Origin: an uncultured SAR116 cluster alpha proteobacterium
GTDB taxonomy: Bacteria > Pseudomonadota > Alphaproteobacteria > Puniceispirillales > Puniceispirillaceae
DNA length: 64,000 bases
Assembly: GCA_902520885.1 (NCBI GenBank)
Contig: CABYPW010000003.1
Location: 62,001-126,000 of the forward strand
Direction: 5' to 3'
Below, in pieces: positions 1 through 64,000 of the stretch (the stretch's first letter is position 1; each line of letters opens with the position of its first letter). Below the pieces are notes generated by a model. That model did not search any database and was not told where the DNA came from. It saw nothing but the letters and a program-made list of their open reading frames with translations. The position numbers and the translations under genes were made by a program.

Positions 1-1608
1 TATACGGCAAAGGACGGGCAAGTATATCAACTCAATTTGATGGATACACCTGGACATGTGGATTTTGGTTATGAAGTATCTCGCTCACTTGCAGCCTGCG
101 AAGGCTCATTGCTTGTCGTGGATGCTAGTCAGGGGGTTGAGGCTCAAACTCTGGCTAATGTCTATAAGGCAATCGATGTTGATCACGAAATCCTTGTAGT
201 TCTCAATAAGATGGATCTGCCTTCAGCAGAGCCTGACCGGATAAAAGCTCAAATCGAAGAGGTAGTGGGTCTACCAGCAGATGACGCAATCGCAATATCA
301 GCAAAAACTGGACTTGGTATTGATGAAGTGTTGGAAGCACTTGTGCATGATTTAGCACCGCCAGAAGGAAATAGGGAAGCGCCTTTGAAAGCTCTGCTTG
401 TTGATAGCTGGTATGATGCGTATTTGGGTGTGATGACATTGGTTCGCGTTCGAGATGGTGTGTTAAAAAAAGGTATGAAAATAAGGATGTGTGCTACCGG
501 AGCAACTCATACGATCGAACGTGTTGGAATCTTTGGTCCTAAAGCAACAATTATTGATGAACTAGGTCCAGGAGAGGTTGGATTTATCAATGCGGGGGTT
601 AAAACAGTATCTGATGCTAAAGTAGGGGACACCATTACGGATGACCGTAGACCCTGTGAGGAGATTCTGCCAGGCTTCAAGCCATCTGTTCCTGTTGTCT
701 TTTGTGGCTTGTTTCCAATAGACAGTGCTGATTTTCCAGAGCTTAGAAATGCGCTTGAAAAGTTGAGTTTGAACGATAGCTCATTTTCTTTTGAGGCTGA
801 GACATCTGCTGCCATTGGATTTGGTTTCCGTTGTGGATTTTTGGGTTTACTTCATATGGAAGTTATTAGAGAGAGATTAAATCGAGAATTCGGACTTGAA
901 TTAATTTCAACCGCTCCATCAGTCGTTTATGAAATTGAACTTACAGATGGGAAGGTTGAGAAGCTTCATAATCCCGCAGATATGCCAGAGGTGACAAAAA
1001 TCAACAATCTTTCTGAGCCTTGGATTACGGCTACTATAATGACACCTGACGAGTATCTTGGGCCAGTTTTAAGTTTATGCACTGAAAGAAGAGGTGAGCA
1101 AATAGACCTCACATATACCGGCACAAGAGCAATGGTAGTTTATAGACTTCCACTCAATGAAGTTGTGTTTGATTTTTATGATAAGTTAAAGTCCATAACC
1201 AGAGGATATGCAAGTTTTGACTATCAGATTGCAGATTATAAAGTGGGCGACTTAGTAAAGGTCTCCATATTAGTGAATGGCGACCCAGTAGATGCATTGT
1301 CTATGATTGTCCACCGGGAACAAGCGGAAATTAGGGGTAGAGCAATTTGTTTGAGACTAAAAGACCTTATACCTCGTCAAATGTACAAAGTAGCTTTGCA
1401 AGCGGCAATAGGCGGTAAGGTAATTGCTCGTGAAACGATAGCTGCTTTGAGAAAAGACGTCACTGCAAAATGTTACGGAGGGGACGTATCACGTAAAAGA
1501 AAATTATTGGATAAGCAAAAAGAAGGTAAAAAGAGAATGCGACAATTTGGAAAAGTTGATATTCCTCAGAATGCATTCTTTGAAGCACTAAAGATGGGTG
1601 ATAATTAA
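1..1608 (+). CDS. lepA: Elongation factor 4 (LepA), 5'-truncated
   Basis: Ribosome-associated translational GTPase EF4/LepA. The reading frame is open from base 1 (first codons Tyr-Thr-Ala-Lys-Asp), so the gene starts upstream of the window; I estimate that about 60-70 N-terminal residues, including the P-loop, are missing. What remains has the G3 motif DTPGHVDF, G4 NKMD, G5 SAKTG, the domain V run [15 protein letters not shown] and the LepA-specific C-terminus ([20 protein letters not shown]). An internal TTG/ATG near base 37 is not a credible start because the G3 motif follows directly. The stop codon overlaps the stop of the convergent gene in a shared TTAA. Identity is very secure. Confidence 0.97.
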
Positions 1609-1976
1609 CGACGTCCGTCGCGCCACAAGTTATTATACATTAGTCTTCGTCCACGCCTGCGCGGTAACCATTTTGATACCAATAGAAAAAATACTCCCAG
1701 TGCAAGGAAAAATAACGATGCTGGTAATTGGAGAGCGCTAGATATTGTTGGATGCCATAAAAAAGAGGGGCAGCCTAACACACTTATCAGGCTGCATGGG
1801 TCTATATATCTATCTATAATAGCTTCAGCCAATTGAAGAGAAGCAGGTGAGTTGTTATACCACACTTCTCCTAATAAAGTTGAACTCTCTTTTTGCTGTA
1901 ATCTATCGGTTACAAAAAACCAAAAAGATAGTAAACAAGACAATATACATAATATATTTAAAATCAACCTAGGCAT
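1605..1976 (-). CDS. Small predicted membrane protein, unknown function
   Basis: A 123-residue protein I do not recognise. It has an N-terminal hydrophobic segment (about residues 3-22), a central polar region with two Cys residues ([14 protein letters not shown]) and a second hydrophobic segment (about 80-103) followed by a very basic tail ([10 protein letters not shown]), so probably two membrane helices with the tail in the cytoplasm by the positive-inside rule. The gene is convergent with lepA and the two stop codons share four bases. No ribosome-binding site stands out. The hydrophobic periodicity and position suggest a real gene, but there is no functional clue. Confidence 0.6.
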
Positions 1977-2168
1977 AAGTACATACTGTTCAATTAACTC
2001 TTTGTATGCAACAAAAATAAGGCCTAAAAAACATTTAACACTTTGTACAAGTTTATTTGCAAAAATAAGCCCTTTTAGGGTAGAAACACTATTGTATGAA
2101 AAACAAATTCATCGCTTAAAAAAATGGAAGTGATTTATTGAAGGAATACACGTTATTATACATAAATT

Positions 2169-2258
2169 GGAGGGATGGCCGAGTGGTTTAAGGCGCACGC
2201 CTGGAAAGCGTGTTGGGGTTAACGCCCCTCCGGGGTTCGAATCCCCGTCCCTCCGCCA
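2169..2258 (+). tRNA. tRNA-Ser (anticodon GGA)
   Basis: A complete class II tRNA. The acceptor arm GGAGGGA (2169-2175) pairs with TCCCTCC (2248-2254), followed by discriminator G and an encoded CCA (2256-2258). The anticodon stem CACGC/GCGTG encloses loop CTGGAAA with anticodon GGA at 2203-2205, reading UCC and UCU. The long variable arm and the T-arm CGGGG-TTCGAAT-CCCCG are typical of tRNA-Ser. No convincing terminator was seen just downstream. Confidence 0.97.
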
Positions 2259-2325
2259 CACTACCCTTATTAGTAACATCTTTTAATCAAAAATATCTCG
2301 ATAAATTGATAAATGGATTTTATAA

Positions 2326-2916
2326 ATGATTGCCTTTGTTTTGGCTATTTTCTTATTAATTTTAACGCCTGGTCCAGGCGTTTTATCACTTGCTGGAGTT
2401 GGTGCAGCATTTGGTTGGCACCAAGGAATTAAATATTTAATTGGATTATTTGTTGGCTATAATATTGCCTTTTTGGCAGCTATTTTTGGCCTTTCTACAA
2501 TAATGTTAGCAAATCCAACAGTTCGCACGGGATTATTGTTTATATCAGTTTCGTATCTTGGTTACTTAGCCATAAGGATTGCTTTTGCAAGAACTAATAT
2601 ATCATTTATAAATATTCCTAAACCTGGATTACTAACTGGGTTAACTTTCCAGCTCATAAACCCAAAAGTATATGCTGTAAATATGACGATTCTCAGTGGT
2701 TTTGCCTTTCATCCTCAAAATTTTATAGTTGAAACTAGTCTAAAATTTTTAATAACTAATGTAATTTGGACCCTTCTTCATTGTTTGTGGTTATTCATTG
2801 GTATTAAAATAAATCAATTGGATTTATCTGAGCATATGCAAAAAAATATAAATATTTTCATGGCAATCAGCCTTGTGGTGGTGGTTGGATTATCTGTTTG
2901 GTCAATTTTAATTTAG
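2326..2916 (+). CDS. LysE/RhtB-family amino-acid exporter
   Basis: A 196-residue inner-membrane protein with about six hydrophobic segments, the usual size of the family. The N-terminus LTPGPGVLSLAGVGAAFGW followed by G...YLIGLFVGYN is the LysE/RhtB signature, and the mid-protein segment LINPKVYAVNM matches the conserved (N)PK motif at the start of the fourth helix. The family exports amino acids such as lysine, threonine, homoserine or leucine; the substrate cannot be read from sequence. The gene stands alone downstream of the tRNA gene, with a weak ribosome-binding site. Confidence 0.85.
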   Translation: MIAFVLAIFLLILTPGPGVLSLAGVGAAFGWHQGIKYLIGLFVGYNIAFLAAIFGLSTIMLANPTVRTGLLFISVSYLGYLAIRIAFARTNISFINIPKPGLLTGLTFQLINPKVYAVNMTILSGFAFHPQNFIVETSLKFLITNVIWTLLHCLWLFIGIKINQLDLSEHMQKNINIFMAISLVVVVGLSVWSILI

Positions 2917-3230
2917 ATACAGTATTTTACCAATCTCTTCTAAATTACTGCGAGTTGGAACGTTATATTGTGAATACATCATGCCTTTAAAACTGATAAA
3001 GGTATGTAAAATATTCCTTATTTTTTTGCTACTTGCCTTCGTACTAACTAGAGTTTTGTATGACTAAAATTAAAAATCAACCTAACTTAATAATATTGCA
3101 TCTTTTGTCTCTTACATATTGCATTATCAACATTTTTATTTTGTAATTATTAACTAGCATTATTATTAAGCCTAATCATATTGTTTGACCTATTATTGAA
3201 TGCAACGCTTTTAATTGGAGATAAAATTAA
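2917..3230. other. Intergenic stretch with no recognised content
   Basis: This 314-base AT-rich stretch between the LysE-type gene and the next ORF holds no ORF with coding character, no clear terminator hairpin and no tRNA-like structure. It presumably carries the promoter of the 3231 gene; a GGAG Shine-Dalgarno at 3217-3220 marks that start. Confidence 0.5.
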
Positions 3231-3575
3231 ATGGTAAAACCTATGACTAAGGAAATTCTATTCATGAACTGTATGGAATTAGACTTTGCTACTAAAGTTG
3301 AGCTTGAACATTGGATGGCCACTTTTGAAGAAAAAGTATGGACAAATGATATTATGAAAAAATTATCAAAAGCTGGATTAGTTAGAACCACAGCGGCTCA
3401 AGTTTGGAATAAAGAAAATCACAGAATCACTCGGATTTTTGAATATGAAAATGAAAAAGCTTATAAAAATTGTCAGGAAATAATAGCAAAAGAAATCATG
3501 CCTAAAGCAATGGCTCATTATAGTCCAAGGATGCGAAATAATAGGGGCATTGTTTTTTATGATTATAGAAGCTGA
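3231..3575 (+). CDS. Hypothetical protein (114 aa)
   Basis: A soluble 114-residue protein without signal peptide or membrane helix. The pattern (a beta strand ILFMNCMEL, a long helix around ELEHWMATFEEKVW, then the strand ITRIFEYEN, a helix around YKNCQEIIAKEIMPKAM and the final strand GIVFYDYR) is compatible with a dimeric alpha/beta-barrel fold, but this is structural inference and I recognise no family. A GGAG site 10 bases before the ATG supports the start; an in-frame ATG four codons later is also possible. It is monocistronic, followed by a DUF2652 gene 73 bases downstream. Confidence 0.6.
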   Translation: MVKPMTKEILFMNCMELDFATKVELEHWMATFEEKVWTNDIMKKLSKAGLVRTTAAQVWNKENHRITRIFEYENEKAYKNCQEIIAKEIMPKAMAHYSPRMRNNRGIVFYDYRS

Positions 3576-3648
3576 ATCAATTTAATATATTAGATGTTTA
3601 AAATAATCGAAATTGGTCTCAAATCTAAAAATTTTATAAGGAACTTTG

Positions 3649-4368
3649 ATGCAAAAAAAGACAGGATTTTTATTAATCGCGGATATAAGCGGCTATACTC
3701 CTTTTATCAAAAATCATTCGATGAGAAAGAAACCACTTATTGGAAAAAAAATTGCAGATTTTTGGGATAGCCATGCTGACAAATTGATCAATACTTTACT
3801 AGAAGAAATTATTGAAAATTTTGAGCCAGTCATGAAGTTTAATAAGCTAGAGGGTGACGCTGCTCTTTTTTTTCTAGAAGAGCTTAATGGTGAAAACCAA
3901 ATACAGGGCATCTATGACAAAATGTTAACTACTAGAGAAAAGTTTAACTTAAAAGTAAATTCATTACAGTTCGTGCAATCTTGTCCCTGCGACCCATGTC
4001 AGCAATCCAAAAATTTAAAGTTGAAAATGTTCCTTCACAAAGGCTTTTTTCACCAAACAGAAATTAGAAATAATCAGGAGTTATCGGGTGAAGCTCTGAT
4101 TTTTATTCATCGAATGTTAAAAAATAAAATAAAATCTTCTGAATATTTTTTGTTTTCAGAGGCTGTTTTGAAGAACTTAGATAAGCATTTAGAGTTTTCA
4201 CTGGTCACACAAAAAGTAGACGATTTTGGTAAACAGAAATTTGGATTTATCGACTTTGAGGATAAAGCTCATTTTGTGTCAGACAATACCTTTGCACAGA
4301 AATTGCTGGATACGTATAAAATGCTAAGTTTTTTTACAAATAAAAAAAACCAACATTCTGAAGCATAG
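3649..4368 (+). CDS. DUF2652 protein (nucleotidyl-cyclase-like fold)
   Basis: A soluble 239-residue protein matching DUF2652, a family distantly related to class III nucleotidyl cyclases. The start LLIADISGYTPFI, the segment KLEGDAALFF in the middle, the Cys-rich motif CPCDPC and the stretch LSGEALIFIHRMLKN are the family landmarks in the usual order. The Asp residues in the first two motifs sit where cyclases place their metal-binding residues, but no cyclase activity is established for the family. I chose ATG 3649, six bases after an AAGGAA site, over the TTG one codon upstream. The role is unknown; ligand sensing or signalling is only a guess. Confidence 0.75.
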   Translation: MQKKTGFLLIADISGYTPFIKNHSMRKKPLIGKKIADFWDSHADKLINTLLEEIIENFEPVMKFNKLEGDAALFFLEELNGENQIQGIYDKMLTTREKFNLKVNSLQFVQSCPCDPCQQSKNLKLKMFLHKGFFHQTEIRNNQELSGEALIFIHRMLKNKIKSSEYFLFSEAVLKNLDKHLEFSLVTQKVDDFGKQKFGFIDFEDKAHFVSDNTFAQKLLDTYKMLSFFTNKKNQHSEA

Positions 4369-4500
4369 GACGGTATTGCCTATCAAGATGTCACCAGGTC
4401 TGTATCTGACTAGAACTCATAAATTAAAAAAAATCAGAAAAAACTAAACTTTAAAGAAAACCGTCGTTATTTTAAACAATTCATGTTTTCTTCCTATAAT

Positions 4501-4527
4501 AGGACAGCCTTTGCGCTGTCCTTTTTT
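4501..4527 (+). terminator. Intrinsic terminator directly after a TATAAT box
   Basis: The perfect 8-bp stem AGGACAGC/GCTGTCCT (4501-4508 with 4515-4522) with a 6-base loop is followed by a T tract (4522-4527). It lies 130 bases past the DUF2652 stop and just before the DUF4174 start at 4544. A perfect TATAAT (4495-4500) abuts the left arm, so a start site driven by it would fall inside the hairpin; the two are hard to reconcile unless one is fortuitous or an attenuator is present. Confidence 0.75.
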
Positions 4528-4543
4528 ATGGCAAGGTGATTAG

Positions 4544-4978
4544 ATGAAAATAAAACTTGGATTAAAAAAAACAAAATTATCGTTTTATTTTTTTCTTGTA
4601 TGTCACCTTTGCGTCTCGTTGGAAGCAAGTTCAATGATTTTAGATAAATACGCTTGGACTAACCGGTTGGTCATAGTAGTTACTGAGAAAAACAAAAATA
4701 AACTAGAGAAAGATGTAAGACAGTTCTTTGAGCTTTATCGTTGTGATGTTGATGATAGAAATCTAAAATTACTCAGTTTTTTCGTAGATAATCCAATAGT
4801 GCAACAGTTGCCAACCTCATTCCAGTCTCAAACTGGTATGTGGCTTATTGGATATGATGGGGATATTAAAGCTTACAGTGAAGATGGCCAACTTTTAACA
4901 AAGCTATTTGAAATTATTGATAAGATGCCAATGCGAAAAGGTGAAATGAAATCAGGTAGCGGTGATTGTATTAAATGA
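4544..4978 (+). CDS. DUF4174 protein, probably exported
   Basis: A 144-residue protein with a basic N-terminus and one hydrophobic segment (about residues 13-29) that reads as a signal peptide or anchor. The rest matches DUF4174: WTNRLVIVV at the beginning of the domain, WLIGYDGDIKAYSE in the middle, and the characteristic C-terminal LFEIIDKMPMRKGEMKSG. The family has a thioredoxin-like predicted fold but no redox CXXC is present here, and its function is unknown. An AAGGTG Shine-Dalgarno sits just after the terminator T tract. A neighbouring -10-like TATAAT lies upstream of that hairpin. Confidence 0.75.
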   Translation: MKIKLGLKKTKLSFYFFLVCHLCVSLEASSMILDKYAWTNRLVIVVTEKNKNKLEKDVRQFFELYRCDVDDRNLKLLSFFVDNPIVQQLPTSFQSQTGMWLIGYDGDIKAYSEDGQLLTKLFEIIDKMPMRKGEMKSGSGDCIK

Positions 4979-5065
4979 ATGCGTATTCCGTATCAACATA
5001 AGATGGTTAGGTAGTTGGTCATAACCGTAATTATATAAATTTAAAGGTATGAATTATGCACTGTA

Positions 5066-5995
5066 TTATTGTCGAAATGTTTTGGAGAAAGGTGTTTTTA
5101 GATCCAATAAAGAATTTAAAAGTGCGGCTTCATTTAACAGGCTTTCATCACTTATCCGAATCGGATTGATATCTATGCCGCCTCGCCTTGTATAAAGACA
5201 GGCTACGAGTATTTTACTGTGAGGAAGTAAATCACATAATGTTTTAAAAACATGTTCACAAATCTCTTCATGAAAATGATTTTCTTGTCTCATAGATATG
5301 ATGTACTTGAGAAGTGATATTTTTGTGGGAACTTGGTTCCCAATAATTTTAATAAAGATGTCTCCCCAGTCTGGCTGGTTTGTTACTCTGCAGTTAGAAC
5401 GTAAAGCTCTTGAGGATACTTGAAAATCAGTGAGCTTAGTAATTTGTTCTGTCTGAAGCAAAGAAGGGTTTTGTTTAAATATATCAAAGTCTTCTCTTTC
5501 AAAATCGATACTATCTTCAAGTGGAGTAAAATCAGTAAAAATATTTTTTGGTTCTAGTGTGTTTTTGTCATGGAAAGATGCATTGACTTCCGTTTTCAAT
5601 AGCTTACTCAAAATTTCAATAACCTTATTAGTCGCTTTCTTTGTTGCACTCTCGTAGTCACCTTCAAATTTCACAAAATTGAAGGAGTTTAAAAAAAGTT
5701 TGAGTGATTTAGACTCTACTATATTTAGCGACTCACACGGATAAATTATTTTTAAAAGTCCAGTCACAGGATAGCTGTTCGACAATAAGAACGAAAATTC
5801 AAAAGCATGCCACACATCCCATCCTAAAAATGGAAGGTTTTCACTTTTAATGTTATCATGTTCTCGATTGAGTGCTCGGGGTATACATACCAGTAAGTTT
5901 TCGTCTATTTCAAATTGACTCTGATATTTTTTATTTAGACCACCATTAGATTTTTTCCCTAGATGTTTTGACGCAATTTTGTCGATTTCATCCAT
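5066..5995 (-). CDS. queF: NADPH-dependent 7-cyano-7-deazaguanine reductase, long form
   Basis: QueF reduces preQ0 to preQ1, the last free-base step of queuosine synthesis, in the cytoplasm. The 309-residue length and two-domain layout identify the bimodular type II enzyme (E. coli has 282). The N-terminal half has LPFLGWDVWHAFEFSFL and SLKLFLNSFN; the C-terminal half has LRSNCRVTNQPDWGD, containing the nucleophilic Cys202 and proton donor Asp209, the substrate-binding FHEE near residues 241-244, and the terminal YTRRGGIDINP. All expected catalytic residues are present. The gene is monocistronic, divergent from the small membrane-protein gene at 6152. I saw no preQ1 riboswitch upstream. Confidence 0.95.
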   Translation of the reverse strand: MDEIDKIASKHLGKKSNGGLNKKYQSQFEIDENLLVCIPRALNREHDNIKSENLPFLGWDVWHAFEFSFLLSNSYPVTGLLKIIYPCESLNIVESKSLKLFLNSFNFVKFEGDYESATKKATNKVIEILSKLLKTEVNASFHDKNTLEPKNIFTDFTPLEDSIDFEREDFDIFKQNPSLLQTEQITKLTDFQVSSRALRSNCRVTNQPDWGDIFIKIIGNQVPTKISLLKYIISMRQENHFHEEICEHVFKTLCDLLPHSKILVACLYTRRGGIDINPIRISDESLLNEAALLNSLLDLKTPFSKTFRQ

Positions 5996-6151
5996 CTCAC
6001 ATCCTCATATCCCAATTTCACCAAAAATCATCAAGAAGGTTTGTTAGTTTTATCTCCAAAAGTATGTTTTTGAAAGCTATTCGTTTAAATAAAATCCAAT
6101 ATGCTTATTGTTGCGTATAAACGAGGCAATATGTCGCACAGGGAGTAAAGT

Positions 6152-6445
6152 ATGGGTAAAGCAATAGTTAATATGTGGAACTTGATTATGGACCATAATG
6201 TTAATCCATTAAAAAATATTCAGGATTTGCAGACCAGACATCTATTTATGCAATTGTTAGCTTGGATGTGGTGCGTTATTTTTGCAAGTAGCCTGGGTTC
6301 TTTTTTAGCGTTTGGTGTTAGCGCTATATTACATTCACTATTAATAGCAGGAGTGGCAATAACGGTTGCTACCTTTGAAATGGCAAAAAAACAACCCCAA
6401 TATTTTGGAGGTTTAGGTCGTTCAGCTAACGGTGAACATGAGTAA
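6152..6445 (+). CDS. Small predicted membrane protein
   Basis: A 97-residue protein with an amphipathic, polar N-terminus (residues 1-30) and two hydrophobic segments at about 32-52 and 54-73, then a polar tail ending QYFGGLGRSANGEHE. A GGGAG site eight bases before the ATG supports the start. It is 41 bases upstream of the PsiE-like gene and probably cotranscribed with it. I recognise no family. Confidence 0.65.
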   Translation: MGKAIVNMWNLIMDHNVNPLKNIQDLQTRHLFMQLLAWMWCVIFASSLGSFLAFGVSAILHSLLIAGVAITVATFEMAKKQPQYFGGLGRSANGEHE

Positions 6446-6486
6446 GTTACACTGATATAAAAACAAATTAGAATAAGCTGGTTTAA

Positions 6487-6864
6487 ATGAATAATATTGG
6501 CACATCTGTAATAGGGTTTTTGGAAAAAAGCCTTTTGACTGTAGTGGCAGTTTTAACAGTCATTGCCACTTTGCAAGAACTCTTAGCTATTTTTGATGCT
6601 CGAAAAGTGCAATTAGCTGACCTACTTCTTCTTTTTCTTTACACTGAGGTTCTTGGAATGGTTGGAGCCTTTTATAAAAGTAAGAAAATTCCGATTACAC
6701 TTCCACTTTTTATTGCGATGACTGCACTCGCAAGGTTGATAATTTTGCAAGGTAAAGAGATGGATGCCATTATATTACTATATGAAGCTGGCGCTATTTT
6801 AATTCTAGCATTGGCATGTTTGGCTATTCGCTTTAGACCTCCGTCTATAGAAGAAAAAGAATAA
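6487..6864 (+). CDS. PsiE-family (phosphate-starvation-inducible E) membrane protein
   Basis: A 125-residue protein with four hydrophobic segments. The order of features matches PsiE: a first helix ending in TLQELLAIF, the core LADLLLLFLYTEVLGMVGAFYKSKK, ITLPLFIAMTALARLIIL, and the last helix EAGAILILALACLAIRF. In E. coli psiE is induced by phosphate starvation through PhoB and its function is unknown. The phosphate cluster lies only a few kb away, but I did not find a Pho box just upstream, so Pho control is not shown here. It is probably cotranscribed with the preceding small membrane-protein gene. Confidence 0.8.
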   Translation: MNNIGTSVIGFLEKSLLTVVAVLTVIATLQELLAIFDARKVQLADLLLLFLYTEVLGMVGAFYKSKKIPITLPLFIAMTALARLIILQGKEMDAIILLYEAGAILILALACLAIRFRPPSIEEKE

Positions 6865-7153
6865 GCTTTAATATAATAAGCCCCCAATTTATTATTTCTT
6901 TTAGGAGAAGGCCTCATATGCTTGTTGTGGTGATGAAAGGCTTTTATGTTTGAACAGCAAATAGCTTATTTTATAAATAAACTTGAAACGGTTTTTAGTT
7001 TTTTGCGATGTGTTCGTTAACATGGATACAAAAAACAAATGAATATTCGACATCCATTTGATGTGCTTTTACAGAATTTGCACGGAAATGTCTTTTATGA
7101 CATCTTACTAATGTTAATATTCAAGACCAAACTTCTAACTTCTTGAGAGATAG

Positions 7154-8332
7154 ATGAGCATAAATAAACCAGTCAGAGCAAGAGATGGCCAACAATGGAT
7201 ATATGATTATCTAATGAGAACAACCGGCCGTGCCATCCATTTTGAGATTGATGGTCGCCAACTTCCCTCTCCGGTAAAATCAATTAAAATGGCAGCAAAG
7301 TATCTGTCAAAGAAAGCAGAAAAGGCCGAGAAATTAGCTTCGTTATCTAAGTCCAACGATGATTTAATAAGTGCTCGAATTTTATATCGAAAAGCCTCTG
7401 AAATGTTTCGTGAGGCTCAGCATTTTACAGTGCCGATCATAAGTGATTATAGATGGGGCCTATATGAAAAATGTCTCTCTTGTACTGAGGAGCTGCATAA
7501 ACTCTCAGAATATAAAATTAAAAAAGTGTATCTTGAATCAGAAATTGGTCCCATACCAGCATTATGGCACATTTTTGATGCCGAAGTAGAAGCGCCAGCG
7601 GTAGTCTTTATTCCCGGAATGGACAATACAAAAGAAAACTATCCAAACCCTCTAGAAAACGAATTTTATATGAGAGGAATGCATGTATTGGCGATTGATG
7701 GTCCGGGGCAAGGTGAAATGCTTAGGGAGGGTGTTTATGTAACACAGGATAATCATATTATTGCCGCTAAAGCTGCATATGAATTTCTAGCTAAACAAAA
7801 AACGGTAGATGAGAAGAAGATTGGCATATGCGGAAGAAGTTTTGGCACTTTTTGGTCAATGAGAGCAGCCGCGGCAGAACCAAGATTTGCTGCCCTGGCA
7901 GGTGCGGTGGCATGTTATTTTTGGGATAATCTCACTATCTTCGATGAGGCACCAATTCGTTTCAAACAGATATTTATGGAAATGGCAGGCACTCATTCGG
8001 AGGAGCAATTTGACTTAATGTGTCAGGATTTTAGTCTTAAACCAGATGTTGATAAGATCTCTTGTCCAACGCTAATGGCAACTGGTGAATTTGACCCGCT
8101 AAGCCCAATAGAGGACGCCGACGCAATTTTCAGCAAACTTAATGCTCCAAAGGAGATGTGGGTGTTTGAAGATGAATTTCACCCTATCCGAACGCCAGAG
8201 GCACTGTCAGGGCACAGCGTCTTTCACTATATTGCCCATTGGATGAGAAAAGCGTTAGATGGAAAGCTTCCTTCTAAATATGAAAAGAGGCGCTATATTT
8301 CAAAAAATGGTGATGGCATGTTTGACATATAA
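7154..8332 (+). CDS. Alpha/beta-hydrolase of the FrsA/pseudooxynicotine-hydrolase-like group
   Basis: A 392-residue cytoplasmic hydrolase. The first 140 residues are a helical N-terminal domain (KAEKLASLSKS...ARILYRKASEMFREAQHF), then the hydrolase core: VVFIPGMDNTKENY (oxyanion region), LAIDGPGQGEM, the nucleophile elbow GRSFG with Ser229, Asp314 in GEFDPLSP and His343 in EDEFHPIRT. This layout is typical of 2,6-dihydropseudooxynicotine hydrolase-like and FrsA-type proteins, which cleave C-C or ester bonds; the substrate is unknown. The gene is monocistronic. A small inverted repeat ATGTC/GACAT (7088-7103) upstream might be an operator but is too short to claim. Confidence 0.85.
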   Translation: MSINKPVRARDGQQWIYDYLMRTTGRAIHFEIDGRQLPSPVKSIKMAAKYLSKKAEKAEKLASLSKSNDDLISARILYRKASEMFREAQHFTVPIISDYRWGLYEKCLSCTEELHKLSEYKIKKVYLESEIGPIPALWHIFDAEVEAPAVVFIPGMDNTKENYPNPLENEFYMRGMHVLAIDGPGQGEMLREGVYVTQDNHIIAAKAAYEFLAKQKTVDEKKIGICGRSFGTFWSMRAAAAEPRFAALAGAVACYFWDNLTIFDEAPIRFKQIFMEMAGTHSEEQFDLMCQDFSLKPDVDKISCPTLMATGEFDPLSPIEDADAIFSKLNAPKEMWVFEDEFHPIRTPEALSGHSVFHYIAHWMRKALDGKLPSKYEKRRYISKNGDGMFDI

Positions 8333-8376
8333 TATTATCTTTTCCAAGGAAGAAAGATTATGCGACCTATCTCGAT

Positions 8377-9285
8377 TTAAAATATTTTAGGAACATAAAG
8401 GGTATCAGGTAGAGTTCTACGTTCATAATCTGGGTTAAATTGCCTTTCAGGAAGAGAGATTTTCTGATGCGGAATTTCAACATAAGGAATTTTAGAAAGT
8501 ATATGACTAATGCAATTTAGGCGTTCACGTCTTTTATCATTACCTTCAACGATGTACCAAGGGGCAACATCAGTTGATGTTCTCTCAAACATCTCTTCTT
8601 TTGCTTTTGTATATTCTTCCCATTTTATTCTGCTTTGAAGATCCATTTCAGATAATTTCCATTGTTTTAATGGATCGTGAATTCTCAGCATGAAACGAAA
8701 CTGCTGTTCCTCATCTGTTATTGAAAACCAATACTTAAGTAATATTATATCAGCTCGCACTAGCATCTTTTCGAACTCAATCACGTCCTTAAAAAACTGT
8801 TCTACTTCTTTATTGGTTGCGAAACCCATAACCTTTTCTACCCCAGCACGATTGTACCAAGACCGATCAAACAAAACAATCTCTCCTCCTGATGGGAGGT
8901 GAGGAACGAAACGTTGGAAATACCACTGTGTCATTTCACGTTCCGTTGGTTTTGGCAACGCAACGATCCGAGATACTCTAGGGTCCATTCTTTGGGTAAT
9001 ACGCTTTATAACGCCACCCTTTCCGGCACTGTCTCGGCCTTCACATAATATTACAATCTTAGAGTTGGTCGCGACGACCCAATCTTGTAATTTAATTAAT
9101 TCTGATTGTAGCTCTAAAAGGTATTTATAATAGGTATCATTTTTTAGAGTTGATTTTTGTCTCTCTAAATAATTATGTTGCAGTTCTGGTGGGATAGTAT
9201 CTTCAAGTTCTAGTTCAAATGTGTCTTCAAGCAAGCCGCTTACAAACTTGGCTGTAAACTTCGGTTTTGAATCTCTATCGCGCAT
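8377..9285 (-). CDS. ppk2: Polyphosphate kinase 2
   Basis: PPK2 transfers phosphate between polyphosphate and nucleotides, usually making GTP or ATP from NDPs, in the cytoplasm. The 302-residue single-domain form has the Walker A motif GRDSAGKGG (about residues 83-91), the Walker B region IVLFDRSWYNRAGVE (about 136-150), DPRVSRIVALPKPTE between them and the lid segment around RIHDPLKQWKLSEMDL. N-terminal residues 1-50 are a polar extension. A Pho-box-like element lies 58-75 bases upstream on the coding strand (9343-9360), so the gene is probably induced by phosphate limitation. It sits at the edge of the Pst/Pho block, directly downstream of a Nudix gene. Confidence 0.95.
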   Translation of the reverse strand: MRDRDSKPKFTAKFVSGLLEDTFELELEDTIPPELQHNYLERQKSTLKNDTYYKYLLELQSELIKLQDWVVATNSKIVILCEGRDSAGKGGVIKRITQRMDPRVSRIVALPKPTEREMTQWYFQRFVPHLPSGGEIVLFDRSWYNRAGVEKVMGFATNKEVEQFFKDVIEFEKMLVRADIILLKYWFSITDEEQQFRFMLRIHDPLKQWKLSEMDLQSRIKWEEYTKAKEEMFERTSTDVAPWYIVEGNDKRRERLNCISHILSKIPYVEIPHQKISLPERQFNPDYERRTLPDTLYVPKIF

Positions 9286-9342
9286 CAGTTAAACCTAAAA
9301 AACAAACAATCCCTTTATCTTGTAAATAGCTAAAAAATAAAT

Positions 9343-9360
9343 ATGACACTTTTATTACAG
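9343..9360 (-). promoter_or_regulatory. Pho box upstream of ppk2
   Basis: On the minus strand the site reads CTGTAAT-AAAA-GTGTCAT, two 7-base half-sites in direct orientation separated by 4 bases, the layout of the PhoB Pho box (CTGTCAT-N4-CTGTCAC in E. coli). It matches the elements before pstS, phoB and gap in this window in orientation and in sequence. Confidence 0.75.
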
Positions 9361-9364
9361 TTTT

Positions 9365-9820
9365 TTAAATTAAATTGCCGGGGTTAATACCAGATACAAA
9401 ATCAGAATTAATTTTCAGATTATTTATTTGGCTATAGGTCTTTAGACCTTTATTTGAATAAGGGTTTAATAATTCTTTAACGATTTTCTTAGTATAAACG
9501 TTGGTTTCTATTAATAAAATTTCATGAAGCGTTAGAAAACATCTTGTTCGGTATTTTTCCTCAGGCCATCTTTTCTTAACTTTTTCTATTTTTACGAAAA
9601 AGTAAAGTATTTCAGGTTTATTTGAAAATAAACTATACCTAGTTTTTATTTTTCCATAAACTCCGGCCTCTTCATAAAGCTCTCTTAAAGCAGCAGTTGT
9701 TAATTTTTCGTCTTTACGGACATTGCCTTTTGGAAACGTAAATAGATTTTGCTTATTTGTTATAAGGCAAAATCTTGGTTCTGTTTCTGTTTTTAAATAA
9801 GCAATTGAGGCAACTTTCAT
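9365..9820 (-). CDS. Nudix hydrolase
   Basis: A 151-residue Nudix protein. The Nudix box runs from Gly32 to Val54 in the order G-x5-E-x7-REL-x-EE-x-GV, with all catalytic Glu residues present. The layout (Nudix box directly after LFTFPKGNV, short C-terminal helix) is like diadenosine- or diphosphoinositol-polyphosphate hydrolases, but the substrate is not determinable. I start it at the ATG at 9820; a longer frame to 9877 would place 12-bp operator-like repeats inside the gene and adds an unrelated hydrophobic stretch. It is upstream of ppk2 on the same strand and divergent from an XRE regulator, with which it shares a 77-base promoter region. Confidence 0.85.
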   Translation of the reverse strand: MKVASIAYLKTETEPRFCLITNKQNLFTFPKGNVRKDEKLTTAALRELYEEAGVYGKIKTRYSLFSNKPEILYFFVKIEKVKKRWPEEKYRTRCFLTLHEILLIETNVYTKKIVKELLNPYSNKGLKTYSQINNLKINSDFVSGINPGNLI

Positions 9821-9842
9821 ATTGATAATATACCAGTTATAT

Positions 9843-9876
9843 GCAAAAAGTACATAAAAAATACGCAAAAAGTACA
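9843..9876. repeat. Two 12-bp direct repeats between Nudix and XRE genes
   Basis: GCAAAAAGTACA occurs at 9843-9854 and again at 9865-9876, a start-to-start distance of 22 bases (about two helical turns). One copy lies 22 bases from the Nudix ATG (9820) and the other 21 bases from the XRE ATG (9898), so the arrangement is symmetrical in the divergent promoter. A pair of operators for the XRE repressor is the simplest reading. Confidence 0.7.
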
Positions 9877-9897
9877 CATTTATTGTAATTTAAACCC

Positions 9898-10158
9898 ATG
9901 AAACCAAAGGAATTTAAAAGCTGGCGTAAAGCAAACGGATTTAATCAAACAGTGGCTGCGCGTAAGCTCGGTTTAAAATTAAGAACCGTACAATACTATG
10001 AAAAAGGTGAACGGAAGGGAAAAAAAATACCTATACCAAAAGCCGTATCACTCGCCTGTTTTGCTATTTCTTGTGGAGTAACTAATGTTGACTTTTCTGA
10101 TCCTAGGGGTCTACCGAAGAAGAACCAGAATTACTTTAATCTTACGGTAAAAAACTAA
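9898..10158 (+). CDS. XRE-family helix-turn-helix regulator, small
   Basis: An 86-residue DNA-binding protein. Residues 4-45 form a Cro/CI-type helix-turn-helix: FKSWRKANGFNQTVAARKLG, then LKLRTVQYYEKGE with the recognition helix. There is no obvious ligand-binding domain; the C-terminal half is short and polar. It lies divergent to the Nudix gene, with two 12-bp direct repeats between them, and probably represses its own and the Nudix promoter. It converges on phoU with only 21 bases between the stops. Confidence 0.8.
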   Translation: MKPKEFKSWRKANGFNQTVAARKLGLKLRTVQYYEKGERKGKKIPIPKAVSLACFAISCGVTNVDFSDPRGLPKKNQNYFNLTVKN

Positions 10159-10179
10159 AAATTATAATAAAAAATGAGT

Positions 10180-10866
10180 TTATATTTTAAAATCGATTTT
10201 AGGCCGCTCCTCATCCAACATTTTGCCATTTTCAATAAAATAAATTTGCTCAGCTATACTTGTGCAGTAATCGCCTATGCGTTCTATATTTTTTGCTATG
10301 AATAATGCGTTAATTTCTGCTGGGCTCGAACCCTTTTCTACCATCCTACGATATATTCGTTTATAAACTACGCTATGTTGAGCGTCCAATTCTACATCAC
10401 CCTCCCAGACTAATCTTGCCTTTTTAGAATCAAGTCGCCCAAGTGCATCAAGAACATCTGTAAGTAATTCCCTCGCTATCTCAGAAATATCATTAAGTTT
10501 TTGTAAAATGTGTAAATCGCTATCCTCTGCAATCATAAATTCGCGCCGTTTTATAATATTTTTCGAATAATCGCCAATTCGCTCCAAGAATGTAGCAATC
10601 TTTGGAGCTGTAATTATTCGTCTTAAATCATTTGCTTGAGGTGATCTAATAGCAATGATCTCTACAGTCTTATTATAGATTTCACTTTCCAGTTGGTCTA
10701 TTTTTTTATCATTTTTAATTAAACTCTTGAGATTTGCCTCTTCATTTGCCATACCATCAGTAACTGCGATGAATTGACTGAAGGCTAAGCTTCCCATTTT
10801 TGTAATAAGTGTATCTAACTCATTTAAATCATCGTCAAAGGCAGAGTTAATATGTTCTCTAGTCAT
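10180..10866 (-). CDS. phoU: Phosphate signalling protein PhoU
   Basis: A 228-residue all-helical cytoplasmic protein with two PhoU repeats: MGSLAFSQFIAVTDGMANE and ERIGDYSKNIIKR in the first half, IYRRMVEKGSSPAEINALFIAKNIERIGDYCTSIAEQI in the second. The repeated E-RIGDY signatures carry the metal-binding acidic residues. PhoU links the state of the Pst transporter to PhoR and keeps the Pho regulon off when phosphate is plentiful. It is the last gene of the pst operon, 9 bases after pstB. Confidence 0.96.
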   Translation of the reverse strand: MTREHINSAFDDDLNELDTLITKMGSLAFSQFIAVTDGMANEEANLKSLIKNDKKIDQLESEIYNKTVEIIAIRSPQANDLRRIITAPKIATFLERIGDYSKNIIKRREFMIAEDSDLHILQKLNDISEIARELLTDVLDALGRLDSKKARLVWEGDVELDAQHSVVYKRIYRRMVEKGSSPAEINALFIAKNIERIGDYCTSIAEQIYFIENGKMLDEERPKIDFKI

Positions 10867-10875
10867 TTTAATTTC

Positions 10876-11646
10876 CTAACCAATTTTACCAGATATATAG
10901 GCTTCGGTCTGAGAGTCTTTTGGGCGAACAAATATTTCTTTAGTATCCCCATACTCAATTAAATTACCAAGATGAAAGTAGGCAGTTTTCTGAGACACTC
11001 TCGCAGCCTGTTGCATTGAATGAGTTACAATTATAATTGTATATTCCTTTGCCAATTCTGACATTAGGTCTTCAATCTTTGATGTCGCTATTGGGTCGAG
11101 AGCAGAACATGGCTCGTCCATAAGTATGATTTGAGGTTCCACCGCAATTGTTCTAGCGATACATAAACGCTGTTGCTGCCCTCCTGACAAGCCTGTCCCA
11201 GATTCATTAAGTCGGTCTCTTGCTTCATTCCATAATCCGGCACCTTTCAGCGCTTTTTCTACTATTTCATCAAGTTCGGATTTACTTGATGCTAGTCCAT
11301 GTATGCGCGGGCCATAAGCAACATTTTCGTAAATTGATTTTGGGAATGGATTCGGTTTTTGAAAGACCATCCCAACTTTTGCTCTAAGCGGTACAACATC
11401 AACGGATGGATCATAGATATCTTGTCCATCAACAATTACACTTCCTTCTATTTTACAATGTTCAATGGTGTCGTTCATACGATTTATAGTTCTTAAAAAA
11501 GTGGACTTACCACAACCGGATGGTCCAATAAAAGCAGTAATAGATTTTTTTTCAATGCCAATGCTTACACTATTTATCGCTTTATTTTCTCCATAATATA
11601 CTGATACATCTCTGCACTTTACTATATTCTCAATATTTTGGCTCAT
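10876..11646 (-). CDS. pstB: Phosphate ABC transporter ATP-binding protein PstB
   Basis: The 256-residue ATPase that powers PstSCAB. It carries Walker [10 protein letters not shown], the PstB-typical [10 protein letters not shown]-loop region [25 protein letters not shown] signature LSGGQQQR, Walker [13 protein letters not shown] and the switch His in [11 protein letters not shown]. Start codon and spacing (14 bases after pstA) fit an uninterrupted operon. Confidence 0.97.
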
Positions 11647-11660
11647 GCAAATCCCCTAGA

Positions 11661-12941
11661 TTACCAACGACGTTCCAACTTTCGACGAAGCCAAACGGCC
11701 CCCCCATTCATTATCATTAAAAATAATAATAATATAATGATTGCTGCACTAGTTTTCTGAATAAACATTCTTTCTGCAAAATCAGCCCACATAAATATTT
11801 GCACAGGTAGTACAGTTCCTGGATCTGTTACTGATCCTGGTATATCAACAATGAATGCTACCATTCCTATCATTAACAAAGGAGCCGTCTCACCAAGTGC
11901 TTGAGCCATGCCAATTATTGTGCCAGTGAGCATTCCTGGAATAGCTAGTGGTACTACATGATGAAAGGTTGCCTGCATGGGAGAAGCCCCAATTCCAAGC
12001 GCTCCATCCCGTATGCTTGGGGGGACTGCTCTTATAGCTGCTCGGCTTGAAATTATAATCGTTGGAAGGGTCATTAAAGCTAAAACCATGCCGCCAACTA
12101 AAGGGATTGATCTTGGCATACCAAAAAGATTTATAAAAATCGCCAGTCCTAGAATTCCAAAAACAACGGATGGAACTGCTGCTAAATTATTAATATTTAT
12201 TTCAATTAATTCAGTAAATTTATTTTTAGGAGCAAATTCTTCTAGATAAACCGCAGTGGCAACACCAATAGGGAATGATATAATGAAGCAAATTGCTAAG
12301 GTAAACATAGAACCAATAAATGCACCTTTTATGCCGGCCATCTCCGCATTTCTTGAAGCACTGCCAAAAAATAGATAATCAGATACTTCATATGAGATAA
12401 GACCTTCTTTTTTCATTTTGTCTAGATACGAAATTTCTATATCTGAGAGTCTTCTTTGTTTTTCCGGTGTTTCCTTCTTAATAAATCCACGAAAATAAGA
12501 ATCCGCATCATCGTCTAAAGCAAATTTAATTTTTTGCATAGTATCCAATTTATCGGTATTGTTTTTAACAAATTCTACTAGACGCACATCTGACCCGTTA
12601 GATAAGAGACTGCGCGCAGCTTTTTTTTCACTTCGATTTTTTGCGCCAGTAAATTCTAAAACTGCTTCATTAATGATCTTTTTTGCTTGTCCTTCAAACA
12701 GGGACTGGTCTGACATGTCACCCCTAGGGTCGAGTCGTTCTCTTGTTAATTCAACTTCAAAAATTGCATAGTATTGAAAAAATCCGGGTGCTCCCTTTGA
12801 TACGATAGAAACTAAAAGAATTGCCAAAAAAATCACTGCAAGGGCTATAGCTGAGACACCAAACAATCTAAAATTTCGCTCTTTTTTGCCTCTAGCTTTT
12901 AAACTATCAATTACTATCTTTTCGGTGCGTGTTTGAGCCAT
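11661..12941 (-). CDS. pstA: Phosphate ABC transporter permease PstA, enlarged
   Basis: A 426-residue inner-membrane permease, longer than the roughly 295 residues of E. coli PstA. The C-terminal 230 residues are a standard permease domain with the EAA loop around DGALGIGASPMQATFHHVVPLAIPG. The extra length is N-terminal: one membrane helix (about residues 28-48) and a roughly 150-residue polar, presumably periplasmic insert. This long PstA with a DUF3333-like N-terminus is, from family knowledge, common in alphaproteobacteria. It is 11 bases downstream of pstC and partners with PstC to form the channel. Confidence 0.95.
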   Translation of the reverse strand: MAQTRTEKIVIDSLKARGKKERNFRLFGVSAIALAVIFLAILLVSIVSKGAPGFFQYYAIFEVELTRERLDPRGDMSDQSLFEGQAKKIINEAVLEFTGAKNRSEKKAARSLLSNGSDVRLVEFVKNNTDKLDTMQKIKFALDDDADSYFRGFIKKETPEKQRRLSDIEISYLDKMKKEGLISYEVSDYLFFGSASRNAEMAGIKGAFIGSMFTLAICFIISFPIGVATAVYLEEFAPKNKFTELIEININNLAAVPSVVFGILGLAIFINLFGMPRSIPLVGGMVLALMTLPTIIISSRAAIRAVPPSIRDGALGIGASPMQATFHHVVPLAIPGMLTGTIIGMAQALGETAPLLMIGMVAFIVDIPGSVTDPGTVLPVQIFMWADFAERMFIQKTSAAIIILLLFLMIMNGGAVWLRRKLERRW

Positions 12942-12952
12942 CTTAAGTTTCT

Positions 12953-14338
12953 CTATTCGTATTGTTCTTTATATTTTTTTACAATTTGTAAAGCAAAGAA
13001 GTTAAGTATTAGCGTTATAACAATCAAAGTTAAGGCAAGAGCGAAAGCCGACAGTGTTTTAGCTGATTCGAATTCTTGGTCGCCAACTAATATTGTAACA
13101 ATTTGTGCTGTAACAGTGGTTACAGCATCAAGTGGGTTTATTGAAAGATTAGCTGCTAAGCCTGCTGCCATAACAACAATCATTGTTTCACCAACTGCTC
13201 GTGATACTGCTAGAATAATACTTGCAACTATGCCGGGTAATGCTGCTGGTAAAACTACCTTTTTTATAGATTCACTTTTAGTTGAACCGAGTCCTAGTGC
13301 GGCATCTCTTAATGACTGTGGAACGGCACTTATTACATCATCTGACAAAGACGATACAAAAGGTATAATCATGATACCCATAACAAAGCCTGCTGCGAGA
13401 GCTGATTCTGATGCTACATCAAGTCCGATTAAACTGCCGGTTTGACGGAAAAATGGCGCTATAGTCAGTGCGGCAAAAAAACCATAAACAACTGTTGGTA
13501 CGCCAGCAAGAACCTCAAGCATTGGTTTGAAAATGCCACGTACTTTTTTGCTAGCGTACTCAGAGAGATATATTGCGGATAAAAGGCCAACGGGAACAGA
13601 CACGCTGAGGGCGATAATTGATATAAGAAAAGTGCCTACAAACAGTGGAATCGAGCCGTAACTCGAAAGACCAGCTTGGTCAGAGCCAGCTCGAGCAGCT
13701 CCCTCAAATTCAGGATTCCAGGTCAACCCAGTTAAAAACTCCAACGGAGGTATAAGTCGAAAAAACCTTAATGATTCAAAAATGACTGAAAAAACAATTC
13801 CGATTGTTGTGATAATTGCTATCAATGAGCAGACAACTAAACCAATCATCATCAATTTTTCGACGGCTATTCTCGCTCTAAATTCAATTTTTATTTTGGT
13901 CAAAGAAAAATAACCTAAGGTAACGCTCAGCAGTATACTCGATATTGCAATCATAATATTTGAGTAGCCACGCCAAACTATTAACTTTTCTGCTAAGGAA
14001 ATGACCCATTGTTCCGGTTTCCCAACTATGATACCTGATGCAATATTTTGTATTTTGGCGATTAGGATCAGAACTGTTTGGTTTCCATCTATAATTAAAT
14101 TATTTGGGAAACGATTTTTTAGCATTTGATTAAAAATAACGTCATCAAAACCTATCCATAAGGATAAAAGCACCAATGAGGGAGCTATGCCTAAAATAGC
14201 TGGAAAAAATCCATAGTAAATGTATAGAGAATGAGGCCTTTTATCTTCAGCTTTAGAAATGCTGACGATTTTATTTCTTCCGATAAAAAATAAACTACAT
14301 CCTGTTATTATTATTATTATGTAAGTTGTAAGAAGCAT
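12953..14338 (-). CDS. pstC: Phosphate ABC transporter permease PstC, enlarged
   Basis: A 461-residue permease, longer than E. coli PstC (about 320). The core (from about residue 170) contains the conserved PLEFLTGLTWNPEF, the cytoplasmic-loop EAA region DAALGLGSTKSESIKKVVLPAALPG, and VGETMIVVMAAGL. N-terminal residues 1-150 add further membrane helices and a polar loop. It forms the membrane channel with PstA. An intrinsic terminator between pstS and pstC (14351-14390) should lower its expression relative to the binding protein. Confidence 0.95.
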   Translation of the reverse strand: MLLTTYIIIIITGCSLFFIGRNKIVSISKAEDKRPHSLYIYYGFFPAILGIAPSLVLLSLWIGFDDVIFNQMLKNRFPNNLIIDGNQTVLILIAKIQNIASGIIVGKPEQWVISLAEKLIVWRGYSNIMIAISSILLSVTLGYFSLTKIKIEFRARIAVEKLMMIGLVVCSLIAIITTIGIVFSVIFESLRFFRLIPPLEFLTGLTWNPEFEGAARAGSDQAGLSSYGSIPLFVGTFLISIIALSVSVPVGLLSAIYLSEYASKKVRGIFKPMLEVLAGVPTVVYGFFAALTIAPFFRQTGSLIGLDVASESALAAGFVMGIMIIPFVSSLSDDVISAVPQSLRDAALGLGSTKSESIKKVVLPAALPGIVASIILAVSRAVGETMIVVMAAGLAANLSINPLDAVTTVTAQIVTILVGDQEFESAKTLSAFALALTLIVITLILNFFALQIVKKYKEQYE

Positions 14339-14350
14339 TTTTATCTCTAT

Positions 14351-14390
14351 AAAAAAAAAGGGCGTCAGTATTAAGATTTAACTGACGCCC
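14351..14390 (-). terminator. Intrinsic terminator between pstS and pstC
   Basis: On the minus strand GGGCGTCAG and CTGACGCCC (14390-14382 with 14368-14360) form a perfect 9-bp GC-rich stem with a 13-base loop, followed at once by a run of nine T (14359-14351). It lies 21 bases after the pstS stop, inside the operon. Partial read-through would give the usual excess of binding protein over PstCAB. Confidence 0.9.
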
Positions 14391-14410
14391 CATTGTAACA
14401 CAAATGTTTT

Positions 14411-15445
14411 CTACAGCATATCAGCAGTAAGTTTTGGCAACTCTGACATTGCCTTTTTGTACTTAGCTTGTTCGTCTGCAGGCATAGGTACCATTCCTGC
14501 GTCAGCTAATACACCATCATCACCCCAATGCTTTGTCCATTCTTCCATGTATTCAGCTATGCCAGGCACAACACCAACATGAGCATGCTTCACGTAAAAA
14601 TACAAAGCCCTTGAAATAGCATAGTCTCCACTTGCAATTGCCTCAAAGGTTGCTCCACCCCCGTCAATAATTGCACTCTGAAGTGTGTCTCTGTTCTGGT
14701 CTAAATAGGAGAATCCAAATATACCGTATGTTAAACTATCTTCTTGAAGCTTTTGCACAATTAAATTGTCCTGTTCACCAGCTTCGATGAAGGCCCCGTC
14801 TGTTCGCATGGCACGGCATTTCTTACCTTTCTTATCGTCTCTTGCTGCCGACGCTTTTTTTGCCAACTCATCTTTTGCACAGTATGCCTTCTGATTTACC
14901 ATTTCAGCAAATGATGCGCGCGTACCAGATGTCGTTGGAGGACCATAAACTCTTATTTCTATATCTGGATAACTTGGGTTAATTTCACTCCATTTTTTGT
15001 AAGGGTTAGGAATCCAAGAACCATCCTCTTGAGGAATTTCCGCAGTTAGTGCTTTACCCAAATCTGCTTTTGAAATGTTTAGAGTCTCACCATTAATAGA
15101 GTTGGCTACTGCGATTCCGTCGTATCCAACTTTTATTTCAGTTAGGTCTACACCATTTTTGTCGCAATATTCTAATTCAGATGTTTTCATTCGTGATGAA
15201 GCGTTCCCAATATCGATGTATTCTGTTCCAATTCCGTCACAAACTCCTTTTTTACCAACCGAGGAGCCACCAGATTCAACAACCGGGGTTTTGAAAGATG
15301 GGTTTTTACCCATTTCTTCTGCTATTATGGTCGCAAAAGGTAAAACAGTTGAGGAACCGGCTAAACTTAATTGATCTCTAGCCTGAGCTACACCAGCTAT
15401 CGATATAGATAACGCTAGTGTTGTAAACAGTTGTGAAAAACGCAT
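14411..15445 (-). CDS. pstS: Periplasmic phosphate-binding protein PstS
   Basis: A 344-residue binding protein with a classical signal peptide (MRFSQLF...GVAQA, cleavage near residue 22) and the family start LSLAGSSTVLPFA in the mature protein. Phosphate-contact segments are recognisable: SGGSSVGKKG, IDIGNASSRMK and GPPTTSGTRASF. It delivers phosphate to PstCA. A strong AAGGAG site precedes the ATG, and a Pho box lies 48-65 bases upstream, so the gene is PhoB-activated by inference. Confidence 0.97.
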   Translation of the reverse strand: MRFSQLFTTLALSISIAGVAQARDQLSLAGSSTVLPFATIIAEEMGKNPSFKTPVVESGGSSVGKKGVCDGIGTEYIDIGNASSRMKTSELEYCDKNGVDLTEIKVGYDGIAVANSINGETLNISKADLGKALTAEIPQEDGSWIPNPYKKWSEINPSYPDIEIRVYGPPTTSGTRASFAEMVNQKAYCAKDELAKKASAARDDKKGKKCRAMRTDGAFIEAGEQDNLIVQKLQEDSLTYGIFGFSYLDQNRDTLQSAIIDGGGATFEAIASGDYAISRALYFYVKHAHVGVVPGIAEYMEEWTKHWGDDGVLADAGMVPMPADEQAKYKKAMSELPKLTADML

Positions 15446-15492
15446 AAAATTCTCCTTTGAAATAGTTTATACGCGAGTCATAAATGTCTATT

Positions 15493-15510
15493 ATTACACT
15501 TTTGTGACAA
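15493..15510 (-). promoter_or_regulatory. Pho box upstream of pstS
   Basis: Minus strand TTGTCAC-AAAA-GTGTAAT, two direct half-sites in the 7-4-7 layout of PhoB sites. It is located in the 82-base gap between phoB and pstS, in the direction of pstS. Confidence 0.85.
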
Positions 15511-15527
15511 AAAAGGTTTTTATAAGA

Positions 15528-16247
15528 TTAATTATGATCACTCAAAGCTAGAGCATAACCTGAGCTTCTCACTGTCCGAATAACGTCTCCCCAGTTTCTA
15601 CCGTTAGATTGCTTTTGAAGAGCTTTTCTTAATCTTCCAATATGTACATCAACAGTTCTATCTTCAACGAACACTCCATGTCCCCAGGCATTATCTAATA
15701 ATTGTGACCTACTATACACTTGCCCTGGTCGCTCCATTAAGGTCGACAAAATATTAAACTCTTTAGGTCCGAGACTGATGGCTATCCCATCTCTTTCAAC
15801 TAATTTTTTTCCAGGATATAGTTTTAAATTCCCGTGCTCTATTACTTCATTAACGATGGAGGGTTTGGCTCTTCTAAGTATAGCCCTGATGCGAGAGATA
15901 AGTTCTTTTGGTGAGAAAGGTTTGGTAATATAATCATCTGCGCCAATGTCAAGTCCTAGCGTTCGGTCGCCTTCCTCTCCTCTCGCGCTTAACATGATTA
16001 TCGGAATATGTCTTGTAGATGATTTCGAGCGTAATTCTCGACAAACTTCAATACCAGATAAAACTGGCATCATCCAGTCCAAGATTATAATGTCTGGCAA
16101 ATAATCTTCGGCATTAATTATTGTATCCTCTCCATTTTCGCAGGAAATGACGTTGAAGTCGGCTTGTTTGAGATTATAACGCAAGAGTTCTAATTGATTA
16201 GGCTCGTCATCCGCAATAAGAACTTTTACTTTGGGTTTGTTTTTCAT
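15528..16247 (-). CDS. phoB: Phosphate response regulator PhoB
   Basis: A 239-residue two-domain regulator. The receiver domain has the acidic pair DDEP, the phospho-acceptor Asp57 in IIILDWMMP, and conserved Thr/Ser and Lys (MLSARGEEG, ITKPFSPKEL). The C-terminal OmpR/PhoB-type winged helix has GPKEFNILSTLMERPGQVYSR and VDVHIGRLRKAL. Once phosphorylated by PhoR it binds Pho boxes, four of which are visible in this window, including one in its own promoter, implying autoactivation. Genes lie in the order phoR, phoB, pstS on the same strand. Confidence 0.96.
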   Translation of the reverse strand: MKNKPKVKVLIADDEPNQLELLRYNLKQADFNVISCENGEDTIINAEDYLPDIIILDWMMPVLSGIEVCRELRSKSSTRHIPIIMLSARGEEGDRTLGLDIGADDYITKPFSPKELISRIRAILRRAKPSIVNEVIEHGNLKLYPGKKLVERDGIAISLGPKEFNILSTLMERPGQVYSRSQLLDNAWGHGVFVEDRTVDVHIGRLRKALQKQSNGRNWGDVIRTVRSSGYALALSDHN

Positions 16248-16298
16248 GCTGAATATTATATACCATCAATTATGTTTTCAACGTAATATAACAGAAAT

Positions 16299-16316
16299 AT
16301 GACACTGATGTGACAA
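16299..16316 (-). promoter_or_regulatory. Pho box upstream of phoB
   Basis: Minus strand TTGTCAC-ATCA-GTGTCAT, the best match in the window to the Pho box consensus. It lies between the phoR stop and phoB start. A TATATT (16285-16290) follows after 8 bases and could be the -10 of a PhoB-activated promoter. Confidence 0.85.
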
Positions 16317-16331
16317 TTTCGGGCCAAACAA

Positions 16332-17432
16332 TTATTCGTTTAATCTTAACCCTGAGAGTAAAGTATGAAAATATGGTACCGAAATTTGAAACATTGTTTC
16401 CTTTTTAAGTTCACTTTCTATCTTAAGCGTCCCTCTATGCTTGTGAATAATATGTTTGACAATTGCAAGACCAAGACCTGTTCCACCCATTTGTCGTGAA
16501 CGACCTTTGTCAACCCGATAAAAGCGTTCTGTTAATCTTGGTAAATGCTCCGCTTCAATACCATCTCCTTCATTTTTAATTTTAACAGTTATTTGACCAA
16601 CGACTGTTTCTGTTAGTTGTATCGTTATCTTAGACTCAGGGTAGCTATATTTGAGAGCATTATCGATCAGATTATGAAATACCTCAGTGATTTCATCAGT
16701 TTCTCCTCTAATGATGGGTTCATCAGTTATGTTTTTTCGTTGGTCTTGAAAATCGATTATGTGCCCTGTTTTTATTGCTCTATTATTTAATGAAGCAATA
16801 ACTGAGGCCAAAACTGTTTTGATAAATACTTTTCCGGTTGGAGCAATATGTTCTTCTGCTTCTACTCTTGATAATGACATTAAATCATCGATCAGTCGCG
16901 ACATTCGCTTTGCTTCATCTTCCATAATTTTCAGAAAGCGTTCCTTCATATCATTTTCAATATCGGGCGTATTCTGCATTGTTTCCACGAACCCCATAAG
17001 GCTAGTTAGTGGTGACCTCAATTCATGACTTACATTAGCTACAAAATCACGACGTATTTTTTCAAGATTGTGTTGCAACGTCATATCCATTAAAAGGACA
17101 ATAGCTTGCTGGTTTCCAATGCCCATTATACGTCCTTTGAGGTGATGATATTTATCATTTTTTAGAGTTGCATTAAATTCAGTTATTTTGCCTTCTTGAA
17201 TAAAATCCTTCGATTTATTTTCTAATTCTATATAATTCAATCTTTGGTTTAGTAACGTACCAATTAAATTATCGCCAAGTAATCGCTTAGCTGGAGCGTT
17301 GGCATTCGTAACACACTGTTCAAGGTCGATCTCTAATAATGCATCATCCATCACCTTACCCAAGTATAAAATAGTACTAAGAGTTTTAGTGTTCGGACTT
17401 TGAACTATTTCTTTTTCATTGGGTTCAGTCAT
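16332..17432 (-). CDS. phoR: Phosphate sensor kinase PhoR, lacking membrane helices
   Basis: A 366-residue histidine kinase: a PAS-like domain (about 25-125), dimerisation/phospho-acceptor domain with His136 in NVSHELRSPLTS, and an ATPase domain with the N box FHNLIDNALKYS, G1 NEGDGIEAEHLP, F box RFYR and G2 GGTGLGLAI. It should phosphorylate PhoB. Unlike E. coli PhoR, it has no N-terminal hydrophobic segment, so it is predicted to be soluble or only peripherally attached. The start is supported by an AAGGA site 10 bases upstream of the ATG, and no longer frame is visible. phoR is the first gene of the block, 84 bases before phoB. Confidence 0.93.
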   Translation of the reverse strand: MTEPNEKEIVQSPNTKTLSTILYLGKVMDDALLEIDLEQCVTNANAPAKRLLGDNLIGTLLNQRLNYIELENKSKDFIQEGKITEFNATLKNDKYHHLKGRIMGIGNQQAIVLLMDMTLQHNLEKIRRDFVANVSHELRSPLTSLMGFVETMQNTPDIENDMKERFLKIMEDEAKRMSRLIDDLMSLSRVEAEEHIAPTGKVFIKTVLASVIASLNNRAIKTGHIIDFQDQRKNITDEPIIRGETDEITEVFHNLIDNALKYSYPESKITIQLTETVVGQITVKIKNEGDGIEAEHLPRLTERFYRVDKGRSRQMGGTGLGLAIVKHIIHKHRGTLKIESELKKETMFQISVPYFHTLLSGLRLNE

Positions 17433-17557
17433 AGACGCGTCCTTATATTATAATACCTTTTTTATTTAGGAAAATCGATTTAACAAGTATGTTCTTGTTA
17501 TCGTCATAAAAAAAATAGTTACTATCTTCTCTCTAATTTGTGTTTTACCCTTATGCA

Positions 17558-18466
17558 ATGAAATTGATTTATCGTTATATTTATTCCAGCGCCCCTGCAA
17601 TGCTTGTGCTGGCAACATTAGCTTGGGGGAGCCACACAATAGCAGGAAAACTATCTGTTGGCGAAGTAAATCCAATGATGCTTATTTTTTTGAGATGGGC
17701 AATTGTTGCGTTGTTGATTTGGTCAATTAACGGACGCGCTATGATTTCCTTATGGCCTGTAATGAGTAAGAAATTAAAATGGGTATTTTTGATGGGTGGA
17801 TGTGGTTTAAGTTTATTTAACGCATTTTTTTATTTAGCGGCTCATTTTACAAGTGCGATTAATTTGGGAATTATTCAGAGTATTATGCCTGCAATGATAT
17901 TACTCGGTTCTTACTTAATATTTGGCACTGTAGTCAATAGGTTGCAGGTTACTGGTTTAGTTTTGACCTTTTTAGGATGTATAATCGTAGCTGCTCAAGG
18001 TTCGATTGGTAATTTACTACTTTTAACTTTTAATATTGGCGATTTGTTGATCCTACTAGCAATTTTATTCTACGCTGGTTATTCTCTCGGATTAAAGAAT
18101 AGACCATTGATTCCCGGATTGGCCATGATGGGTTACTTCTCAATAGCAGCACTGATAATGTCCATTCCTTTGGTTGTTATAGAATCTTTGGTAAGTGGTT
18201 TCAGATTTCCAACAGAAAATGGATGGTATATCGTTTTTTATATTGCACTTATTCCTTCATTTTTATCTCAAATTTTTTTTATGAGGGGAGTCGATTTAGT
18301 TGGTCCAAATTCAGCAGGTCTTTACGCAAACTTAGTTCCCATTTTTTCTGCCCTAATGGCTATTTTAATTTTAGACGAGACCATTAGATTTTATCATCTA
18401 ACTGCAATGCTAATTATTTTCTCTGGCATTTTCTTATTTGAAAACAAAAAACCTAATTTAGGTTAA
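17558..18466 (+). CDS. EamA/DMT-family transporter
   Basis: A 302-residue (from ATG 17558) inner-membrane protein with about ten hydrophobic segments arranged as two EamA repeats: LVLATLAWGSHTIAGKLSVG at the beginning of the first, and LLILLAILFYAGYSLGLKNR leading into the second. The ending ALMAILILDETIRFYHLTAMLIIFSGIFLFE is typical for drug/metabolite exporters. The substrate is unknown. A GTG six codons upstream is possible but ATG is preferred. It is divergent from phoR, and the M24 peptidase gene follows after 52 bases. Confidence 0.85.
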   Translation: MKLIYRYIYSSAPAMLVLATLAWGSHTIAGKLSVGEVNPMMLIFLRWAIVALLIWSINGRAMISLWPVMSKKLKWVFLMGGCGLSLFNAFFYLAAHFTSAINLGIIQSIMPAMILLGSYLIFGTVVNRLQVTGLVLTFLGCIIVAAQGSIGNLLLLTFNIGDLLILLAILFYAGYSLGLKNRPLIPGLAMMGYFSIAALIMSIPLVVIESLVSGFRFPTENGWYIVFYIALIPSFLSQIFFMRGVDLVGPNSAGLYANLVPIFSALMAILILDETIRFYHLTAMLIIFSGIFLFENKKPNLG

Positions 18467-18473
18467 ACATTTA

Positions 18474-18502
18474 TCAGATTTATAGCTAGGCTAATAATCT
18501 GA
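18474..18502 (+). other. Stem-loop between EamA and M24 genes
   Basis: TCAGATT (18474-18480) is the exact complement of AATCTGA (18496-18502), with a further paired AGC/GCT near the centre; two mismatches interrupt the stem. The right arm touches the GAGGAG ribosome-binding site of the M24 gene, so it might affect initiation; there is no T tract, so it is not a classic terminator. Confidence 0.4.
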
Positions 18503-18518
18503 GGAGATTTTATTTTTT

Positions 18519-19760
18519 ATGGCAAATCTAGATAGAAACAGAGCAGAGAAACTAATGTTGGAAATGGGTGTGGAAGCATTAATTCTTCTTTCTCCCGAAA
18601 GCTTTATTTATGCCACTGGGGTAAATGCAGGCGTTGCAACAATGTGGCGCAGGTCAGGCGCTGTAGCTGTTTTAATTCCTAGGGACCACACAATTGCTGA
18701 AACTGCTATTGTAAGCGATTTATTTGTGGAAAATTTTCGGGCTCTTAGTCACATAAAAGATGTGAGAGAGAGCCCAATTTGGGTTGAGACATCAAATCTT
18801 ACAATGGAAGATAAAAGTAAAAGCGCGAAGGAACAAATTGCCTCTTTTGCAGTTGCTCAGAGTAGGCCTCAAGAATTCAATCGCCCTACCACATTTGAGC
18901 CGCAAATTTGTTATCAGCATTTACGGGATGTAATTTTTGAGCATGGTCTAGCTGATTCCCGAATTGGGTATGAGGCTTCAGCTATATCTGTATCTGAGTA
19001 TCCAGAAATGAAAACTATACTTAAGAAGATAGAACTGGTAGAGGCGGATAATATGATTAACACGCTCAAAATGGTCAAAAATGAAACAGAAATAGAGTAC
19101 CTTAAATTAGCTTCTGAGATCGCAGAGAGTGGAATGATCGCAATAAGAGATTCGATAAAAGAGGGTATTTCAAGAGATGAATTAGCAATGATCTGGAAAG
19201 AGAAAATATACGGTCATTCTAAGAGTGCCGCATTGAATGGTTCATGGGAATATATTTCTGTTGGGGATAACCCGTGGGGAGGAAATGCCAGAGTGAAAGA
19301 GGGGGATTTAATAAAAGTTGATGTTGGATGTCTTGTTGATGGTTATAGTTCAGATGGAGCTCGCACCTTTGTATTTGGGGAACCAAGTAATACAAAATTA
19401 GAAATATACGATGCCTTGCTTTCAGGTTTTCAAGCAGGATGTAGCCAGTTGCATCCAGGAAAACAATTAAAAGATATTTATTGGGCTGCACTATCGGCCA
19501 TAAGAGCCCGCGGCTTTAGCTCTTACACGAGGGGACACTTTGGGCATGGGCTTGGTAACGGCTTAGGAAGTGAGCAGTGGCCATTTATCTCAGCAGATGC
19601 AGAAACAAGATTAGAGCCTGGCATGGTCATGGCATTTGAATGCCCTTGGTATATAGATGGCTTAGGGGCTATGATCATTGAAAATCAATTTCTTGTTTCT
19701 GATACTGGATACGAAATTATGAACTCACTTCCGATACAACTTCAGTCGATAAAAAGATAA
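18519..19760 (+). CDS. M24-family metallopeptidase (Xaa-Pro dipeptidase-like)
   Basis: A 413-residue cytoplasmic protein with a creatinase-type N-terminal domain (1-170) and a pita-bread catalytic domain. All five metal ligands of active M24 peptidases are visible: Asp268 (VDVG), Asp279 (SSDGAR), His343 (GHGLG), Glu374 (FECP) and Glu388 (IIENQ). This argues against creatinase, which lacks them, and against the DMSP lyase DddP, whose motif differs. Members act on Xaa-Pro peptides or similar amides. It is convergent with the TRAP transporter genes (stop-to-stop distance 4 bases), so a link to that substrate is possible but not shown. Confidence 0.88.
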   Translation: MANLDRNRAEKLMLEMGVEALILLSPESFIYATGVNAGVATMWRRSGAVAVLIPRDHTIAETAIVSDLFVENFRALSHIKDVRESPIWVETSNLTMEDKSKSAKEQIASFAVAQSRPQEFNRPTTFEPQICYQHLRDVIFEHGLADSRIGYEASAISVSEYPEMKTILKKIELVEADNMINTLKMVKNETEIEYLKLASEIAESGMIAIRDSIKEGISRDELAMIWKEKIYGHSKSAALNGSWEYISVGDNPWGGNARVKEGDLIKVDVGCLVDGYSSDGARTFVFGEPSNTKLEIYDALLSGFQAGCSQLHPGKQLKDIYWAALSAIRARGFSSYTRGHFGHGLGNGLGSEQWPFISADAETRLEPGMVMAFECPWYIDGLGAMIIENQFLVSDTGYEIMNSLPIQLQSIKR

Positions 19761-19764
19761 ATCA

Positions 19765-21060
19765 CTACATTAGTCTGGAAGGTAAAAATAAGGCAATTTC
19801 TGGTACCAGAGTGAGTATGCCAATACCAAGAAGTAGTATAAGCCAGTAAGGCATTGTGGCCAGGGCGGTTTCTCCCAGAGATACCTTCTCCTTCGTAACA
19901 GATACAAGAACGGATAAGTTTAGACCTACTGGCGGTGTTACCTGCCCAATTTCAATCATTATTGTTACGATAACACCAAGCCAGATTGGGTCATAACCTA
20001 GTCCTATCATAAGAGGCAATAGTATGGGGAGGGTCATAATCATCAATGAAAGTCCATCAAAAAAACAACCCAAAATTAGATAAACAAGAATTACAGTAAT
20101 TAAAACGGCAACTGGGCCGAGGTTTGTTTGTCTCACTGTTTCTAATATAGATTGAGGAATTCCGAGTAAACTGACTGCTTGGGCAAGGATGGTCGCGCCA
20201 ATAACAACAAACATGATCGAAGCATAAAGTAATGTTGCAGAGAAAATAGCTTCAACTAGTTTTCTAAATGTTAATGAACCCCATAGCTTTCCTAGGATGA
20301 TAGTTGCTATGACACCAACGCCGGCTGCCTCCGTCGGCGTTGCAATACCAAAAGTAATGCTTCCCATGATTGCAAAAACAACAATTAAAAATGGCCATAT
20401 ACTAAGAATATCAATAATGATTTTGGTGAATTTAAATACTGTGTCGTCAGTAGGCGCAAGAGGCGGTTGGCGCATACATTTAAAATAAATATAAATCATA
20501 AACATTATGGCAAATAGAACACCTGGAATTATTCCGGCTAAAAAGAGCTGTCCAATAGATGTTTCTGTTAGTGCACCATAAATTAAAAGCGACAGGCTAG
20601 GTGGAATCAAAAGACCGAGTGTTCCACCACCAGCAAGTGAACCCACAACCATTTTCTTGTCATATCCTCTTTCAGTCATTTCTGGATAAGCGACCGAGCC
20701 TACTGCGGCTGCTGTAGATAAACTTGAACCACTCACTGCTCCGAACAACGTACAAACCGCTATATTTGTGTGCAAAAGCCCTCCAGGTATATTTTGGAAC
20801 AATGGAGATAAAGCAACATAAATTTTTTTGCTGACTTCACTTCGGAGCATAATTTCTCCTAGAATTATGAACAATGGAATAGCACTCAGAGTGAAGGAAT
20901 TGAGAACATTCCAAACAGCATCCACTGCAACAAATGTGATTCCACCAGCAACAAAATGGAGAAGTATTAGGCCTGTTAGACCAAGAGAGGCTCCCAAAGC
21001 CAAGCCGCTCCCTGCCAGTAGTGATAAACCACCAGTTAAAATTACCCAAAAAGATGTCAT
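19765..21060 (-). CDS. TRAP transporter large permease (DctM type)
   Basis: A 431-residue protein with about 12 membrane segments. The N-terminal half has TAAAVGSVAYPEMTERGYDKKMVVGSLAGGGTLG-type DctM landmarks, with GLLIPPSLSLLIYG; the C-terminal half has GCFFDGLSLMIMTLPILLP and GQVTPPVGLNLSV. It is the ion-coupled channel subunit of a tripartite ATP-independent transporter for organic acids, amino acids or related solutes. Its start overlaps the DctQ stop in an ATGA, indicating translational coupling. Confidence 0.93.
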   Translation of the reverse strand: MTSFWVILTGGLSLLAGSGLALGASLGLTGLILLHFVAGGITFVAVDAVWNVLNSFTLSAIPLFIILGEIMLRSEVSKKIYVALSPLFQNIPGGLLHTNIAVCTLFGAVSGSSLSTAAAVGSVAYPEMTERGYDKKMVVGSLAGGGTLGLLIPPSLSLLIYGALTETSIGQLFLAGIIPGVLFAIMFMIYIYFKCMRQPPLAPTDDTVFKFTKIIIDILSIWPFLIVVFAIMGSITFGIATPTEAAGVGVIATIILGKLWGSLTFRKLVEAIFSATLLYASIMFVVIGATILAQAVSLLGIPQSILETVRQTNLGPVAVLITVILVYLILGCFFDGLSLMIMTLPILLPLMIGLGYDPIWLGVIVTIMIEIGQVTPPVGLNLSVLVSVTKEKVSLGETALATMPYWLILLLGIGILTLVPEIALFLPSRLM

Positions 21061-21581
21061 TTGATTTTCTCAGTATTACCCAAAATACCTCTGATAAAAA
21101 ATGCAACGATGGTTAGAGCCATTGAAATTGGTAGAATCAACATCCAAGGGTACATTAACAGTCGTCCCACCTCTGTTTTTATTTGTCTGTCGAAGGCAAA
21201 CTGGAACCAAGGAACACACAAATAAAAAAACCAGAAACAGAAGCCGCATCCAAATAAGCAAGCTAGGGCGTTCACCCATATTTTAAGCCTCTCTGGCAGA
21301 TAAGATAGGACTATTAAAACACGCACGTGTTTTCCTTTTAAGGTTATTATTGGTAAAGCAAGAAAAAAGGAGGCTGTCATCAAAAGCCCAACTAACTCTT
21401 CAGTGAAACGAAATGGTGCATACGCCAGATATCGCATCGTCACGCTAGTACCTATAAGTGCGATTATCATAATGCTAGCTAAACAGGCCAAAATAGCCAT
21501 TGCGTAAAAGATAGGAGTTACAAACATTTCAGTTGTTTTGCAAACTACAAAGAGTTTTTTTTGAAATGTTTGTTCTCCCAA
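21057..21581 (-). CDS. TRAP transporter small permease (DctQ type)
   Basis: A 174-residue protein with four hydrophobic segments, including ACLASIMIIALIGTSVTMRY and a conserved DctQ region EELVGLLMTASFFLALPIITLKGKHVRV; these place it in the DctQ family. It pairs with the downstream DctM and upstream DctP genes of the same operon (30 bases from dctP). Confidence 0.9.
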   Translation of the reverse strand: MGEQTFQKKLFVVCKTTEMFVTPIFYAMAILACLASIMIIALIGTSVTMRYLAYAPFRFTEELVGLLMTASFFLALPIITLKGKHVRVLIVLSYLPERLKIWVNALACLFGCGFCFWFFYLCVPWFQFAFDRQIKTEVGRLLMYPWMLILPISMALTIVAFFIRGILGNTEKIK

Positions 21582-21611
21582 ATTATTACTCCACTAATAG
21601 TAACGCTCTGC

Positions 21612-22634
21612 TTAACGTCCAAGAACGTCCAATATACGTTGACGATACTCTGGAGCTTTTCCGCCAGCATCAGATGCCATTTCCTTCCAGGTTTCTGATG
21701 CTGCAGATAAAAATTCACTTCTATCCTCTTCTGAAAAATCGGCTAAAAATTCAATTCCTTGATCGGAAAGTTTCTTTCTTGCGTCATTTTCTTTTTGGTC
21801 AGCCTGTGAATATTCATTTGTTCTAGCCCAGACATTATTAGCAGCAGTGGTTATAGCATTTCTTTCAGTATCAGAAAGTGCGTTCCAATCGTCTTTCGAT
21901 GCGCCCAATACATACGGAACTCCTGCTACAGGGTATAAGTATGATGCATATTTTGTTACTTCTTGTAATGAAATAGTATGCGCGAAGAGCGCTGGATAAA
22001 CCGCACAGTCTACAACACCAGTCTGTAATGCTACATATAGGTCATTTTGACCGACGATTTGGGCAGAAACTCCTAATTTTGTAAAAGTTTCAACCTGATC
22101 ATTACTCCATACACGCAGTTTTCGAGTCTTAAGATCCGCCAGGCTGCGAACAGGTTTTTCACGACAAAAGATAGATGCTTTTAGAATTGGTAATGCCATA
22201 AATCCTGTTGGGACTATGTCAAGTTCAGTAAGCACTTCTTTATAAATCTCTTGTATCTCCGGTAAGGCTGTTATTAATTCTTCTGAACTTCCGACGGAAC
22301 CTTGAATCATAACAGCATTTAATGCAGGAACATCGCGACCAAGGTAATTGGCCCATACAAGTCCCATTTCAACTGCACCCTGAGGCAACCAACGCGCTAC
22401 ATCGTTATCTTTCAGGTTTAATGACCCACCATGAAACACATCTATTTCTAAGCTCCCGTTTGTTAAATCGGACACTTCGGCAGCAAAGGTCTCTAGTTGT
22501 TTCGACTCACCACGTCCCTCAGGTAAGCCATTATTAAATTTCCATTGGCTCGCTCCAACTACGTTGGTGCTAAGGCCTAATGCTAAAAGGCTGATAAATG
22601 TAATATAAAGTTTCTTAAGCAATTTTTTCTCCAT
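21612..22634 (-). CDS. TRAP transporter solute-binding protein (DctP type)
   Basis: A 340-residue periplasmic protein with a signal peptide ([20 protein letters not shown]...VVGA). Mature landmarks of the DctP family are the GSLNLKDND region, the [12 protein letters not shown] segment, the substrate-coordinating Arg of that segment, and the [22 protein letters not shown] helix. The substrate cannot be told from the sequence. It has its own 251-base upstream region and begins the dctPQM operon. Confidence 0.92.
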
Positions 22635-22885
22635 AAAGTATATTTTTGAGATTTATACAATTTTATTTTTATTTCGGGCATAAAATAAGTTATGTGAAAA
22701 TAAATTATTTAAATTCTTTTTTTATTTTAATATAAAATTCCTTCATTTGATATGCAAGCAGGCTAATTGCCTCCAAATTTGAAGCTTTTAATTAATGAGT
22801 ATTTGATAAAAATTTCTAAACACAGGAAATTGTTTTAAGGTACTAAAGTGTATTTTAAGTTTTGAAAAACCTCTCACCTAGGAAA

Positions 22886-23290
22886 TTATACTTTTTCTTC
22901 CTGAAAATGTTTATCTGCAATCCAATTGATTAAGTTGATTTCCTGTTTTTCGTGAAGAGAGACATAAGTAAAAATCATATTTGTTACATTAGTGACTAAT
23001 TCTTTAGGATAAGGCAAATATGTAAGTTCTTGCCTTCCAAAAGAGGGACTTGCCGTCCCAAGTTGCCAATTTGTCTCAATCCTTGTATTTACAAGTTTGA
23101 GCGTTGGACCTCCCGTTTTAGACTCTATTTCATTTGGAAAATCAGATAGTTTTAAATAGGCCATTTTATCATTTGATTGCGTGAATCCATCTATAAATTC
23201 AGTTGATAATAGCAATATATCTTTCTTTATATCATTCTCAGACATGTGAGAATGCAAGAACCCATCATGCATATGGATATTTGATAACAT
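22886..23290 (-). CDS. Hypothetical protein downstream of the ureohydrolase
   Basis: A 134-residue soluble protein with no signal peptide and no family I recognise. It has several His residues near the N-terminus (MLSNIHMHDGFLHSH) and a mixed alpha/beta character; the His cluster could bind metal, but this is speculation. It begins 21 bases after the ureohydrolase stop and is probably cotranscribed with it, which makes an accessory role plausible. It is not similar to the HypA/HypB-type nickel chaperones described for cyanobacterial guanidine hydrolases. Confidence 0.55.
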   Translation of the reverse strand: MLSNIHMHDGFLHSHMSENDIKKDILLLSTEFIDGFTQSNDKMAYLKLSDFPNEIESKTGGPTLKLVNTRIETNWQLGTASPSFGRQELTYLPYPKELVTNVTNMIFTYVSLHEKQEINLINWIADKHFQEEKV

Positions 23291-23311
23291 TTTGAATATT
23301 CCTTATATGTC

Positions 23312-24544
23312 TCAATCGATATTAGACCACCTGCTTCCTTCAAACTCTCCAGCAGGAATTTCAACAGGTTTATCAATATGTTTACGGTGCTTGCCGAGGC
23401 TCCCCGAAACGGTCATTGCTCCAAGAACCTCAACGATAACTCGGGTACCCATAAGGGCGGTGATTTCAGATTGGTCATATGGCGGTGACACCTCTACTAA
23501 TTCCATTCCACAAATACCTTCAGCTGCGACACCAGCAACAAGTTGCAATGCCTCTCGTGGGAGAAAACCCCCAGGCTCAGGCCAACCTGTACCAGGAACA
23601 AATCCGCAGTCTATGCTATCAATGTCAAACGACATATATACCATGTCCGTATCTTTCCAGGCCAGTTCAAGAGCTATTTCTATAGTTTTCTCAATACCTA
23701 ATTTTTCCACATCACTCATGGTTAAAATATTAGTATTACGCTCTCTTGCAACTTCCACTGCCTCCCTTGGTACCTGCCAACCACCAATTCCTACTTGAAC
23801 AAGGTTTTCTGGTTTAACATTATCTAAATTTGTTGCGTGAAACCAAGGAGTTGTATGCATACGCTCATCGAGGTCTTTTTCCTGGATATCAGCATGTCGG
23901 TCAAAGTGAATTATTCCAATCCTCTTCGATGTGCATTCTGCAATGCCTCGAACAGTTGGAAATCCGATTGAGTGGTCCCCTCCAAGGATAATTGGAAGTG
24001 AACCACTTGAAAAAACGTGAGAGCAAGCCCGCGAAATTTGGTCAAAAGTTTTCTCTATATTTGCAGGTATCGTAAAAATATCTCCTGCATCACATAATGT
24101 CATCTGCTCTCGGAGATCTACTGCCATTTCATAATTATATGGTGTATACAAAGCAGAAATTTTTCGAATTCCTTGAGGGCCAAATCTCGTACCTGGTCGG
24201 TAGGTGGTTCCTCCATCGAACGGAGCGCCAAGTATTGTAGCGTCATAGTTTTTTACATCATTAACATTTTCGGCATATGGCGCTTTCAAAAAGGTATTTA
24301 TTCCGGCGAAATGTGGTAATTCTCCTCGAGAGAAAGTCGGGATACTTTTATCTTCAATGCTGTCTGCACCGGTTAGACCCATCTTCAAAGCCCATGATTT
24401 TTCTTCATTAAGCCTATTTTTGGGAATTTTTCCCTCTTCTTTTGCAGATTTCCATCCTTGAAGTTCATCTAAATTGGGGTGATGAAACCTTTTTTCAATT
24501 TTGCTTTTAAAATCCAAAACTCTTCTTATATCGTCTCTCGACAT
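23312..24544 (-). CDS. Ureohydrolase (agmatinase/arginase family), guanidine-hydrolase-like
   Basis: A 410-residue metal-dependent amidinohydrolase with a roughly 90-residue N-terminal extension absent from ordinary agmatinases (about 300 aa). Metal ligands are complete: His191 (GGDHS), Asp215, His217 and Asp219 (FDRHAD), Asp307 and Asp309 (SFDID). Segments GELPHFAGINTF, DLDERMHTTPWFHATN, GIGGWQVPR and GTGWPEPGG resemble, from memory, the Sll1077/GdmH guanidine hydrolases rather than SpeB. The product would be urea in any case. Substrate remains unproven; guanidino acids are the alternative. It is the first gene of a two-gene unit, divergent from the amidase operon. Confidence 0.85.
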   Translation of the reverse strand: MSRDDIRRVLDFKSKIEKRFHHPNLDELQGWKSAKEEGKIPKNRLNEEKSWALKMGLTGADSIEDKSIPTFSRGELPHFAGINTFLKAPYAENVNDVKNYDATILGAPFDGGTTYRPGTRFGPQGIRKISALYTPYNYEMAVDLREQMTLCDAGDIFTIPANIEKTFDQISRACSHVFSSGSLPIILGGDHSIGFPTVRGIAECTSKRIGIIHFDRHADIQEKDLDERMHTTPWFHATNLDNVKPENLVQVGIGGWQVPREAVEVARERNTNILTMSDVEKLGIEKTIEIALELAWKDTDMVYMSFDIDSIDCGFVPGTGWPEPGGFLPREALQLVAGVAAEGICGMELVEVSPPYDQSEITALMGTRVIVEVLGAMTVSGSLGKHRKHIDKPVEIPAGEFEGSRWSNID

Positions 24545-24604
24545 TAAAACTTCCTTTCAAAAAACCAGACACCAATTTATATTACAAATTGATAACCAAC
24601 ATCG

Positions 24605-24626
24605 ATGTTTTTTTTGCATCACACTG
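24605..24626 (-). promoter_or_regulatory. Conserved motif upstream of ureohydrolase, also found before potD-like gene
   Basis: Plus strand ATG-T8-GCATCACACTG, 60 bases upstream of the ureohydrolase start. The same element, 20 of 22 positions identical and in the same orientation, is at 44331-44352 before the polyamine-type binding protein gene. On the coding strand it reads GTGTGATGC followed by an A tract. Confidence 0.45.
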
Positions 24627-24715
24627 GTTTAAAATTAGCACATGACTCATTCAAAAAAAAAGGCTAACTTCGATCACACAATAATGTCAACAGTCAACAT
24701 AATATCATAGGCGCT

Positions 24716-26188
24716 ATGTTTTCCTCCTCCACTACAAACGAGCTAAATGATAAAACAGCTACTGAACTTCTCGACTTAATTAACAAACGAGAGATAGGCT
24801 GTGTTGAGTTAATAAATAGTTGTATAAACCGTTATGAGAAAATAAATCATTCCATAAATGCAATTGTTGAGACAAACTTCGATGAGGCTATAAAAAGTTG
24901 TGAAACACTAGATAGTGATTCTAGCAAAAAAACAAATGGAACAACTAGTCTCCCATTACCTATCGGCATAAAAGATTTGAACGATGTAAAGGGTTTAAAA
25001 ACATCATACGGGTCGCCACTTTTTAAAGATAACGTCGCTGAGGAAGATGATGATGTTGTTAGTAGTTTAAGAAGATTTTCTGCTATAATTTTCGGGAAAA
25101 CTAATGTACCAGAGCACGGGTTTGGCGCCACAACAAGTAATCCGTTACAAGGCAGCACAGGTAACCCATTCAATCCAGATTTAAGTGCTGGTGCATCAAC
25201 GGGCGGAGGGGCTGCCGCAGTAGCATCTGGTATTGTACCACTTGCCACAGGTTCTGATTTTGCTGGCTCGTTAAGAACGCCAGCAGGTTTTTGCGGTATC
25301 GCTGGAATGAGGCCGTCTAATGGCATCGTCTCAACAGATAGAAGGTCAAATATGTGGTCACCCTTCGATGTAGAAGGGCCTATGGGTAGAACAGCAGCTG
25401 ATTGTAAATTATTACTCGCAAGGATGGCGAAGTCGCATCCCCTAGATCCATTCTCAAAAGACCCCGATGGTTCACTCTTTTTCCCAGCAAAAGAAATAGA
25501 TTTAAAGAAATTAAAAGTCGCAATATCTCATGACCTTGGGTTCGCGGTGATGTCAAACTCTTACAGGGATACTTTTTATTCGAAGTTTGCTCTTTTTGAA
25601 GATCTTTTTGAACAAACAAACAGAGAGCATATGGATTTATCTAAAGCTGAAACTACGTTTATGACGTTACGAAGCATCGGATTTCTCGGCGATTTTGGAT
25701 TGATGGAAAAAGATTTTGGTGATGAATTGGGTGAGGTGATCATAAAAGAGCTTGAGATTGCCAGACAACTCTCTTCAGAGGATGTTGCTCAATCTTTTTT
25801 GGATCATAGTGAAATAGTCCGCAAAAGTAATAAATTTTTTGAAACTTATGACCTTCTCATTACACCTGCTGCTTCTGTCACTCCTTTTCCGCATGAATTA
25901 GAATACCCATCGCATATCGATGAAATATTTTATAAGGGTTACTTAGACTGGGAAGCTATCAGCTGGGGGATTACGTTAACACAGTGTCCATCTGTAGTCA
26001 TTAATTGCGGTATAGATACAAACAGGATGCCGTTTGGCATTCAGATTATAGCAAAACAAAATAGGGATGCGTTTCTACTTGATGCTGCGCATTCCATTGA
26101 AAAGGCATTTTTGGGGATTGATGAATTATCCAGACCATTCCCAAACTTGGAAAAGTTGGCTGCCATGAATGCGTTAACTTTAACTTAA
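24716..26188 (+). CDS. Amidase-signature-family amidase
   Basis: A 490-residue cytoplasmic amidase. The Ser-cisSer-Lys triad is in place: Lys86 in PIGIKDLNDV, cis-Ser161 in SAGASTGGGAAA and nucleophile Ser185 in GSDFAGSLRTPA. The second position of the usual SSGG is Thr here. The family hydrolyses a wide range of amides; GatA is excluded because the partner subunits are missing. It is the first gene of an operon that continues with an amino-acid ABC system 19 bases later, suggesting that it hydrolyses the imported compound or a derivative. Confidence 0.88.
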   Translation: MFSSSTTNELNDKTATELLDLINKREIGCVELINSCINRYEKINHSINAIVETNFDEAIKSCETLDSDSSKKTNGTTSLPLPIGIKDLNDVKGLKTSYGSPLFKDNVAEEDDDVVSSLRRFSAIIFGKTNVPEHGFGATTSNPLQGSTGNPFNPDLSAGASTGGGAAAVASGIVPLATGSDFAGSLRTPAGFCGIAGMRPSNGIVSTDRRSNMWSPFDVEGPMGRTAADCKLLLARMAKSHPLDPFSKDPDGSLFFPAKEIDLKKLKVAISHDLGFAVMSNSYRDTFYSKFALFEDLFEQTNREHMDLSKAETTFMTLRSIGFLGDFGLMEKDFGDELGEVIIKELEIARQLSSEDVAQSFLDHSEIVRKSNKFFETYDLLITPAASVTPFPHELEYPSHIDEIFYKGYLDWEAISWGITLTQCPSVVINCGIDTNRMPFGIQIIAKQNRDAFLLDAAHSIEKAFLGIDELSRPFPNLEKLAAMNALTLT

Positions 26189-26207
26189 ATCAACAAAGGA
26201 GAAAAAA

Positions 26208-27026
26208 ATGTTGAGAATTATATTAGCAGGTATCATAGCTCTGCTATTACCTTTTAAAATGGTCACTGCAGATACATTGAGTGATGTAAAATCAAGCGGT
26301 AAGCTAATATTTGGCCTTGAAGCAGGTTATAAACCATTTGAGTTTTTAGATGAGAACAATAAGTTAGTCGGTTATGACATCGATGTTGGATCTGAAATAG
26401 GTAAGCGCCTAGGTGGTGTTGAACCAACACCAAAAGACACAAATTGGTCTACAGTTATTCAATCGCTTTACAATGGAGATTTCAATCTTATTCTGGGTGG
26501 CATGACTGCAACAGAAGAAAGATATAAGCGCGTGAACTTTTCCTATCCGTATATGGATGCAAGTTCAGGTTTACTGGTAATGAAGGATTCAGGTATAACC
26601 TCACCATCCATGCTTGGTGGAAAGACTGTTTCTGCAGGTGCTGGCACACCTCAGATCAATCAGCTAAATCTTGCAGCTGAGGAACATGGTATTAGTTATA
26701 ATGGTGATATCAAAACCTATGATAAAGACGAAGTTGCCTATGCTGCAATGCGTTCAGGAAGGTTAGACGCATATGCTTCTACTTTAGTAAGCTTATTAGC
26801 TTTTGCTCAAACTAGTGATGACTTTACAGTCATTCCATTCACTTCAAACATGTGGAAAGCTGAATATACTGCCATGGCATTCCGTAAAGAAGACGAATCA
26901 TTTAGGTCTGCAATAAACCAAATTATTGTAGATATGAAAAATGATGGAACATTAGCTTCTCTTCAAGAGAAGTGGTTTGGCCAATCATTTGTTGACTTAC
27001 TTCCAAATGAGGCTCCTACTTGGTAA
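26208..27026 (+). CDS. Amino-acid ABC transporter substrate-binding protein (family 3)
   Basis: A 272-residue periplasmic binding protein with a signal peptide ending near TADT. Landmarks of the polar-amino-acid family are GKLIFGLEAGYKPFEFLDENN, YDIDVGSEIGKRLG, GGMTATEERYKRVNFS and LGGKTVSAGAGT. A strong AAGGAG site precedes the ATG. It should deliver its ligand to the two permeases downstream. The acidic and aromatic contacts do not suffice to name the ligand. Confidence 0.9.
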   Translation: MLRIILAGIIALLLPFKMVTADTLSDVKSSGKLIFGLEAGYKPFEFLDENNKLVGYDIDVGSEIGKRLGGVEPTPKDTNWSTVIQSLYNGDFNLILGGMTATEERYKRVNFSYPYMDASSGLLVMKDSGITSPSMLGGKTVSAGAGTPQINQLNLAAEEHGISYNGDIKTYDKDEVAYAAMRSGRLDAYASTLVSLLAFAQTSDDFTVIPFTSNMWKAEYTAMAFRKEDESFRSAINQIIVDMKNDGTLASLQEKWFGQSFVDLLPNEAPTW

Positions 27027-27054
27027 GCTAAATATAAGAAGTGAAACTTGATAA

Positions 27055-27732
27055 ATGGATTTCATTTTTATAATAGACCAAATGCCCCGGCTTTTGCCGG
27101 GGCTAATGCTTACGATAGAATTAAGTCTTCTCGGCTTTTTAATTGCGACGATTATTGGAGTACCCATAGGTATATTAAGAGCGTATAAAATTCCTTTCTT
27201 TTTATCCTGGGTTATAGACTTTTATGTATTTGTTGTTCGTGGCACTCCAATTTTAGTTCAAATATACGCAGCCTATTTTCTACTTCCTGTTTTTGGAATT
27301 AAGATATCACCTTTCTGGATCGGGATTGTGGCACTCTCTTTTAATAGTGCAGGATATCAAATAGAAATAGCAAGAGCTGCTATACTTTCAATGGATGATG
27401 GACAATATGAAGGAGCTTTTGCTCTTGGTCTTGCTAAATCCTATACTCTATTTTTCATCATATTACCGCAGGCAGTTATAAGAATGCTTCCACCTATGGC
27501 AAATGAAATGTCAAACTTGATCAAGGCTTCTTCGGTTTTATCAGTCATAACTGTTTTTGAGCTCCATAAAGCTGCAAACGCAATCATCTCAGATAGCTTC
27601 AAATTTTTGGAGATGTTGTTTGCACAAGCAGTTTTATACGTGGCTTTTGTAGTTGCTATGACCCAATTGTCTATTTATCTCGAGAAAAAAATAGGCGCTA
27701 ATCTTCAGATAAAAAATCTTTCACAACGTTAA
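27055..27732 (+). CDS. Amino-acid ABC transporter permease 1
   Basis: A 225-residue permease with about five membrane segments, of the HisM/HisQ/GlnP type: RGTPILVQIYAAYFLLP, then the EAA loop GAFALGLAKSYTLFFIILPQAVI, then MANEMSNLIKASSVLSVITV. A GC-rich hairpin sits in codons 10-17 (27084-27103). It pairs with the following permease to form a heterodimeric channel. Confidence 0.9.
   Translation: MDFIFIIDQMPRLLPGLMLTIELSLLGFLIATIIGVPIGILRAYKIPFFLSWVIDFYVFVVRGTPILVQIYAAYFLLPVFGIKISPFWIGIVALSFNSAGYQIEIARAAILSMDDGQYEGAFALGLAKSYTLFFIILPQAVIRMLPPMANEMSNLIKASSVLSVITVFELHKAANAIISDSFKFLEMLFAQAVLYVAFVVAMTQLSIYLEKKIGANLQIKNLSQR
27084..27103 (+). other. GC-rich hairpin inside the permease 5' coding region
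   Basis: GCCCCGGC (27084-27091) and GCCGGGGC (27096-27103) form a perfect all-GC 8-bp stem with a TTTT loop, 29 bases after the A of the permease ATG. It is conspicuous in such AT-rich DNA; no T tract follows, so a terminator is unlikely. Confidence 0.6.
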
Positions 27733-27752
27733 CGTTTTAATTAGGAGTAAAA

Positions 27753-28403
27753 ATGGCATTAGATTTAGCTTTCATGTTGCAAATATTGCCAGATATGATA
27801 GCGGCCTTTTGGCTCACAATCAAAATAAGTCTCATAACGGTTGTTGCCTCGGTAATAGCGGGGATTCTATTAACAGCAATTAGAATGATGGGCGGAAAAT
27901 TTTCCAGATATTCTATAATTGCATTTGTGGAGTTTACGCGAGGAGCACCACCCCTAGTTCATATATCTATTATTTATTTTCTGCTCCCTGAATTTGGTAT
28001 TGTTTTCAACGAATTTTGGACCGGTGTTATTGCTCTTTCACTTATTGGCGCAGGTTATTCAGTTGAGATTTTCAGGGGTGCAATTGACTCGATCGGTTCA
28101 TCGCAAGTAGATGCTTCAAAAGCAATAGGCTTGTCTCGCATTCAAACTTTTAGACTAGTTCTAATACCGCAAGCATTGCGTTTGAGTCTCCCGCCTTTGA
28201 CAAATGAATTGGCTAATGTGATCAAGGCCTCTTCTTTATTATCAGTTATCTCAGTAAACGAATTGACCAAAGTTGCAAACGACCTAATTTTTGTTCATTT
28301 TGTTGTGATCGAGGTTCTAATCGAACTTACTTGTCTGTATCTCATCATTGTAGGTTTTTTAATGTTTCTATCAAAATATATGGAAGCGAAATTTAAATAT
28401 TGA
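27753..28403 (+). CDS. Amino-acid ABC transporter permease 2
   Basis: A 216-residue permease of the same family: FTRGAPPLVHISIIYFLLPEFG, the EAA loop DASKAIGLSRIQTFRLVLIPQALR, and LTNELANVIKASSLLSVISV. It starts 20 bases after the first permease with a good TAGGAG site. No cognate GlnQ/HisP-type ATPase is encoded in this operon or elsewhere in the window, so the ATPase must be shared or encoded at another locus. Confidence 0.9.
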   Translation: MALDLAFMLQILPDMIAAFWLTIKISLITVVASVIAGILLTAIRMMGGKFSRYSIIAFVEFTRGAPPLVHISIIYFLLPEFGIVFNEFWTGVIALSLIGAGYSVEIFRGAIDSIGSSQVDASKAIGLSRIQTFRLVLIPQALRLSLPPLTNELANVIKASSLLSVISVNELTKVANDLIFVHFVVIEVLIELTCLYLIIVGFLMFLSKYMEAKFKY

Positions 28404-28421
28404 TGCTTCGTAGTGATCTTT

Positions 28422-29642
28422 ATGACAGAAACTAATATTACCCAATTTTCAAATTCATTTAGAGTTGCAAGTTACTTTGACAAAGCCTCCAAAGGTGTAA
28501 GTTTATGTTTATGGGTAAAAACAGGTGCTTGTTGTGATCCAGAAAATAAAGAAGGTCTGTCACACTTGCTCGAGCATACTCTTTTTGGTCTTCGGAAATC
28601 GGCAAATATATCTCATATTTATTCGTCAATTATAAACAGTCAGTTAACAATAAAAGCATTTACCAAGGCTGAACATACCGCATTTATTATTAATTCAGTA
28701 GATAAGTCCGATCTCAAAAAATACATAGATATTTTATGGGAGATTTATTCTGGAAGATGGTTATCAGATGAGGCCCTTTATGATGCTAAAATAGATATCA
28801 GTAAGGAAATAGACGAATTATCTAAAGACCCTGAGAAAATCTTATTTGAGGTTTTAGATTCCGTATGTTTTCCTTCTCAGTCTTATGGAAGAAGAATTAC
28901 AGGCACGAAAGAAACAATCCATAGAATTAAAGTTGATGACCTGGTTTCTTTTCAAAAGCACCACTATGCCCCAGAACAGAGTCTGATTTGTGCTTGTGGA
29001 AACATTGAACATCAGCAACTTGTAGATTTTACAGAAGCAAAATTTTCCTCATTTCCAAAAAATATGAACTTTGCTTTACCATCTTCAAATTGGTTTGGTG
29101 GTATCAAAAAAATCAATTCTGTCGATAAAGAAACACGTCTAGCATGTGCTCTTCCGTTTGAGACAAAAGGATCAGAACAATACTATTTTTATTGGATTTT
29201 ATCATATTTACTTTCGAAAAAAACCAATAACGTAATACTTACAGCCTTAAAAAGAGAACATATTAGTTGCGATACTTTAAATGTTTACCCAGAGTTTTTA
29301 TCACATTTTAGTAGAATGCAGATTTATTTAAATACATCTGATGTAAATATTCATACCATTATGAAAATAATAATGGACGAGCTCTCTTTGATCACTTTTT
29401 CAAAAGCAGAGTATCTTTTAAAAAATGTGGGAGATTTGGAAATCACTAGTTCTCTTAAATTATTCAAATTAAAAAATAGAAATATAGAGCATTTAGCGAT
29501 GGGATTAGGAGAGTACAATTTATTTCCCTCTGAAATTCCATTTCCAAAATCAATAGACGATATTAAAGGTAATTTAGATCTTATTCTAGAAAATCTTTAC
29601 CAAGAAAATAAATTAGCAATTGCTTATTCTGTGGCGTATTGA
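28422..29642 (+). CDS. M16-family zinc peptidase homologue
   Basis: A 406-residue protein (from ATG 28422; a GTG three codons upstream is possible). It has the inverted zinc motif HLLEH (His48, Glu51, His52) and a Glu129 77 residues later, as expected for HxxEH-x74-77-E peptidases, so it may be active; the second, inactive half (about 210-400) is recognisable by the PSSNWFGGIKK region. No signal peptide is visible, which is less usual for bacterial M16 proteins. Its position inside an amino-acid transporter operon suggests that it degrades peptides connected with the substrate or processes a partner; the actual role is unknown. Confidence 0.8.
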   Translation: MTETNITQFSNSFRVASYFDKASKGVSLCLWVKTGACCDPENKEGLSHLLEHTLFGLRKSANISHIYSSIINSQLTIKAFTKAEHTAFIINSVDKSDLKKYIDILWEIYSGRWLSDEALYDAKIDISKEIDELSKDPEKILFEVLDSVCFPSQSYGRRITGTKETIHRIKVDDLVSFQKHHYAPEQSLICACGNIEHQQLVDFTEAKFSSFPKNMNFALPSSNWFGGIKKINSVDKETRLACALPFETKGSEQYYFYWILSYLLSKKTNNVILTALKREHISCDTLNVYPEFLSHFSRMQIYLNTSDVNIHTIMKIIMDELSLITFSKAEYLLKNVGDLEITSSLKLFKLKNRNIEHLAMGLGEYNLFPSEIPFPKSIDDIKGNLDLILENLYQENKLAIAYSVAY

Positions 29643-29681
29643 TGCGATATTTAAAATTGCAAAATATGAGGAGGTCATCTG

Positions 29682-31634
29682 ATGTCAGAGCATGAAAAAA
29701 ATATCGGATTCCTTTGGCCATGTGATGGATTAAATGATAGTGAATATTGGAAATTTCTGCCTAAAGATGTCGGGTGGCTTACCGCAAGGTATGGCGCTAA
29801 TACTGCCACTGAAGAATTAACAGATAAAAATTTGGAACAGTATGCCTCCCTTGATACATTACAAAAAGCTGTAGATATTTTTAAAGCTGTAAATTTAGAT
29901 GCGATAGCCTGTGGAGACCATGCCGCTAGTTTCATACTTGGTAAGGACCATGAGGAATACTTAATCGATAAACTTCGAAAACAATCTGGTTGCCCTGTAA
30001 CGTTTCCTAGTAGGTCGATTGTAAGATTAATCAAAAATAAAAACTTTAAAGATATATTATTAGTTTCACCTTATTCCAAAGAAATTACTGAGAAATTCGA
30101 GCGCTATCTCGGTGATTATAATATAAAGACGGTTGATTCTGTTTCTTTGGAAGCCACAGACGAAGTTCAAATAAATTCGTTATCTTCTTCAAGTCTTCCT
30201 AAATTAATTATTGATTTTGTTAAAAATAATAATAAGAGAGCTGAATTGCTTGTAATAGCGGGTGGCGGGATTTCTTTTTCTGATGAAATTGCAAGAGTTG
30301 AATCAATTTTAAATATCCCGATTTTAACTGCTGTTGGTGCCTTAGTAAAAGATGCAATAGAATTAATAGGGCAAGATTATAAAAAAGTGGGTATGGGGCG
30401 GATATTTTTAGAACAAAAAAGTAGTCAGCTTAAAAAAATTAAAAAGAGATTGTCATCTGGTACTAAAAACTTTTCTTTGACAGAAAAACCACCCATCTTT
30501 GAATCTGGTGTAGGCGCAGTGTTGGTTGATGATAAAAATAATACTTATTTTGATTTTGCTTCTGGGTCTGGGACTACAGCACTAGGCCATGGCAATAATG
30601 GTCTCATAGATGCGGTGCAACAACAATTGCAGGCGGGTATTTTTCATATAGGACCACATTTTAATACAGGTATTCAAGCTGACTTTTATTCGGAATTATC
30701 CTCATTTTTGCCCCCTGAATTATCAAGATTTCACCCCTCAATCAGCGGTTCAGAAGCAGCAGAGATTGCTATAAAAAGCGCAATGCATTTTACAGGTGCT
30801 AAGCAATTTTTGGGTTTTTCTGGTGGCTATCATGGACGTACATTAGGAGCGCTTGCAGTATCTGGTGAGAAAGGTAAAAATGCTTCTTTAGGACCATTCC
30901 ATCCAAAGGCTCACATTCTGCCCTTCCCAGAAAAGAATAACGATTTGTCTGAAACTTTAGATAAATATGATGAGAAGCAGTTAGCTGGAGTAATAATAGA
31001 GCCAATTCAAGCTACGGCAGGTCTTAAATTCGCAGATAAACAAAGCTTGATTAAACTCAGAGAATTTACAACTAAAAATAAAATCCCTCTAATCTTTGAT
31101 GAAACTTTCACAGGTTTTTGTCGAACTGGTAAGATGTTTGGTTATGAGCATTTTGATGTAACACCAGATATAATCATACTTGGAAAAGCAATTTCTGCTG
31201 GTTTCCCTGCAGGACTGGTTATATCAACTGAGGAGATTCTCACATTCTGGGAGAAAGGTACTCAATCTTCTACTTTTCAGCTTAATCCAGTTGCCGCTGC
31301 TGCCTCACTTTTTTTTCTTGACCAAATTAAAAATCATGGATTGCTAAATAATATTAGCCTGCAGTCTGAGCATTTTAATAACTTATTAAAGGACTTTGTG
31401 GATTTCAAAAATGTAATTAATGTGAGGGGCATTGGAAGTTTTTGGGTTATAGAATTCTCATCGTCGGATTTAAATAAAAATGCTCGTAAAATGGCACTGC
31501 AAAATGGTTTGATAACATGGGAATGTGGTGAATTTGGTGAATGTTTAGGCTTGGTGCCTCCATTGAATATGGAGCCATATATAATTGAACGCGCATGTAG
31601 CATTTTGAGAAAAAGTATTTTGGAAATATCTTGA
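29682..31634 (+). CDS. Fusion: Asp/Glu-racemase-fold domain plus class III aminotransferase
   Basis: A 650-residue two-domain protein. Residues 1-245 resemble the maleate isomerase/arylmalonate decarboxylase branch of the Asp/Glu racemase superfamily, but the two motifs that normally carry the catalytic Cys pair read ACGDHAASF (76-84) and VIAGGGISF (191-199), so both Cys positions look replaced. Residues 265-650 are a class III PLP aminotransferase: GSEAAEIAIK, GGYHGRTLGA, Asp473 in IFDETFTGF and PLP-Lys502 in ILGKAISAGFPAG. A GAGGAGG site precedes the ATG and the reading frame is uninterrupted. It is the last gene of the amidase/ABC operon. The aminotransferase half resembles the protein at 34153. 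Confidence 0.85.
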   Translation: MSEHEKNIGFLWPCDGLNDSEYWKFLPKDVGWLTARYGANTATEELTDKNLEQYASLDTLQKAVDIFKAVNLDAIACGDHAASFILGKDHEEYLIDKLRKQSGCPVTFPSRSIVRLIKNKNFKDILLVSPYSKEITEKFERYLGDYNIKTVDSVSLEATDEVQINSLSSSSLPKLIIDFVKNNNKRAELLVIAGGGISFSDEIARVESILNIPILTAVGALVKDAIELIGQDYKKVGMGRIFLEQKSSQLKKIKKRLSSGTKNFSLTEKPPIFESGVGAVLVDDKNNTYFDFASGSGTTALGHGNNGLIDAVQQQLQAGIFHIGPHFNTGIQADFYSELSSFLPPELSRFHPSISGSEAAEIAIKSAMHFTGAKQFLGFSGGYHGRTLGALAVSGEKGKNASLGPFHPKAHILPFPEKNNDLSETLDKYDEKQLAGVIIEPIQATAGLKFADKQSLIKLREFTTKNKIPLIFDETFTGFCRTGKMFGYEHFDVTPDIIILGKAISAGFPAGLVISTEEILTFWEKGTQSSTFQLNPVAAAASLFFLDQIKNHGLLNNISLQSEHFNNLLKDFVDFKNVINVRGIGSFWVIEFSSSDLNKNARKMALQNGLITWECGEFGECLGLVPPLNMEPYIIERACSILRKSILEIS

Positions 31635-31686
31635 ATAGCTTGTTAGCATTAGCTTAGCTTCTCTGTGCTATATGCAAAAATCATCT

Positions 31687-32883
31687 TTACAATTCCGGAA
31701 GTCTCCAAACAACAACTGAGGTTGCAATTAGAAAAAGAGTTGTGCCAGCAAGGCAGGCTAGTACCCCACCTTGCTGGAAAAGCAAGCCTGATAAAAATGT
31801 ACCAAATAGTCGACCAGCTGCATTTGCTGCGTAATAAAAACCGATATCCTCAGCAGCCTTCTTGCTCCCAGCATAAGCAACAATCAAAAAGGAATGAAGA
31901 GAAGAATTAATCGCAAAGACAAATCCAAACAAAACGAGGCCAGATAGCAATAATAGTAAATCTGTTTTTGCTGACATGATACCTAGGAGACAAAGGGGAA
32001 CAAGTGCAAGTGATATAGACCATACTAATATACTTGTTGAAGAAACTGTTTTTCCATTGTTAGTTAGATGTATGATATTAGGGGCAATCGCCTGCACGAG
32101 ACCATAAAATACCGTCCAACCTGCTAGAAACCCTCCTACTTCCCAGAAATCCCATCCATTTGTATAAAGAAAAACGGGTATGGCTACTACGAACCAAATA
32201 TCCCGTCCGCCAAACAAGAAAATCCTAGCAAATGCGATTTTATTTACTTCAGGTGATTTACTAAAAAGCTCATTTATTCGCCCTGATGGCCTACTTATAC
32301 CCAAATTTTTTGGCAAAGTGAATGAAACTAGAAGCAGAACTAGTCCAAGAGACCCTGCCATAACCCAAAGACTATTTTGAAAACCAAATTTAGTTAGTAA
32401 TACTCCGCCTAGAAAAAACCCTATTCCTTTCATTGCATTTTTGGATCCGGTGAACCAAGCAACCCAGCGAAAAAGGGCTTGCTTTCTGTCAACTTCCATG
32501 CTTTTGATTGCAGATTTTGAAGCCGTTTTAGTAACATCTTTGGCAAGTCCGGAAATGCCTTGAGCTGCCAATACCCAAATAATTGATAGGATATAATCGA
32601 ATGATGGGTCTAATAGTGAAAGGAAAATCAAACCGATAATTTGTAAGCTTAATCCTACTAATAACATTCTGCGAATGCCAAACCGGGTTGTAAGCCACCC
32701 ACCCCCTAAATTTGCAATGATACCTGCAAATTCATAAAGGAGAAAAAGTAGAGCGAGCATAAGTGGAGAAAATCCAAGTTTAAAAAAATAGAAAAGCACG
32801 AGCATTCGCAGGGCGCCATCTGACAAAGTGAAGCCTAAATAGGACGAGGTAACAATTAAGTAATGACTGATTGATGTGTTCAT
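31687..32883 (-). CDS. arsJ: Organoarsenical efflux permease ArsJ (MFS)
   Basis: A 398-residue major-facilitator permease with about 12 membrane segments. ArsJ landmarks are [80 protein letters not shown] and [14 protein letters not shown]. ArsJ exports 1-arseno-3-phosphoglycerate made by a partner GAPDH, so arsenate is removed as an unstable ester. The start at 32883 overlaps the gap stop as ATGA; a longer frame to 32928 lies within gap and is not needed. This tight pairing is the known gap-arsJ arrangement. It converges on the 29682 gene. Confidence 0.9.
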
Positions 32884-33923
32884 TGCTCTTTGTCGATAAC
32901 CATCTTTGCCAAATCTACCATTCGGCATGCATATCCCATTTCATTATCATACCAAGCATAGAGTTTTAGCATTGTTTCGTTAGTAACCAGTGTACTCTCT
33001 GCGTCAATAATGGCGCTTCGGGTATCATTCACGAAATCCGCTGAAACAAGAGCCCGACTTTCAAAGCCGAGAATCCCACATAATTCGTTTTCTGCGGCAT
33101 CGGCAAAAAGCGAATTCACATACTCCCTAGTAGTAGATTGGCTCAGTTCAAATACAGCATCTGTCAAACTAGCATTAAGTACCGGTGCTCTTACTGCATG
33201 ACCGTTGAGTTTTCCGTCAAGCTCTGGATAAATTAATCCTATAGCACTTGCGCTTCCAGTAGTAGTTGGGATAAGTGAGGTCATGCCTGAACGCGCACGA
33301 CGTAAGTCATTATGAGGAGCATCAACCATTACATTTGTATTTGTCGGGTCATGTATCGTTGTAATTTGACCGTGGCGGATGCCAATTGTTTCATGCACAA
33401 CTTTCACCATTGGCGCAAGGCAATTTGTAGTGCAGGAAGCGGCCGTGATAATTCTATTTTTTTTTGGATGATAGAGATGTTCGTTGATGCCATATACGAT
33501 GTTTAGAGCATCTTCATGATATACAGGGGCTGATACAATAACTTTCCCAACGCCTTTATCAAAGTATCCAGCTAATTTTTCTTTTGTACGGAATTTGCCC
33601 GTACAGTCTAAAACAATGCTACAACCAAATTCCGCCCAATCTATATCCTCTGGCATATTGTACGAAGAGAAACTTAAGTTATGGTCATTTATGGTTATGC
33701 TATTTTCGTTTGAAGCGATATCTGCATTCCATCTTCCATGAACGGTATCAAACTCTAAAAGGTGAGCTATAGTTTTAGCTCCTCCGTTAATTTCATTTAA
33801 ATGAGTAATTTCAAGTTGCGTATTTGCATTGTTATCTCCAGTTACCCGAGTGATGCCACCTAAAGCTGAACGAAGCACCAAACGCCCAATACGCCCCATT
33901 CCATTGATACCAATTTTAATCAT
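32880..33923 (-). CDS. gap: Glyceraldehyde-3-phosphate dehydrogenase paired with ArsJ
   Basis: A 347-residue NAD-dependent GAPDH: Rossmann start [15 protein letters not shown], catalytic Cys164 in [11 protein letters not shown], and ATTTGS-like [16 protein letters not shown]. In this pairing GAPDH uses arsenate instead of phosphate and yields 1-arseno-3-phosphoglycerate for ArsJ; whether it also serves glycolysis cannot be told. A Pho-box-like element (33959-33976) lies 36-53 bases upstream, so induction under phosphate limitation is inferred. It is translationally coupled to arsJ. Confidence 0.92.
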
Positions 33924-33958
33924 AATATTTATCCAAAATTATAATATATTAAGTTAAT

Positions 33959-33976
33959 ATTACACTTTTATTACAA
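33959..33976 (-). promoter_or_regulatory. Pho-box-like element upstream of gap-arsJ
   Basis: Minus strand TTGTAAT-AAAA-GTGTAAT, the same 7-4-7 direct-repeat layout as the sites before ppk2, pstS and phoB, with A for C in both half-sites. A TATATT (plus-strand AATATA) follows about ten bases further and could serve as -10. Confidence 0.65.
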
Positions 33977-34152
33977 TTTGCCCTTATTCAATTATAATTT
34001 CTGTAGCAAAGAACACCTTTTCATTTTTTTATGAGGTATAGGAATAGCTAAGCATGTGATACTTGTTTTAATATAAGATTTGGCTAAATGTCATAGGCAA
34101 CTAAAAAAAATTATGCATATTTAGTTCTATCTAACTACGTACGTTTTAGCGA

Positions 34153-35412
34153 CTAATTATGGTTAGACATCTCAGAGATAAGTTCAAGAAGTTGTGTTAA
34201 TGCTGTAGATAGAATTTCTCCAGAAATATTGATAGGTGGAAGGACCATGACGCATTCTCCATTCATTCCTCCTCCATAAGTTAGTATTTTGGCTTTTTCC
34301 ATTGTATCATTCTGTATCTGATTAGCTAAATCTGAGTTATCAAATGTAATCGCGCATTGTGCTCCAACAAATCGTACATCTTTGACCGTTGTAATATTTC
34401 TTAAATCTTGTTTGAATTTTGAAAAACAGGGTTCTATTATTTCATTTACGTGAGTGACTAAGTCTGCATCTTTAATCTCTTTGATGGTCGCACAAGCAGC
34501 GGCGCACGCGACTGGATTACCTTGAAACGTTGAAGTATGGGAACCAGCCCCCCATCTTTTAAGAAGGTCACCTTTTGCAATTACCGCCGAAAGCGGTAAA
34601 GAGGCTGATAGCCCTTTTCCTATCACAATTAGGTCAGGGGAAATATTCGAATATCGGTAAGAAAAATTCTTTCCAGAACGACCCATGCCTGACCAGATTT
34701 CATCAACTATTAATAGACTTTTATTTTTCTTAGCTATTTCTTCTAGGCCTTCAAGGAAGGCTGGGTAGGGACCCCAAACACCTGAAACTCCCTGAATGGG
34801 TTCTACTAAAATAGCTGCAACAGGCTGGTCATGTTTAACGCAATGACTAATTTGCTGCTCACATTTTTCAAGGCACATATCAACTTCGGTATTATCTCTG
34901 GGGTATTGGGAAAAACTAACAAAATCACCTATTTTCCCAATAAAGGGCAGGCGTATTTTTTCTGAATGTGTAACACTTAGTGCTCCCAATGTACGACCGT
35001 GGTATCCACCCTCAAAGGCTATAATACGCTCATTACCACTTAAAAAACGACTCAATTTTATAGCGGTTTCTATCGCTTCTGAACCAGAGTTCGCTAAATG
35101 TATTGAAATATCTTCTAAACCCAGAAAATGACTTAAAGAAGAATATAACTCACTTCGGAGGGGGGAGATCAAACGAGTTCCAGTATGAAAAATACCAGAT
35201 TTCAAGGCCTCACTGATCGCAAATTTTTGAGAAGGATGATTGTGACCCAAATTAGTGGTAGCTGAACCACAAACAAGATCCAGATATTTTTGATTGTCCT
35301 CTGTAAACAACCAAGGTCCTTCCCCTCTAACGAAAATTGGGGGTGTATCCGACAATCTAAAAGTATTAACCGCTGTGCTTTCAAATTTCTTTGTTAAGGA
35401 TAGCTCTTTCAT
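34153..35412 (-). CDS. Class III PLP-dependent aminotransferase
   Basis: A 419-residue aminotransferase: GSATTNLGHNHP, GSEAIETAIKL, GGYHGRTLGALSV, Asp237 in LLIVDEIWSGMGR and PLP-Lys266 in LIVIGKGLSA; the ending TSTFQGNPVACAA binds the cofactor phosphate of the neighbouring subunit. The family includes GABA, ornithine, taurine and omega-amino-acid aminotransferases; it fits an amine pathway with the nearby dehydrogenase and transporter. It follows the ATPase gene by 4 bases and is the closest visible relative of the aminotransferase half of the fusion at 29682. Confidence 0.9.
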   Translation of the reverse strand: MKELSLTKKFESTAVNTFRLSDTPPIFVRGEGPWLFTEDNQKYLDLVCGSATTNLGHNHPSQKFAISEALKSGIFHTGTRLISPLRSELYSSLSHFLGLEDISIHLANSGSEAIETAIKLSRFLSGNERIIAFEGGYHGRTLGALSVTHSEKIRLPFIGKIGDFVSFSQYPRDNTEVDMCLEKCEQQISHCVKHDQPVAAILVEPIQGVSGVWGPYPAFLEGLEEIAKKNKSLLIVDEIWSGMGRSGKNFSYRYSNISPDLIVIGKGLSASLPLSAVIAKGDLLKRWGAGSHTSTFQGNPVACAAACATIKEIKDADLVTHVNEIIEPCFSKFKQDLRNITTVKDVRFVGAQCAITFDNSDLANQIQNDTMEKAKILTYGGGMNGECVMVLPPINISGEILSTALTQLLELISEMSNHN

Positions 35413-35416
35413 AGTT

Positions 35417-36469
35417 TTAGTTAGTTATTGAATGTAGATTAGATTGTAATAGTTTGATTTGAACATTTCCATTTATACTAGGGAGTTTTTGCTTTCGTGG
35501 AACGTTTAAATCAATGACTAATTTATTCTCAAACTCTACGGTTACCTGGTTACTGGCTCCCTTAGTTAGTATATCAAGGACGCGTCCATTCAAATAGTTT
35601 TTGGTTTTTTTATTATCATTTGAAATTTCTAAGAATTCAGGCCGAATAACTGCATAATCTTCGTTTGATTTCTTAGCTATATTCGTTTTGCATTGCACAT
35701 TAGTATCGACTAGGAAAGCTTTTGTTTTGTCTTTGGCATCACGTTTTAGCGGCCATAAAGCACAGTTCCCAAAGAAATTTGCTACAAATTCTGAAGCAGG
35801 TTTGTCATAAAGCTCATTTGGAGTTCCAATTTGTTCTATTTGGCCGTCCTTCAAAATGGCAATTCTATCGCTCAATGCCATTGCCTCTTCTTGGTCGTGT
35901 GTAACACATACAAATGTTGTCCCAACTTGCTTGTGAATTCTTCTTAGCTCCTCGCGAAGTCTAATACGAAGATTGGCATCCAACGCACTTAGCGGTTCAT
36001 CAAGTAAAAGTATTTTTGGGTTCGTAATAAGAGCTCTTGCTAATGCAACTCTTTGCCTTTGACCACCGGAAAGTTCAGATGGAAATCTATTTTGCACTGA
36101 AGAGAGTTGCATCGTCTCTAGCCAATCAATTGCTTGTTTGTCTCGTTCAGCTTTCTTAATACCCCGCATGCGAAGACCATACGATACGTTGTCGCATATG
36201 CTCATGTGCGGAAACAGCGCGTAATCTTGAAACATTATAGAAATGTCTCGCTTGGTAGGATTTAAATGGGTAATCTCATCATCTTCTAGAAAAACATGAC
36301 CACTAGTTACGTTCTCTAACCCCGCAATTATTCTTAAGATTGTTGTTTTACCGCAACCAGAGGGGCCTAATAAAGTTAAGAACTCACCAGTTTTAATTTC
36401 GATAGATACGTCATCTACCGCTATTGTTTTACCAAATTTTTTTGTAATATTCTTTAACTTCATAGACAT
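35417..36469 (-). CDS. ABC transporter ATPase, PotA (polyamine) type
   Basis: A 350-residue ATPase with Walker A GPSGCGKTT, signature LSGGQRQR, Walker B ILLLDEPLSALD and the switch THDQEEAMALSD; the C-terminal 110 residues (from about 235) look like a TOBE regulatory domain. The type fits the permease pair and binding protein at 40047-44250. It is in a separate transcript from them, because the GntR gene lies between on the opposite strand. It is cotranscribed with the class III aminotransferase. Confidence 0.9.
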   Translation of the reverse strand: MSMKLKNITKKFGKTIAVDDVSIEIKTGEFLTLLGPSGCGKTTILRIIAGLENVTSGHVFLEDDEITHLNPTKRDISIMFQDYALFPHMSICDNVSYGLRMRGIKKAERDKQAIDWLETMQLSSVQNRFPSELSGGQRQRVALARALITNPKILLLDEPLSALDANLRIRLREELRRIHKQVGTTFVCVTHDQEEAMALSDRIAILKDGQIEQIGTPNELYDKPASEFVANFFGNCALWPLKRDAKDKTKAFLVDTNVQCKTNIAKKSNEDYAVIRPEFLEISNDNKKTKNYLNGRVLDILTKGASNQVTVEFENKLVIDLNVPRKQKLPSINGNVQIKLLQSNLHSITN

Positions 36470-36523
36470 CTTTGACTTACCGTAAATTTTGAATTAAATT
36501 TTTTTTAGTTTTAATTATAATTT

Positions 36524-37180
36524 ATGAACATGCTGTTACCCAAACTTCCAACGACGATTTCCGATTATATATTCACTGACCTTCGTGAAGGAATTATAAA
36601 TGGAACTCTCAAACCAAACCAAACTCTTAGAGAGGAGGAAATCAGTCTTCGCTTTGGTTCCTCTAGGGGGCCGATAAGAGAGTCTTTGCGCCTTTTGTTG
36701 CAGACAGGGTTGGTCGTTCACCAACCACGCAAGGGTTTTAAAGTTCGTGATTATACTCCAATGCAGATTAGACAAATATACACCCTTAGGGCCAACCTTG
36801 AGGGGCTTGTTATTATAGAACTTGAAAATAAAGAGCTTGGTAGTTTGATAAAAACGCTCAAAGAATCTAATAAAAGAATGGAAACTTCCTTTAAAAAAAA
36901 TAACATCGTTGATTATTTCCAGGAAAATATTTTTTTTCATCAACAAATAATTGATTTTGCTAATAATGATATACTCAAGAAAACAATCGCACTTGTAAAC
37001 GAAGTCTCTCTTCCTGTTAGATATCAACTTATGCATCATTCTCTTCCTTCTAGAAGGTCTCTTACTTATCATGAACAAATAGTAAATTTTATTGAGCAGA
37101 ATAATTTATTAGATGCTCGAATATTTACAGAAAAACATGTTTTAGAAAACATTGAAAAAGCATCCCTCGTTTATTCATAA
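36524..37180 (+). CDS. GntR-family regulator (FadR/FCD type)
   Basis: A 218-residue regulator. Residues 8-75 form the GntR winged helix (IINGTLKPNQTLREEEISLRFG, SRGPIRESLRLLLQTGLV); residues 85-215 are an all-helical FCD-like ligand domain with the metal-binding-type His residues (FFHQQIIDFANN, YHEQIVNFIEQ...FTEKHV). It is encoded on the plus strand in the middle of a minus-strand catabolic cluster, divergent from the PotA-like gene with only 54 bases between the starts, so it probably controls that gene and the neighbouring amine operon in response to a pathway intermediate. Confidence 0.88.
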   Translation: MNMLLPKLPTTISDYIFTDLREGIINGTLKPNQTLREEEISLRFGSSRGPIRESLRLLLQTGLVVHQPRKGFKVRDYTPMQIRQIYTLRANLEGLVIIELENKELGSLIKTLKESNKRMETSFKKNNIVDYFQENIFFHQQIIDFANNDILKKTIALVNEVSLPVRYQLMHHSLPSRRSLTYHEQIVNFIEQNNLLDARIFTEKHVLENIEKASLVYS

Positions 37181-37190
37181 TAAAACCCTC

Positions 37191-37568
37191 TTAATGTGCT
37201 ATTGCCGTTAATGCTATTTCAACAATAGTACCTTCTCCGATATCTGATACCTCGACGAGGTTTCTCGTCGGGGGTCTGTTTCCAAAAACTTCTGAAAATA
37301 CCAAATTGACCGCATCCTTTTCAGATAGGTCTGTCATATAAACAACAGCAAGTAAAACATCTTCGACGTCAGACCCAGCTTCACGAAGTATAGTAATACA
37401 ATGTTCAAGAGAAAGACGAGCTTGGTTGACTGCACCTTCAACTATTTTGCCAGTCGACATTTCTCTGGGCATTTGGCCACCAATAAATACCATCCCCGCT
37501 CCTTTTGTTCCCTGTGATACAGGAGAGTTGGAAGCAGGTGCTTTATCTGTTTTAATTATTTCTATCAT
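37191..37568 (-). CDS. RidA-family enamine/imine deaminase
   Basis: A 125-residue protein of the YjgF/RidA family, with the features GAGMVFIGGQMPRE, NLVEVSDIGEGTIVEIALTAIA and the conserved Arg in PPTRNLVEV. RidA proteins hydrolyse reactive enamines released by PLP enzymes. It is the last gene of the operon, 15 bases after the aldehyde dehydrogenase, and fits with two PLP aminotransferases in the same pathway. Confidence 0.9.
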   Translation of the reverse strand: MIEIIKTDKAPASNSPVSQGTKGAGMVFIGGQMPREMSTGKIVEGAVNQARLSLEHCITILREAGSDVEDVLLAVVYMTDLSEKDAVNLVFSEVFGNRPPTRNLVEVSDIGEGTIVEIALTAIAH

Positions 37569-37583
37569 TCAGCTCTCCAAAAT

Positions 37584-38957
37584 TTATGAAAAAACTTCTT
37601 TAACGTTAATTGTTGTTGTAAATTCACTTAAACCCCAAGCTCCTCCTTCTCTACCTAACCCTGCTTCCTTAAAGCCACCGGTCGGTGCTTGGGCCCCTTG
37701 AATCCCAGTATTATTCAATCCAATTGAACCATAATTCAATGAGGTAATAAATTGATTTAAAAAGGTATGATCTTGTGAGTATGCATATAGCACAAGAGGT
37801 TGTTGATTATTATTTAGTATCTTTTTTAAACTTTTTCTATCATCAAAAACACAGATCCCCAGTAAAGGTGCAAAAATTTCATGCTCCATAAATAGATCAG
37901 GTTCTTCACATAAATAAGCGGCTGGATTATAAAAGAAGCCATCGCCAACATGTTTTTGATTTTTGTTTATAATGCATCTAGCTCCAGACTGGTTCAATCT
38001 TTCTTCAAATGAATAGAGATCTTCTAGTGCTTTTTTTGTACGAATAGGGCCCATTAATGCACTTGCATATTTATCCGTAGGCAATGACTCTATTTCGAAA
38101 AATTTGCTTTCAATTTTTTCAATAACATCATTTGCGATATCTTTTTCTAAAAAAAGAATGTTTTGAGCAGAGCACGCTTGCCCTGCGGCTTTTGTTTTTC
38201 TGATAACGAGATCTGTTACAGCTTTTTCAATATCTGCATCTGAAAATATAATGAATGGATTTATTCCGCCAAGTTCACCAACAAATCTTTTAAGCCCACT
38301 ACCAGCATTTATAGAGAGAATTTTGCCCACTTCAGTCGAACCGGTAAAGCTTATTACTCCAATTTCTCTAGAATGCATAAGTTGTTTAATGATTTCTCTA
38401 TCTTTGGTTTTTAAAAAACACATTAGGTGGTCTAGTTTTTCCAAACCAATCACTTCTTCCAATTTCGATGCCGTTTTAATTCCTAATTCGGGAGGTTTAA
38501 TAATTGCACCAGCACCAGAGCCAATACAATTTGCAATTTTGCGAGTAATCCCAGCCAGAGGGTCGTTGTAAGGTGTAATTAATAGACCAAGACCCAAGGG
38601 AACTGTATTTATCCAACGACCATCTTCTATCTCTTCTTTGAAATTGGCAGAGGAAAGTAAATCAGACATATAGATTAGAAAAGATTTAGCGTAATCAATT
38701 TCCGCTTTTGCCTCTGATTGCGTCTTTCCAACTTCTGCTACAATTAACCCCTCAAATTCTTCGCGTGCTTTTTCAATAGCATTTGACAATAAGATTAATG
38801 CGCTGGCCCTATTTGAGGCCTCGGATAATTCTATGAACGATTTATCATTTAATCTTTCTAAAGCACTACTAAATTCAGAAACTGAAGTTTGTGTCCACGT
38901 GTCAAAAGCTTCGCCCGTGTTAGGAGATATGCATTTAAATTGCTCTTTATTTTCCAT
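37584..38957 (-). CDS. NAD(P)-dependent aldehyde dehydrogenase
   Basis: A 457-residue dehydrogenase with the catalytic Cys262 (AAGQACSAQN), general base Glu228 in VGELGGINP, and oxyanion Asn131 in ITPYNDPLAG. It resembles succinate-semialdehyde and betaine-type aldehyde dehydrogenases and would oxidise the aldehyde produced by one of the aminotransferases. Its start overlaps the stop of the class I/II aminotransferase by 11 bases. The substrate is unknown. Confidence 0.9.
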   Translation of the reverse strand: MENKEQFKCISPNTGEAFDTWTQTSVSEFSSALERLNDKSFIELSEASNRASALILLSNAIEKAREEFEGLIVAEVGKTQSEAKAEIDYAKSFLIYMSDLLSSANFKEEIEDGRWINTVPLGLGLLITPYNDPLAGITRKIANCIGSGAGAIIKPPELGIKTASKLEEVIGLEKLDHLMCFLKTKDREIIKQLMHSREIGVISFTGSTEVGKILSINAGSGLKRFVGELGGINPFIIFSDADIEKAVTDLVIRKTKAAGQACSAQNILFLEKDIANDVIEKIESKFFEIESLPTDKYASALMGPIRTKKALEDLYSFEERLNQSGARCIINKNQKHVGDGFFYNPAAYLCEEPDLFMEHEIFAPLLGICVFDDRKSLKKILNNNQQPLVLYAYSQDHTFLNQFITSLNYGSIGLNNTGIQGAQAPTGGFKEAGLGREGGAWGLSEFTTTINVKEVFS

Positions 38958-40029
38958 TTAAAACATCATCCAATTGGTTAAATATAATTTTTAATTCAGA
39001 CAATGGGCGAGCAAAACACAAACGGAAGTGGTCTTTATAATCCTTTCCGAAGACATCACCCTTTAAAAGGAGCACCCCTATTTTTAAAGCCTTGCTTTCC
39101 AACTCAGAGTAATTTTTTACTTTGGGAAAGTAATAAAATGAGCCAACTTGGTTGATAAAATCCCAATTTTGCGATTCCATGAACTTTTTTGTCTCTTTAC
39201 GCTGTTCTATCAGAGATGGCATCTTTAAATTATTTTTTACTGCATTCAATGCCATAATTTGAGCGGGCGCAGGGGCCGAGCTTAGAATTGTTTGATGAAT
39301 ATTTGTAAAATTTTCGGCTAATTTTTTTGGAACTAATGTTGCTGAGACCCTGGCACCTTGAAGAAGAAAATTTTTTGAAAACGAGTCAACAATAAATAAT
39401 TTATCTGAAATCTCACAGGTAGCTTCGGACCACTTTTGTTCATCAAAAATAATTTTTGAGAAGCTTTGATCAATGACTATATAAAAGCCATATTTCTTCG
39501 AAAGTTGAACTAAACCTGAGAGTAAATGGCTGTCATAGATTATACCTGCAGGATTGTTAGGGTTGCTGAATATAATAACTTTAAATTTATTTTCCTTAAA
39601 ACATTGCTCTATTTCGGTAAGATCTAAATTAAATCCATTTGAAAAGTGGGTAGGCATTTCGATTGGCTGGCAGTCTGCAACTTTACAAATGTCAAAGTAA
39701 CTTGGCCACGTAGGAGAGGGTAGTAGAACGCTATCTTGAGAATTAGTGATAGTTTTAAGAATTGCAAATAAAGCAGATTTTGCACCAGCTGAAATAATGA
39801 CTTCGTGTTCGTTATGATCCCAATTGTTAAAAAGGGTTGATTTCGTGTGCTCGATTAATTCAGGCATGCCAGCAGGGTGGGTCAGTTTTCCCCAAGATGG
39901 ATCAGTAGAGAGTGTATCATTATAACTAGGAAGATTAGGAGTCGATAAAGACCACAACTTTTTGTTATCAAGGCTTGCAGCTTTGATTTTTTCTCCAATT
40001 TCTAATGTGGGTGATCTTCTTAATTTCAT
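38947..40029 (-). CDS. Class I/II aminotransferase
   Basis: A 360-residue PLP enzyme: IISAGAKSALFAILKT, PSPTWPSYFDI, FSNPNNPAG with the Asn that contacts PLP, Asp187 in IVIDQSF, PLP-Lys219 in VDSFSKNFLLQGAR and the substrate-carboxylate Arg in FRLCFARP. It is an aspartate-aminotransferase-fold enzyme. Together with the class III aminotransferase it gives the cluster two transaminases; its acceptor and donor are unknown. It lies 17 bases after the permease gene. Confidence 0.88.
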   Translation of the reverse strand: MKLRRSPTLEIGEKIKAASLDNKKLWSLSTPNLPSYNDTLSTDPSWGKLTHPAGMPELIEHTKSTLFNNWDHNEHEVIISAGAKSALFAILKTITNSQDSVLLPSPTWPSYFDICKVADCQPIEMPTHFSNGFNLDLTEIEQCFKENKFKVIIFSNPNNPAGIIYDSHLLSGLVQLSKKYGFYIVIDQSFSKIIFDEQKWSEATCEISDKLFIVDSFSKNFLLQGARVSATLVPKKLAENFTNIHQTILSSAPAPAQIMALNAVKNNLKMPSLIEQRKETKKFMESQNWDFINQVGSFYYFPKVKNYSELESKALKIGVLLLKGDVFGKDYKDHFRLCFARPLSELKIIFNQLDDVLNGK

Positions 40030-40046
40030 TTAAATCATATCTTTCA

Positions 40047-40862
40047 TCAGGCCTTATTTTTGTCTAAATCTGTTTGCTTAAATAATAAAATAAATTGTGC
40101 TATTAGACCTAAGGTTAGCGAGAAAATAAAAACTGCTGTGCCAACAGCATTTATTTTTGGCTCAAAGCCGGTTACCAATGAGGTCCAAATTCTGATGGGT
40201 AAAGTGACCTCGAAGTTAGTTAAAAAATATGCAATAACGAATTCATCAAATGAAAAAGTAAATGTAAGTAATAATGTTGCAAAAATTGAGGGTGCACAAA
40301 TAGGAGCGAGAATTAAAATTATCGATTTAATTCGGCTGGAACCTAAGGAAATCGCAGCTTCCTCCATTGACTTAGGAATTTTATCAATGCGATTTTTTAA
40401 ATTAATAACTGCTAGGGGTAATACATATAAAGTTTGCCCAAGTAAAACTAACCATAGAGCTGGCTCAATCCCAATAGATACAATTTGAAGACGCATTCCA
40501 ATACCAATTAGAATCATTGGTATTACAAGGGGGCATACAACAATGCCAAATAAAAGAGCATGTGCTGGTACTTTTGCTTTGCTGAATGCATAAGCAGCTA
40601 AAAAACCTAAAATGGTTGCAAAAATACTCGCAAGCGATGCCATCATTAGGCTCGTAAAAAAGCTATTAATAAAGCTATTATCGGCTATGAGGCTTATATA
40701 CCATTCGAAAGTTGGTTCTCTAAATGGAAGCGTTTGATATTTCCCACTATTAAAAGAAAAAACTATCATAACTAAAATTGGCAAATATATAACTATCAAT
40801 GACAAACAAAAAAATGCCGTGAGGATTAATAGCATAAATTTATTGACTATTAGTCCGTTCAT
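40047..40862 (-). CDS. ABC transporter permease, PotC type
   Basis: A 271-residue permease starting at ATG 40862, in ATGA overlap with the PotB-type gene; an upstream ATG at 40916 is within that gene. About six membrane segments, the EAA loop EEAAISLGSSRIKSIILILAPICAPS and the downstream FSFDEFVIAYFLTNFEVTLPIRIW segment are PotC-like. It partners the preceding permease for uptake of a polyamine-like or other cationic solute. Confidence 0.88.
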   Translation of the reverse strand: MNGLIVNKFMLLILTAFFCLSLIVIYLPILVMIVFSFNSGKYQTLPFREPTFEWYISLIADNSFINSFFTSLMMASLASIFATILGFLAAYAFSKAKVPAHALLFGIVVCPLVIPMILIGIGMRLQIVSIGIEPALWLVLLGQTLYVLPLAVINLKNRIDKIPKSMEEAAISLGSSRIKSIILILAPICAPSIFATLLLTFTFSFDEFVIAYFLTNFEVTLPIRIWTSLVTGFEPKINAVGTAVFIFSLTLGLIAQFILLFKQTDLDKNKA

Positions 40863-41704
40863 ACACTCACCCTTTTTCTTCGTAGCATTCCGTAAATTAT
40901 AAGAGGTAATCCGCACATGATGACTGTCATTGCAAGGATAATGGCTATAGTTGCTGCCTGAGATAAGTCATAGGTACCTTTCAGAATAGATAACATGATC
41001 TGGGCTAATACCGGTTTTAAACCTCCGCCCAAAAGTGTAGGCACTGCATAATCGCCGACACATACAATGAAAGATAAAAAGATGCCGGCTATCCAACCTG
41101 GGAGGCCAAGTGGAAATATAATATCTTTAAAAATGTTAAAAGGCTTAGCCCCCAAATTCGAAGCTGCCTCAATTAGCTTTGTATCGATGGATACTAGTGC
41201 GCCATAAAGGGTAAAAGTTGTAAGCATTGAACAAAATAATGCCAATCCGAATATTGACGCGTTCATTGTATATAGAATACCTAGAGTAACTGATATTCCC
41301 GTTATTAGTTCAATAAACCAAGCAATTACGCCATTATCAGATAGAACCAGTTGCCAAGAAAATGCCCTAATCGTGAAGCTGGTCCAAAATGGAGCTAGAA
41401 TAGCTAAAAGAAATAAGGGGCGCCATTTCTTATTAACACAAAATACAATGAAATATGCTAGTGGCCAGGCTACTAAACTACCTATTATCGTTGCAGAGAT
41501 GGCTAAAATAATGCTTCGATATAAAGCTTGAGTAAGATGAGGTGTTGAAAAGAAGAGTTTAAAATTATCAAGTCCAATCCCATTTTCAGTGGTAAGACTT
41601 AAAATCACCATGTTAACGGTGGGAATTAAAAAAAACAATATACACAACAACAAGGCAGGTAATAAAAAAGGCCATGGGTTTATTGTGTTAGATGAACCCC
41701 CCAT
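40859..41704 (-). CDS. ABC transporter permease, PotB type
   Basis: A 281-residue permease with about six membrane segments; the EAA loop IEAASNLGAKPFNIFKDIIFPLGLPG and VCVGDYAVPTLLGG region are typical for PotB. It is the first permease of the operon, 4 bases after the cyclase-family gene, and is translationally coupled with PotC. Confidence 0.88.
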   Translation of the reverse strand: MGGSSNTINPWPFLLPALLLCILFFLIPTVNMVILSLTTENGIGLDNFKLFFSTPHLTQALYRSIILAISATIIGSLVAWPLAYFIVFCVNKKWRPLFLLAILAPFWTSFTIRAFSWQLVLSDNGVIAWFIELITGISVTLGILYTMNASIFGLALFCSMLTTFTLYGALVSIDTKLIEAASNLGAKPFNIFKDIIFPLGLPGWIAGIFLSFIVCVGDYAVPTLLGGGLKPVLAQIMLSILKGTYDLSQAATIAIILAMTVIMCGLPLIIYGMLRRKRVSV

Positions 41705-41708
41705 TTTT

Positions 41709-43055
41709 TTACCAGTTTATAATTATTGCTCTCATAGGAGCGCCATCGATACAGGTCATTTTTAGTGGCACCGCTGCCAAAAAGATATTATTATTTTTTA
41801 CCTCTCCGAGGTCTTTCAAATCTTCAATAAAGGGAATACCTGCCTGAAATATTTTATGATGTATTTCAAACTCATGGTTATATACATGCCTACCAGGCAT
41901 TTCTCGAGCAATGAAGTCTTGGGGGAAATCTAAACATATTGCTGCAGGTTGCTTTTCTATAAGCCAATCTGCAGCTGAGGGTTCTATATTTGGAGCGTGA
42001 GTGTGCCAGCGTGTGGACTTGTAGCCGAGGCGGTTTGTTAAATCACTCCTAAGAATGATTCGTTTGTTTTTTCCTATATTACCACCTGAACGTTGTTCAA
42101 GTAATTTTGCGGTTACGGGGGAAGGCAATTTAATATCCGACATATCTATAATAGAAGCATCACCTAAAAAAAGATCCAAACCCATATTAGGAAGTTCCTG
42201 AATAGTTGGTCCCGTTTGCTCCATATGTCTTGGGGCATCACAATGAGTAAATGCATGTCCAGATTGAATATACTGTGTTTGGTCCAAATAACCACTTTCG
42301 TAATTACCTTTTTCACGCCATATTTCCATTCTCCAACGCCAATGGTTTAACAATGGTGTTGAGACATCATATATCGAGGGATTGTCAGAAGGCCATGATG
42401 TTAAGGCCACGGGTCTTGTTGGTGAAGTGGTCATGCCCTCACCTTTTATGGGGAGTGCTAGGAGAAATACCTTGGACTTAATTTGCTCAAGATTGCAAAG
42501 ATTTTCGGTAACTACCAACCCAGCTTGATGCGCTCTATCCCTAAATTCACTGTTAGGGTTGAATATACCATTTGTAAAATCTTCTCTTTTGCTATTAAAA
42601 CTATCACAAGAAAAATCAACGCATATGTTTCTTACCCCTCGTTCAGCGGCAATTTCAGCTATCGCAGGCGCTAGCTTGGGAGTTTGTGTAAAATATTCAC
42701 GTCGTCGAATTGGTATACTACTAGCATGACCTGTTTTAATAATGATTAATTTTGATAGTGGACCAAGTCCAATTTTATTTGTGAAATCACCAGCAGCAAT
42801 AAAACCACTTTTTGCATTTTCAGATAAGTCTATTACTTCAGCTACACCCGCAAAATCGTTAATTTCTAAATCGTCTAATGTTGGTTTATTAGGAAAGTGC
42901 CACCCTGGAGCACTAGCGTAAGTAAATCCCTTACCAGCCCAACGAAGACCAAATTCTTGGAATTCATCACCATCTTGATAAGATTGTGAAACAAGAGGGA
43001 AGGAGTCCCAAAACCAATGAGGTTCAATGGTTTGGGAAAGACTAATATAATTCAT
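41709..43055 (-). CDS. Tandem cyclase-family (kynurenine-formamidase-like) hydrolase
   Basis: A 448-residue cytoplasmic protein that reads as two consecutive cyclase-family domains (about 1-215 and 225-448); family members are usually 210-270 residues. The second repeat has the metal-binding motif HAFTHCDAPRH (His267, His271, Asp273). The equivalent of the first repeat is GFTYASAPGWH (43-53), where the second His and the Asp are Tyr46 and Ser48, so it should not bind metal. The family includes formamidases and isatin hydrolase, which open amide rings; it sits in the polyamine-type ABC operon. The substrate is unknown. Confidence 0.82.
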   Translation of the reverse strand: MNYISLSQTIEPHWFWDSFPLVSQSYQDGDEFQEFGLRWAGKGFTYASAPGWHFPNKPTLDDLEINDFAGVAEVIDLSENAKSGFIAAGDFTNKIGLGPLSKLIIIKTGHASSIPIRRREYFTQTPKLAPAIAEIAAERGVRNICVDFSCDSFNSKREDFTNGIFNPNSEFRDRAHQAGLVVTENLCNLEQIKSKVFLLALPIKGEGMTTSPTRPVALTSWPSDNPSIYDVSTPLLNHWRWRMEIWREKGNYESGYLDQTQYIQSGHAFTHCDAPRHMEQTGPTIQELPNMGLDLFLGDASIIDMSDIKLPSPVTAKLLEQRSGGNIGKNKRIILRSDLTNRLGYKSTRWHTHAPNIEPSAADWLIEKQPAAICLDFPQDFIAREMPGRHVYNHEFEIHHKIFQAGIPFIEDLKDLGEVKNNNIFLAAVPLKMTCIDGAPMRAIIINW

Positions 43056-43070
43056 TTTTTACCTTTTAGA

Positions 43071-43097
43071 TTGATGGCTGCAATTTGCAGCCATCAA
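43071..43097 (-). other. Perfect inverted repeat between binding-protein and cyclase genes
   Basis: A perfect 13-bp inverted repeat: TTGATGGCTGCAA (43071-43083) and TTGCAGCCATCAA (43085-43097) with a single-base centre. As RNA it folds into a strong stem of about 11 bp. It lies 10 bases after the binding-protein stop, and no T tract follows, so it is more likely a stabiliser of the upstream mRNA than a terminator. Confidence 0.75.
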
Positions 43098-43107
43098 TAT
43101 ACTAGAT

Positions 43108-44250
43108 TTATGCGTTTTTAAACTTTTCCCAAGAAGCCATCCACTCGTCGCGATTATCTGGACTCTTCCTAGGAGATAGATTTGCCATAAAGATTTCATC
43201 GAATTTTTCAATATTTGATAAATTCAATAATTCTCTCTTATCATCAGGTAGCATAACAGCGGCCTTCTTATTAGGGACCATACTGTAATAAGTCTTGGCA
43301 ATAGCAAGTTTTGACTGGAAAGCTGGTCCTGTTACATATTGGACAAATTTTACTGCATTATCTTGGTTTGGAGTTGTTGCAGAAACACAAACAGCTTGGT
43401 CCCATGTTACTCCCCCTTGCTCAGGAACAAGAGCTTTGAAAGGGAGACCATCATCATACATACCCGCTTGGACCCATTCACCCGCAATTGCAAGATCATA
43501 TGAGCCACCTGCCATCGCTTGAATTACCTGGCTGGTATTTCCTACGAGTCCAACTTGAGGACGGAGTTTCATTAAAGTATCGTTCAATGCTGAAAATGCG
43601 GCTGAGTCCAAATCATATGGATTAGGATTACCATTGTATTTTGACATACAACCCATATTTGGAAGGAACCAGTCAAAAAGGGCTACTCTGCCTTTCACAG
43701 AAGAGTCAAAAAGGATGTCATAGGAGGAAACATCAGACTCTGAGAATTTTTTATGATTGTAAGTAATACCATAATAGCCAAAGCGATTAACGACCGCGTA
43801 CAACTTTCCAGACTTCCACACAGGAGGCCATTTAGCAATAATATCGAAGTAGTCATCTAATGGGAAATCAGCAGGATTCAGTTCAGCTATTATGCCATCC
43901 TCAATTGCTTTTGGTATGTAAGCGCTAGTGGGTGTAATAACATCAAAAGTTCCCGGTGATGATGTTTGCATTAAGGCAATCATCTCCTCATCCGAACCAT
44001 CATGAATTTTCAAATTCACCTTAATACCAGTTTTTTCTTCGAATTCTGTTAGCATCCCAGGCTCTTCGTAACCGCCGAAAGCTAACACATTCACAGATGT
44101 GGACGCGCTTGCAGTTCTAGAAACGAATGGTGCAGAGAGGCTAACCGCGCCGAGTGCTGCGCCTTGTGCAATAAATTTTCTCCTTGTACCACCTAAGGTA
44201 GCGCTGGGATAATTTAAAACATTTTTTAATTTGGAATAATCATTGTTCAT
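43108..44250 (-). CDS. Periplasmic binding protein, spermidine/putrescine (PotD) type, with Tat-like signal
   Basis: A 380-residue binding protein. The N-terminus carries a twin-arginine signal (TRRKFIAQ at about 22-29, hydrophobic stretch, SRTASAS). The mature part starts VNVLAFGGYEEPGMLTEFEEKTG and has the PotD-like VITPTSAYIPKAIEDGII. Polyamine, amino-acid or other cationic substrates are possible. I start at 44250 because a GGAG lies 6-7 bases upstream of that ATG; the longer start at 44262 would place the ribosome-binding site inside the gene. It is the first gene of the operon. Confidence 0.88.
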   Translation of the reverse strand: MNNDYSKLKNVLNYPSATLGGTRRKFIAQGAALGAVSLSAPFVSRTASASTSVNVLAFGGYEEPGMLTEFEEKTGIKVNLKIHDGSDEEMIALMQTSSPGTFDVITPTSAYIPKAIEDGIIAELNPADFPLDDYFDIIAKWPPVWKSGKLYAVVNRFGYYGITYNHKKFSESDVSSYDILFDSSVKGRVALFDWFLPNMGCMSKYNGNPNPYDLDSAAFSALNDTLMKLRPQVGLVGNTSQVIQAMAGGSYDLAIAGEWVQAGMYDDGLPFKALVPEQGGVTWDQAVCVSATTPNQDNAVKFVQYVTGPAFQSKLAIAKTYYSMVPNKKAAVMLPDDKRELLNLSNIEKFDEIFMANLSPRKSPDNRDEWMASWEKFKNA

Positions 44251-44330
44251 TAAAGTCTCCATGAAAACTTGGTTAAGTTTTTGTCAATTGTTAACATTTT
44301 ACATTTTAGTTAAAAATCTAGCAAACTCTA

Positions 44331-44352
44331 ATGTTTTTTTCGCATCACACCG
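44331..44352 (-). promoter_or_regulatory. Conserved motif upstream of potD-like gene
   Basis: Plus strand ATG-T7-C-GCATCACACCG, 80 bases upstream of the potD-like start. It matches 20 of 22 positions of 24605-24626 before the ureohydrolase, on the same strand relative to its gene. It could be a site for a common regulator of these two nitrogen-compound operons. Confidence 0.45.
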
Positions 44353-44512
44353 CAAACATAAACGCACTCATGCCTTAATATCATTAGGGTTCAATGTCTT
44401 GCTTAACTTAATCGTCACAGATAGGAACAAAAATTTTTTGAAAAAATCAGGTTTTATTAAGAATGTCTACTCAGATAATTTACCATTGAAGTCTTTAAAA
44501 GACTGTGTAACA

Positions 44513-44542
44513 CTAATTAATACGAATTAGTAATACGTATTA
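44513..44542 (+). promoter_or_regulatory. Candidate LacI-type operator, two adjacent palindromes
   Basis: CTAATT-N6-AATTAG (44513-44530) is directly followed by the perfect 12-bp palindrome TAATACGTATTA (44531-44542), ending 19 bases before the LacI-family ATG at 44562. This suggests autoregulation of the sugar operon. Otherwise the 311-base gap between the divergent genes (44251-44561) holds only the motif at 44331 and no recognised gene. Confidence 0.5.
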
Positions 44543-44561
44543 ATTAAGGATTATAGATATT

Positions 44562-45569
44562 ATGGGTTTCAATAACGCTACTCAAAAAGATGTTGCAGTT
44601 AGGGCAGGCGTATCTCAAACCACTGTTTCTATTGCACTAAATCCTGAGTCAGAACTAAATATTCCTGTTAAAACAGTGGAAAAAATTCAAAAAGTTGCAA
44701 GAGAGTTAAATTATACACCAAATCGATTCGCTAAAGCTTTACGAACAAATCGAACACAGACATTAGCTTGTATTATTCCCGATATTGCTAATCCTTTTTA
44801 TCCTGCCTTGGTAAAAGGTGTTCAGCGAGCCTCTGAAATATACGATTATGATGTAATCACTCTTAACACGGACGGAATTAAAGAAAAGGAATTGCATTAT
44901 ATAGAATTAGCAAAACAAGGCAGATATGATGGACTTGTTGGAGTTTTTTTTAATCTTGAAGCCAAACATTTTAATGATTTAGCAGAACTAGGTATACCAG
45001 TCGTTCGCCTAGAGTCAAACGCGCGGGCTCAAACTCGGCAATCTTTTGATAACTTATTTGTTGACGATGAGGCTGCATTTGCCGAAATAACTGAGCTTTT
45101 AATTCAGCAGGGGCATCGTGATATCTGCATGATTTCGGGTAAAGGTGGTCCAGAATATTTGCGAGTTTCAGGCTATAAAAGAGCCGTTCAGAAAGCTAAT
45201 ATTAAACCATTTATTCAACTGGAAAAGGATTTTAATGAAGATGGCGGTATCGCGGCTATGCAGGGCATTTTAAGAAGGAAAACAGCACCTTCTGCTATAG
45301 TAGCTGCAAATGATTTGATGGCAATTGGATGTATGAAAGTTATTAGCACAGTTGGTCTTCGTATCCCCGAGGAAATAGTGGTTACGGGTTTTGATAATAT
45401 CCCTGCGGCACAATTGGTTTCACCTTCATTAACAACGATAGATAGGTTTCAAGGAGACATTGCAGAGAGAGCTGCAAAAATAATTATTGGACGTCTAAAT
45501 AAACAAGTTATTGGGCAAGGGCAGACAATAAAACAGCCGTATAAAATTATTCGGCGGAATTCGGCATAG
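44562..45569 (+). CDS. LacI-family transcriptional regulator
   Basis: A 335-residue repressor. Residues 6-55 are the LacI helix-turn-helix and hinge (ATQKDVAVRAGVSQTTVSIAL, LNYTPNRFAKALR); the rest is a periplasmic-binding-protein-like sugar domain (ACIIPDIANPFYPALVKGV, IVAANDLMAIGCMKVI, VTGFDNIPAAQLVSPSLTTI). It is the first gene of the sugar ABC operon, 22 bases before the binding-protein gene, and likely represses the operon until the sugar appears. Confidence 0.93.
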   Translation: MGFNNATQKDVAVRAGVSQTTVSIALNPESELNIPVKTVEKIQKVARELNYTPNRFAKALRTNRTQTLACIIPDIANPFYPALVKGVQRASEIYDYDVITLNTDGIKEKELHYIELAKQGRYDGLVGVFFNLEAKHFNDLAELGIPVVRLESNARAQTRQSFDNLFVDDEAAFAEITELLIQQGHRDICMISGKGGPEYLRVSGYKRAVQKANIKPFIQLEKDFNEDGGIAAMQGILRRKTAPSAIVAANDLMAIGCMKVISTVGLRIPEEIVVTGFDNIPAAQLVSPSLTTIDRFQGDIAERAAKIIIGRLNKQVIGQGQTIKQPYKIIRRNSA

Positions 45570-45591
45570 AAAAAACAGGAGGAAACCTAAC

Positions 45592-46911
45592 ATGATAATT
45601 AAAAACATATTTTACAGTATCATCGCCTCGTCGATTTTATTTTCAGCAGCAGTGAATGCGAAAACAAACGTGATATGGTGGGAATACTCAGAGGAAGGAA
45701 GTGGACTTAATGACGCTTTAGTCAAATATATTCAGGATGGGTTCAATCAATCACAAGATAGTGTGAATTTGGAGATCATTTTCAAAGAGGGAGAATATAA
45801 CGAGGCGACGAGAACGGCATTATTAGCAGGTGTTGGACCAGATATTGTCTCTTCTTCTGGAGCAACTTATGTTGCAAAATATGCTTCAGGGGGTTTTTTA
45901 ATGTCTCTTGAAGAGGTTGCAGAAAAAAATGGTTGGAAGGATAAGATACTTCCATGGGCTTATAACACAGGCGTATTTGGTGGTGAATTATACTCGCTTC
46001 CAAAAAATTATGAGAGTATGCTTTATTTTTACAATAAAACATTATTTGAAGAAAATGGGTGGTCGTTGCCAACAAACCTTGGAGAATATGAAGAACTTGC
46101 CGAAAAGGTCCAGGCAAAGGGAATGTATCCATTCGCATATGGTTCCTCAGGATGGCCCATGACACATGAGCATCTAGCGGGAAATTATCTAAATACTGTT
46201 GCGGGACCAGACAGCGTATATAAGGCAATGATTGGCGAAAAAGAATGGACAGCTCCAGAGTTTGTCGAGGCCCTCGAGTTGCTTAAAAAACATATGATGG
46301 CTGGATATTGGTCAGGAAGTCTCGAAAATTACTATGCTGTAGGTTGGGATGATTTTTCAGCTCAATTCCACAACAGAGAGGCCGCTATGCTACAAATAGG
46401 CTCTTGGGGCTTTGAGATCGCAACGGCACTTGAAGGTGATGAATGGGGTTGGGCGCCACTGCCGATATTAACTAATGATGGTGGTGAACCAAACTATCAA
46501 CTATCGGTAGGAGGCACTTTATCAGTAAACGCTGCCAGCAAAAACAAAAATGCAGCAGCAGAAGTTTTAAATTGGATTGTATCTAATAGAGAGACAATAG
46601 TGGAGTTCACAAAAAGTAGAAATTTTGGAGCTTGGTTAATGCCGTTGTATTATGAAGCATCCGATTTTGGGGATGATGTTGACCCTAGACTTAGAGATTA
46701 CCTTGTAGATTTTTCAGAAAGAACAGGAAATGGTCACTATGGGTACACAACTTGGACTTATTACCCGCCTGAAGCTGGTACACATATCTGGAAGGATATG
46801 GAGGTTGTTTGGGCAGGAGATATCACAGTAAAAGATTTCCTAGCTGAGCAACAAAAACTTTGGGAAAAAGCAAGAAAGAATGACGAACTTCTTCCTATTG
46901 CTGCAAGATAG
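45592..46911 (+). CDS. Sugar ABC transporter substrate-binding protein (CUT1 family)
   Basis: A 439-residue family 1 extracellular binding protein with a signal peptide (MIIKNIFYSIIASSILFSAAVNA). Mature features are NVIWWEYSEEGSGLNDALVKYIQDGFNQSQ, GVGPDIVSSSG, YSLPKNYESMLYFYNKTLFEENG and the aromatic-rich FGAWLMPLYYEASDFG. It should bind an oligosaccharide, disaccharide or polyol. The gene is cotranscribed with LacI upstream and the two permeases downstream. Confidence 0.9.
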   Translation: MIIKNIFYSIIASSILFSAAVNAKTNVIWWEYSEEGSGLNDALVKYIQDGFNQSQDSVNLEIIFKEGEYNEATRTALLAGVGPDIVSSSGATYVAKYASGGFLMSLEEVAEKNGWKDKILPWAYNTGVFGGELYSLPKNYESMLYFYNKTLFEENGWSLPTNLGEYEELAEKVQAKGMYPFAYGSSGWPMTHEHLAGNYLNTVAGPDSVYKAMIGEKEWTAPEFVEALELLKKHMMAGYWSGSLENYYAVGWDDFSAQFHNREAAMLQIGSWGFEIATALEGDEWGWAPLPILTNDGGEPNYQLSVGGTLSVNAASKNKNAAAEVLNWIVSNRETIVEFTKSRNFGAWLMPLYYEASDFGDDVDPRLRDYLVDFSERTGNGHYGYTTWTYYPPEAGTHIWKDMEVVWAGDITVKDFLAEQQKLWEKARKNDELLPIAAR

Positions 46912-46926
46912 ACAAACATAGGAGAG

Positions 46927-46950
46927 ATGGAGTCAATTAAATGGCTCCAT
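46927..46950 (+). other. Hairpin covering the permease ribosome-binding site
   Basis: ATGGAGTC (46927-46934) pairs with GGCTCCAT (46943-46950) with one G-U pair and an 8-base loop. The left arm contains the GGAG nearest the permease ATG (46941-46943), which itself sits in the loop, so the ribosome-binding site could be masked and permease translation kept below that of the binding protein. Confidence 0.45.
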
Positions 46951-47837
46951 TTCATTTTCTGATGAGACATTTATCAAATAGAGAACTATCAAGCTGGTTT
47001 TTTCTTGCGCCGGTTATTTTGATACATATGCTTGTCGTAGCTATTCCCTCAATATCCAGTTTGGCTCTATGTTTCACTGATTGGAATGGCTTTGGCAAAA
47101 TTAATTTCGTTGGCTTTGACAACTTTATTGAGCTTTTTGATGATCGCGTGTTTAAAAAAGCGATTATACATAATTTAATTTGGACAGCTCTCTTTCTAAC
47201 CATACCAATTGTATTTGCATTAATGGCTGCGTTTCTTCTAACTGGTATTAGGCGCTTCCAGATGTTCTACAGGTTTGTATTCTTTTTCCCTTATATTTTA
47301 GCCAGCATCGTTAACTGCCTCATCTGGAAATACTTATTTCACCCCATTCATGGCCTTACGTCTTTTTTTAACAGTATTGGATGGGAATCACTCGCAACTT
47401 CGCCCCTCACAACAAAAGAGACCTCTCTCTACGCTGTAGCTTTTGTCGATGGTTGGCATTTTTGGGGATTTTTAGTGGTAATATACATTACGGCTATGTA
47501 TCAAGTTGATGAAGATCTATATGAGGCTGCTGATATTGAGGGAGCCTCTAAATGGCAAAAATTTAAATATGTTACATTTCCATCGATAAGGCCAATGTTC
47601 TTATTCTCGTTTTTGATTATTATTATTTGGTCAGTACCAGCTTTTGATTACGTATATATCCTTACTTCAGGTGGGCCAGCCTATAGCTCGGAGGTAGTAG
47701 CCAATTTTATGTATTTTGAAGCTTTTAGAAATATGAACGTGGGGTATGCTTCCGCTGTGGGTGCTCTAATGTTCATATATGTTTTCTTTGTACTCGGTTT
47801 TTTTTGGTCCCTACGGAAATTAGGTTGGGAAATATAG
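46941..47837 (+). CDS. Sugar ABC transporter permease 1 (CUT1, MalF/UgpA type)
   Basis: A 298-residue permease with six membrane segments. The EAA loop YEAADIEGASKWQKFKYVTFPSIRP and the VILIHMLVVAIPSISSLALCF first helix are typical. It forms the channel with the next permease, 3 bases downstream. Confidence 0.9.
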   Translation: MAPFHFLMRHLSNRELSSWFFLAPVILIHMLVVAIPSISSLALCFTDWNGFGKINFVGFDNFIELFDDRVFKKAIIHNLIWTALFLTIPIVFALMAAFLLTGIRRFQMFYRFVFFFPYILASIVNCLIWKYLFHPIHGLTSFFNSIGWESLATSPLTTKETSLYAVAFVDGWHFWGFLVVIYITAMYQVDEDLYEAADIEGASKWQKFKYVTFPSIRPMFLFSFLIIIIWSVPAFDYVYILTSGGPAYSSEVVANFMYFEAFRNMNVGYASAVGALMFIYVFFVLGFFWSLRKLGWEI

Positions 47838-47840
47838 CCG

Positions 47841-48683
47841 ATGGCTGTTTATTCTAAGAAAACAAAAGCGGCGATAGGCAATCATGTAATATTGATGCTT
47901 TTAGCTCTAATAATCATTTTGCCAGTTTTAGTATTATTATTTAACTCTATCAAGCCTGATGAGGAGTTCGGTGTAAATCCTCTGGGGTTTCCTCAAACTG
48001 TAAGACTAATGAATTATTATGATGCGTTTGTAGCGGGTAATTATGCTAAGATCATGGTAAATTCAATTTTGCTTGTTGCTGGAACACTTGCAGTCTGCCT
48101 TACTTTTTCAAGTTTAGCAGCTTTCAGTTTAGCGGTGCTAAACCCAAACGGTAAATCGACAATTATGATCGGAATCTATTTATTAGTTGGGCTGAGTATT
48201 CCCGCGCAACTTTTTATATTACCTTTATTTATTATCTGGAAGAACTTACATCTGAATAATACTTATGTCGGATTAATCATTATATATAGTGCGTTAAATG
48301 CCCCTTTTGCGGTTTTCCTTATAAGAAGTTATATGATTCAACTTCCAAAAGAATTATTTGAAGCTGCAATAGTGGAGGGTGCGTCAACTATCCAATTGTT
48401 TACGAGAGTGGCTCTTCCTTTATCTTGGCCTGTTTTTCTTACAACTGGTTTAGTGGTAAGTTTAGCAGTTTGGAATGAATTTCTATTTGCGGTAACTTTT
48501 ATTCACAATGAAGAGTTCAAACCCATATCTTCAATTTTATATTCTTTTCAAAATCGAAGAGACGAAAATTATGCATTAATTAGCGCTGCCTCTGTTATGA
48601 TGGCGGCACCATTAGCAGTATTATTTATTTTATTTCAAAGAAATTTCATAGCTGGTCTGACTAGTGGTGGAACAAAGGGATAA
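47841..48683 (+). CDS. Sugar ABC transporter permease 2 (CUT1, MalG/UgpE type)
   Basis: A 280-residue permease with six membrane segments and the EAA loop FEAAIVEGASTIQLFTRVALPLSWP. It partners permease 1, and the ADP-ribosylglycohydrolase-family gene follows after 2 bases, indicating cotranscription. Confidence 0.9.
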   Translation: MAVYSKKTKAAIGNHVILMLLALIIILPVLVLLFNSIKPDEEFGVNPLGFPQTVRLMNYYDAFVAGNYAKIMVNSILLVAGTLAVCLTFSSLAAFSLAVLNPNGKSTIMIGIYLLVGLSIPAQLFILPLFIIWKNLHLNNTYVGLIIIYSALNAPFAVFLIRSYMIQLPKELFEAAIVEGASTIQLFTRVALPLSWPVFLTTGLVVSLAVWNEFLFAVTFIHNEEFKPISSILYSFQNRRDENYALISAASVMMAAPLAVLFILFQRNFIAGLTSGGTKG

Positions 48684-48685
48684 AT

Positions 48686-50860
48686 ATGGAACTTGGCAAT
48701 ATCTATCAGGAAAAAGTTTATGCTGGGGTACTTGGAAAGATCATTGGTGTTTATCTGGGTAGACCATTTGAACAGTGGACGCATGATACTATTATTCAAA
48801 GGCTCGGTGAAATAAATTACTATGTAAATGATAAACTAAATAAACCATTAGTTGTCACAGACGATGATATTACTGGAACATTTACTTTCTTACGTGCTCT
48901 TAAAGACTATGATAGTCTGCTTGATATTGAGCCATGGCAGATTGGTCAAACTTGGCTAAATTATATCGTTGAGAACGAGACTATATTGTGGTGGGGTGGT
49001 GTCGGAGAATCTTCGGAACATACAGCCTACCAAAATTTAAAAAATGGAATATTAGCTCCTCAGAGTGGCTCGATAGAACAGAATGGAAAAATTGTAGCTG
49101 AGCAGATAGGTGCCCAAATATTTATTGATGGTTGGGCAATGGTTTGTCCTGGAGACCCTGAAAAAGCCTCTCAACTTGCAGGGAAAGCAGCAAGCGTTAG
49201 TCATGATGGTGAGGCGGTGAATGCTGCAAAACTTCTGGCGGCCCTAGAGTCTTATGCGTTTGTTGAAAGCGAGGTTTCTAAGCTTTTAAAAGTTGCAAAA
49301 ACATTTATTTCACCCGAATCCAAAATAGTTAAATTGATAAATGATATCGAGGAATGGCATTCTTTAGAAAAAGACTGGAAGAAAACAAGAAAAAATATTG
49401 ATATTCATTATGGCTATCATAAATTTCCTGGTGGTTGTCATATCATTCCCAACCACGCCCTAATTATTTTATCCCTTTTATATGGCGAGGGTAATTTTAA
49501 TCAGACTATGAAAATTGTTAATACTGCTGGGTGGGATACAGATTGTAATTCTGGCAATATAGGTTGTCTAATAGGAATCAAGAATGGTCTAAGATGTTTC
49601 GAGGGTAAAAACGATTGGAGAGGTCCAATCGGTGACATTATGTATTGTCCTACGGCAGATGGCTCTCAGACTATCACTGATGCATTAACCGAAAGCTACA
49701 AAGTTATAAAATTAGCTAATAAAATTAGGGGTCAGGATTTTCAGCTACCTAAAAACGGTGCGCGCTATAATTTTGAGATGCCTGGCGCGTTGCAAGGTTG
49801 GGTAGGCACTATAAAAAATCAAATTGAAAATAATTCTTTTATACATTTAACCAATGTAAATAAAAATAGTATAGCAGGGAAACGAACTCTAGAGATAGCA
49901 TATCAGCTTAATCCAAATGAAACTGGGAAAGTTTTTACCCATTCTTTTTTCCCTGAAGAATTAACAAAATTAGAGGGTGAACAAAAAAAGACTTTTTTCA
50001 GTTATAATTTTCTTTGCAGTCCACAAATTTATTCAGGTCAAACGATTGAGGTAGAATTAATTTCTGATGCTAACAATGAGCAAGCTGTAGTTTTATGTCT
50101 TTTTGTGAATGCTTACTCGGTAGAGGACTCAAAAACGACCTTGAAATCAGAATTAAAAATGTTAGAGCCTGGAAAGACAATTAAATTTGACTGGGTTCTA
50201 GACGTTCCAGATTCTTTTCCAATAACAGAGGTTGGGGTTGAAATTTGCCCAAATGAGAAAAATGAAGTTGCTAAAATTTATTTAGATTATATGAAAATTT
50301 CTGGAAAAGCCTCAACGAAATTTTTGCGACCAGACCATGTTAAACCTTTGGCAAGAGGCGAAGTGCCAGACGAAAAAGTAGCCGTTATGTGGCGAAAAAG
50401 TTGGATAAAAGCTTGTGACCATTGGACGGATCGTTCTTGGGAACCTGCCTTTAAAATTAGCAATAATAAAGGGAGGGGGCTCATTCTGACTGGTTCATCT
50501 GAATGGTGCGATTATTCTGTTTCGTCTGAAATTAATTTTTATCTTGGGAAATCAGGGGGTGTAGCTGCTAGGGTACAGGGGTTACAAAGATACTATGCTC
50601 TGGAATTAGTTAACGATGGAACATTGAGATTAGTTAAGGTGCAAGACGGGATCTCGGTGTTATGTCAGTGCAGTTATTCATTTGAATTAAATCGCAGCTA
50701 TAAATTTGAGATAATTGTTTCTGGGAGTATCATAAAAGGAAAAATTAATTCAGCGTTAATGCTAGAATATGAAGACCAAACAAAACCACTTTTGAGTGGT
50801 GCAATAGGGCTTATTGTGGAATCAGGAACTATCTTTTCTGACGTTGTTGAAGTTACATAA
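48686..50860 (+). CDS. ADP-ribosylglycohydrolase-family protein with two C-terminal beta-domains
   Basis: A 724-residue soluble protein without a signal peptide. Residues 1-345 are an ADP-ribosylglycohydrolase (ARH/DraG-like) domain with both metal motifs: TDDDITG (58-64) and GWDTDCNSGNIG (282-293, Asp284 and Asp286). About residues 360-560 look like a jelly-roll carbohydrate-binding module; about 570-724 resemble a concanavalin-like (DUF1080/LamG) domain (GGVAARVQGLQRYYALELVNDG). It is the final gene of a LacI-controlled sugar ABC operon, so I infer that the family fold acts here on an imported glycoside or ribosyl compound rather than on proteins. The true substrate is unknown. Confidence 0.8.
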   Translation: MELGNIYQEKVYAGVLGKIIGVYLGRPFEQWTHDTIIQRLGEINYYVNDKLNKPLVVTDDDITGTFTFLRALKDYDSLLDIEPWQIGQTWLNYIVENETILWWGGVGESSEHTAYQNLKNGILAPQSGSIEQNGKIVAEQIGAQIFIDGWAMVCPGDPEKASQLAGKAASVSHDGEAVNAAKLLAALESYAFVESEVSKLLKVAKTFISPESKIVKLINDIEEWHSLEKDWKKTRKNIDIHYGYHKFPGGCHIIPNHALIILSLLYGEGNFNQTMKIVNTAGWDTDCNSGNIGCLIGIKNGLRCFEGKNDWRGPIGDIMYCPTADGSQTITDALTESYKVIKLANKIRGQDFQLPKNGARYNFEMPGALQGWVGTIKNQIENNSFIHLTNVNKNSIAGKRTLEIAYQLNPNETGKVFTHSFFPEELTKLEGEQKKTFFSYNFLCSPQIYSGQTIEVELISDANNEQAVVLCLFVNAYSVEDSKTTLKSELKMLEPGKTIKFDWVLDVPDSFPITEVGVEICPNEKNEVAKIYLDYMKISGKASTKFLRPDHVKPLARGEVPDEKVAVMWRKSWIKACDHWTDRSWEPAFKISNNKGRGLILTGSSEWCDYSVSSEINFYLGKSGGVAARVQGLQRYYALELVNDGTLRLVKVQDGISVLCQCSYSFELNRSYKFEIIVSGSIIKGKINSALMLEYEDQTKPLLSGAIGLIVESGTIFSDVVEVT

Positions 50861-50898
50861 TAGGTAAATTGCCTTGTAAAAATATGCATAAATAATCG

Positions 50899-51984
50899 CT
50901 AATAACTTGAGATTAACAGTCCATCCGAGTTAAAAACATGGCATTTTGCCGGGTCAAAACCTACCTCTACGATGTCCCCTACGTTAATTTTACTTTCACC
51001 CTTTGTTTCAGCTATGAGCGGTTCACCCTCTTTTTCAACATAGAGAAAGGTACTAGAACCGAGGCGCTCGACAATTATGACTTTTCCCTTCCAGCTTTTG
51101 AAGTTCCCTGAGTTTACAGACAAATCTTCGGGTCTTACACCTAACCTTATGTTTTCACCAATTTGTATCTTATCTACTGAGCCTTGAACGTTGAGATTGA
51201 TCGAATTCATAAAATCAATCTCAAACCCTTTTGAGGACTTTTTTGAAATTTTTGAGTCTATCAGGTTCATTTTGGGGGAACCTATAAATCCACCTACAAA
51301 TTCATTAGCTGGATTTTTATATAAGTTTAAAGGCTTTCCGATTTGTGATACTTCTCCCTTATCCAATACAACAATTTCGTCAGCCATAGTCATAGCCTCA
51401 GTTTGGTCGTGTGTTACATATACCATTGTTGCTCCAATTTGATCGTGTAGTCTAGCAATTTCAACACGCATTTGCACCCTCAGGGCTGCATCTAAGTTTG
51501 ATAATGGTTCATCGAAAAGAAATACTTTTGGTTTTCTTATGATTGCTCTACCAATAGCCACTCTCTGTTTTTGACCGCCAGATAATTGTTTTGGTTTTCT
51601 TTTTAATAAATCTTCTATTTGGAGAATTTTTGCTGTTTCGTAAACTCGTTCTTTAATTTCATTTTTTGGTCTTTTTTCGATAGTAAGGCCGAATGCAATA
51701 TTTTCAAAGACAGTCATGTAAGGGAATAAAGCATAGGATTGAAAAACCATTGCCACGCTTCTCTTTTTTGGTTCAAGATCATTAACAACATTTTTATCTA
51801 TAGAGATTGTTCCCTCATTAATCGTTTCCAGTCCCGCGATCATTCTTAACAAAGTAGACTTGCCACACCCGCTAGGACCTACAAGCACTGTAAATGAACC
51901 GCTATTTATATTTAGAGAGACATTCTTGATGATGTGTTTATCGTCAAACCATTTATTTACGTTATCCAACTTAATATTGGCCAT
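50899..51984 (-). CDS. Sugar ABC transporter ATPase (UgpC/MsmK/MalK type)
   Basis: A 361-residue ATPase: Walker [10 protein letters not shown], signature LSGGQKQR, Walker B FLFDEPLSNLDAALR, switch THDQTEAMTMAD, and an OB/TOBE-type C-terminal half (from about 235). The ATPase of the CUT1 system at 45592-48683 is missing from that operon, and this gene, encoded in opposite orientation and converging on its end, is the natural candidate. Separate transcription would let it serve several permeases. Confidence 0.9.
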   Translation of the reverse strand: MANIKLDNVNKWFDDKHIIKNVSLNINSGSFTVLVGPSGCGKSTLLRMIAGLETINEGTISIDKNVVNDLEPKKRSVAMVFQSYALFPYMTVFENIAFGLTIEKRPKNEIKERVYETAKILQIEDLLKRKPKQLSGGQKQRVAIGRAIIRKPKVFLFDEPLSNLDAALRVQMRVEIARLHDQIGATMVYVTHDQTEAMTMADEIVVLDKGEVSQIGKPLNLYKNPANEFVGGFIGSPKMNLIDSKISKKSSKGFEIDFMNSINLNVQGSVDKIQIGENIRLGVRPEDLSVNSGNFKSWKGKVIIVERLGSSTFLYVEKEGEPLIAETKGESKINVGDIVEVGFDPAKCHVFNSDGLLISSY

Positions 51985-52105
51985 CGTCGCATTGCCCAGT
52001 AATAAAAAATTCTATTTTATATTAGTGTTAAAAAACTCTCTATACAAGAAAAATATTATCATGAAATAACAATTAATCCATTGAAAAAATTGATAAAAAA
52101 GAGTT

Positions 52106-53944
52106 TTATTCAGCTGCGATACCGAAACCGATAAACCCACCAGACTGCCGACCCCAATAACTTGCATATACGCCATCATTTTTCAGGAGTGAACTATGGG
52201 TTCCTTGTTCTATTATTTGTCCGCCTTCTAGGACGATAATATGGTCCATATGGGCTATCGTAGATAGACGATGAGCAATAGCAAAAACAGTTTTGCCAAC
52301 CATAATCTTCTTTAAAGCCTGCTGTATTACACTTTCAACTTCGCTATCTAATGCGCTTGTAGCTTCATCTAAAATTAGGATTGGAGCATTCTTTATGATT
52401 GCGCGAGCAAGTGCTATTCTCTGTCTTTGACCGCCAGACAATTTTACCCCTCTCTCCCCTAAAAAAGCATCGTACCCTTGGCGCCCCTCATTATCTACAA
52501 GGCCTAATATGAATTCGTGCGCACCAGCATGTGTCGCTGCTGCTATGATATCTTCTTCAGCTGCATCTGCACGTCCATATACTATGTTATCACGGGCACT
52601 TCTATTAAACATAGATGTCTCTTGGGATACTACACTTATATGATGGCGTAGACTTTCCTGTGTGAGGTCACGAACATCATTTTTATTAATCAAAACACTA
52701 CCTTCTTCTGTATCGTAAAAACGCAATAAAAGGGCCATGAGTGTCGATTTTCCTGCTCCAGATGCACCTACTACGCCAAGCTTTTCACCTTGTTTGATGG
52801 AAATAGAAATATCTTTTAAGCCACTTATTTTTTGACCATATGAGAAAGAAACATTTTTGAATTCAATGTCAGCTTTTTCGACTAGCAATTTTTTAGCATT
52901 CTTTTTGTCACTCATATCCTGGGGAACCGCGAGGGTGCGCATCGCATCCTCCACCTCGCCTAGGTTTGTATAAATTGCCATTAGACTAAAACTAACCCAA
53001 CCAGCCATCATCATAAGGCGCATTGCAACTGAGCCAGCTGCAACTACATCTCCTGGAGTTGCAATGCCAGTGGTCCATAAAAAAATTGTACAAGAGGTGA
53101 CAGCGACAAAAATGCTACTTGCGTATACTAGGATACAGGTTCTAAACCAAACAATTTTTTCACCATATTTAACGATAGCATATTTTAGTTTTGTAAAGGC
53201 ATTAATTGCTGCTCTATCTTCATGATGTGAATTAGAGAAAAGTTTAACAAGATTTATATTGCTCACTGTATCGACGATTTGTCCGGTAGCCTCAGCTTGG
53301 GCGCCTGCTCGTTTTGATGAAGTGTTTTTTATACGCGGCATGAAATAGGACATCAGTAAATAGAAGCCAAAAAACCAAAAAATTACAATAAGCCCTGCGC
53401 GCCAATCTATTAGACTTATAATTACGAAAGATGCAACGACAGAGGCTAATGCAAAAAGAATAGTGTGAATAAGTTCAACAACAACATCCGCTAAGGCGCG
53501 TGAAGCCTGTATTTCTTTTTGCGCTATTCTTCCTGCAAAATCATTATCAAAAAAACTTTTAGAATGACCCAGAGTCCAACGATGTATTTTTATAGAAATT
53601 AAGCTTCTTATTCCAGGACTTACAATTATCGATTGCATGTAGTTCGAAAAAAAGAAGAAAATTGGTCTAATAAAAAAAAGAAAGGCCATTAAAGCTAAAA
53701 GCATCAATCCTTTCTCTTCAAAAAGATTTTGTGGTTTTGATTCAACTAGATAGTCAACTACAAAACCGATTATAGCAGCAGTGAATGTCTCTATTACACC
53801 GGATGCGATACTGGCGAACGATGCTAAAAATAAAACTGGGAAAGAACCTTGTAAACACCATTTGATGAAAGGAAATAAAATTTTTGGGGGTTGTGCTTCT
53901 GCTTTTTTCTCTGTGTCTATCCAATGGCGGGGGTGCGAAATCAT
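52106..53944 (-). CDS. ABC exporter, half-transporter with fused ATPase (MsbA-like)
   Basis: A 612-residue type IV ABC exporter. Residues 1-335 carry about six membrane helices, and residues 360-600 the ATPase: Walker A GASGAGKST, Q-loop region, signature LSGGQRQR, Walker B ILILDEATSALD and H-loop AHRLSTIAHMD. It would act as a homodimer exporting a lipid, peptide or drug. It lies 95 bases after the Anbu gene on the same strand, so it could be the export component of that operon, but this spacing allows an independent promoter. Confidence 0.88.
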   Translation of the reverse strand: MISHPRHWIDTEKKAEAQPPKILFPFIKWCLQGSFPVLFLASFASIASGVIETFTAAIIGFVVDYLVESKPQNLFEEKGLMLLALMAFLFFIRPIFFFFSNYMQSIIVSPGIRSLISIKIHRWTLGHSKSFFDNDFAGRIAQKEIQASRALADVVVELIHTILFALASVVASFVIISLIDWRAGLIVIFWFFGFYLLMSYFMPRIKNTSSKRAGAQAEATGQIVDTVSNINLVKLFSNSHHEDRAAINAFTKLKYAIVKYGEKIVWFRTCILVYASSIFVAVTSCTIFLWTTGIATPGDVVAAGSVAMRLMMMAGWVSFSLMAIYTNLGEVEDAMRTLAVPQDMSDKKNAKKLLVEKADIEFKNVSFSYGQKISGLKDISISIKQGEKLGVVGASGAGKSTLMALLLRFYDTEEGSVLINKNDVRDLTQESLRHHISVVSQETSMFNRSARDNIVYGRADAAEEDIIAAATHAGAHEFILGLVDNEGRQGYDAFLGERGVKLSGGQRQRIALARAIIKNAPILILDEATSALDSEVESVIQQALKKIMVGKTVFAIAHRLSTIAHMDHIIVLEGGQIIEQGTHSSLLKNDGVYASYWGRQSGGFIGFGIAAE

Positions 53945-54039
53945 TTTACTCTAACTTTTCGATTAATTTTATATTCAAAGTAGTAAAATTTGATACGGAA
54001 TGACTTTTCCCTTGGATGAAGAATAAATTTTTAAAAATT

Positions 54040-54777
54040 TTATTTTTTGAATTTAAAACTAGGAAGAGTGGAAAGACTTTCCTTAAGTGCTTTTCCCCAC
54101 TCGTTCGAAATCATATTAAAGTAGGCGTCATCATTTTTTATTTTTATGGATGGACGCGATCTAAAGCTATCTTTTTCATATGTATGAATATCAAGAGGCA
54201 ACCCAACAGTTAAGTTAGCTTTGATGGTTGAATCGAAAGACACCATTAAAAGCTTGATTGCATCTTCAAATGTCATTTCAGGATAAAAACCCCTTACTAA
54301 TATTGGACGCCCATATTTTGTCTCTCCAATTTGAAAGAAGGGATTTTCTTCGGAAACTTCTATGAAATTTCCTTCTGGGTAAATTAAATAAAGACGTTGG
54401 TCACTACCCTTTATTTGTCCCCCCAAAATAAATGTTGCAGAGAATGAGTTGTCTCCTTTTTGCTGGCCCTTCGCAGTAACATCGATGATTTCCGCCAATG
54501 TCTCACTCACTGTTTTGGCTACTTGAAACATAGTCGGCGCTTGAAGAATAGACGGAAAGCGCTCGTTTTTTTCTTTGGTTTGCTCTGACAGAGTGCTAAT
54601 TACAGCTTGACTAGTTGCTAAATTTCCAGCAACTGAAAGGAAAATTTGCCTTTCTCCCTTAATTCCCCATGAAAATGTTTTTGGATATCTAGAAATGTTA
54701 TCAAGCCCGCCATTCGTCAGGGTATCCGACATAAAAATTAGACCATGTGAAAGTTTTAAGGCTACGCAATATGACAT
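54040..54777 (-). CDS. Anbu, proteasome-type beta-subunit homologue
   Basis: A 245-residue protein of the Anbu/HslV-like Ntn-hydrolase family (COG3484 type). After loss of Met the N-terminus would be Ser-Tyr-Cys; Asp17 (MSDTLTNGG) and Lys32 (YPKTF) are spaced as expected for the active site, followed by the family-typical VAGNLATSQAVISTL and GRPILVRGF. The usual N-terminal Thr is Ser here, which can still act as a nucleophile. Anbu proteins self-assemble into ring- or lock-washer-like structures; their substrates are unknown. It is the fourth gene of the ATP-grasp/alpha-E/transglutaminase operon, 18 bases after the third. Confidence 0.9.
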   Translation of the reverse strand: MSYCVALKLSHGLIFMSDTLTNGGLDNISRYPKTFSWGIKGERQIFLSVAGNLATSQAVISTLSEQTKEKNERFPSILQAPTMFQVAKTVSETLAEIIDVTAKGQQKGDNSFSATFILGGQIKGSDQRLYLIYPEGNFIEVSEENPFFQIGETKYGRPILVRGFYPEMTFEDAIKLLMVSFDSTIKANLTVGLPLDIHTYEKDSFRSRPSIKIKNDDAYFNMISNEWGKALKESLSTLPSFKFKK

Positions 54778-54795
54778 AAATGATCTCTCTTTAAA

Positions 54796-55632
54796 TTATT
54801 GTTCAGTAATAACTATATTCGTTAACAACCTTTCACTACCGCTACCTTGTCTCACCCCTGATAAAGGAATTACATCATTATAATCGAAACCTGTCGCTAA
54901 TTTGATATATTTATCGTCGGGTGAAATTCCATTGGATATATCGAAACCTACCCACCCCAGCCCATCAAGGTAAACCTCAGCCCAAGCATGGCTGGCCTCT
55001 TGAATAATATTATCGCTTATCATTAAGTACCCACTCACATACCTAGAATAAAATCCAAGAAGCCTTGTAGCACTTAAGAATACGTGTACATGGTCTTGAC
55101 AAACACCTTCACCTAATTCCAACGCTTGCTCAGCAGTCGTCCTTATATTAGTTTTTCCTTTTACATATTGAATTTTTTTTCTAATGATAAAGGATAATTC
55201 GTGCAATAGTGTAATATCATCGCTTGACCCTTTCCGCTTAAGTTTACCCATTTTTGAGCACAAAATTTTAATTCTTTTACCGGGAGCAGTTAACGCCGTC
55301 GGTCTGCTGAATAAAATGATTGGTAAATTGCCATCATCGGTTCCAACTACTCCAAATGTATTTTCCACTTGCACAATTCCACTGCAAGAAATGGTGATCC
55401 CATCTGAAATCAAATCATACTTGCATAAATGAATTGTATTACCATGATAATCTTTACTTTTGAATTCTAAATTGGCTCCCTCAATCTTTATGTTCCAATC
55501 GATAACTTTTTGGGTTGCATTAGATATTGGGCTTAAATGCAGTTTTTGTATCACAGATTGAGGAATTTCCTCAAATTCATATGTGGTTTGGTGTTTAATT
55601 GAGTACAGCATTCTATCAAAAATTAAAGTCAT
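54796..55632 (-). CDS. Transglutaminase-like cysteine peptidase-fold protein
   Basis: A 278-residue protein (the ATG at 55611 gives 271 and matches the usual N-terminus M-Y-I-H-TTY better). The triad is visible: Cys in GEGVCQDHVH, His in ASHAWAEVY and Asp in VGFDISNG. The N-terminal 150 residues are the beta-rich domain of the COG1305 group. The fold can make or break amide bonds. It overlaps the alpha-E gene and belongs to the conserved ATP-grasp/alpha-E/transglutaminase/Anbu set. Confidence 0.9.
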   Translation of the reverse strand: MTLIFDRMLYSIKHQTTYEFEEIPQSVIQKLHLSPISNATQKVIDWNIKIEGANLEFKSKDYHGNTIHLCKYDLISDGITISCSGIVQVENTFGVVGTDDGNLPIILFSRPTALTAPGKRIKILCSKMGKLKRKGSSDDITLLHELSFIIRKKIQYVKGKTNIRTTAEQALELGEGVCQDHVHVFLSATRLLGFYSRYVSGYLMISDNIIQEASHAWAEVYLDGLGWVGFDISNGISPDDKYIKLATGFDYNDVIPLSGVRQGSGSERLLTNIVITEQ

Positions 55633-56551
55633 TACTAATCTTTTGATTCAAGGTATTAATTTGAATGATCAGATTTGAAATAAAGTTCCTTAAGTCTATT
55701 TTGTTTTCATTTGCAACAGATGATACATTTAAATCACTAAATAATTTATTACTTAACTCACTTGAATCATAGAGCTTACTGTATGTAACTGCCAAGTCAT
55801 CCAGGTTTTCTTTTAACTCCTTTACGCAAAAAAATATGGACCTAGGCATTCTTTTATCAAAAATAAGAAAATCTGAGATTTCATTTGGTTTAAGGCGTCC
55901 TGTTTTAAGCCAGTTGAATGACCGCCAAGCCGAGAGTGAACGTAATAAAATTTCCCATTGAGGTTTATCTTCCTGCCCTCCAATTGTAGTGGCGGTTTCA
56001 AGTAGCAAGTAATATTTTTCGTTTATCGCTCTGGCTGTATTGTCAGCACGCTCAATAAAAGTTCCCAAGCGCAGAAAATTGAAAATATCATTATGTAACA
56101 TTGTCCCATATAGAGAGCCCCGAAAAAGAGAACTACCTTTCACAATATCCTCAAGAATTATAGGTAAATTTTGTATACTTACTTGACGTTTTAGAGAATA
56201 TTCGCAATTTATCCAACATTCATTCAATGATTGCCATACTTCTTGGGTTAAATATGCTCTAACTGAACGCCCGTTTTGTCTAGCGTTACTCATTAATACT
56301 ACAATACTATTTAAGTTTTTTCGGTCCCTAAGAAGAAAATTAATTACGTTAGTCATGGATCTATTTTCGTATGATAGATTAAAAGTATCGTGAAAGCCGC
56401 TCACTGCGACAATGGAACCCCATTCATCGTGGTCCTCATCTTTATGAGATAGGTGGTGATGGAGCGTAGCTTGAATGCGTCTCGCATTATTTTCGCTTCT
56501 CTCCAGATAGCGAGCCATCCAATATAAATTATTTCCATGTCTTCCGAGCAT
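55616..56551 (-). CDS. Alpha-E domain protein (COG2307)
   Basis: A 311-residue all-helical protein that begins MLGRHGNNLYWMARYLERSE, the typical start of the alpha-E family (DUF403), and continues with RNLNS-like helical segments, NARQNGRSVRAYL and LRLGTFIERADNTARAI. Its biochemical role is unknown; Iyer et al. proposed a function with the adjoining ATP-grasp in making or tagging peptides. It abuts the ATP-grasp stop without a gap and overlaps the transglutaminase gene. Confidence 0.9.
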   Translation of the reverse strand: MLGRHGNNLYWMARYLERSENNARRIQATLHHHLSHKDEDHDEWGSIVAVSGFHDTFNLSYENRSMTNVINFLLRDRKNLNSIVVLMSNARQNGRSVRAYLTQEVWQSLNECWINCEYSLKRQVSIQNLPIILEDIVKGSSLFRGSLYGTMLHNDIFNFLRLGTFIERADNTARAINEKYYLLLETATTIGGQEDKPQWEILLRSLSAWRSFNWLKTGRLKPNEISDFLIFDKRMPRSIFFCVKELKENLDDLAVTYSKLYDSSELSNKLFSDLNVSSVANENKIDLRNFISNLIIQINTLNQKISNDFNF

Positions 56552-57961
56552 CTATGACTCCAACACCCAGGTATCTTTTGTTCCTCCACCTTGGCTTGAA
56601 TTTACGACCAATGAACCCTTTTTGAGAGCTACCCTTGTAAGACCCCCTGCAGTTACTTTTATATCCTCAGGAGAAACCAATACAAATGGTCTTAAATCGA
56701 CATGCCTAGGTGCAAGGCCTGACTTAGATAAAATTGGAACGGTCGATAAAGATAATGTTGGTTGAGCTATATAGTTACTAGGATTTCTGAGAAGCTTTCG
56801 TTTGAAAGAAGCAATCTCTCTATTACTAGATGTTGGTCCAACTAACATTCCATAACCTCCAGAACCATGAACCTCCTTAACAACTAATTCGCGGAGATTT
56901 TCAATCACATAGGATAAACTAGATTTCTCTGAGCAACGCCAAGTTGGGATATTATTCAAGATGGGTTTTTCGCCCATATAGAATTTTATAATTTCAGGCA
57001 TATATGAATAGACGGCTTTATCATCTGCTATACCCGAACCAGGAGCGTTAGCGAGCATAAGTCTTTTTTCTCTATACGCGTCAAAAATCCCAGGTGAACC
57101 TAAGAGACTATGTGGGTTGAAGGATAATGGGTCCAAATACTCATCATCAATTCTGCGATAAATCACATCAACCTTTTGAGTTCCGGCAGTAGTGTTAATA
57201 ATTATGTTGCCTCCGTCCAACTCTAAGTCAGTTCCTTGAATTAATTCCACACCCATTTCATCAGCAAGAAATGAATGTTCATAATAAGCTGAATTATGAA
57301 CGCCAGGCGTAAGAACCGCTATAGTTGGATTTTCACATATTTCTCTTCCTGATTTTGAGAGTGCTTCAAATAATTGCCTTGGATAATCTGCGATTGATTT
57401 TACTTTATTAGTAGCAAACAACTCTGGGAACATGTGCTTCATTGTTGTTCGATTTTCAATCATGTATGAAACACCTGATGGTACCCTGGCATTATCCTCA
57501 AGGACAAAAAAATCATTCTCAGCAGTTCTAACAATATCAATGCCTACAATGTGTGTGTAAATGTTACCCGGTGGTTTGAAGCCACACATTTGTGGTAAAA
57601 AAGCTTTATTATGGTTAATTAATTCAGATGGAACGATGCCTGCCTTGACTATTTCTTGCTTATTGTACACATCGCTTAAAAATGCATTTATTGCAGCTAC
57701 TCGTTGAACAATGCCTTTCTCTAGACGCCTCCACTCTTCTTCAAGTATTATTCTCGGTATAATGTCAAATGGAATCAAACGTTCCTGGTCGTCTTTATTA
57801 CCATAAACGTTAAAGGTAATTCCGATACGGCGGAAAATATTTTCTGCAACTGCTGCCTTTTTTGAGAGTTGATTATAATTTTGTGTGGAAAGCCATTTAT
57901 GTAATTCTTTATATGGCTTTCTTGGCAGACTCCCATCCTCAATATGCATTTCGTCGAACAT
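56552..57961 (-). CDS. Circularly permuted ATP-grasp protein
   Basis: A 469-residue protein from ATG 57961 (a GGAAG lies 5 bases upstream; a TTG four codons earlier is less likely). It matches the DUF404/DUF407 type: RIGITFNVYG near residue 47, IPFDIIPRIILEEEWRRLEKG, FFVLEDNARVPSGVSYMIENR, IAVLTPGVHNSAYYEHSFLA, DVIYRRIDDEYLDPL, VVKEVHGSGGYGMLVGP and HVDLRPFVLV. ATP-grasp enzymes form amide or similar bonds through acylphosphates, so it should be the ligase of the system. It is the first gene of the operon; the 200 bases upstream contain an imperfect inverted repeat near 57992. Confidence 0.92.
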   Translation of the reverse strand: MFDEMHIEDGSLPRKPYKELHKWLSTQNYNQLSKKAAVAENIFRRIGITFNVYGNKDDQERLIPFDIIPRIILEEEWRRLEKGIVQRVAAINAFLSDVYNKQEIVKAGIVPSELINHNKAFLPQMCGFKPPGNIYTHIVGIDIVRTAENDFFVLEDNARVPSGVSYMIENRTTMKHMFPELFATNKVKSIADYPRQLFEALSKSGREICENPTIAVLTPGVHNSAYYEHSFLADEMGVELIQGTDLELDGGNIIINTTAGTQKVDVIYRRIDDEYLDPLSFNPHSLLGSPGIFDAYREKRLMLANAPGSGIADDKAVYSYMPEIIKFYMGEKPILNNIPTWRCSEKSSLSYVIENLRELVVKEVHGSGGYGMLVGPTSSNREIASFKRKLLRNPSNYIAQPTLSLSTVPILSKSGLAPRHVDLRPFVLVSPEDIKVTAGGLTRVALKKGSLVVNSSQGGGTKDTWVLES

Positions 57962-58161
57962 AGGCACTTCCAAAAAAATAAAATTAAGATACAGGAAAGA
58001 CTTTCTGTAAATAAAGTGCTAAAAATTACGAAACCATATGCAAAAAATGCATCAATTAAATTTAACTAAGTGTCTGGACTCATAATTCAAATAAGTCTTA
58101 ACGCGCGTGAAGGTTTATCTTAATTAATTTTCAGTGCCTAAACGAGGGTCAATTTTATTCA

Positions 58162-58806
58162 TTACGTTTTTGTAATAATAAAGGTCACATCTCCTGAAAC
58201 GCGGGGAGTGGAGATTGCATATGTAGGACCAAAAATCTCTGTCGCACGGCTAATAAATTGTCTCCGATTAGCATAATAGATTTGATTTTTTATATTAGCT
58301 TTTTTTTCACATAATAAGTTAAGCACTATGCCAAATTTACTTTTAAGCCAAGATTGCTTTAAATTACTGAAAATATATGTTTCCCAGATCTGGTGATTAT
58401 TTAAAAAGCATAAGTTGAAAGTTCCAGAAAAAAGGCTAAAATCGACCTCCGTTGATGCTTTCCTACCTACCTTGAATAAATGTGTTTTTTCAGGAAAGTT
58501 GTTCCAACAAGCTGTAATCATACTGCGGTTTATGTCCACACCGTTGTATAGAATGCTTTTCGAATATGGGCTCTGTTCTATAAAATTTAGCATTGCTCCA
58601 TAACCACAACCAATGTCAGCAATTGTGGTTTTTGCATTTGGGGACGCATCATTTGTAATTCTAAGCAGCATTTCAAATCGAGCTATTTGTGTGGACTGAT
58701 TTCGCCAAAATACGCCTTCGGCGTTATGTCCACATAGTTTTAAACGGGATTTATAAGCTCGGTTTATGCTATATTCTAGAGCAGAGTAGGAAATATGGTG
58801 AAACAT
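58162..58806 (-). CDS. Class I SAM-dependent methyltransferase
   Basis: A 214-residue protein with motif I IADIGCGYGAML (about residues 62-73) and a following acidic site YNGVDINRSM where the ribose is held. The remaining motifs (FNLCFLNNHQIWETY, LKSKFGIVLNLLCE) fit a Rossmann methyltransferase that acts on a small molecule. It lies 188 bases upstream of the ATP-grasp gene on the same strand; membership in that operon is possible but not indicated by spacing. Confidence 0.8.
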   Translation of the reverse strand: MFHHISYSALEYSINRAYKSRLKLCGHNAEGVFWRNQSTQIARFEMLLRITNDASPNAKTTIADIGCGYGAMLNFIEQSPYSKSILYNGVDINRSMITACWNNFPEKTHLFKVGRKASTEVDFSLFSGTFNLCFLNNHQIWETYIFSNLKQSWLKSKFGIVLNLLCEKKANIKNQIYYANRRQFISRATEIFGPTYAISTPRVSGDVTFIITKT

Positions 58807-58888
58807 GAAATGATGTTATATTTTCTTTCAAAGAATGGCTCACTGAAATTAAAAACCTAGTGTGCTAATGGCAACTTTAAATAGTAAC

Positions 58889-59203
58889 CTAATTCATTAC
58901 AAAGGCATCTGGGAAATTTGTTATAAAATCAGCAGAGATTGGTGTTTGAATTCCACTTTCAATAACAGCACCTGCTTCTCTTCTGCGCTCAGTAAGTTCG
59001 TCATCATCTCTAAATTTTTCTAGAGCTTCCATGCTATCAAATTTCATTACCACATGGAGTTTTGTTTCATCATCCATTTGTGTTCCAGCAAATAAAAATG
59101 AAATGCCATATTCCTCCAGCTTATCTTTTGATTGATAAACCATATTTTTCCATGTCTCAAAGCCCTTAGTGATTGTAATTTCGCCTTTTACAAGAAGTGC
59201 CAT
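58889..59203 (-). CDS. Small dimeric alpha/beta-barrel-like protein
   Basis: A 104-residue protein with a pattern suggestive of a YCII/ABM-type dimeric barrel: strand ALLVKGEITI, helix FETWKNMVYQSKDKLEEYG, strand KLHVVMKF, helix SMEALEKFRDDDELTERRREAG and the end SADFITNF. It resembles proteins annotated DUF3764-like, but I am not certain. A clear AAGGA ribosome-binding site supports the start. It is divergent from the PPOX-type gene. Confidence 0.6.
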   Translation of the reverse strand: MALLVKGEITITKGFETWKNMVYQSKDKLEEYGISFLFAGTQMDDETKLHVVMKFDSMEALEKFRDDDELTERRREAGAVIESGIQTPISADFITNFPDAFVMN

Positions 59204-59461
59204 ACCAATATCCTTTTAGATTGTTTTTTATAATATTTTCCTTAAAAATTTTTTTATATTGTTTAGTAATAACGTAATGATCAAAATCAAAAGCATCGAA
59301 TAGTTGTAACATTTTGATTATCAATTCATTCATTCATAATACATTTTTTATAATTGATGAAAATTTATTCAAATTAAAAATTTTAAAAATCGTTATTTTA
59401 TATATTTTATTATCCTGATAGTCTTTAATTTAATAAGGATTATACAAATTAGGAGAAACTA

Positions 59462-59920
59462 ATGATACCCGATATTACATTCGAGGTAATCAAGAAAGGC
59501 TTTGGCCATTTAGGTACGGCCTCTAACGATAAAATGCCCGCTCACACCGACACATTAGGGGCTGTTGTTAACGACAGAAAAGACTCTATAACCTTTTTTG
59601 TTAGAAAGACCCTATCAGAAAAAGTGCTTTCAAATTTACAAGATAATGGAAAGGCAACCGTTTTTATTGGCGTCGTCTCACATGAAGCATATCAGTTCAA
59701 GGGGCAGTTTATTGAGGCGAGAAATTTGACATCTGAGGAGCTAGAGATGTCAGAAAAAAATAGAACTAATTTTATTGAGGTAATGAGTGAGATGGGGCTG
59801 CCCAAGCCGGCAATAGAGAGACTTTTTGGTGTTGAGCCTGATACAGGGATAACTATCAAAGTTAATGAAGTTTTTGTTCAAACTCCAGGACCAGAAGCAG
59901 GAAAAAGAATAGATACATAG
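59462..59920 (+). CDS. Pyridoxamine 5'-phosphate oxidase-fold protein A
   Basis: A 152-residue protein of the split-barrel flavin/PNPOx fold (GHLGTASNDKMPAHTDTLGAVV, ITFFVRKTLSEKVLSNLQDNGKATVFI). It has no signal peptide. Members bind FMN, F420 or heme and act as reductases or sensors. A GGAGAA site precedes the ATG. It is the first of a three-gene unit with protein B (11 bases downstream) and a GAF-adenylate cyclase. Confidence 0.8.
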   Translation: MIPDITFEVIKKGFGHLGTASNDKMPAHTDTLGAVVNDRKDSITFFVRKTLSEKVLSNLQDNGKATVFIGVVSHEAYQFKGQFIEARNLTSEELEMSEKNRTNFIEVMSEMGLPKPAIERLFGVEPDTGITIKVNEVFVQTPGPEAGKRIDT

Positions 59921-59931
59921 GGGAAAAATTA

Positions 59932-60324
59932 ATGATAGAAGAACAGCATTTACCAGCTATGCAAGGGATGTTCCCTAGTACGTTTTCCACATGTTCAAAA
60001 AACGGAGAGCCAAATACAACTGTAATATCTCAGGTTTGGTACGTAGACGAAGAACACGTAGCACTATCTTTCCAGTTCTTTAGTAAAACAAGGAAAAACA
60101 TAGCTGAAAATCCGTTTGGTTACGTGACAATAACAAATCCTATGACTATGGATATGTACGGGCTCGATATTGAATTTGTTCGTTCTGAAACAGACGGAGA
60201 TTTATTTGACGACATGGACATGAAGTTGCAGGCTATAGCTTCAATGTCTGGTATGGAAGATGTTTTTGAGCTAAAAGCAGCTGATATTTATAAAGTTCAT
60301 AAAGTATCAGAATTGCCACTCTAA
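59932..60324 (+). CDS. Pyridoxamine 5'-phosphate oxidase-fold protein B
   Basis: A 130-residue split-barrel protein (MFPSTFSTCSKNGEPNTTVISQVWYVDEEHVALSFQFFSKTRKNIAENPFGYVTITNP). Its length and motifs match a half-size PNPOx/flavin-reductase-like domain. It lies directly after protein A and is probably cotranscribed with it and with the cyclase gene 65 bases later. Confidence 0.78.
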   Translation: MIEEQHLPAMQGMFPSTFSTCSKNGEPNTTVISQVWYVDEEHVALSFQFFSKTRKNIAENPFGYVTITNPMTMDMYGLDIEFVRSETDGDLFDDMDMKLQAIASMSGMEDVFELKAADIYKVHKVSELPL

Positions 60325-60389
60325 TTTAAATTCAACTATTGAAATCTGGGTGGCTTAATGAAAATAATAAACGATAATTCAATCCAGTT

Positions 60390-61922
60390 ATGCAGAATAA
60401 TATGACTGCTACAAAAGAGAACATCGTTGCTAGTGACCAGCAAGAGGCTCTGCTTCAGAGAAAAATCAGAGAAGTAGAGCTAATTAAAGAGGTTTCCGCT
60501 CAAGTTAATAAAACTCTAGATATCAATCTTATAGCTAATACGATGCTGTCTTTAATGGACAAACATTTTGGTTTTAAACACTCCATGATATTGATCTTAG
60601 ATGATGCGAAGGAACACTTGAGCGTTCTTGCTACATATGGCTACGAAGAGGATGGAATTGGGGCAGAAGTAAAAGTAGGGGTTGGTGTAATTGGGATGGT
60701 TGCCAAGCGCAAAAAATTAATGCGAATGGCAAATATGGGAATGCAAAAAAGTTATATGCAAGCAGTAAAAAAAGAGGTGATAAAATCTAGTAACGAGAAA
60801 GTGAAAGAGGTTGGAAAGCTACCAGGATTGCAAAATGTAGAATCTCAGGTTGCTATTCCTATGGAGTTGGATGATGAACTTGTTGGTGTTTTTTCCGTGG
60901 AAAGTGAGGAGCTGAATCTTTTTAATAAAGAAGACGAAATGATTATAACGATACTTGCAAACCAAACTGCTAGTGCGCTACAGCATGCTAATTTGTATAA
61001 ATTGGAACAAGAAAGACTGGAGCAATTGAATAAAGCGCACTCTGAACTTGCTGACTTAAATCATAATCTAGAAAAAAAAGTTGAGGAGAGAACGGCTGAG
61101 TTGGTTGAACTTTCGAAAAAACTTGCAAAATATTTTTCACCTCAAGTTTATGATTCTATCTTCTCTGGAAAACTAGATGTCACCATAAAAACGCAGCGGA
61201 AGCAATTAACGATTTTCTTTTCTGATCTGCAGGGTTTTACAGAATTAACAGAAAGATTAGAACCTGAAGTTCTAACGGAACTGCTGACAAACTACTTAAC
61301 AGAGATGTCAAAAATTGCCACTAAATGGGGCGGCACTATTGATAAATTTATCGGCGATGCAATGCTAGTGTTTTTTGGGGACCCTTCGAGTAATGGCTCT
61401 AAAAAAGATGCTATAAATTGTGTAGCAATGGCTGACGAGATGTTGAAAAAACTTCGTGAAATAAGAAATCAGTGGTTGGCTCGTGGCGTTTCAAAAACGC
61501 TAAATGCGCGTATGGGAATACATACATCTATCTGTACAGTCGGGAATTTTGGTTCTCAAGATCGGCTAGACTATACAGTAATTGGTAATGGAGTAAATCT
61601 TGCCTCAAGATTAGAGTCCAGTTCAGAAGCAAACAAAATACTCATTTCTGAAGATACCTATTTATTAGTCAAAGATGAGTTTGATACAAAAGAAAGAGAT
61701 ACCATTTCAGTCAAAGGTTTTTCTTATCCAGTAAAAACCTTTGAAGTTGTTGGTAGAAAAGAAAATAGTGCTGAAGTTAATTTACCATTGCATAAAGAGA
61801 TCCCAGGATTCTCATTAAGTTATAACCCATCTGAGTTATCAGACAATGAGACTGCAATAAAATTAATCTCTGATGTGCTGATGCGACTGGAAAAACAAGA
61901 AATAAATAAATCTCAAAAATAG
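60390..61922 (+). CDS. GAF domain - class III adenylate cyclase
   Basis: A 510-residue cytoplasmic signal protein. Residues 35-200 form a GAF domain, 205-245 a coiled coil (LEQLNKAHSELADLNHNLEKKVEERTAELVEL), and 255-450 a class III cyclase. Metal ligands Asp279 (FFSDLQGFT) and Asp323 (IGDAMLVFFGD) are present, as are Lys319 and Asp394 (LDYTVIG), the pair specific to ATP, and the transition-state Asn/Arg (NGVNLASRLES). cAMP production controlled by the GAF ligand is inferred. The proteins A and B upstream might supply a redox or cofactor signal. Confidence 0.9.
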   Translation: MQNNMTATKENIVASDQQEALLQRKIREVELIKEVSAQVNKTLDINLIANTMLSLMDKHFGFKHSMILILDDAKEHLSVLATYGYEEDGIGAEVKVGVGVIGMVAKRKKLMRMANMGMQKSYMQAVKKEVIKSSNEKVKEVGKLPGLQNVESQVAIPMELDDELVGVFSVESEELNLFNKEDEMIITILANQTASALQHANLYKLEQERLEQLNKAHSELADLNHNLEKKVEERTAELVELSKKLAKYFSPQVYDSIFSGKLDVTIKTQRKQLTIFFSDLQGFTELTERLEPEVLTELLTNYLTEMSKIATKWGGTIDKFIGDAMLVFFGDPSSNGSKKDAINCVAMADEMLKKLREIRNQWLARGVSKTLNARMGIHTSICTVGNFGSQDRLDYTVIGNGVNLASRLESSSEANKILISEDTYLLVKDEFDTKERDTISVKGFSYPVKTFEVVGRKENSAEVNLPLHKEIPGFSLSYNPSELSDNETAIKLISDVLMRLEKQEINKSQK

Positions 61923-61941
61923 AAAATATCTCTTAAAATCT

Positions 61942-63795
61942 CTAAGCAGATTTGATTGAACTGTCATGAATCATCTTGTTTAAATACCTCAACGAGTTCT
62001 GGGATAAACTGATTAAACTATCATAATAAATATTCCACCCCTCTATTTCATGGTCGAGTTGCTTTTTCATTTTAGTCCTGCAGAATTTGATGGTTAATAA
62101 AAGTCTTTTAGAACCCTTCTCGACATAATCAGTGCTTTTGTTCATGCCATCTAAAGCGAAAATTAACCCTGCTAGAATTTCTGGGTTGTCACTGATGAAT
62201 GAGGAGGTAAAAGGCCACATGTGCTCAACAATTTCACTTTTGTTCACGTGAAGTATATCTGAGTAATTACTAAATAGAAGAATGCGCTCTATATCACCTA
62301 TTGCTTTGCTATCTGCTGCGTTAGCAATGGATCTTCCCGCAAATGATGCTTTATCGTGCCTCATTATCAACCCCGGTGCGTGTAACTGTGATAAGTAAGC
62401 ACTCTGATGAAAAGCAGAAAGCACAAAAGCCTGGTCCTCTGCTCGACTTATAAACGAGGGTGTAAATGGTTTCCATTTTATGAGTGAGTTTAAATTGATG
62501 CCTGTTGTGCCACCTGTTACGTGAACGCGTTGTAAATCGTTTCCACTATAGCCAATCTCAGTTTCGGTTGAAATGGCCTGAGGCCACTGGCTACAAAAAA
62601 TCCTTTTAGAAGAGACATTAGAGGTTATTTCTTTTGTTCTAGGTCGTTTAATATCTGGAACAAAGATACCGATAGATGAGTCAGATTGATTAATTAAACC
62701 CCCAGCAATCATACCTAAATCAACTGATTTTCCTTTATAGTCAGTCGCAGAGCCACCCCAATAGGGGTTGCACAAAAGTTGTAAGGCCGTTTTACCATGT
62801 AGATTGAGCAAAAATTTTTGGTCAAAAACCTGATCTAAATCTATTTTAAAAGTGAATTTGGTTTTTGAATTTATGGTTTTATTCCATAATGCTAATATTG
62901 CTTTCAGAAAACTAAAATGTCTTCCGTATGAGCCATTCACTCCAAAAATAGAATAGGCCGTCTCTTTTTTTGGGCTCACCAAAGAAATGATTTGTTTGCA
63001 GAGGTTTTCATTAAACAAATATAAATCCAGGTTTTTTAATTTAAGATTTTCTTTTATTAAATCGGCTACATATCGTTCAGCTAATTCCTCCATTCCAGTG
63101 TGTGTCACGGATATTGATAAGACCATCGCCATTTTCGAATCAGGCGTAATGACATTACATTTTTTCTCAAAATCAATGGCTTTATCTAATTTTTTAAGTC
63201 CATAAACAAGCTCATTTTCTCCAATACTTGCATCCATTGGGATAGGGTGGTCATACCAATAATCTTGCTCTTTTTTTGTAAAATTTACGGCCTCCTCTAA
63301 AAATTGTGAGGGAATATTTTTTGAATTTATATCGATTGGTGGAGAAATAAGTACGTTGCTACTCAATAACAATTCTTTTGCAGGCTCTTTTAATTGTACT
63401 TCAGATTTCTTTAAGTTTTTTAATCGCCTTCTTTTGAGAATCGAGGTTGCTAAATTCTCAGCATTTTCGTGAGCCATTTGAGCAGAAGGACAAAAGTAAT
63501 TCCACATATTACAACTATTAGAATTCGATACTTCGTTTATGTTCTTATGAAATCTAATAGTTTCCAAAAATTCAATGCAGTTTGAATTCTTATTGTGTAT
63601 TAGTAATTTCTTTGCTTGTTGATGTTGAGGGTGTCTGGGTAGAAATTGAATTAGCCAAGCCCTGCATAATTGGTTCATGAGTTCAGTAGTGCTGTCTAGG
63701 TTTATTTCGTCGTAATCGCTATCCAGTATCAAATTAGGTATAATCTGATATAAGCCTTCTCTGGTTTGTTCATTTGATTCGCTTATTTTCTTCAT
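61942..63795 (-). CDS. Putative glycosyltransferase-like protein (GT-A type)
   Basis: A 617-residue soluble protein. The central part has features of a GT-A nucleotide-sugar transferase: a segment GRHFSFLKAILALWN, the DxD-like motif KIDLDQVF (Asp319, Asp321), and SRAEDQAFVLSAFHQS further on (Glu-Asp where an acceptor base is usual). The N-terminal 180 residues are helical and without signal peptide; PMDASIGENELVYGLKKLDKAI near 187-208 is conspicuous. I do not recognise a family. It is divergent from a LacI-type gene across an operator-like palindrome, which suggests control by a sugar signal. Confidence 0.6.
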   Translation of the reverse strand: MKKISESNEQTREGLYQIIPNLILDSDYDEINLDSTTELMNQLCRAWLIQFLPRHPQHQQAKKLLIHNKNSNCIEFLETIRFHKNINEVSNSNSCNMWNYFCPSAQMAHENAENLATSILKRRRLKNLKKSEVQLKEPAKELLLSSNVLISPPIDINSKNIPSQFLEEAVNFTKKEQDYWYDHPIPMDASIGENELVYGLKKLDKAIDFEKKCNVITPDSKMAMVLSISVTHTGMEELAERYVADLIKENLKLKNLDLYLFNENLCKQIISLVSPKKETAYSIFGVNGSYGRHFSFLKAILALWNKTINSKTKFTFKIDLDQVFDQKFLLNLHGKTALQLLCNPYWGGSATDYKGKSVDLGMIAGGLINQSDSSIGIFVPDIKRPRTKEITSNVSSKRIFCSQWPQAISTETEIGYSGNDLQRVHVTGGTTGINLNSLIKWKPFTPSFISRAEDQAFVLSAFHQSAYLSQLHAPGLIMRHDKASFAGRSIANAADSKAIGDIERILLFSNYSDILHVNKSEIVEHMWPFTSSFISDNPEILAGLIFALDGMNKSTDYVEKGSKRLLLTIKFCRTKMKKQLDHEIEGWNIYYDSLISLSQNSLRYLNKMIHDSSIKSA

Positions 63796-63864
63796 TCAAT
63801 TAAAATACCCAATTTAAATTTACCCTTCTTTTTTAAATAACGTATATTTTCCGTTAGAAAATGC

Positions 63865-63903
63865 AACCGAAAGCGATTTCGGTTGACAACGAAAGCGCTT
63901 ACG
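63865..63903. promoter_or_regulatory. Two LacI-type operators in a divergent promoter
   Basis: AACCGAAA (63865-63872) and TTTCGGTT (63877-63884) are perfect 8-bp inverted arms around GCGA. A second, partly palindromic site GAAAGCGCTTAC is centred on AAGCGCTT (63893-63900), a core typical of LacI-family operators. A TTGACA (63883-63888) lies between them and could be the -35 of the LacI-type gene at 63918; TAAAAT follows 15 bases later. The site lies between divergent genes. Confidence 0.65.
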
Positions 63904-63917
63904 TAAAATATTTTACA

Positions 63918-64000
63918 ATGAAAGCTGTACCCAAATTACAAATGATTGCCCAGCGATTGAATTTGTCGGAAAGCACTATTTCGCGTGCCCTAAATGATTA
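63918..64000 (+). CDS. LacI-family regulator, 3'-truncated by the window
   Basis: The ATG at 63918 opens a frame to the window end with 27 complete codons. The first 27 residues read as a LacI helix-turn-helix: KLQMIAQRLNLSESTISRALND, with the recognition helix around SESTISRALN. Two operator-like palindromes stand directly upstream. It is the probable regulator of the divergent glycosyltransferase-like gene and of genes outside the window. Confidence 0.85.
   Translation, partial: MKAVPKLQMIAQRLNLSESTISRALND

Follow-up and report, generated by a model that had tools for sequence, protein, structure and literature searches.

The window analyzed here, a 64,000-nucleotide stretch of DNA from an uncultured SAR116 alphaproteobacterium, encodes a three-domain protein of the ADP-ribosylglycohydrolase (ARH) fold family that, on balance, we believe to be a cytoplasmic glycoside hydrolase built on the ARH scaffold and acting on an imported glycoside. 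The ARH fold and the CUT1 operon are already known, while the DDD/C signature of the metal site, the fusion to two domains of the carbohydrate-binding module (CBM) type, and the link to sugar operons mark the SAR116 protein as a new variant.

The SAR116 ARH gene closes a LacI-CUT1 operon

The ARH gene is the last gene of an operon that reads lacI, solute-binding protein (SBP), permease, permease, ARH on one strand, with intergenic gaps of 22, 29, 3, and 2 bp (Table 1). The initial annotation had described a LacI-controlled CUT1 operon ending in an ARH gene, and this arrangement was confirmed. A LacI regulator, an SBP_bac_1 protein, and two BPD_transp_1 permeases are encoded together, and a MalK/UgpC-type ATPase is available from a convergent gene that probably completes the transporter and that the initial annotation had left out. 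The closest solved relatives of the binding protein are chito-oligosaccharide and other sugar binders (best E value, 1.1e-18), and its resemblance to chito-oligosaccharide and maltose binders is just distant. The ARH domain scores 161.5 bits against the PF03747 model (residues 14 to 303; curated cutoff, 26.2 bits), and the SAR116 genome contains one ARH gene. Searches of the whole protein against NCBIfam, PADLOC, and PHROGs gave no useful match. As annotated before, there is no signal peptide: by eye, the N terminus (MELGNIYQEKVYAGVLGKIIG...) already forms the first ARH helix.

Four of the 10 genus genomes carry the full-length ARH gene, which is absent from the 51 genomes that represent other genera of the family, and a check for horizontal transfer found no GC anomaly at the gene. 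Orthologs of the UgpC-type ATPase, with 83 to 85% identity, are present in exactly the other three ARH-bearing members of the genus, while the genomes devoid of ARH harbor at best a paralog of about 53% identity (4/4 with ARH versus 0/6 without). The restriction of these orthologs to ARH-bearing members favors the ATPase as part of the system, and the convergent gene is the probable ATPase of the ARH-operon transporter. A UgpC-type gene also adjoins ARH on the same strand in many relatives.

The palindrome preceding lacI, an inverted repeat that is 94% complementary, is predicted to act as the LacI operator, and its AATACGNATTA units are kept in all four ARH-bearing members of the genus. A wider LacI regulon was considered and dropped, since the sole perfect match to the operator pattern elsewhere in the genome (C4:94124) lies within a 946-aa open reading frame (ORF) and the genome-wide search allowing up to 2 mismatches returned fewer matches than the reversed control. 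A local, self-regulated operon would be the simplest reading.

Elsewhere in the window, inspection by eye revealed a minus-strand run (54040 to 56551) of proteasome-like (Anbu-type), transglutaminase-like, and alpha-E-like genes. A second minus-strand cluster (38947 to 44262) encodes, again by eye, an aminotransferase, a pair of permeases of the spermidine/putrescine type, a cyclase-like protein (448 aa), and a binding protein whose leader is Tat-like; its gene order is identical in loci L006 and L007.

Table 1. Features of the ARH operon and of related loci (window positions unless a locus is given)
Feature	Position	Strand	Description
Predicted LacI operator	44514-44546	.	33-bp palindrome, TAATTAATACGAATTA / TAATACGTATTAATTA; directly upstream of lacI
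LacI-family regulator, operon gene 1	44562-45569	+	335 aa; PF00356 E 1.1e-12, PF13377 E 3.5e-26
CUT1-type solute-binding protein (SBP_bac_1)	45592-46911	+	439 aa; signal-peptide-like N terminus; PF01547 E 5.8e-27
CUT1 permease 1 (BPD_transp_1)	46941-47837	+	PF00528 E 9.5e-10; GlcT/UgpA-like
CUT1 permease 2 (BPD_transp_1)	47841-48683	+	PF00528 E 1.6e-17; GlcU/UgpE/MalG-like
Three-domain ARH-fold protein, predicted cytoplasmic	48686-50860	+	724 aa; ATG start; without internal stops
ARH catalytic-type domain	48725-49594	+	Residues 14-303; PF03747 E 4.5e-47
First metal motif	48860-48868	+	DDD59-61 (ARH3 T76-D77-D78; Thr to Asp)
Second metal motif	49532-49546	+	WDTDC283-287 (D284, D286 = ARH3 D314, D316; C287 for T317)
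Domain 2, CBM-type beta-sandwich	49754-50308	+	Residues about 357-541; AlphaFold2 model, Foldseek, VIA-align
Domain 3, CBM66/LamG-like beta-sandwich	50438-50839	+	Residues about 585-718; family profile versus PDB
UgpC/MalK-type ATPase, convergent with operon	50899-51984	-	PF00005 E 1.5e-37; PF08402 TOBE; NF008653 (UgpC subfamily) above cutoff
Rhizobial second short TDD-type ARH	L013:10756-11958; L014:10681-11961; L032:7737-8960; L037:7756-8961		
DDD-clade ARH with hydrophobic signal-peptide-like leader	L095:7063-9051	-	
DDD-clade ARH with hydrophobic signal-peptide-like leader	L097:7865-9238	-	
DDD-clade ARH with hydrophobic signal-peptide-like leader	L098:7889-9307	+	

A DDD/C signature replaces the threonine ligands of the metal site

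In ARH3, the ligands of Mg-A are T76, D77, D78, and D316, those of Mg-B are D314, D316, and T317, and D77 and D314 also contact the ribose 2''- and 3''-OH (PMC8141533); E41 is likewise a ligand of the metal site (PMC8319183). In our ARH alignment, on whose residue register MAFFT and the profile HMM concur, the acidic ligands of ARH3 (E41, D77, D78, D314, and D316) are kept in the SAR116 protein as E29, D60, D61, D284, and D286, and the residues touching the two ribose hydroxyls are retained with them. Both threonine ligands, however, are replaced, T76 by Asp59 and T317 by Cys287, so that the earlier description of the metal motifs as intact holds for the acidic ligands and fails for the threonines. 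Furthermore, the segment EQIGAQIF stands in place of the NGxxMR segment that is common to other ARHs, including DraG. The initial annotation had overlooked these departures from the ADP-ribose hydrolases, which affect two metal ligands and the NGxxMR segment.

Neither of the two positions is occupied by Thr or Ser in the three-domain proteins, all 18 of which carry DDD/C, and E29, D59, D60, D61, H173, D284, and D286 are invariant across this clade. Among 80 ARHs, DDD is paired with C, N, or S at the position of residue 287 in 25 of 25 cases, and T/S-DD is paired with T or S in 40 of 40. When 77 ARH domains were placed on a tree, a branch of length 1.68 with a support of 100/100 separated the DDD proteins from the rest, and a further branch (support, 100/98) set off the 18 three-domain proteins. 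One TDD-type ARH of our sample matches DraG structures at 4e-74, and YegU of Escherichia coli is of the TDDT/DTDT type, indicating that the DDD branch does not include the better-known relatives. Judged by these comparisons of sequences, the DDD signature marks a deep clade separate from DraG- and YegU-type proteins.

The two additional domains have folds of the CBM type

The region following the ARH domain had been described as two beta-rich, carbohydrate-binding-like domains for which structure prediction of residues 350 to 724 was proposed, and both domains were recovered. Modeling succeeded in part: a full-length AlphaFold2 model built from four sequences reached a pLDDT of 45.7 and was excluded from the fold search, whereas domain 2 refolded alone (residues 355 to 545) gave a pLDDT of 75.1 and a pTM of 0.72 and adopted a CBM-type fold. 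Foldseek matched this model to 2c26, a CBM44 structure, with an E value of 6e-7, followed by CBM11, CBM22, and CBM4. VIA-align superimposed it on 2c26 with a Z score of 14.8 (145 residues; rmsd, 2.5) and on CBM4, CBM22, and CBM11 with Z scores of 12 to 13, several families thus lying within a few Z units of one another. Domain 2 has no Pfam match.

For domain 3, a profile of 18 homologs searched against the PDB matched, over about 135 residues, the levanase module 4b1l/4azz/4b1m, known as CBM66, with E values of 1.6e-7 to 1.9e-7. This match needs the family profile, as phmmer with the single SAR116 sequence returned only MJ1187 from the PDB (E value, 0.017), and Pfam gave a weak lectin hint at the C terminus of the SAR116 protein. 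The best homolog matches PF21708, the GH59 lectin domain, in this region (E value, 2e-6), and single homologs also match the models for Laminin G and for 3-keto-disaccharide hydrolase. The folds of domains 2 and 3 are of kinds typically seen in carbohydrate-binding modules, and we infer that the domains bind carbohydrate.

Three-domain ARHs are associated with sugar operons in distant bacteria

Full-length three-domain homologs with 29 to 46% identity occur outside the genus, in other Alphaproteobacteria (genomes G597 and G381), in Rhizobium, Ensifer, Sinorhizobium, Agrobacterium, Phyllobacterium, and Nitratireductor, as well as in Deinococcus aetherius (two copies) and on a plasmid of Enterobacter hormaechei. 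Marker genes for LacI and/or for CUT1 permeases or binding proteins lie beside ARH at 17 of the 18 three-domain loci, and these 17 span Alphaproteobacteria, Deinococcus, and Enterobacter. The lone exception, Agrobacterium sp. 33MFTa1.1, has kept UgpC and carries an IS6 transposase immediately upstream. The initial annotation had named homologs lacking any sugar-operon association as evidence against its reading, which this distribution leaves standing.

As a comparison, we sampled 40 ARH loci (PF03747) from Pseudomonadota, 37 of which are non-DDD. With the same markers, none of the 37 had LacI or CUT1 permease/binding-protein neighbors, a count to be read with the caveat that short TDD-type ARHs of rhizobia do lie in sugar operons. 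The difference (17/18 versus 0/37) corresponds to a Fisher P value of 2.6e-13, which takes no account of kinship or of how the relatives were found. Conversely, none of 40 control CUT1 loci contained an ARH gene.

Two of these settings have features of their own. In rhizobial sugar operons, a second, short TDD-type ARH directly precedes the three-domain ARH, so that two branches of the family are found in one operon. In E. hormaechei (L011; CP103578.1, 330570 to 356663), a LacI-ARH-SBP set is located between chiP and glnS; no permease is annotated there alongside LacI and the annotated binding protein. The 517-kb plasmid bears a chromosome-like block (seqA, fur, glnS, and nag genes) around the set.

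Neighboring genes and the putative substrate

The neighbors of DDD ARHs vary. In Mycolicibacterium, the gene adjoins CUT1 genes and a ribokinase gene; in Flammeovirga, rbsK and a GRP sugar transporter; and in Halostella, ABC transport genes, a nucleoside hydrolase, and a PfkB-like ORF. Among the DDD ARHs with leader sequences, one in genome G294 has as neighbors GH94, an MFS_2 transporter, and a gene resembling gluconokinase, and one in G246 adjoins an arabinofuranosidase and GH43. Such leader-bearing members (Table 1) suggest that ARH-fold proteins may also act outside the cytoplasm. One of the Deinococcus three-domain copies is accompanied by GH2 and MGH1-like glycosidases and the other by ribokinase, and GH2/MGH-like proteins, an aldo/keto reductase, and a CoA transferase are found next to different relatives. 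This variety makes a single substrate for all of them unlikely. The SAR116 ARH operon itself encodes no kinase and no second catabolic enzyme that would bear out a sugar pathway.

Ribokinases (best matches, TIGR02152/PRK11142) lie in or near the ARH cluster in Deinococcus, Agrobacterium, Rhizobium leguminosarum, Mycolicibacterium, and Flammeovirga. A strong linkage to ribokinase was first assumed and then weakened by the 40-locus CUT1 control: ribokinase-like genes were found near DDD ARHs at 6 of 20 loci versus 4 of 40 control loci (P = 0.07), the control (n = 40) having used BLAST markers at an E value of 1e-12, which distant kinases can escape.

From its context, the SAR116 protein is likely a hydrolase of an imported glycoside. 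Our best guess for the substrate, the least certain part of this proposal, is a furanoside, i.e., a ribo-, arabino-, or fructofuranosyl compound. This guess follows from the retained contacts to the ribose 2''- and 3''-OH, from the relatedness of domain 3 to levanase CBM66, which is no demonstration of fructoside binding, and from the presence of ribokinases, a nucleoside hydrolase, and an arabinofuranosidase cluster among the neighbors of the DDD clade.

Proposed mechanism and alternative functions

In the proposed mechanism, the CUT1 ABC importer, made up of the binding protein, both permeases, and the UgpC-type ATPase, would take up a small glycoside, and the LacI repressor, bound at the 33-bp palindrome, would switch the operon on once the compound is present. 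The two CBM-like domains would hold the substrate while the ARH domain cleaved its glycosidic bond at a two-metal center that the T-to-D and T-to-C changes have presumably re-tuned. The catalytic step and the identity of the inducer belong to the conjectural part of this scheme. An intracellular ARH-fold hydrolase had already been suggested in the initial annotation, and that suggestion gains from the conserved sugar-operon link and from the carbohydrate-binding folds of the extra domains. Extending the proposal, the whole DDD branch could constitute an unrecognized glycoside hydrolase family whose two-metal center, re-tuned by T-to-D and T-to-C/S/N changes, cleaves imported or extracellular furanosides in sugar-utilization loci of Pseudomonadota, Deinococcota, Actinomycetota, Bacteroidota, and haloarchaea; we regard this as a serious possibility that falls a little short of being probable.

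A catabolic riboside hydrolase, which would split a ribofuranoside or a nucleoside-like compound after import and pass the ribose on to ribokinase, seems unlikely to us. The ribokinase genes in or near the clusters of five genera fit such an enzyme, as do the nucleoside hydrolase that accompanies a DDD ARH in Halostella, the conserved ribose-contacting residues, and the ribokinase of the SAR116 genome, which sits elsewhere in a nucleoside-type operon. However, the control described above narrows the contrast in ribokinase frequency, and within the query's own group of 40 to 46% identity, ribokinase occurs at one Deinococcus locus only. In addition, CUT1 importers usually carry oligosaccharides rather than nucleosides.

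We find it improbable that the protein acts as a conventional ADP-ribosyl hydrolase, with an incidental place in the operon, and would, for example, reverse ADP-ribosylation of the transporter or the regulator. Its PF03747 domain does possess every acidic metal ligand, and DraG, too, undoes a modification by which a metabolic enzyme is controlled. Nevertheless, both threonine ligands and the NGxxMR segment are altered throughout the three-domain clade, CBM-type domains are fused to the enzyme, the gene is tied to sugar operons, and no ADP-ribosyltransferase is found among the annotated neighbors of the relatives. Least credible of all is a loss of catalysis that left a cytoplasmic sugar-sensing or scaffold protein of the transport system: the two CBM-like domains, the Thr-to-Cys change at a metal ligand, and the status of ARH as the only candidate enzyme of the SAR116 operon would agree with it, but the seven invariant residues of the three-domain clade are unexpected after catalytic loss, and in other species ARH accompanies further sugar enzymes.

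A search of open-licence papers on ARHs with sugar operons, ribokinase, LacI, or polysaccharide utilization found no catalytic work on the DDD branch. Annotation routinely gives the name "ADP-ribosylglycohydrolase" to PF03747 proteins, and if the DDD branch cleaves sugars, a whole subfamily is misnamed. Such an activity of the branch would also add a class of metal-dependent glycosidases to carbohydrate metabolism and would provide a marine SAR116 uptake system with a testable substrate. The replacement of the two threonines by Asp59 and Cys287 provides a sharp test of what sets ADP-ribose hydrolysis apart from general glycoside hydrolysis on one fold.

Comparison with known systems

The SAR116 protein shares with DraG and with human ARH3 and ARH1 the PF03747 fold family and the Glu and four Asp residues of the two-metal center. 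It differs by Asp59 and Cys287 in place of T76 and T317 of ARH3, by EQIGAQIF in place of NGxxMR, by its two CBM-like domains, by its sugar-operon context, and by its position in a separate deep clade.

A parallel in gene context is E. coli YegU, a protein of unknown function encoded in the yegTUV operon, which belongs to the GgaR/YegW regulon and is tied by regulation to glycogen accumulation (PMC10819704). There too, an ARH gene adjoins a transporter gene, and yegTUV also contains a putative sugar kinase gene (PMC10819704). YegU differs, however, in being a single-domain protein with the TDDT...DTDT motifs that groups with the non-DDD ARHs, and the transporter and regulator belong to other families.

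The additional domains also have counterparts in known proteins. Domain 2 shares its beta-sandwich with CBM families 44, 22, 11, and 4 (Z scores of 12 to 15 over about 145 residues), although identity is just 8 to 16%. Domain 3 finds its counterpart in CBM66 of Bacillus subtilis levanase (profile match, 1.6e-7), but there the module is part of a levanase, whereas in SAR116 it is carried by a cytoplasmic ARH.
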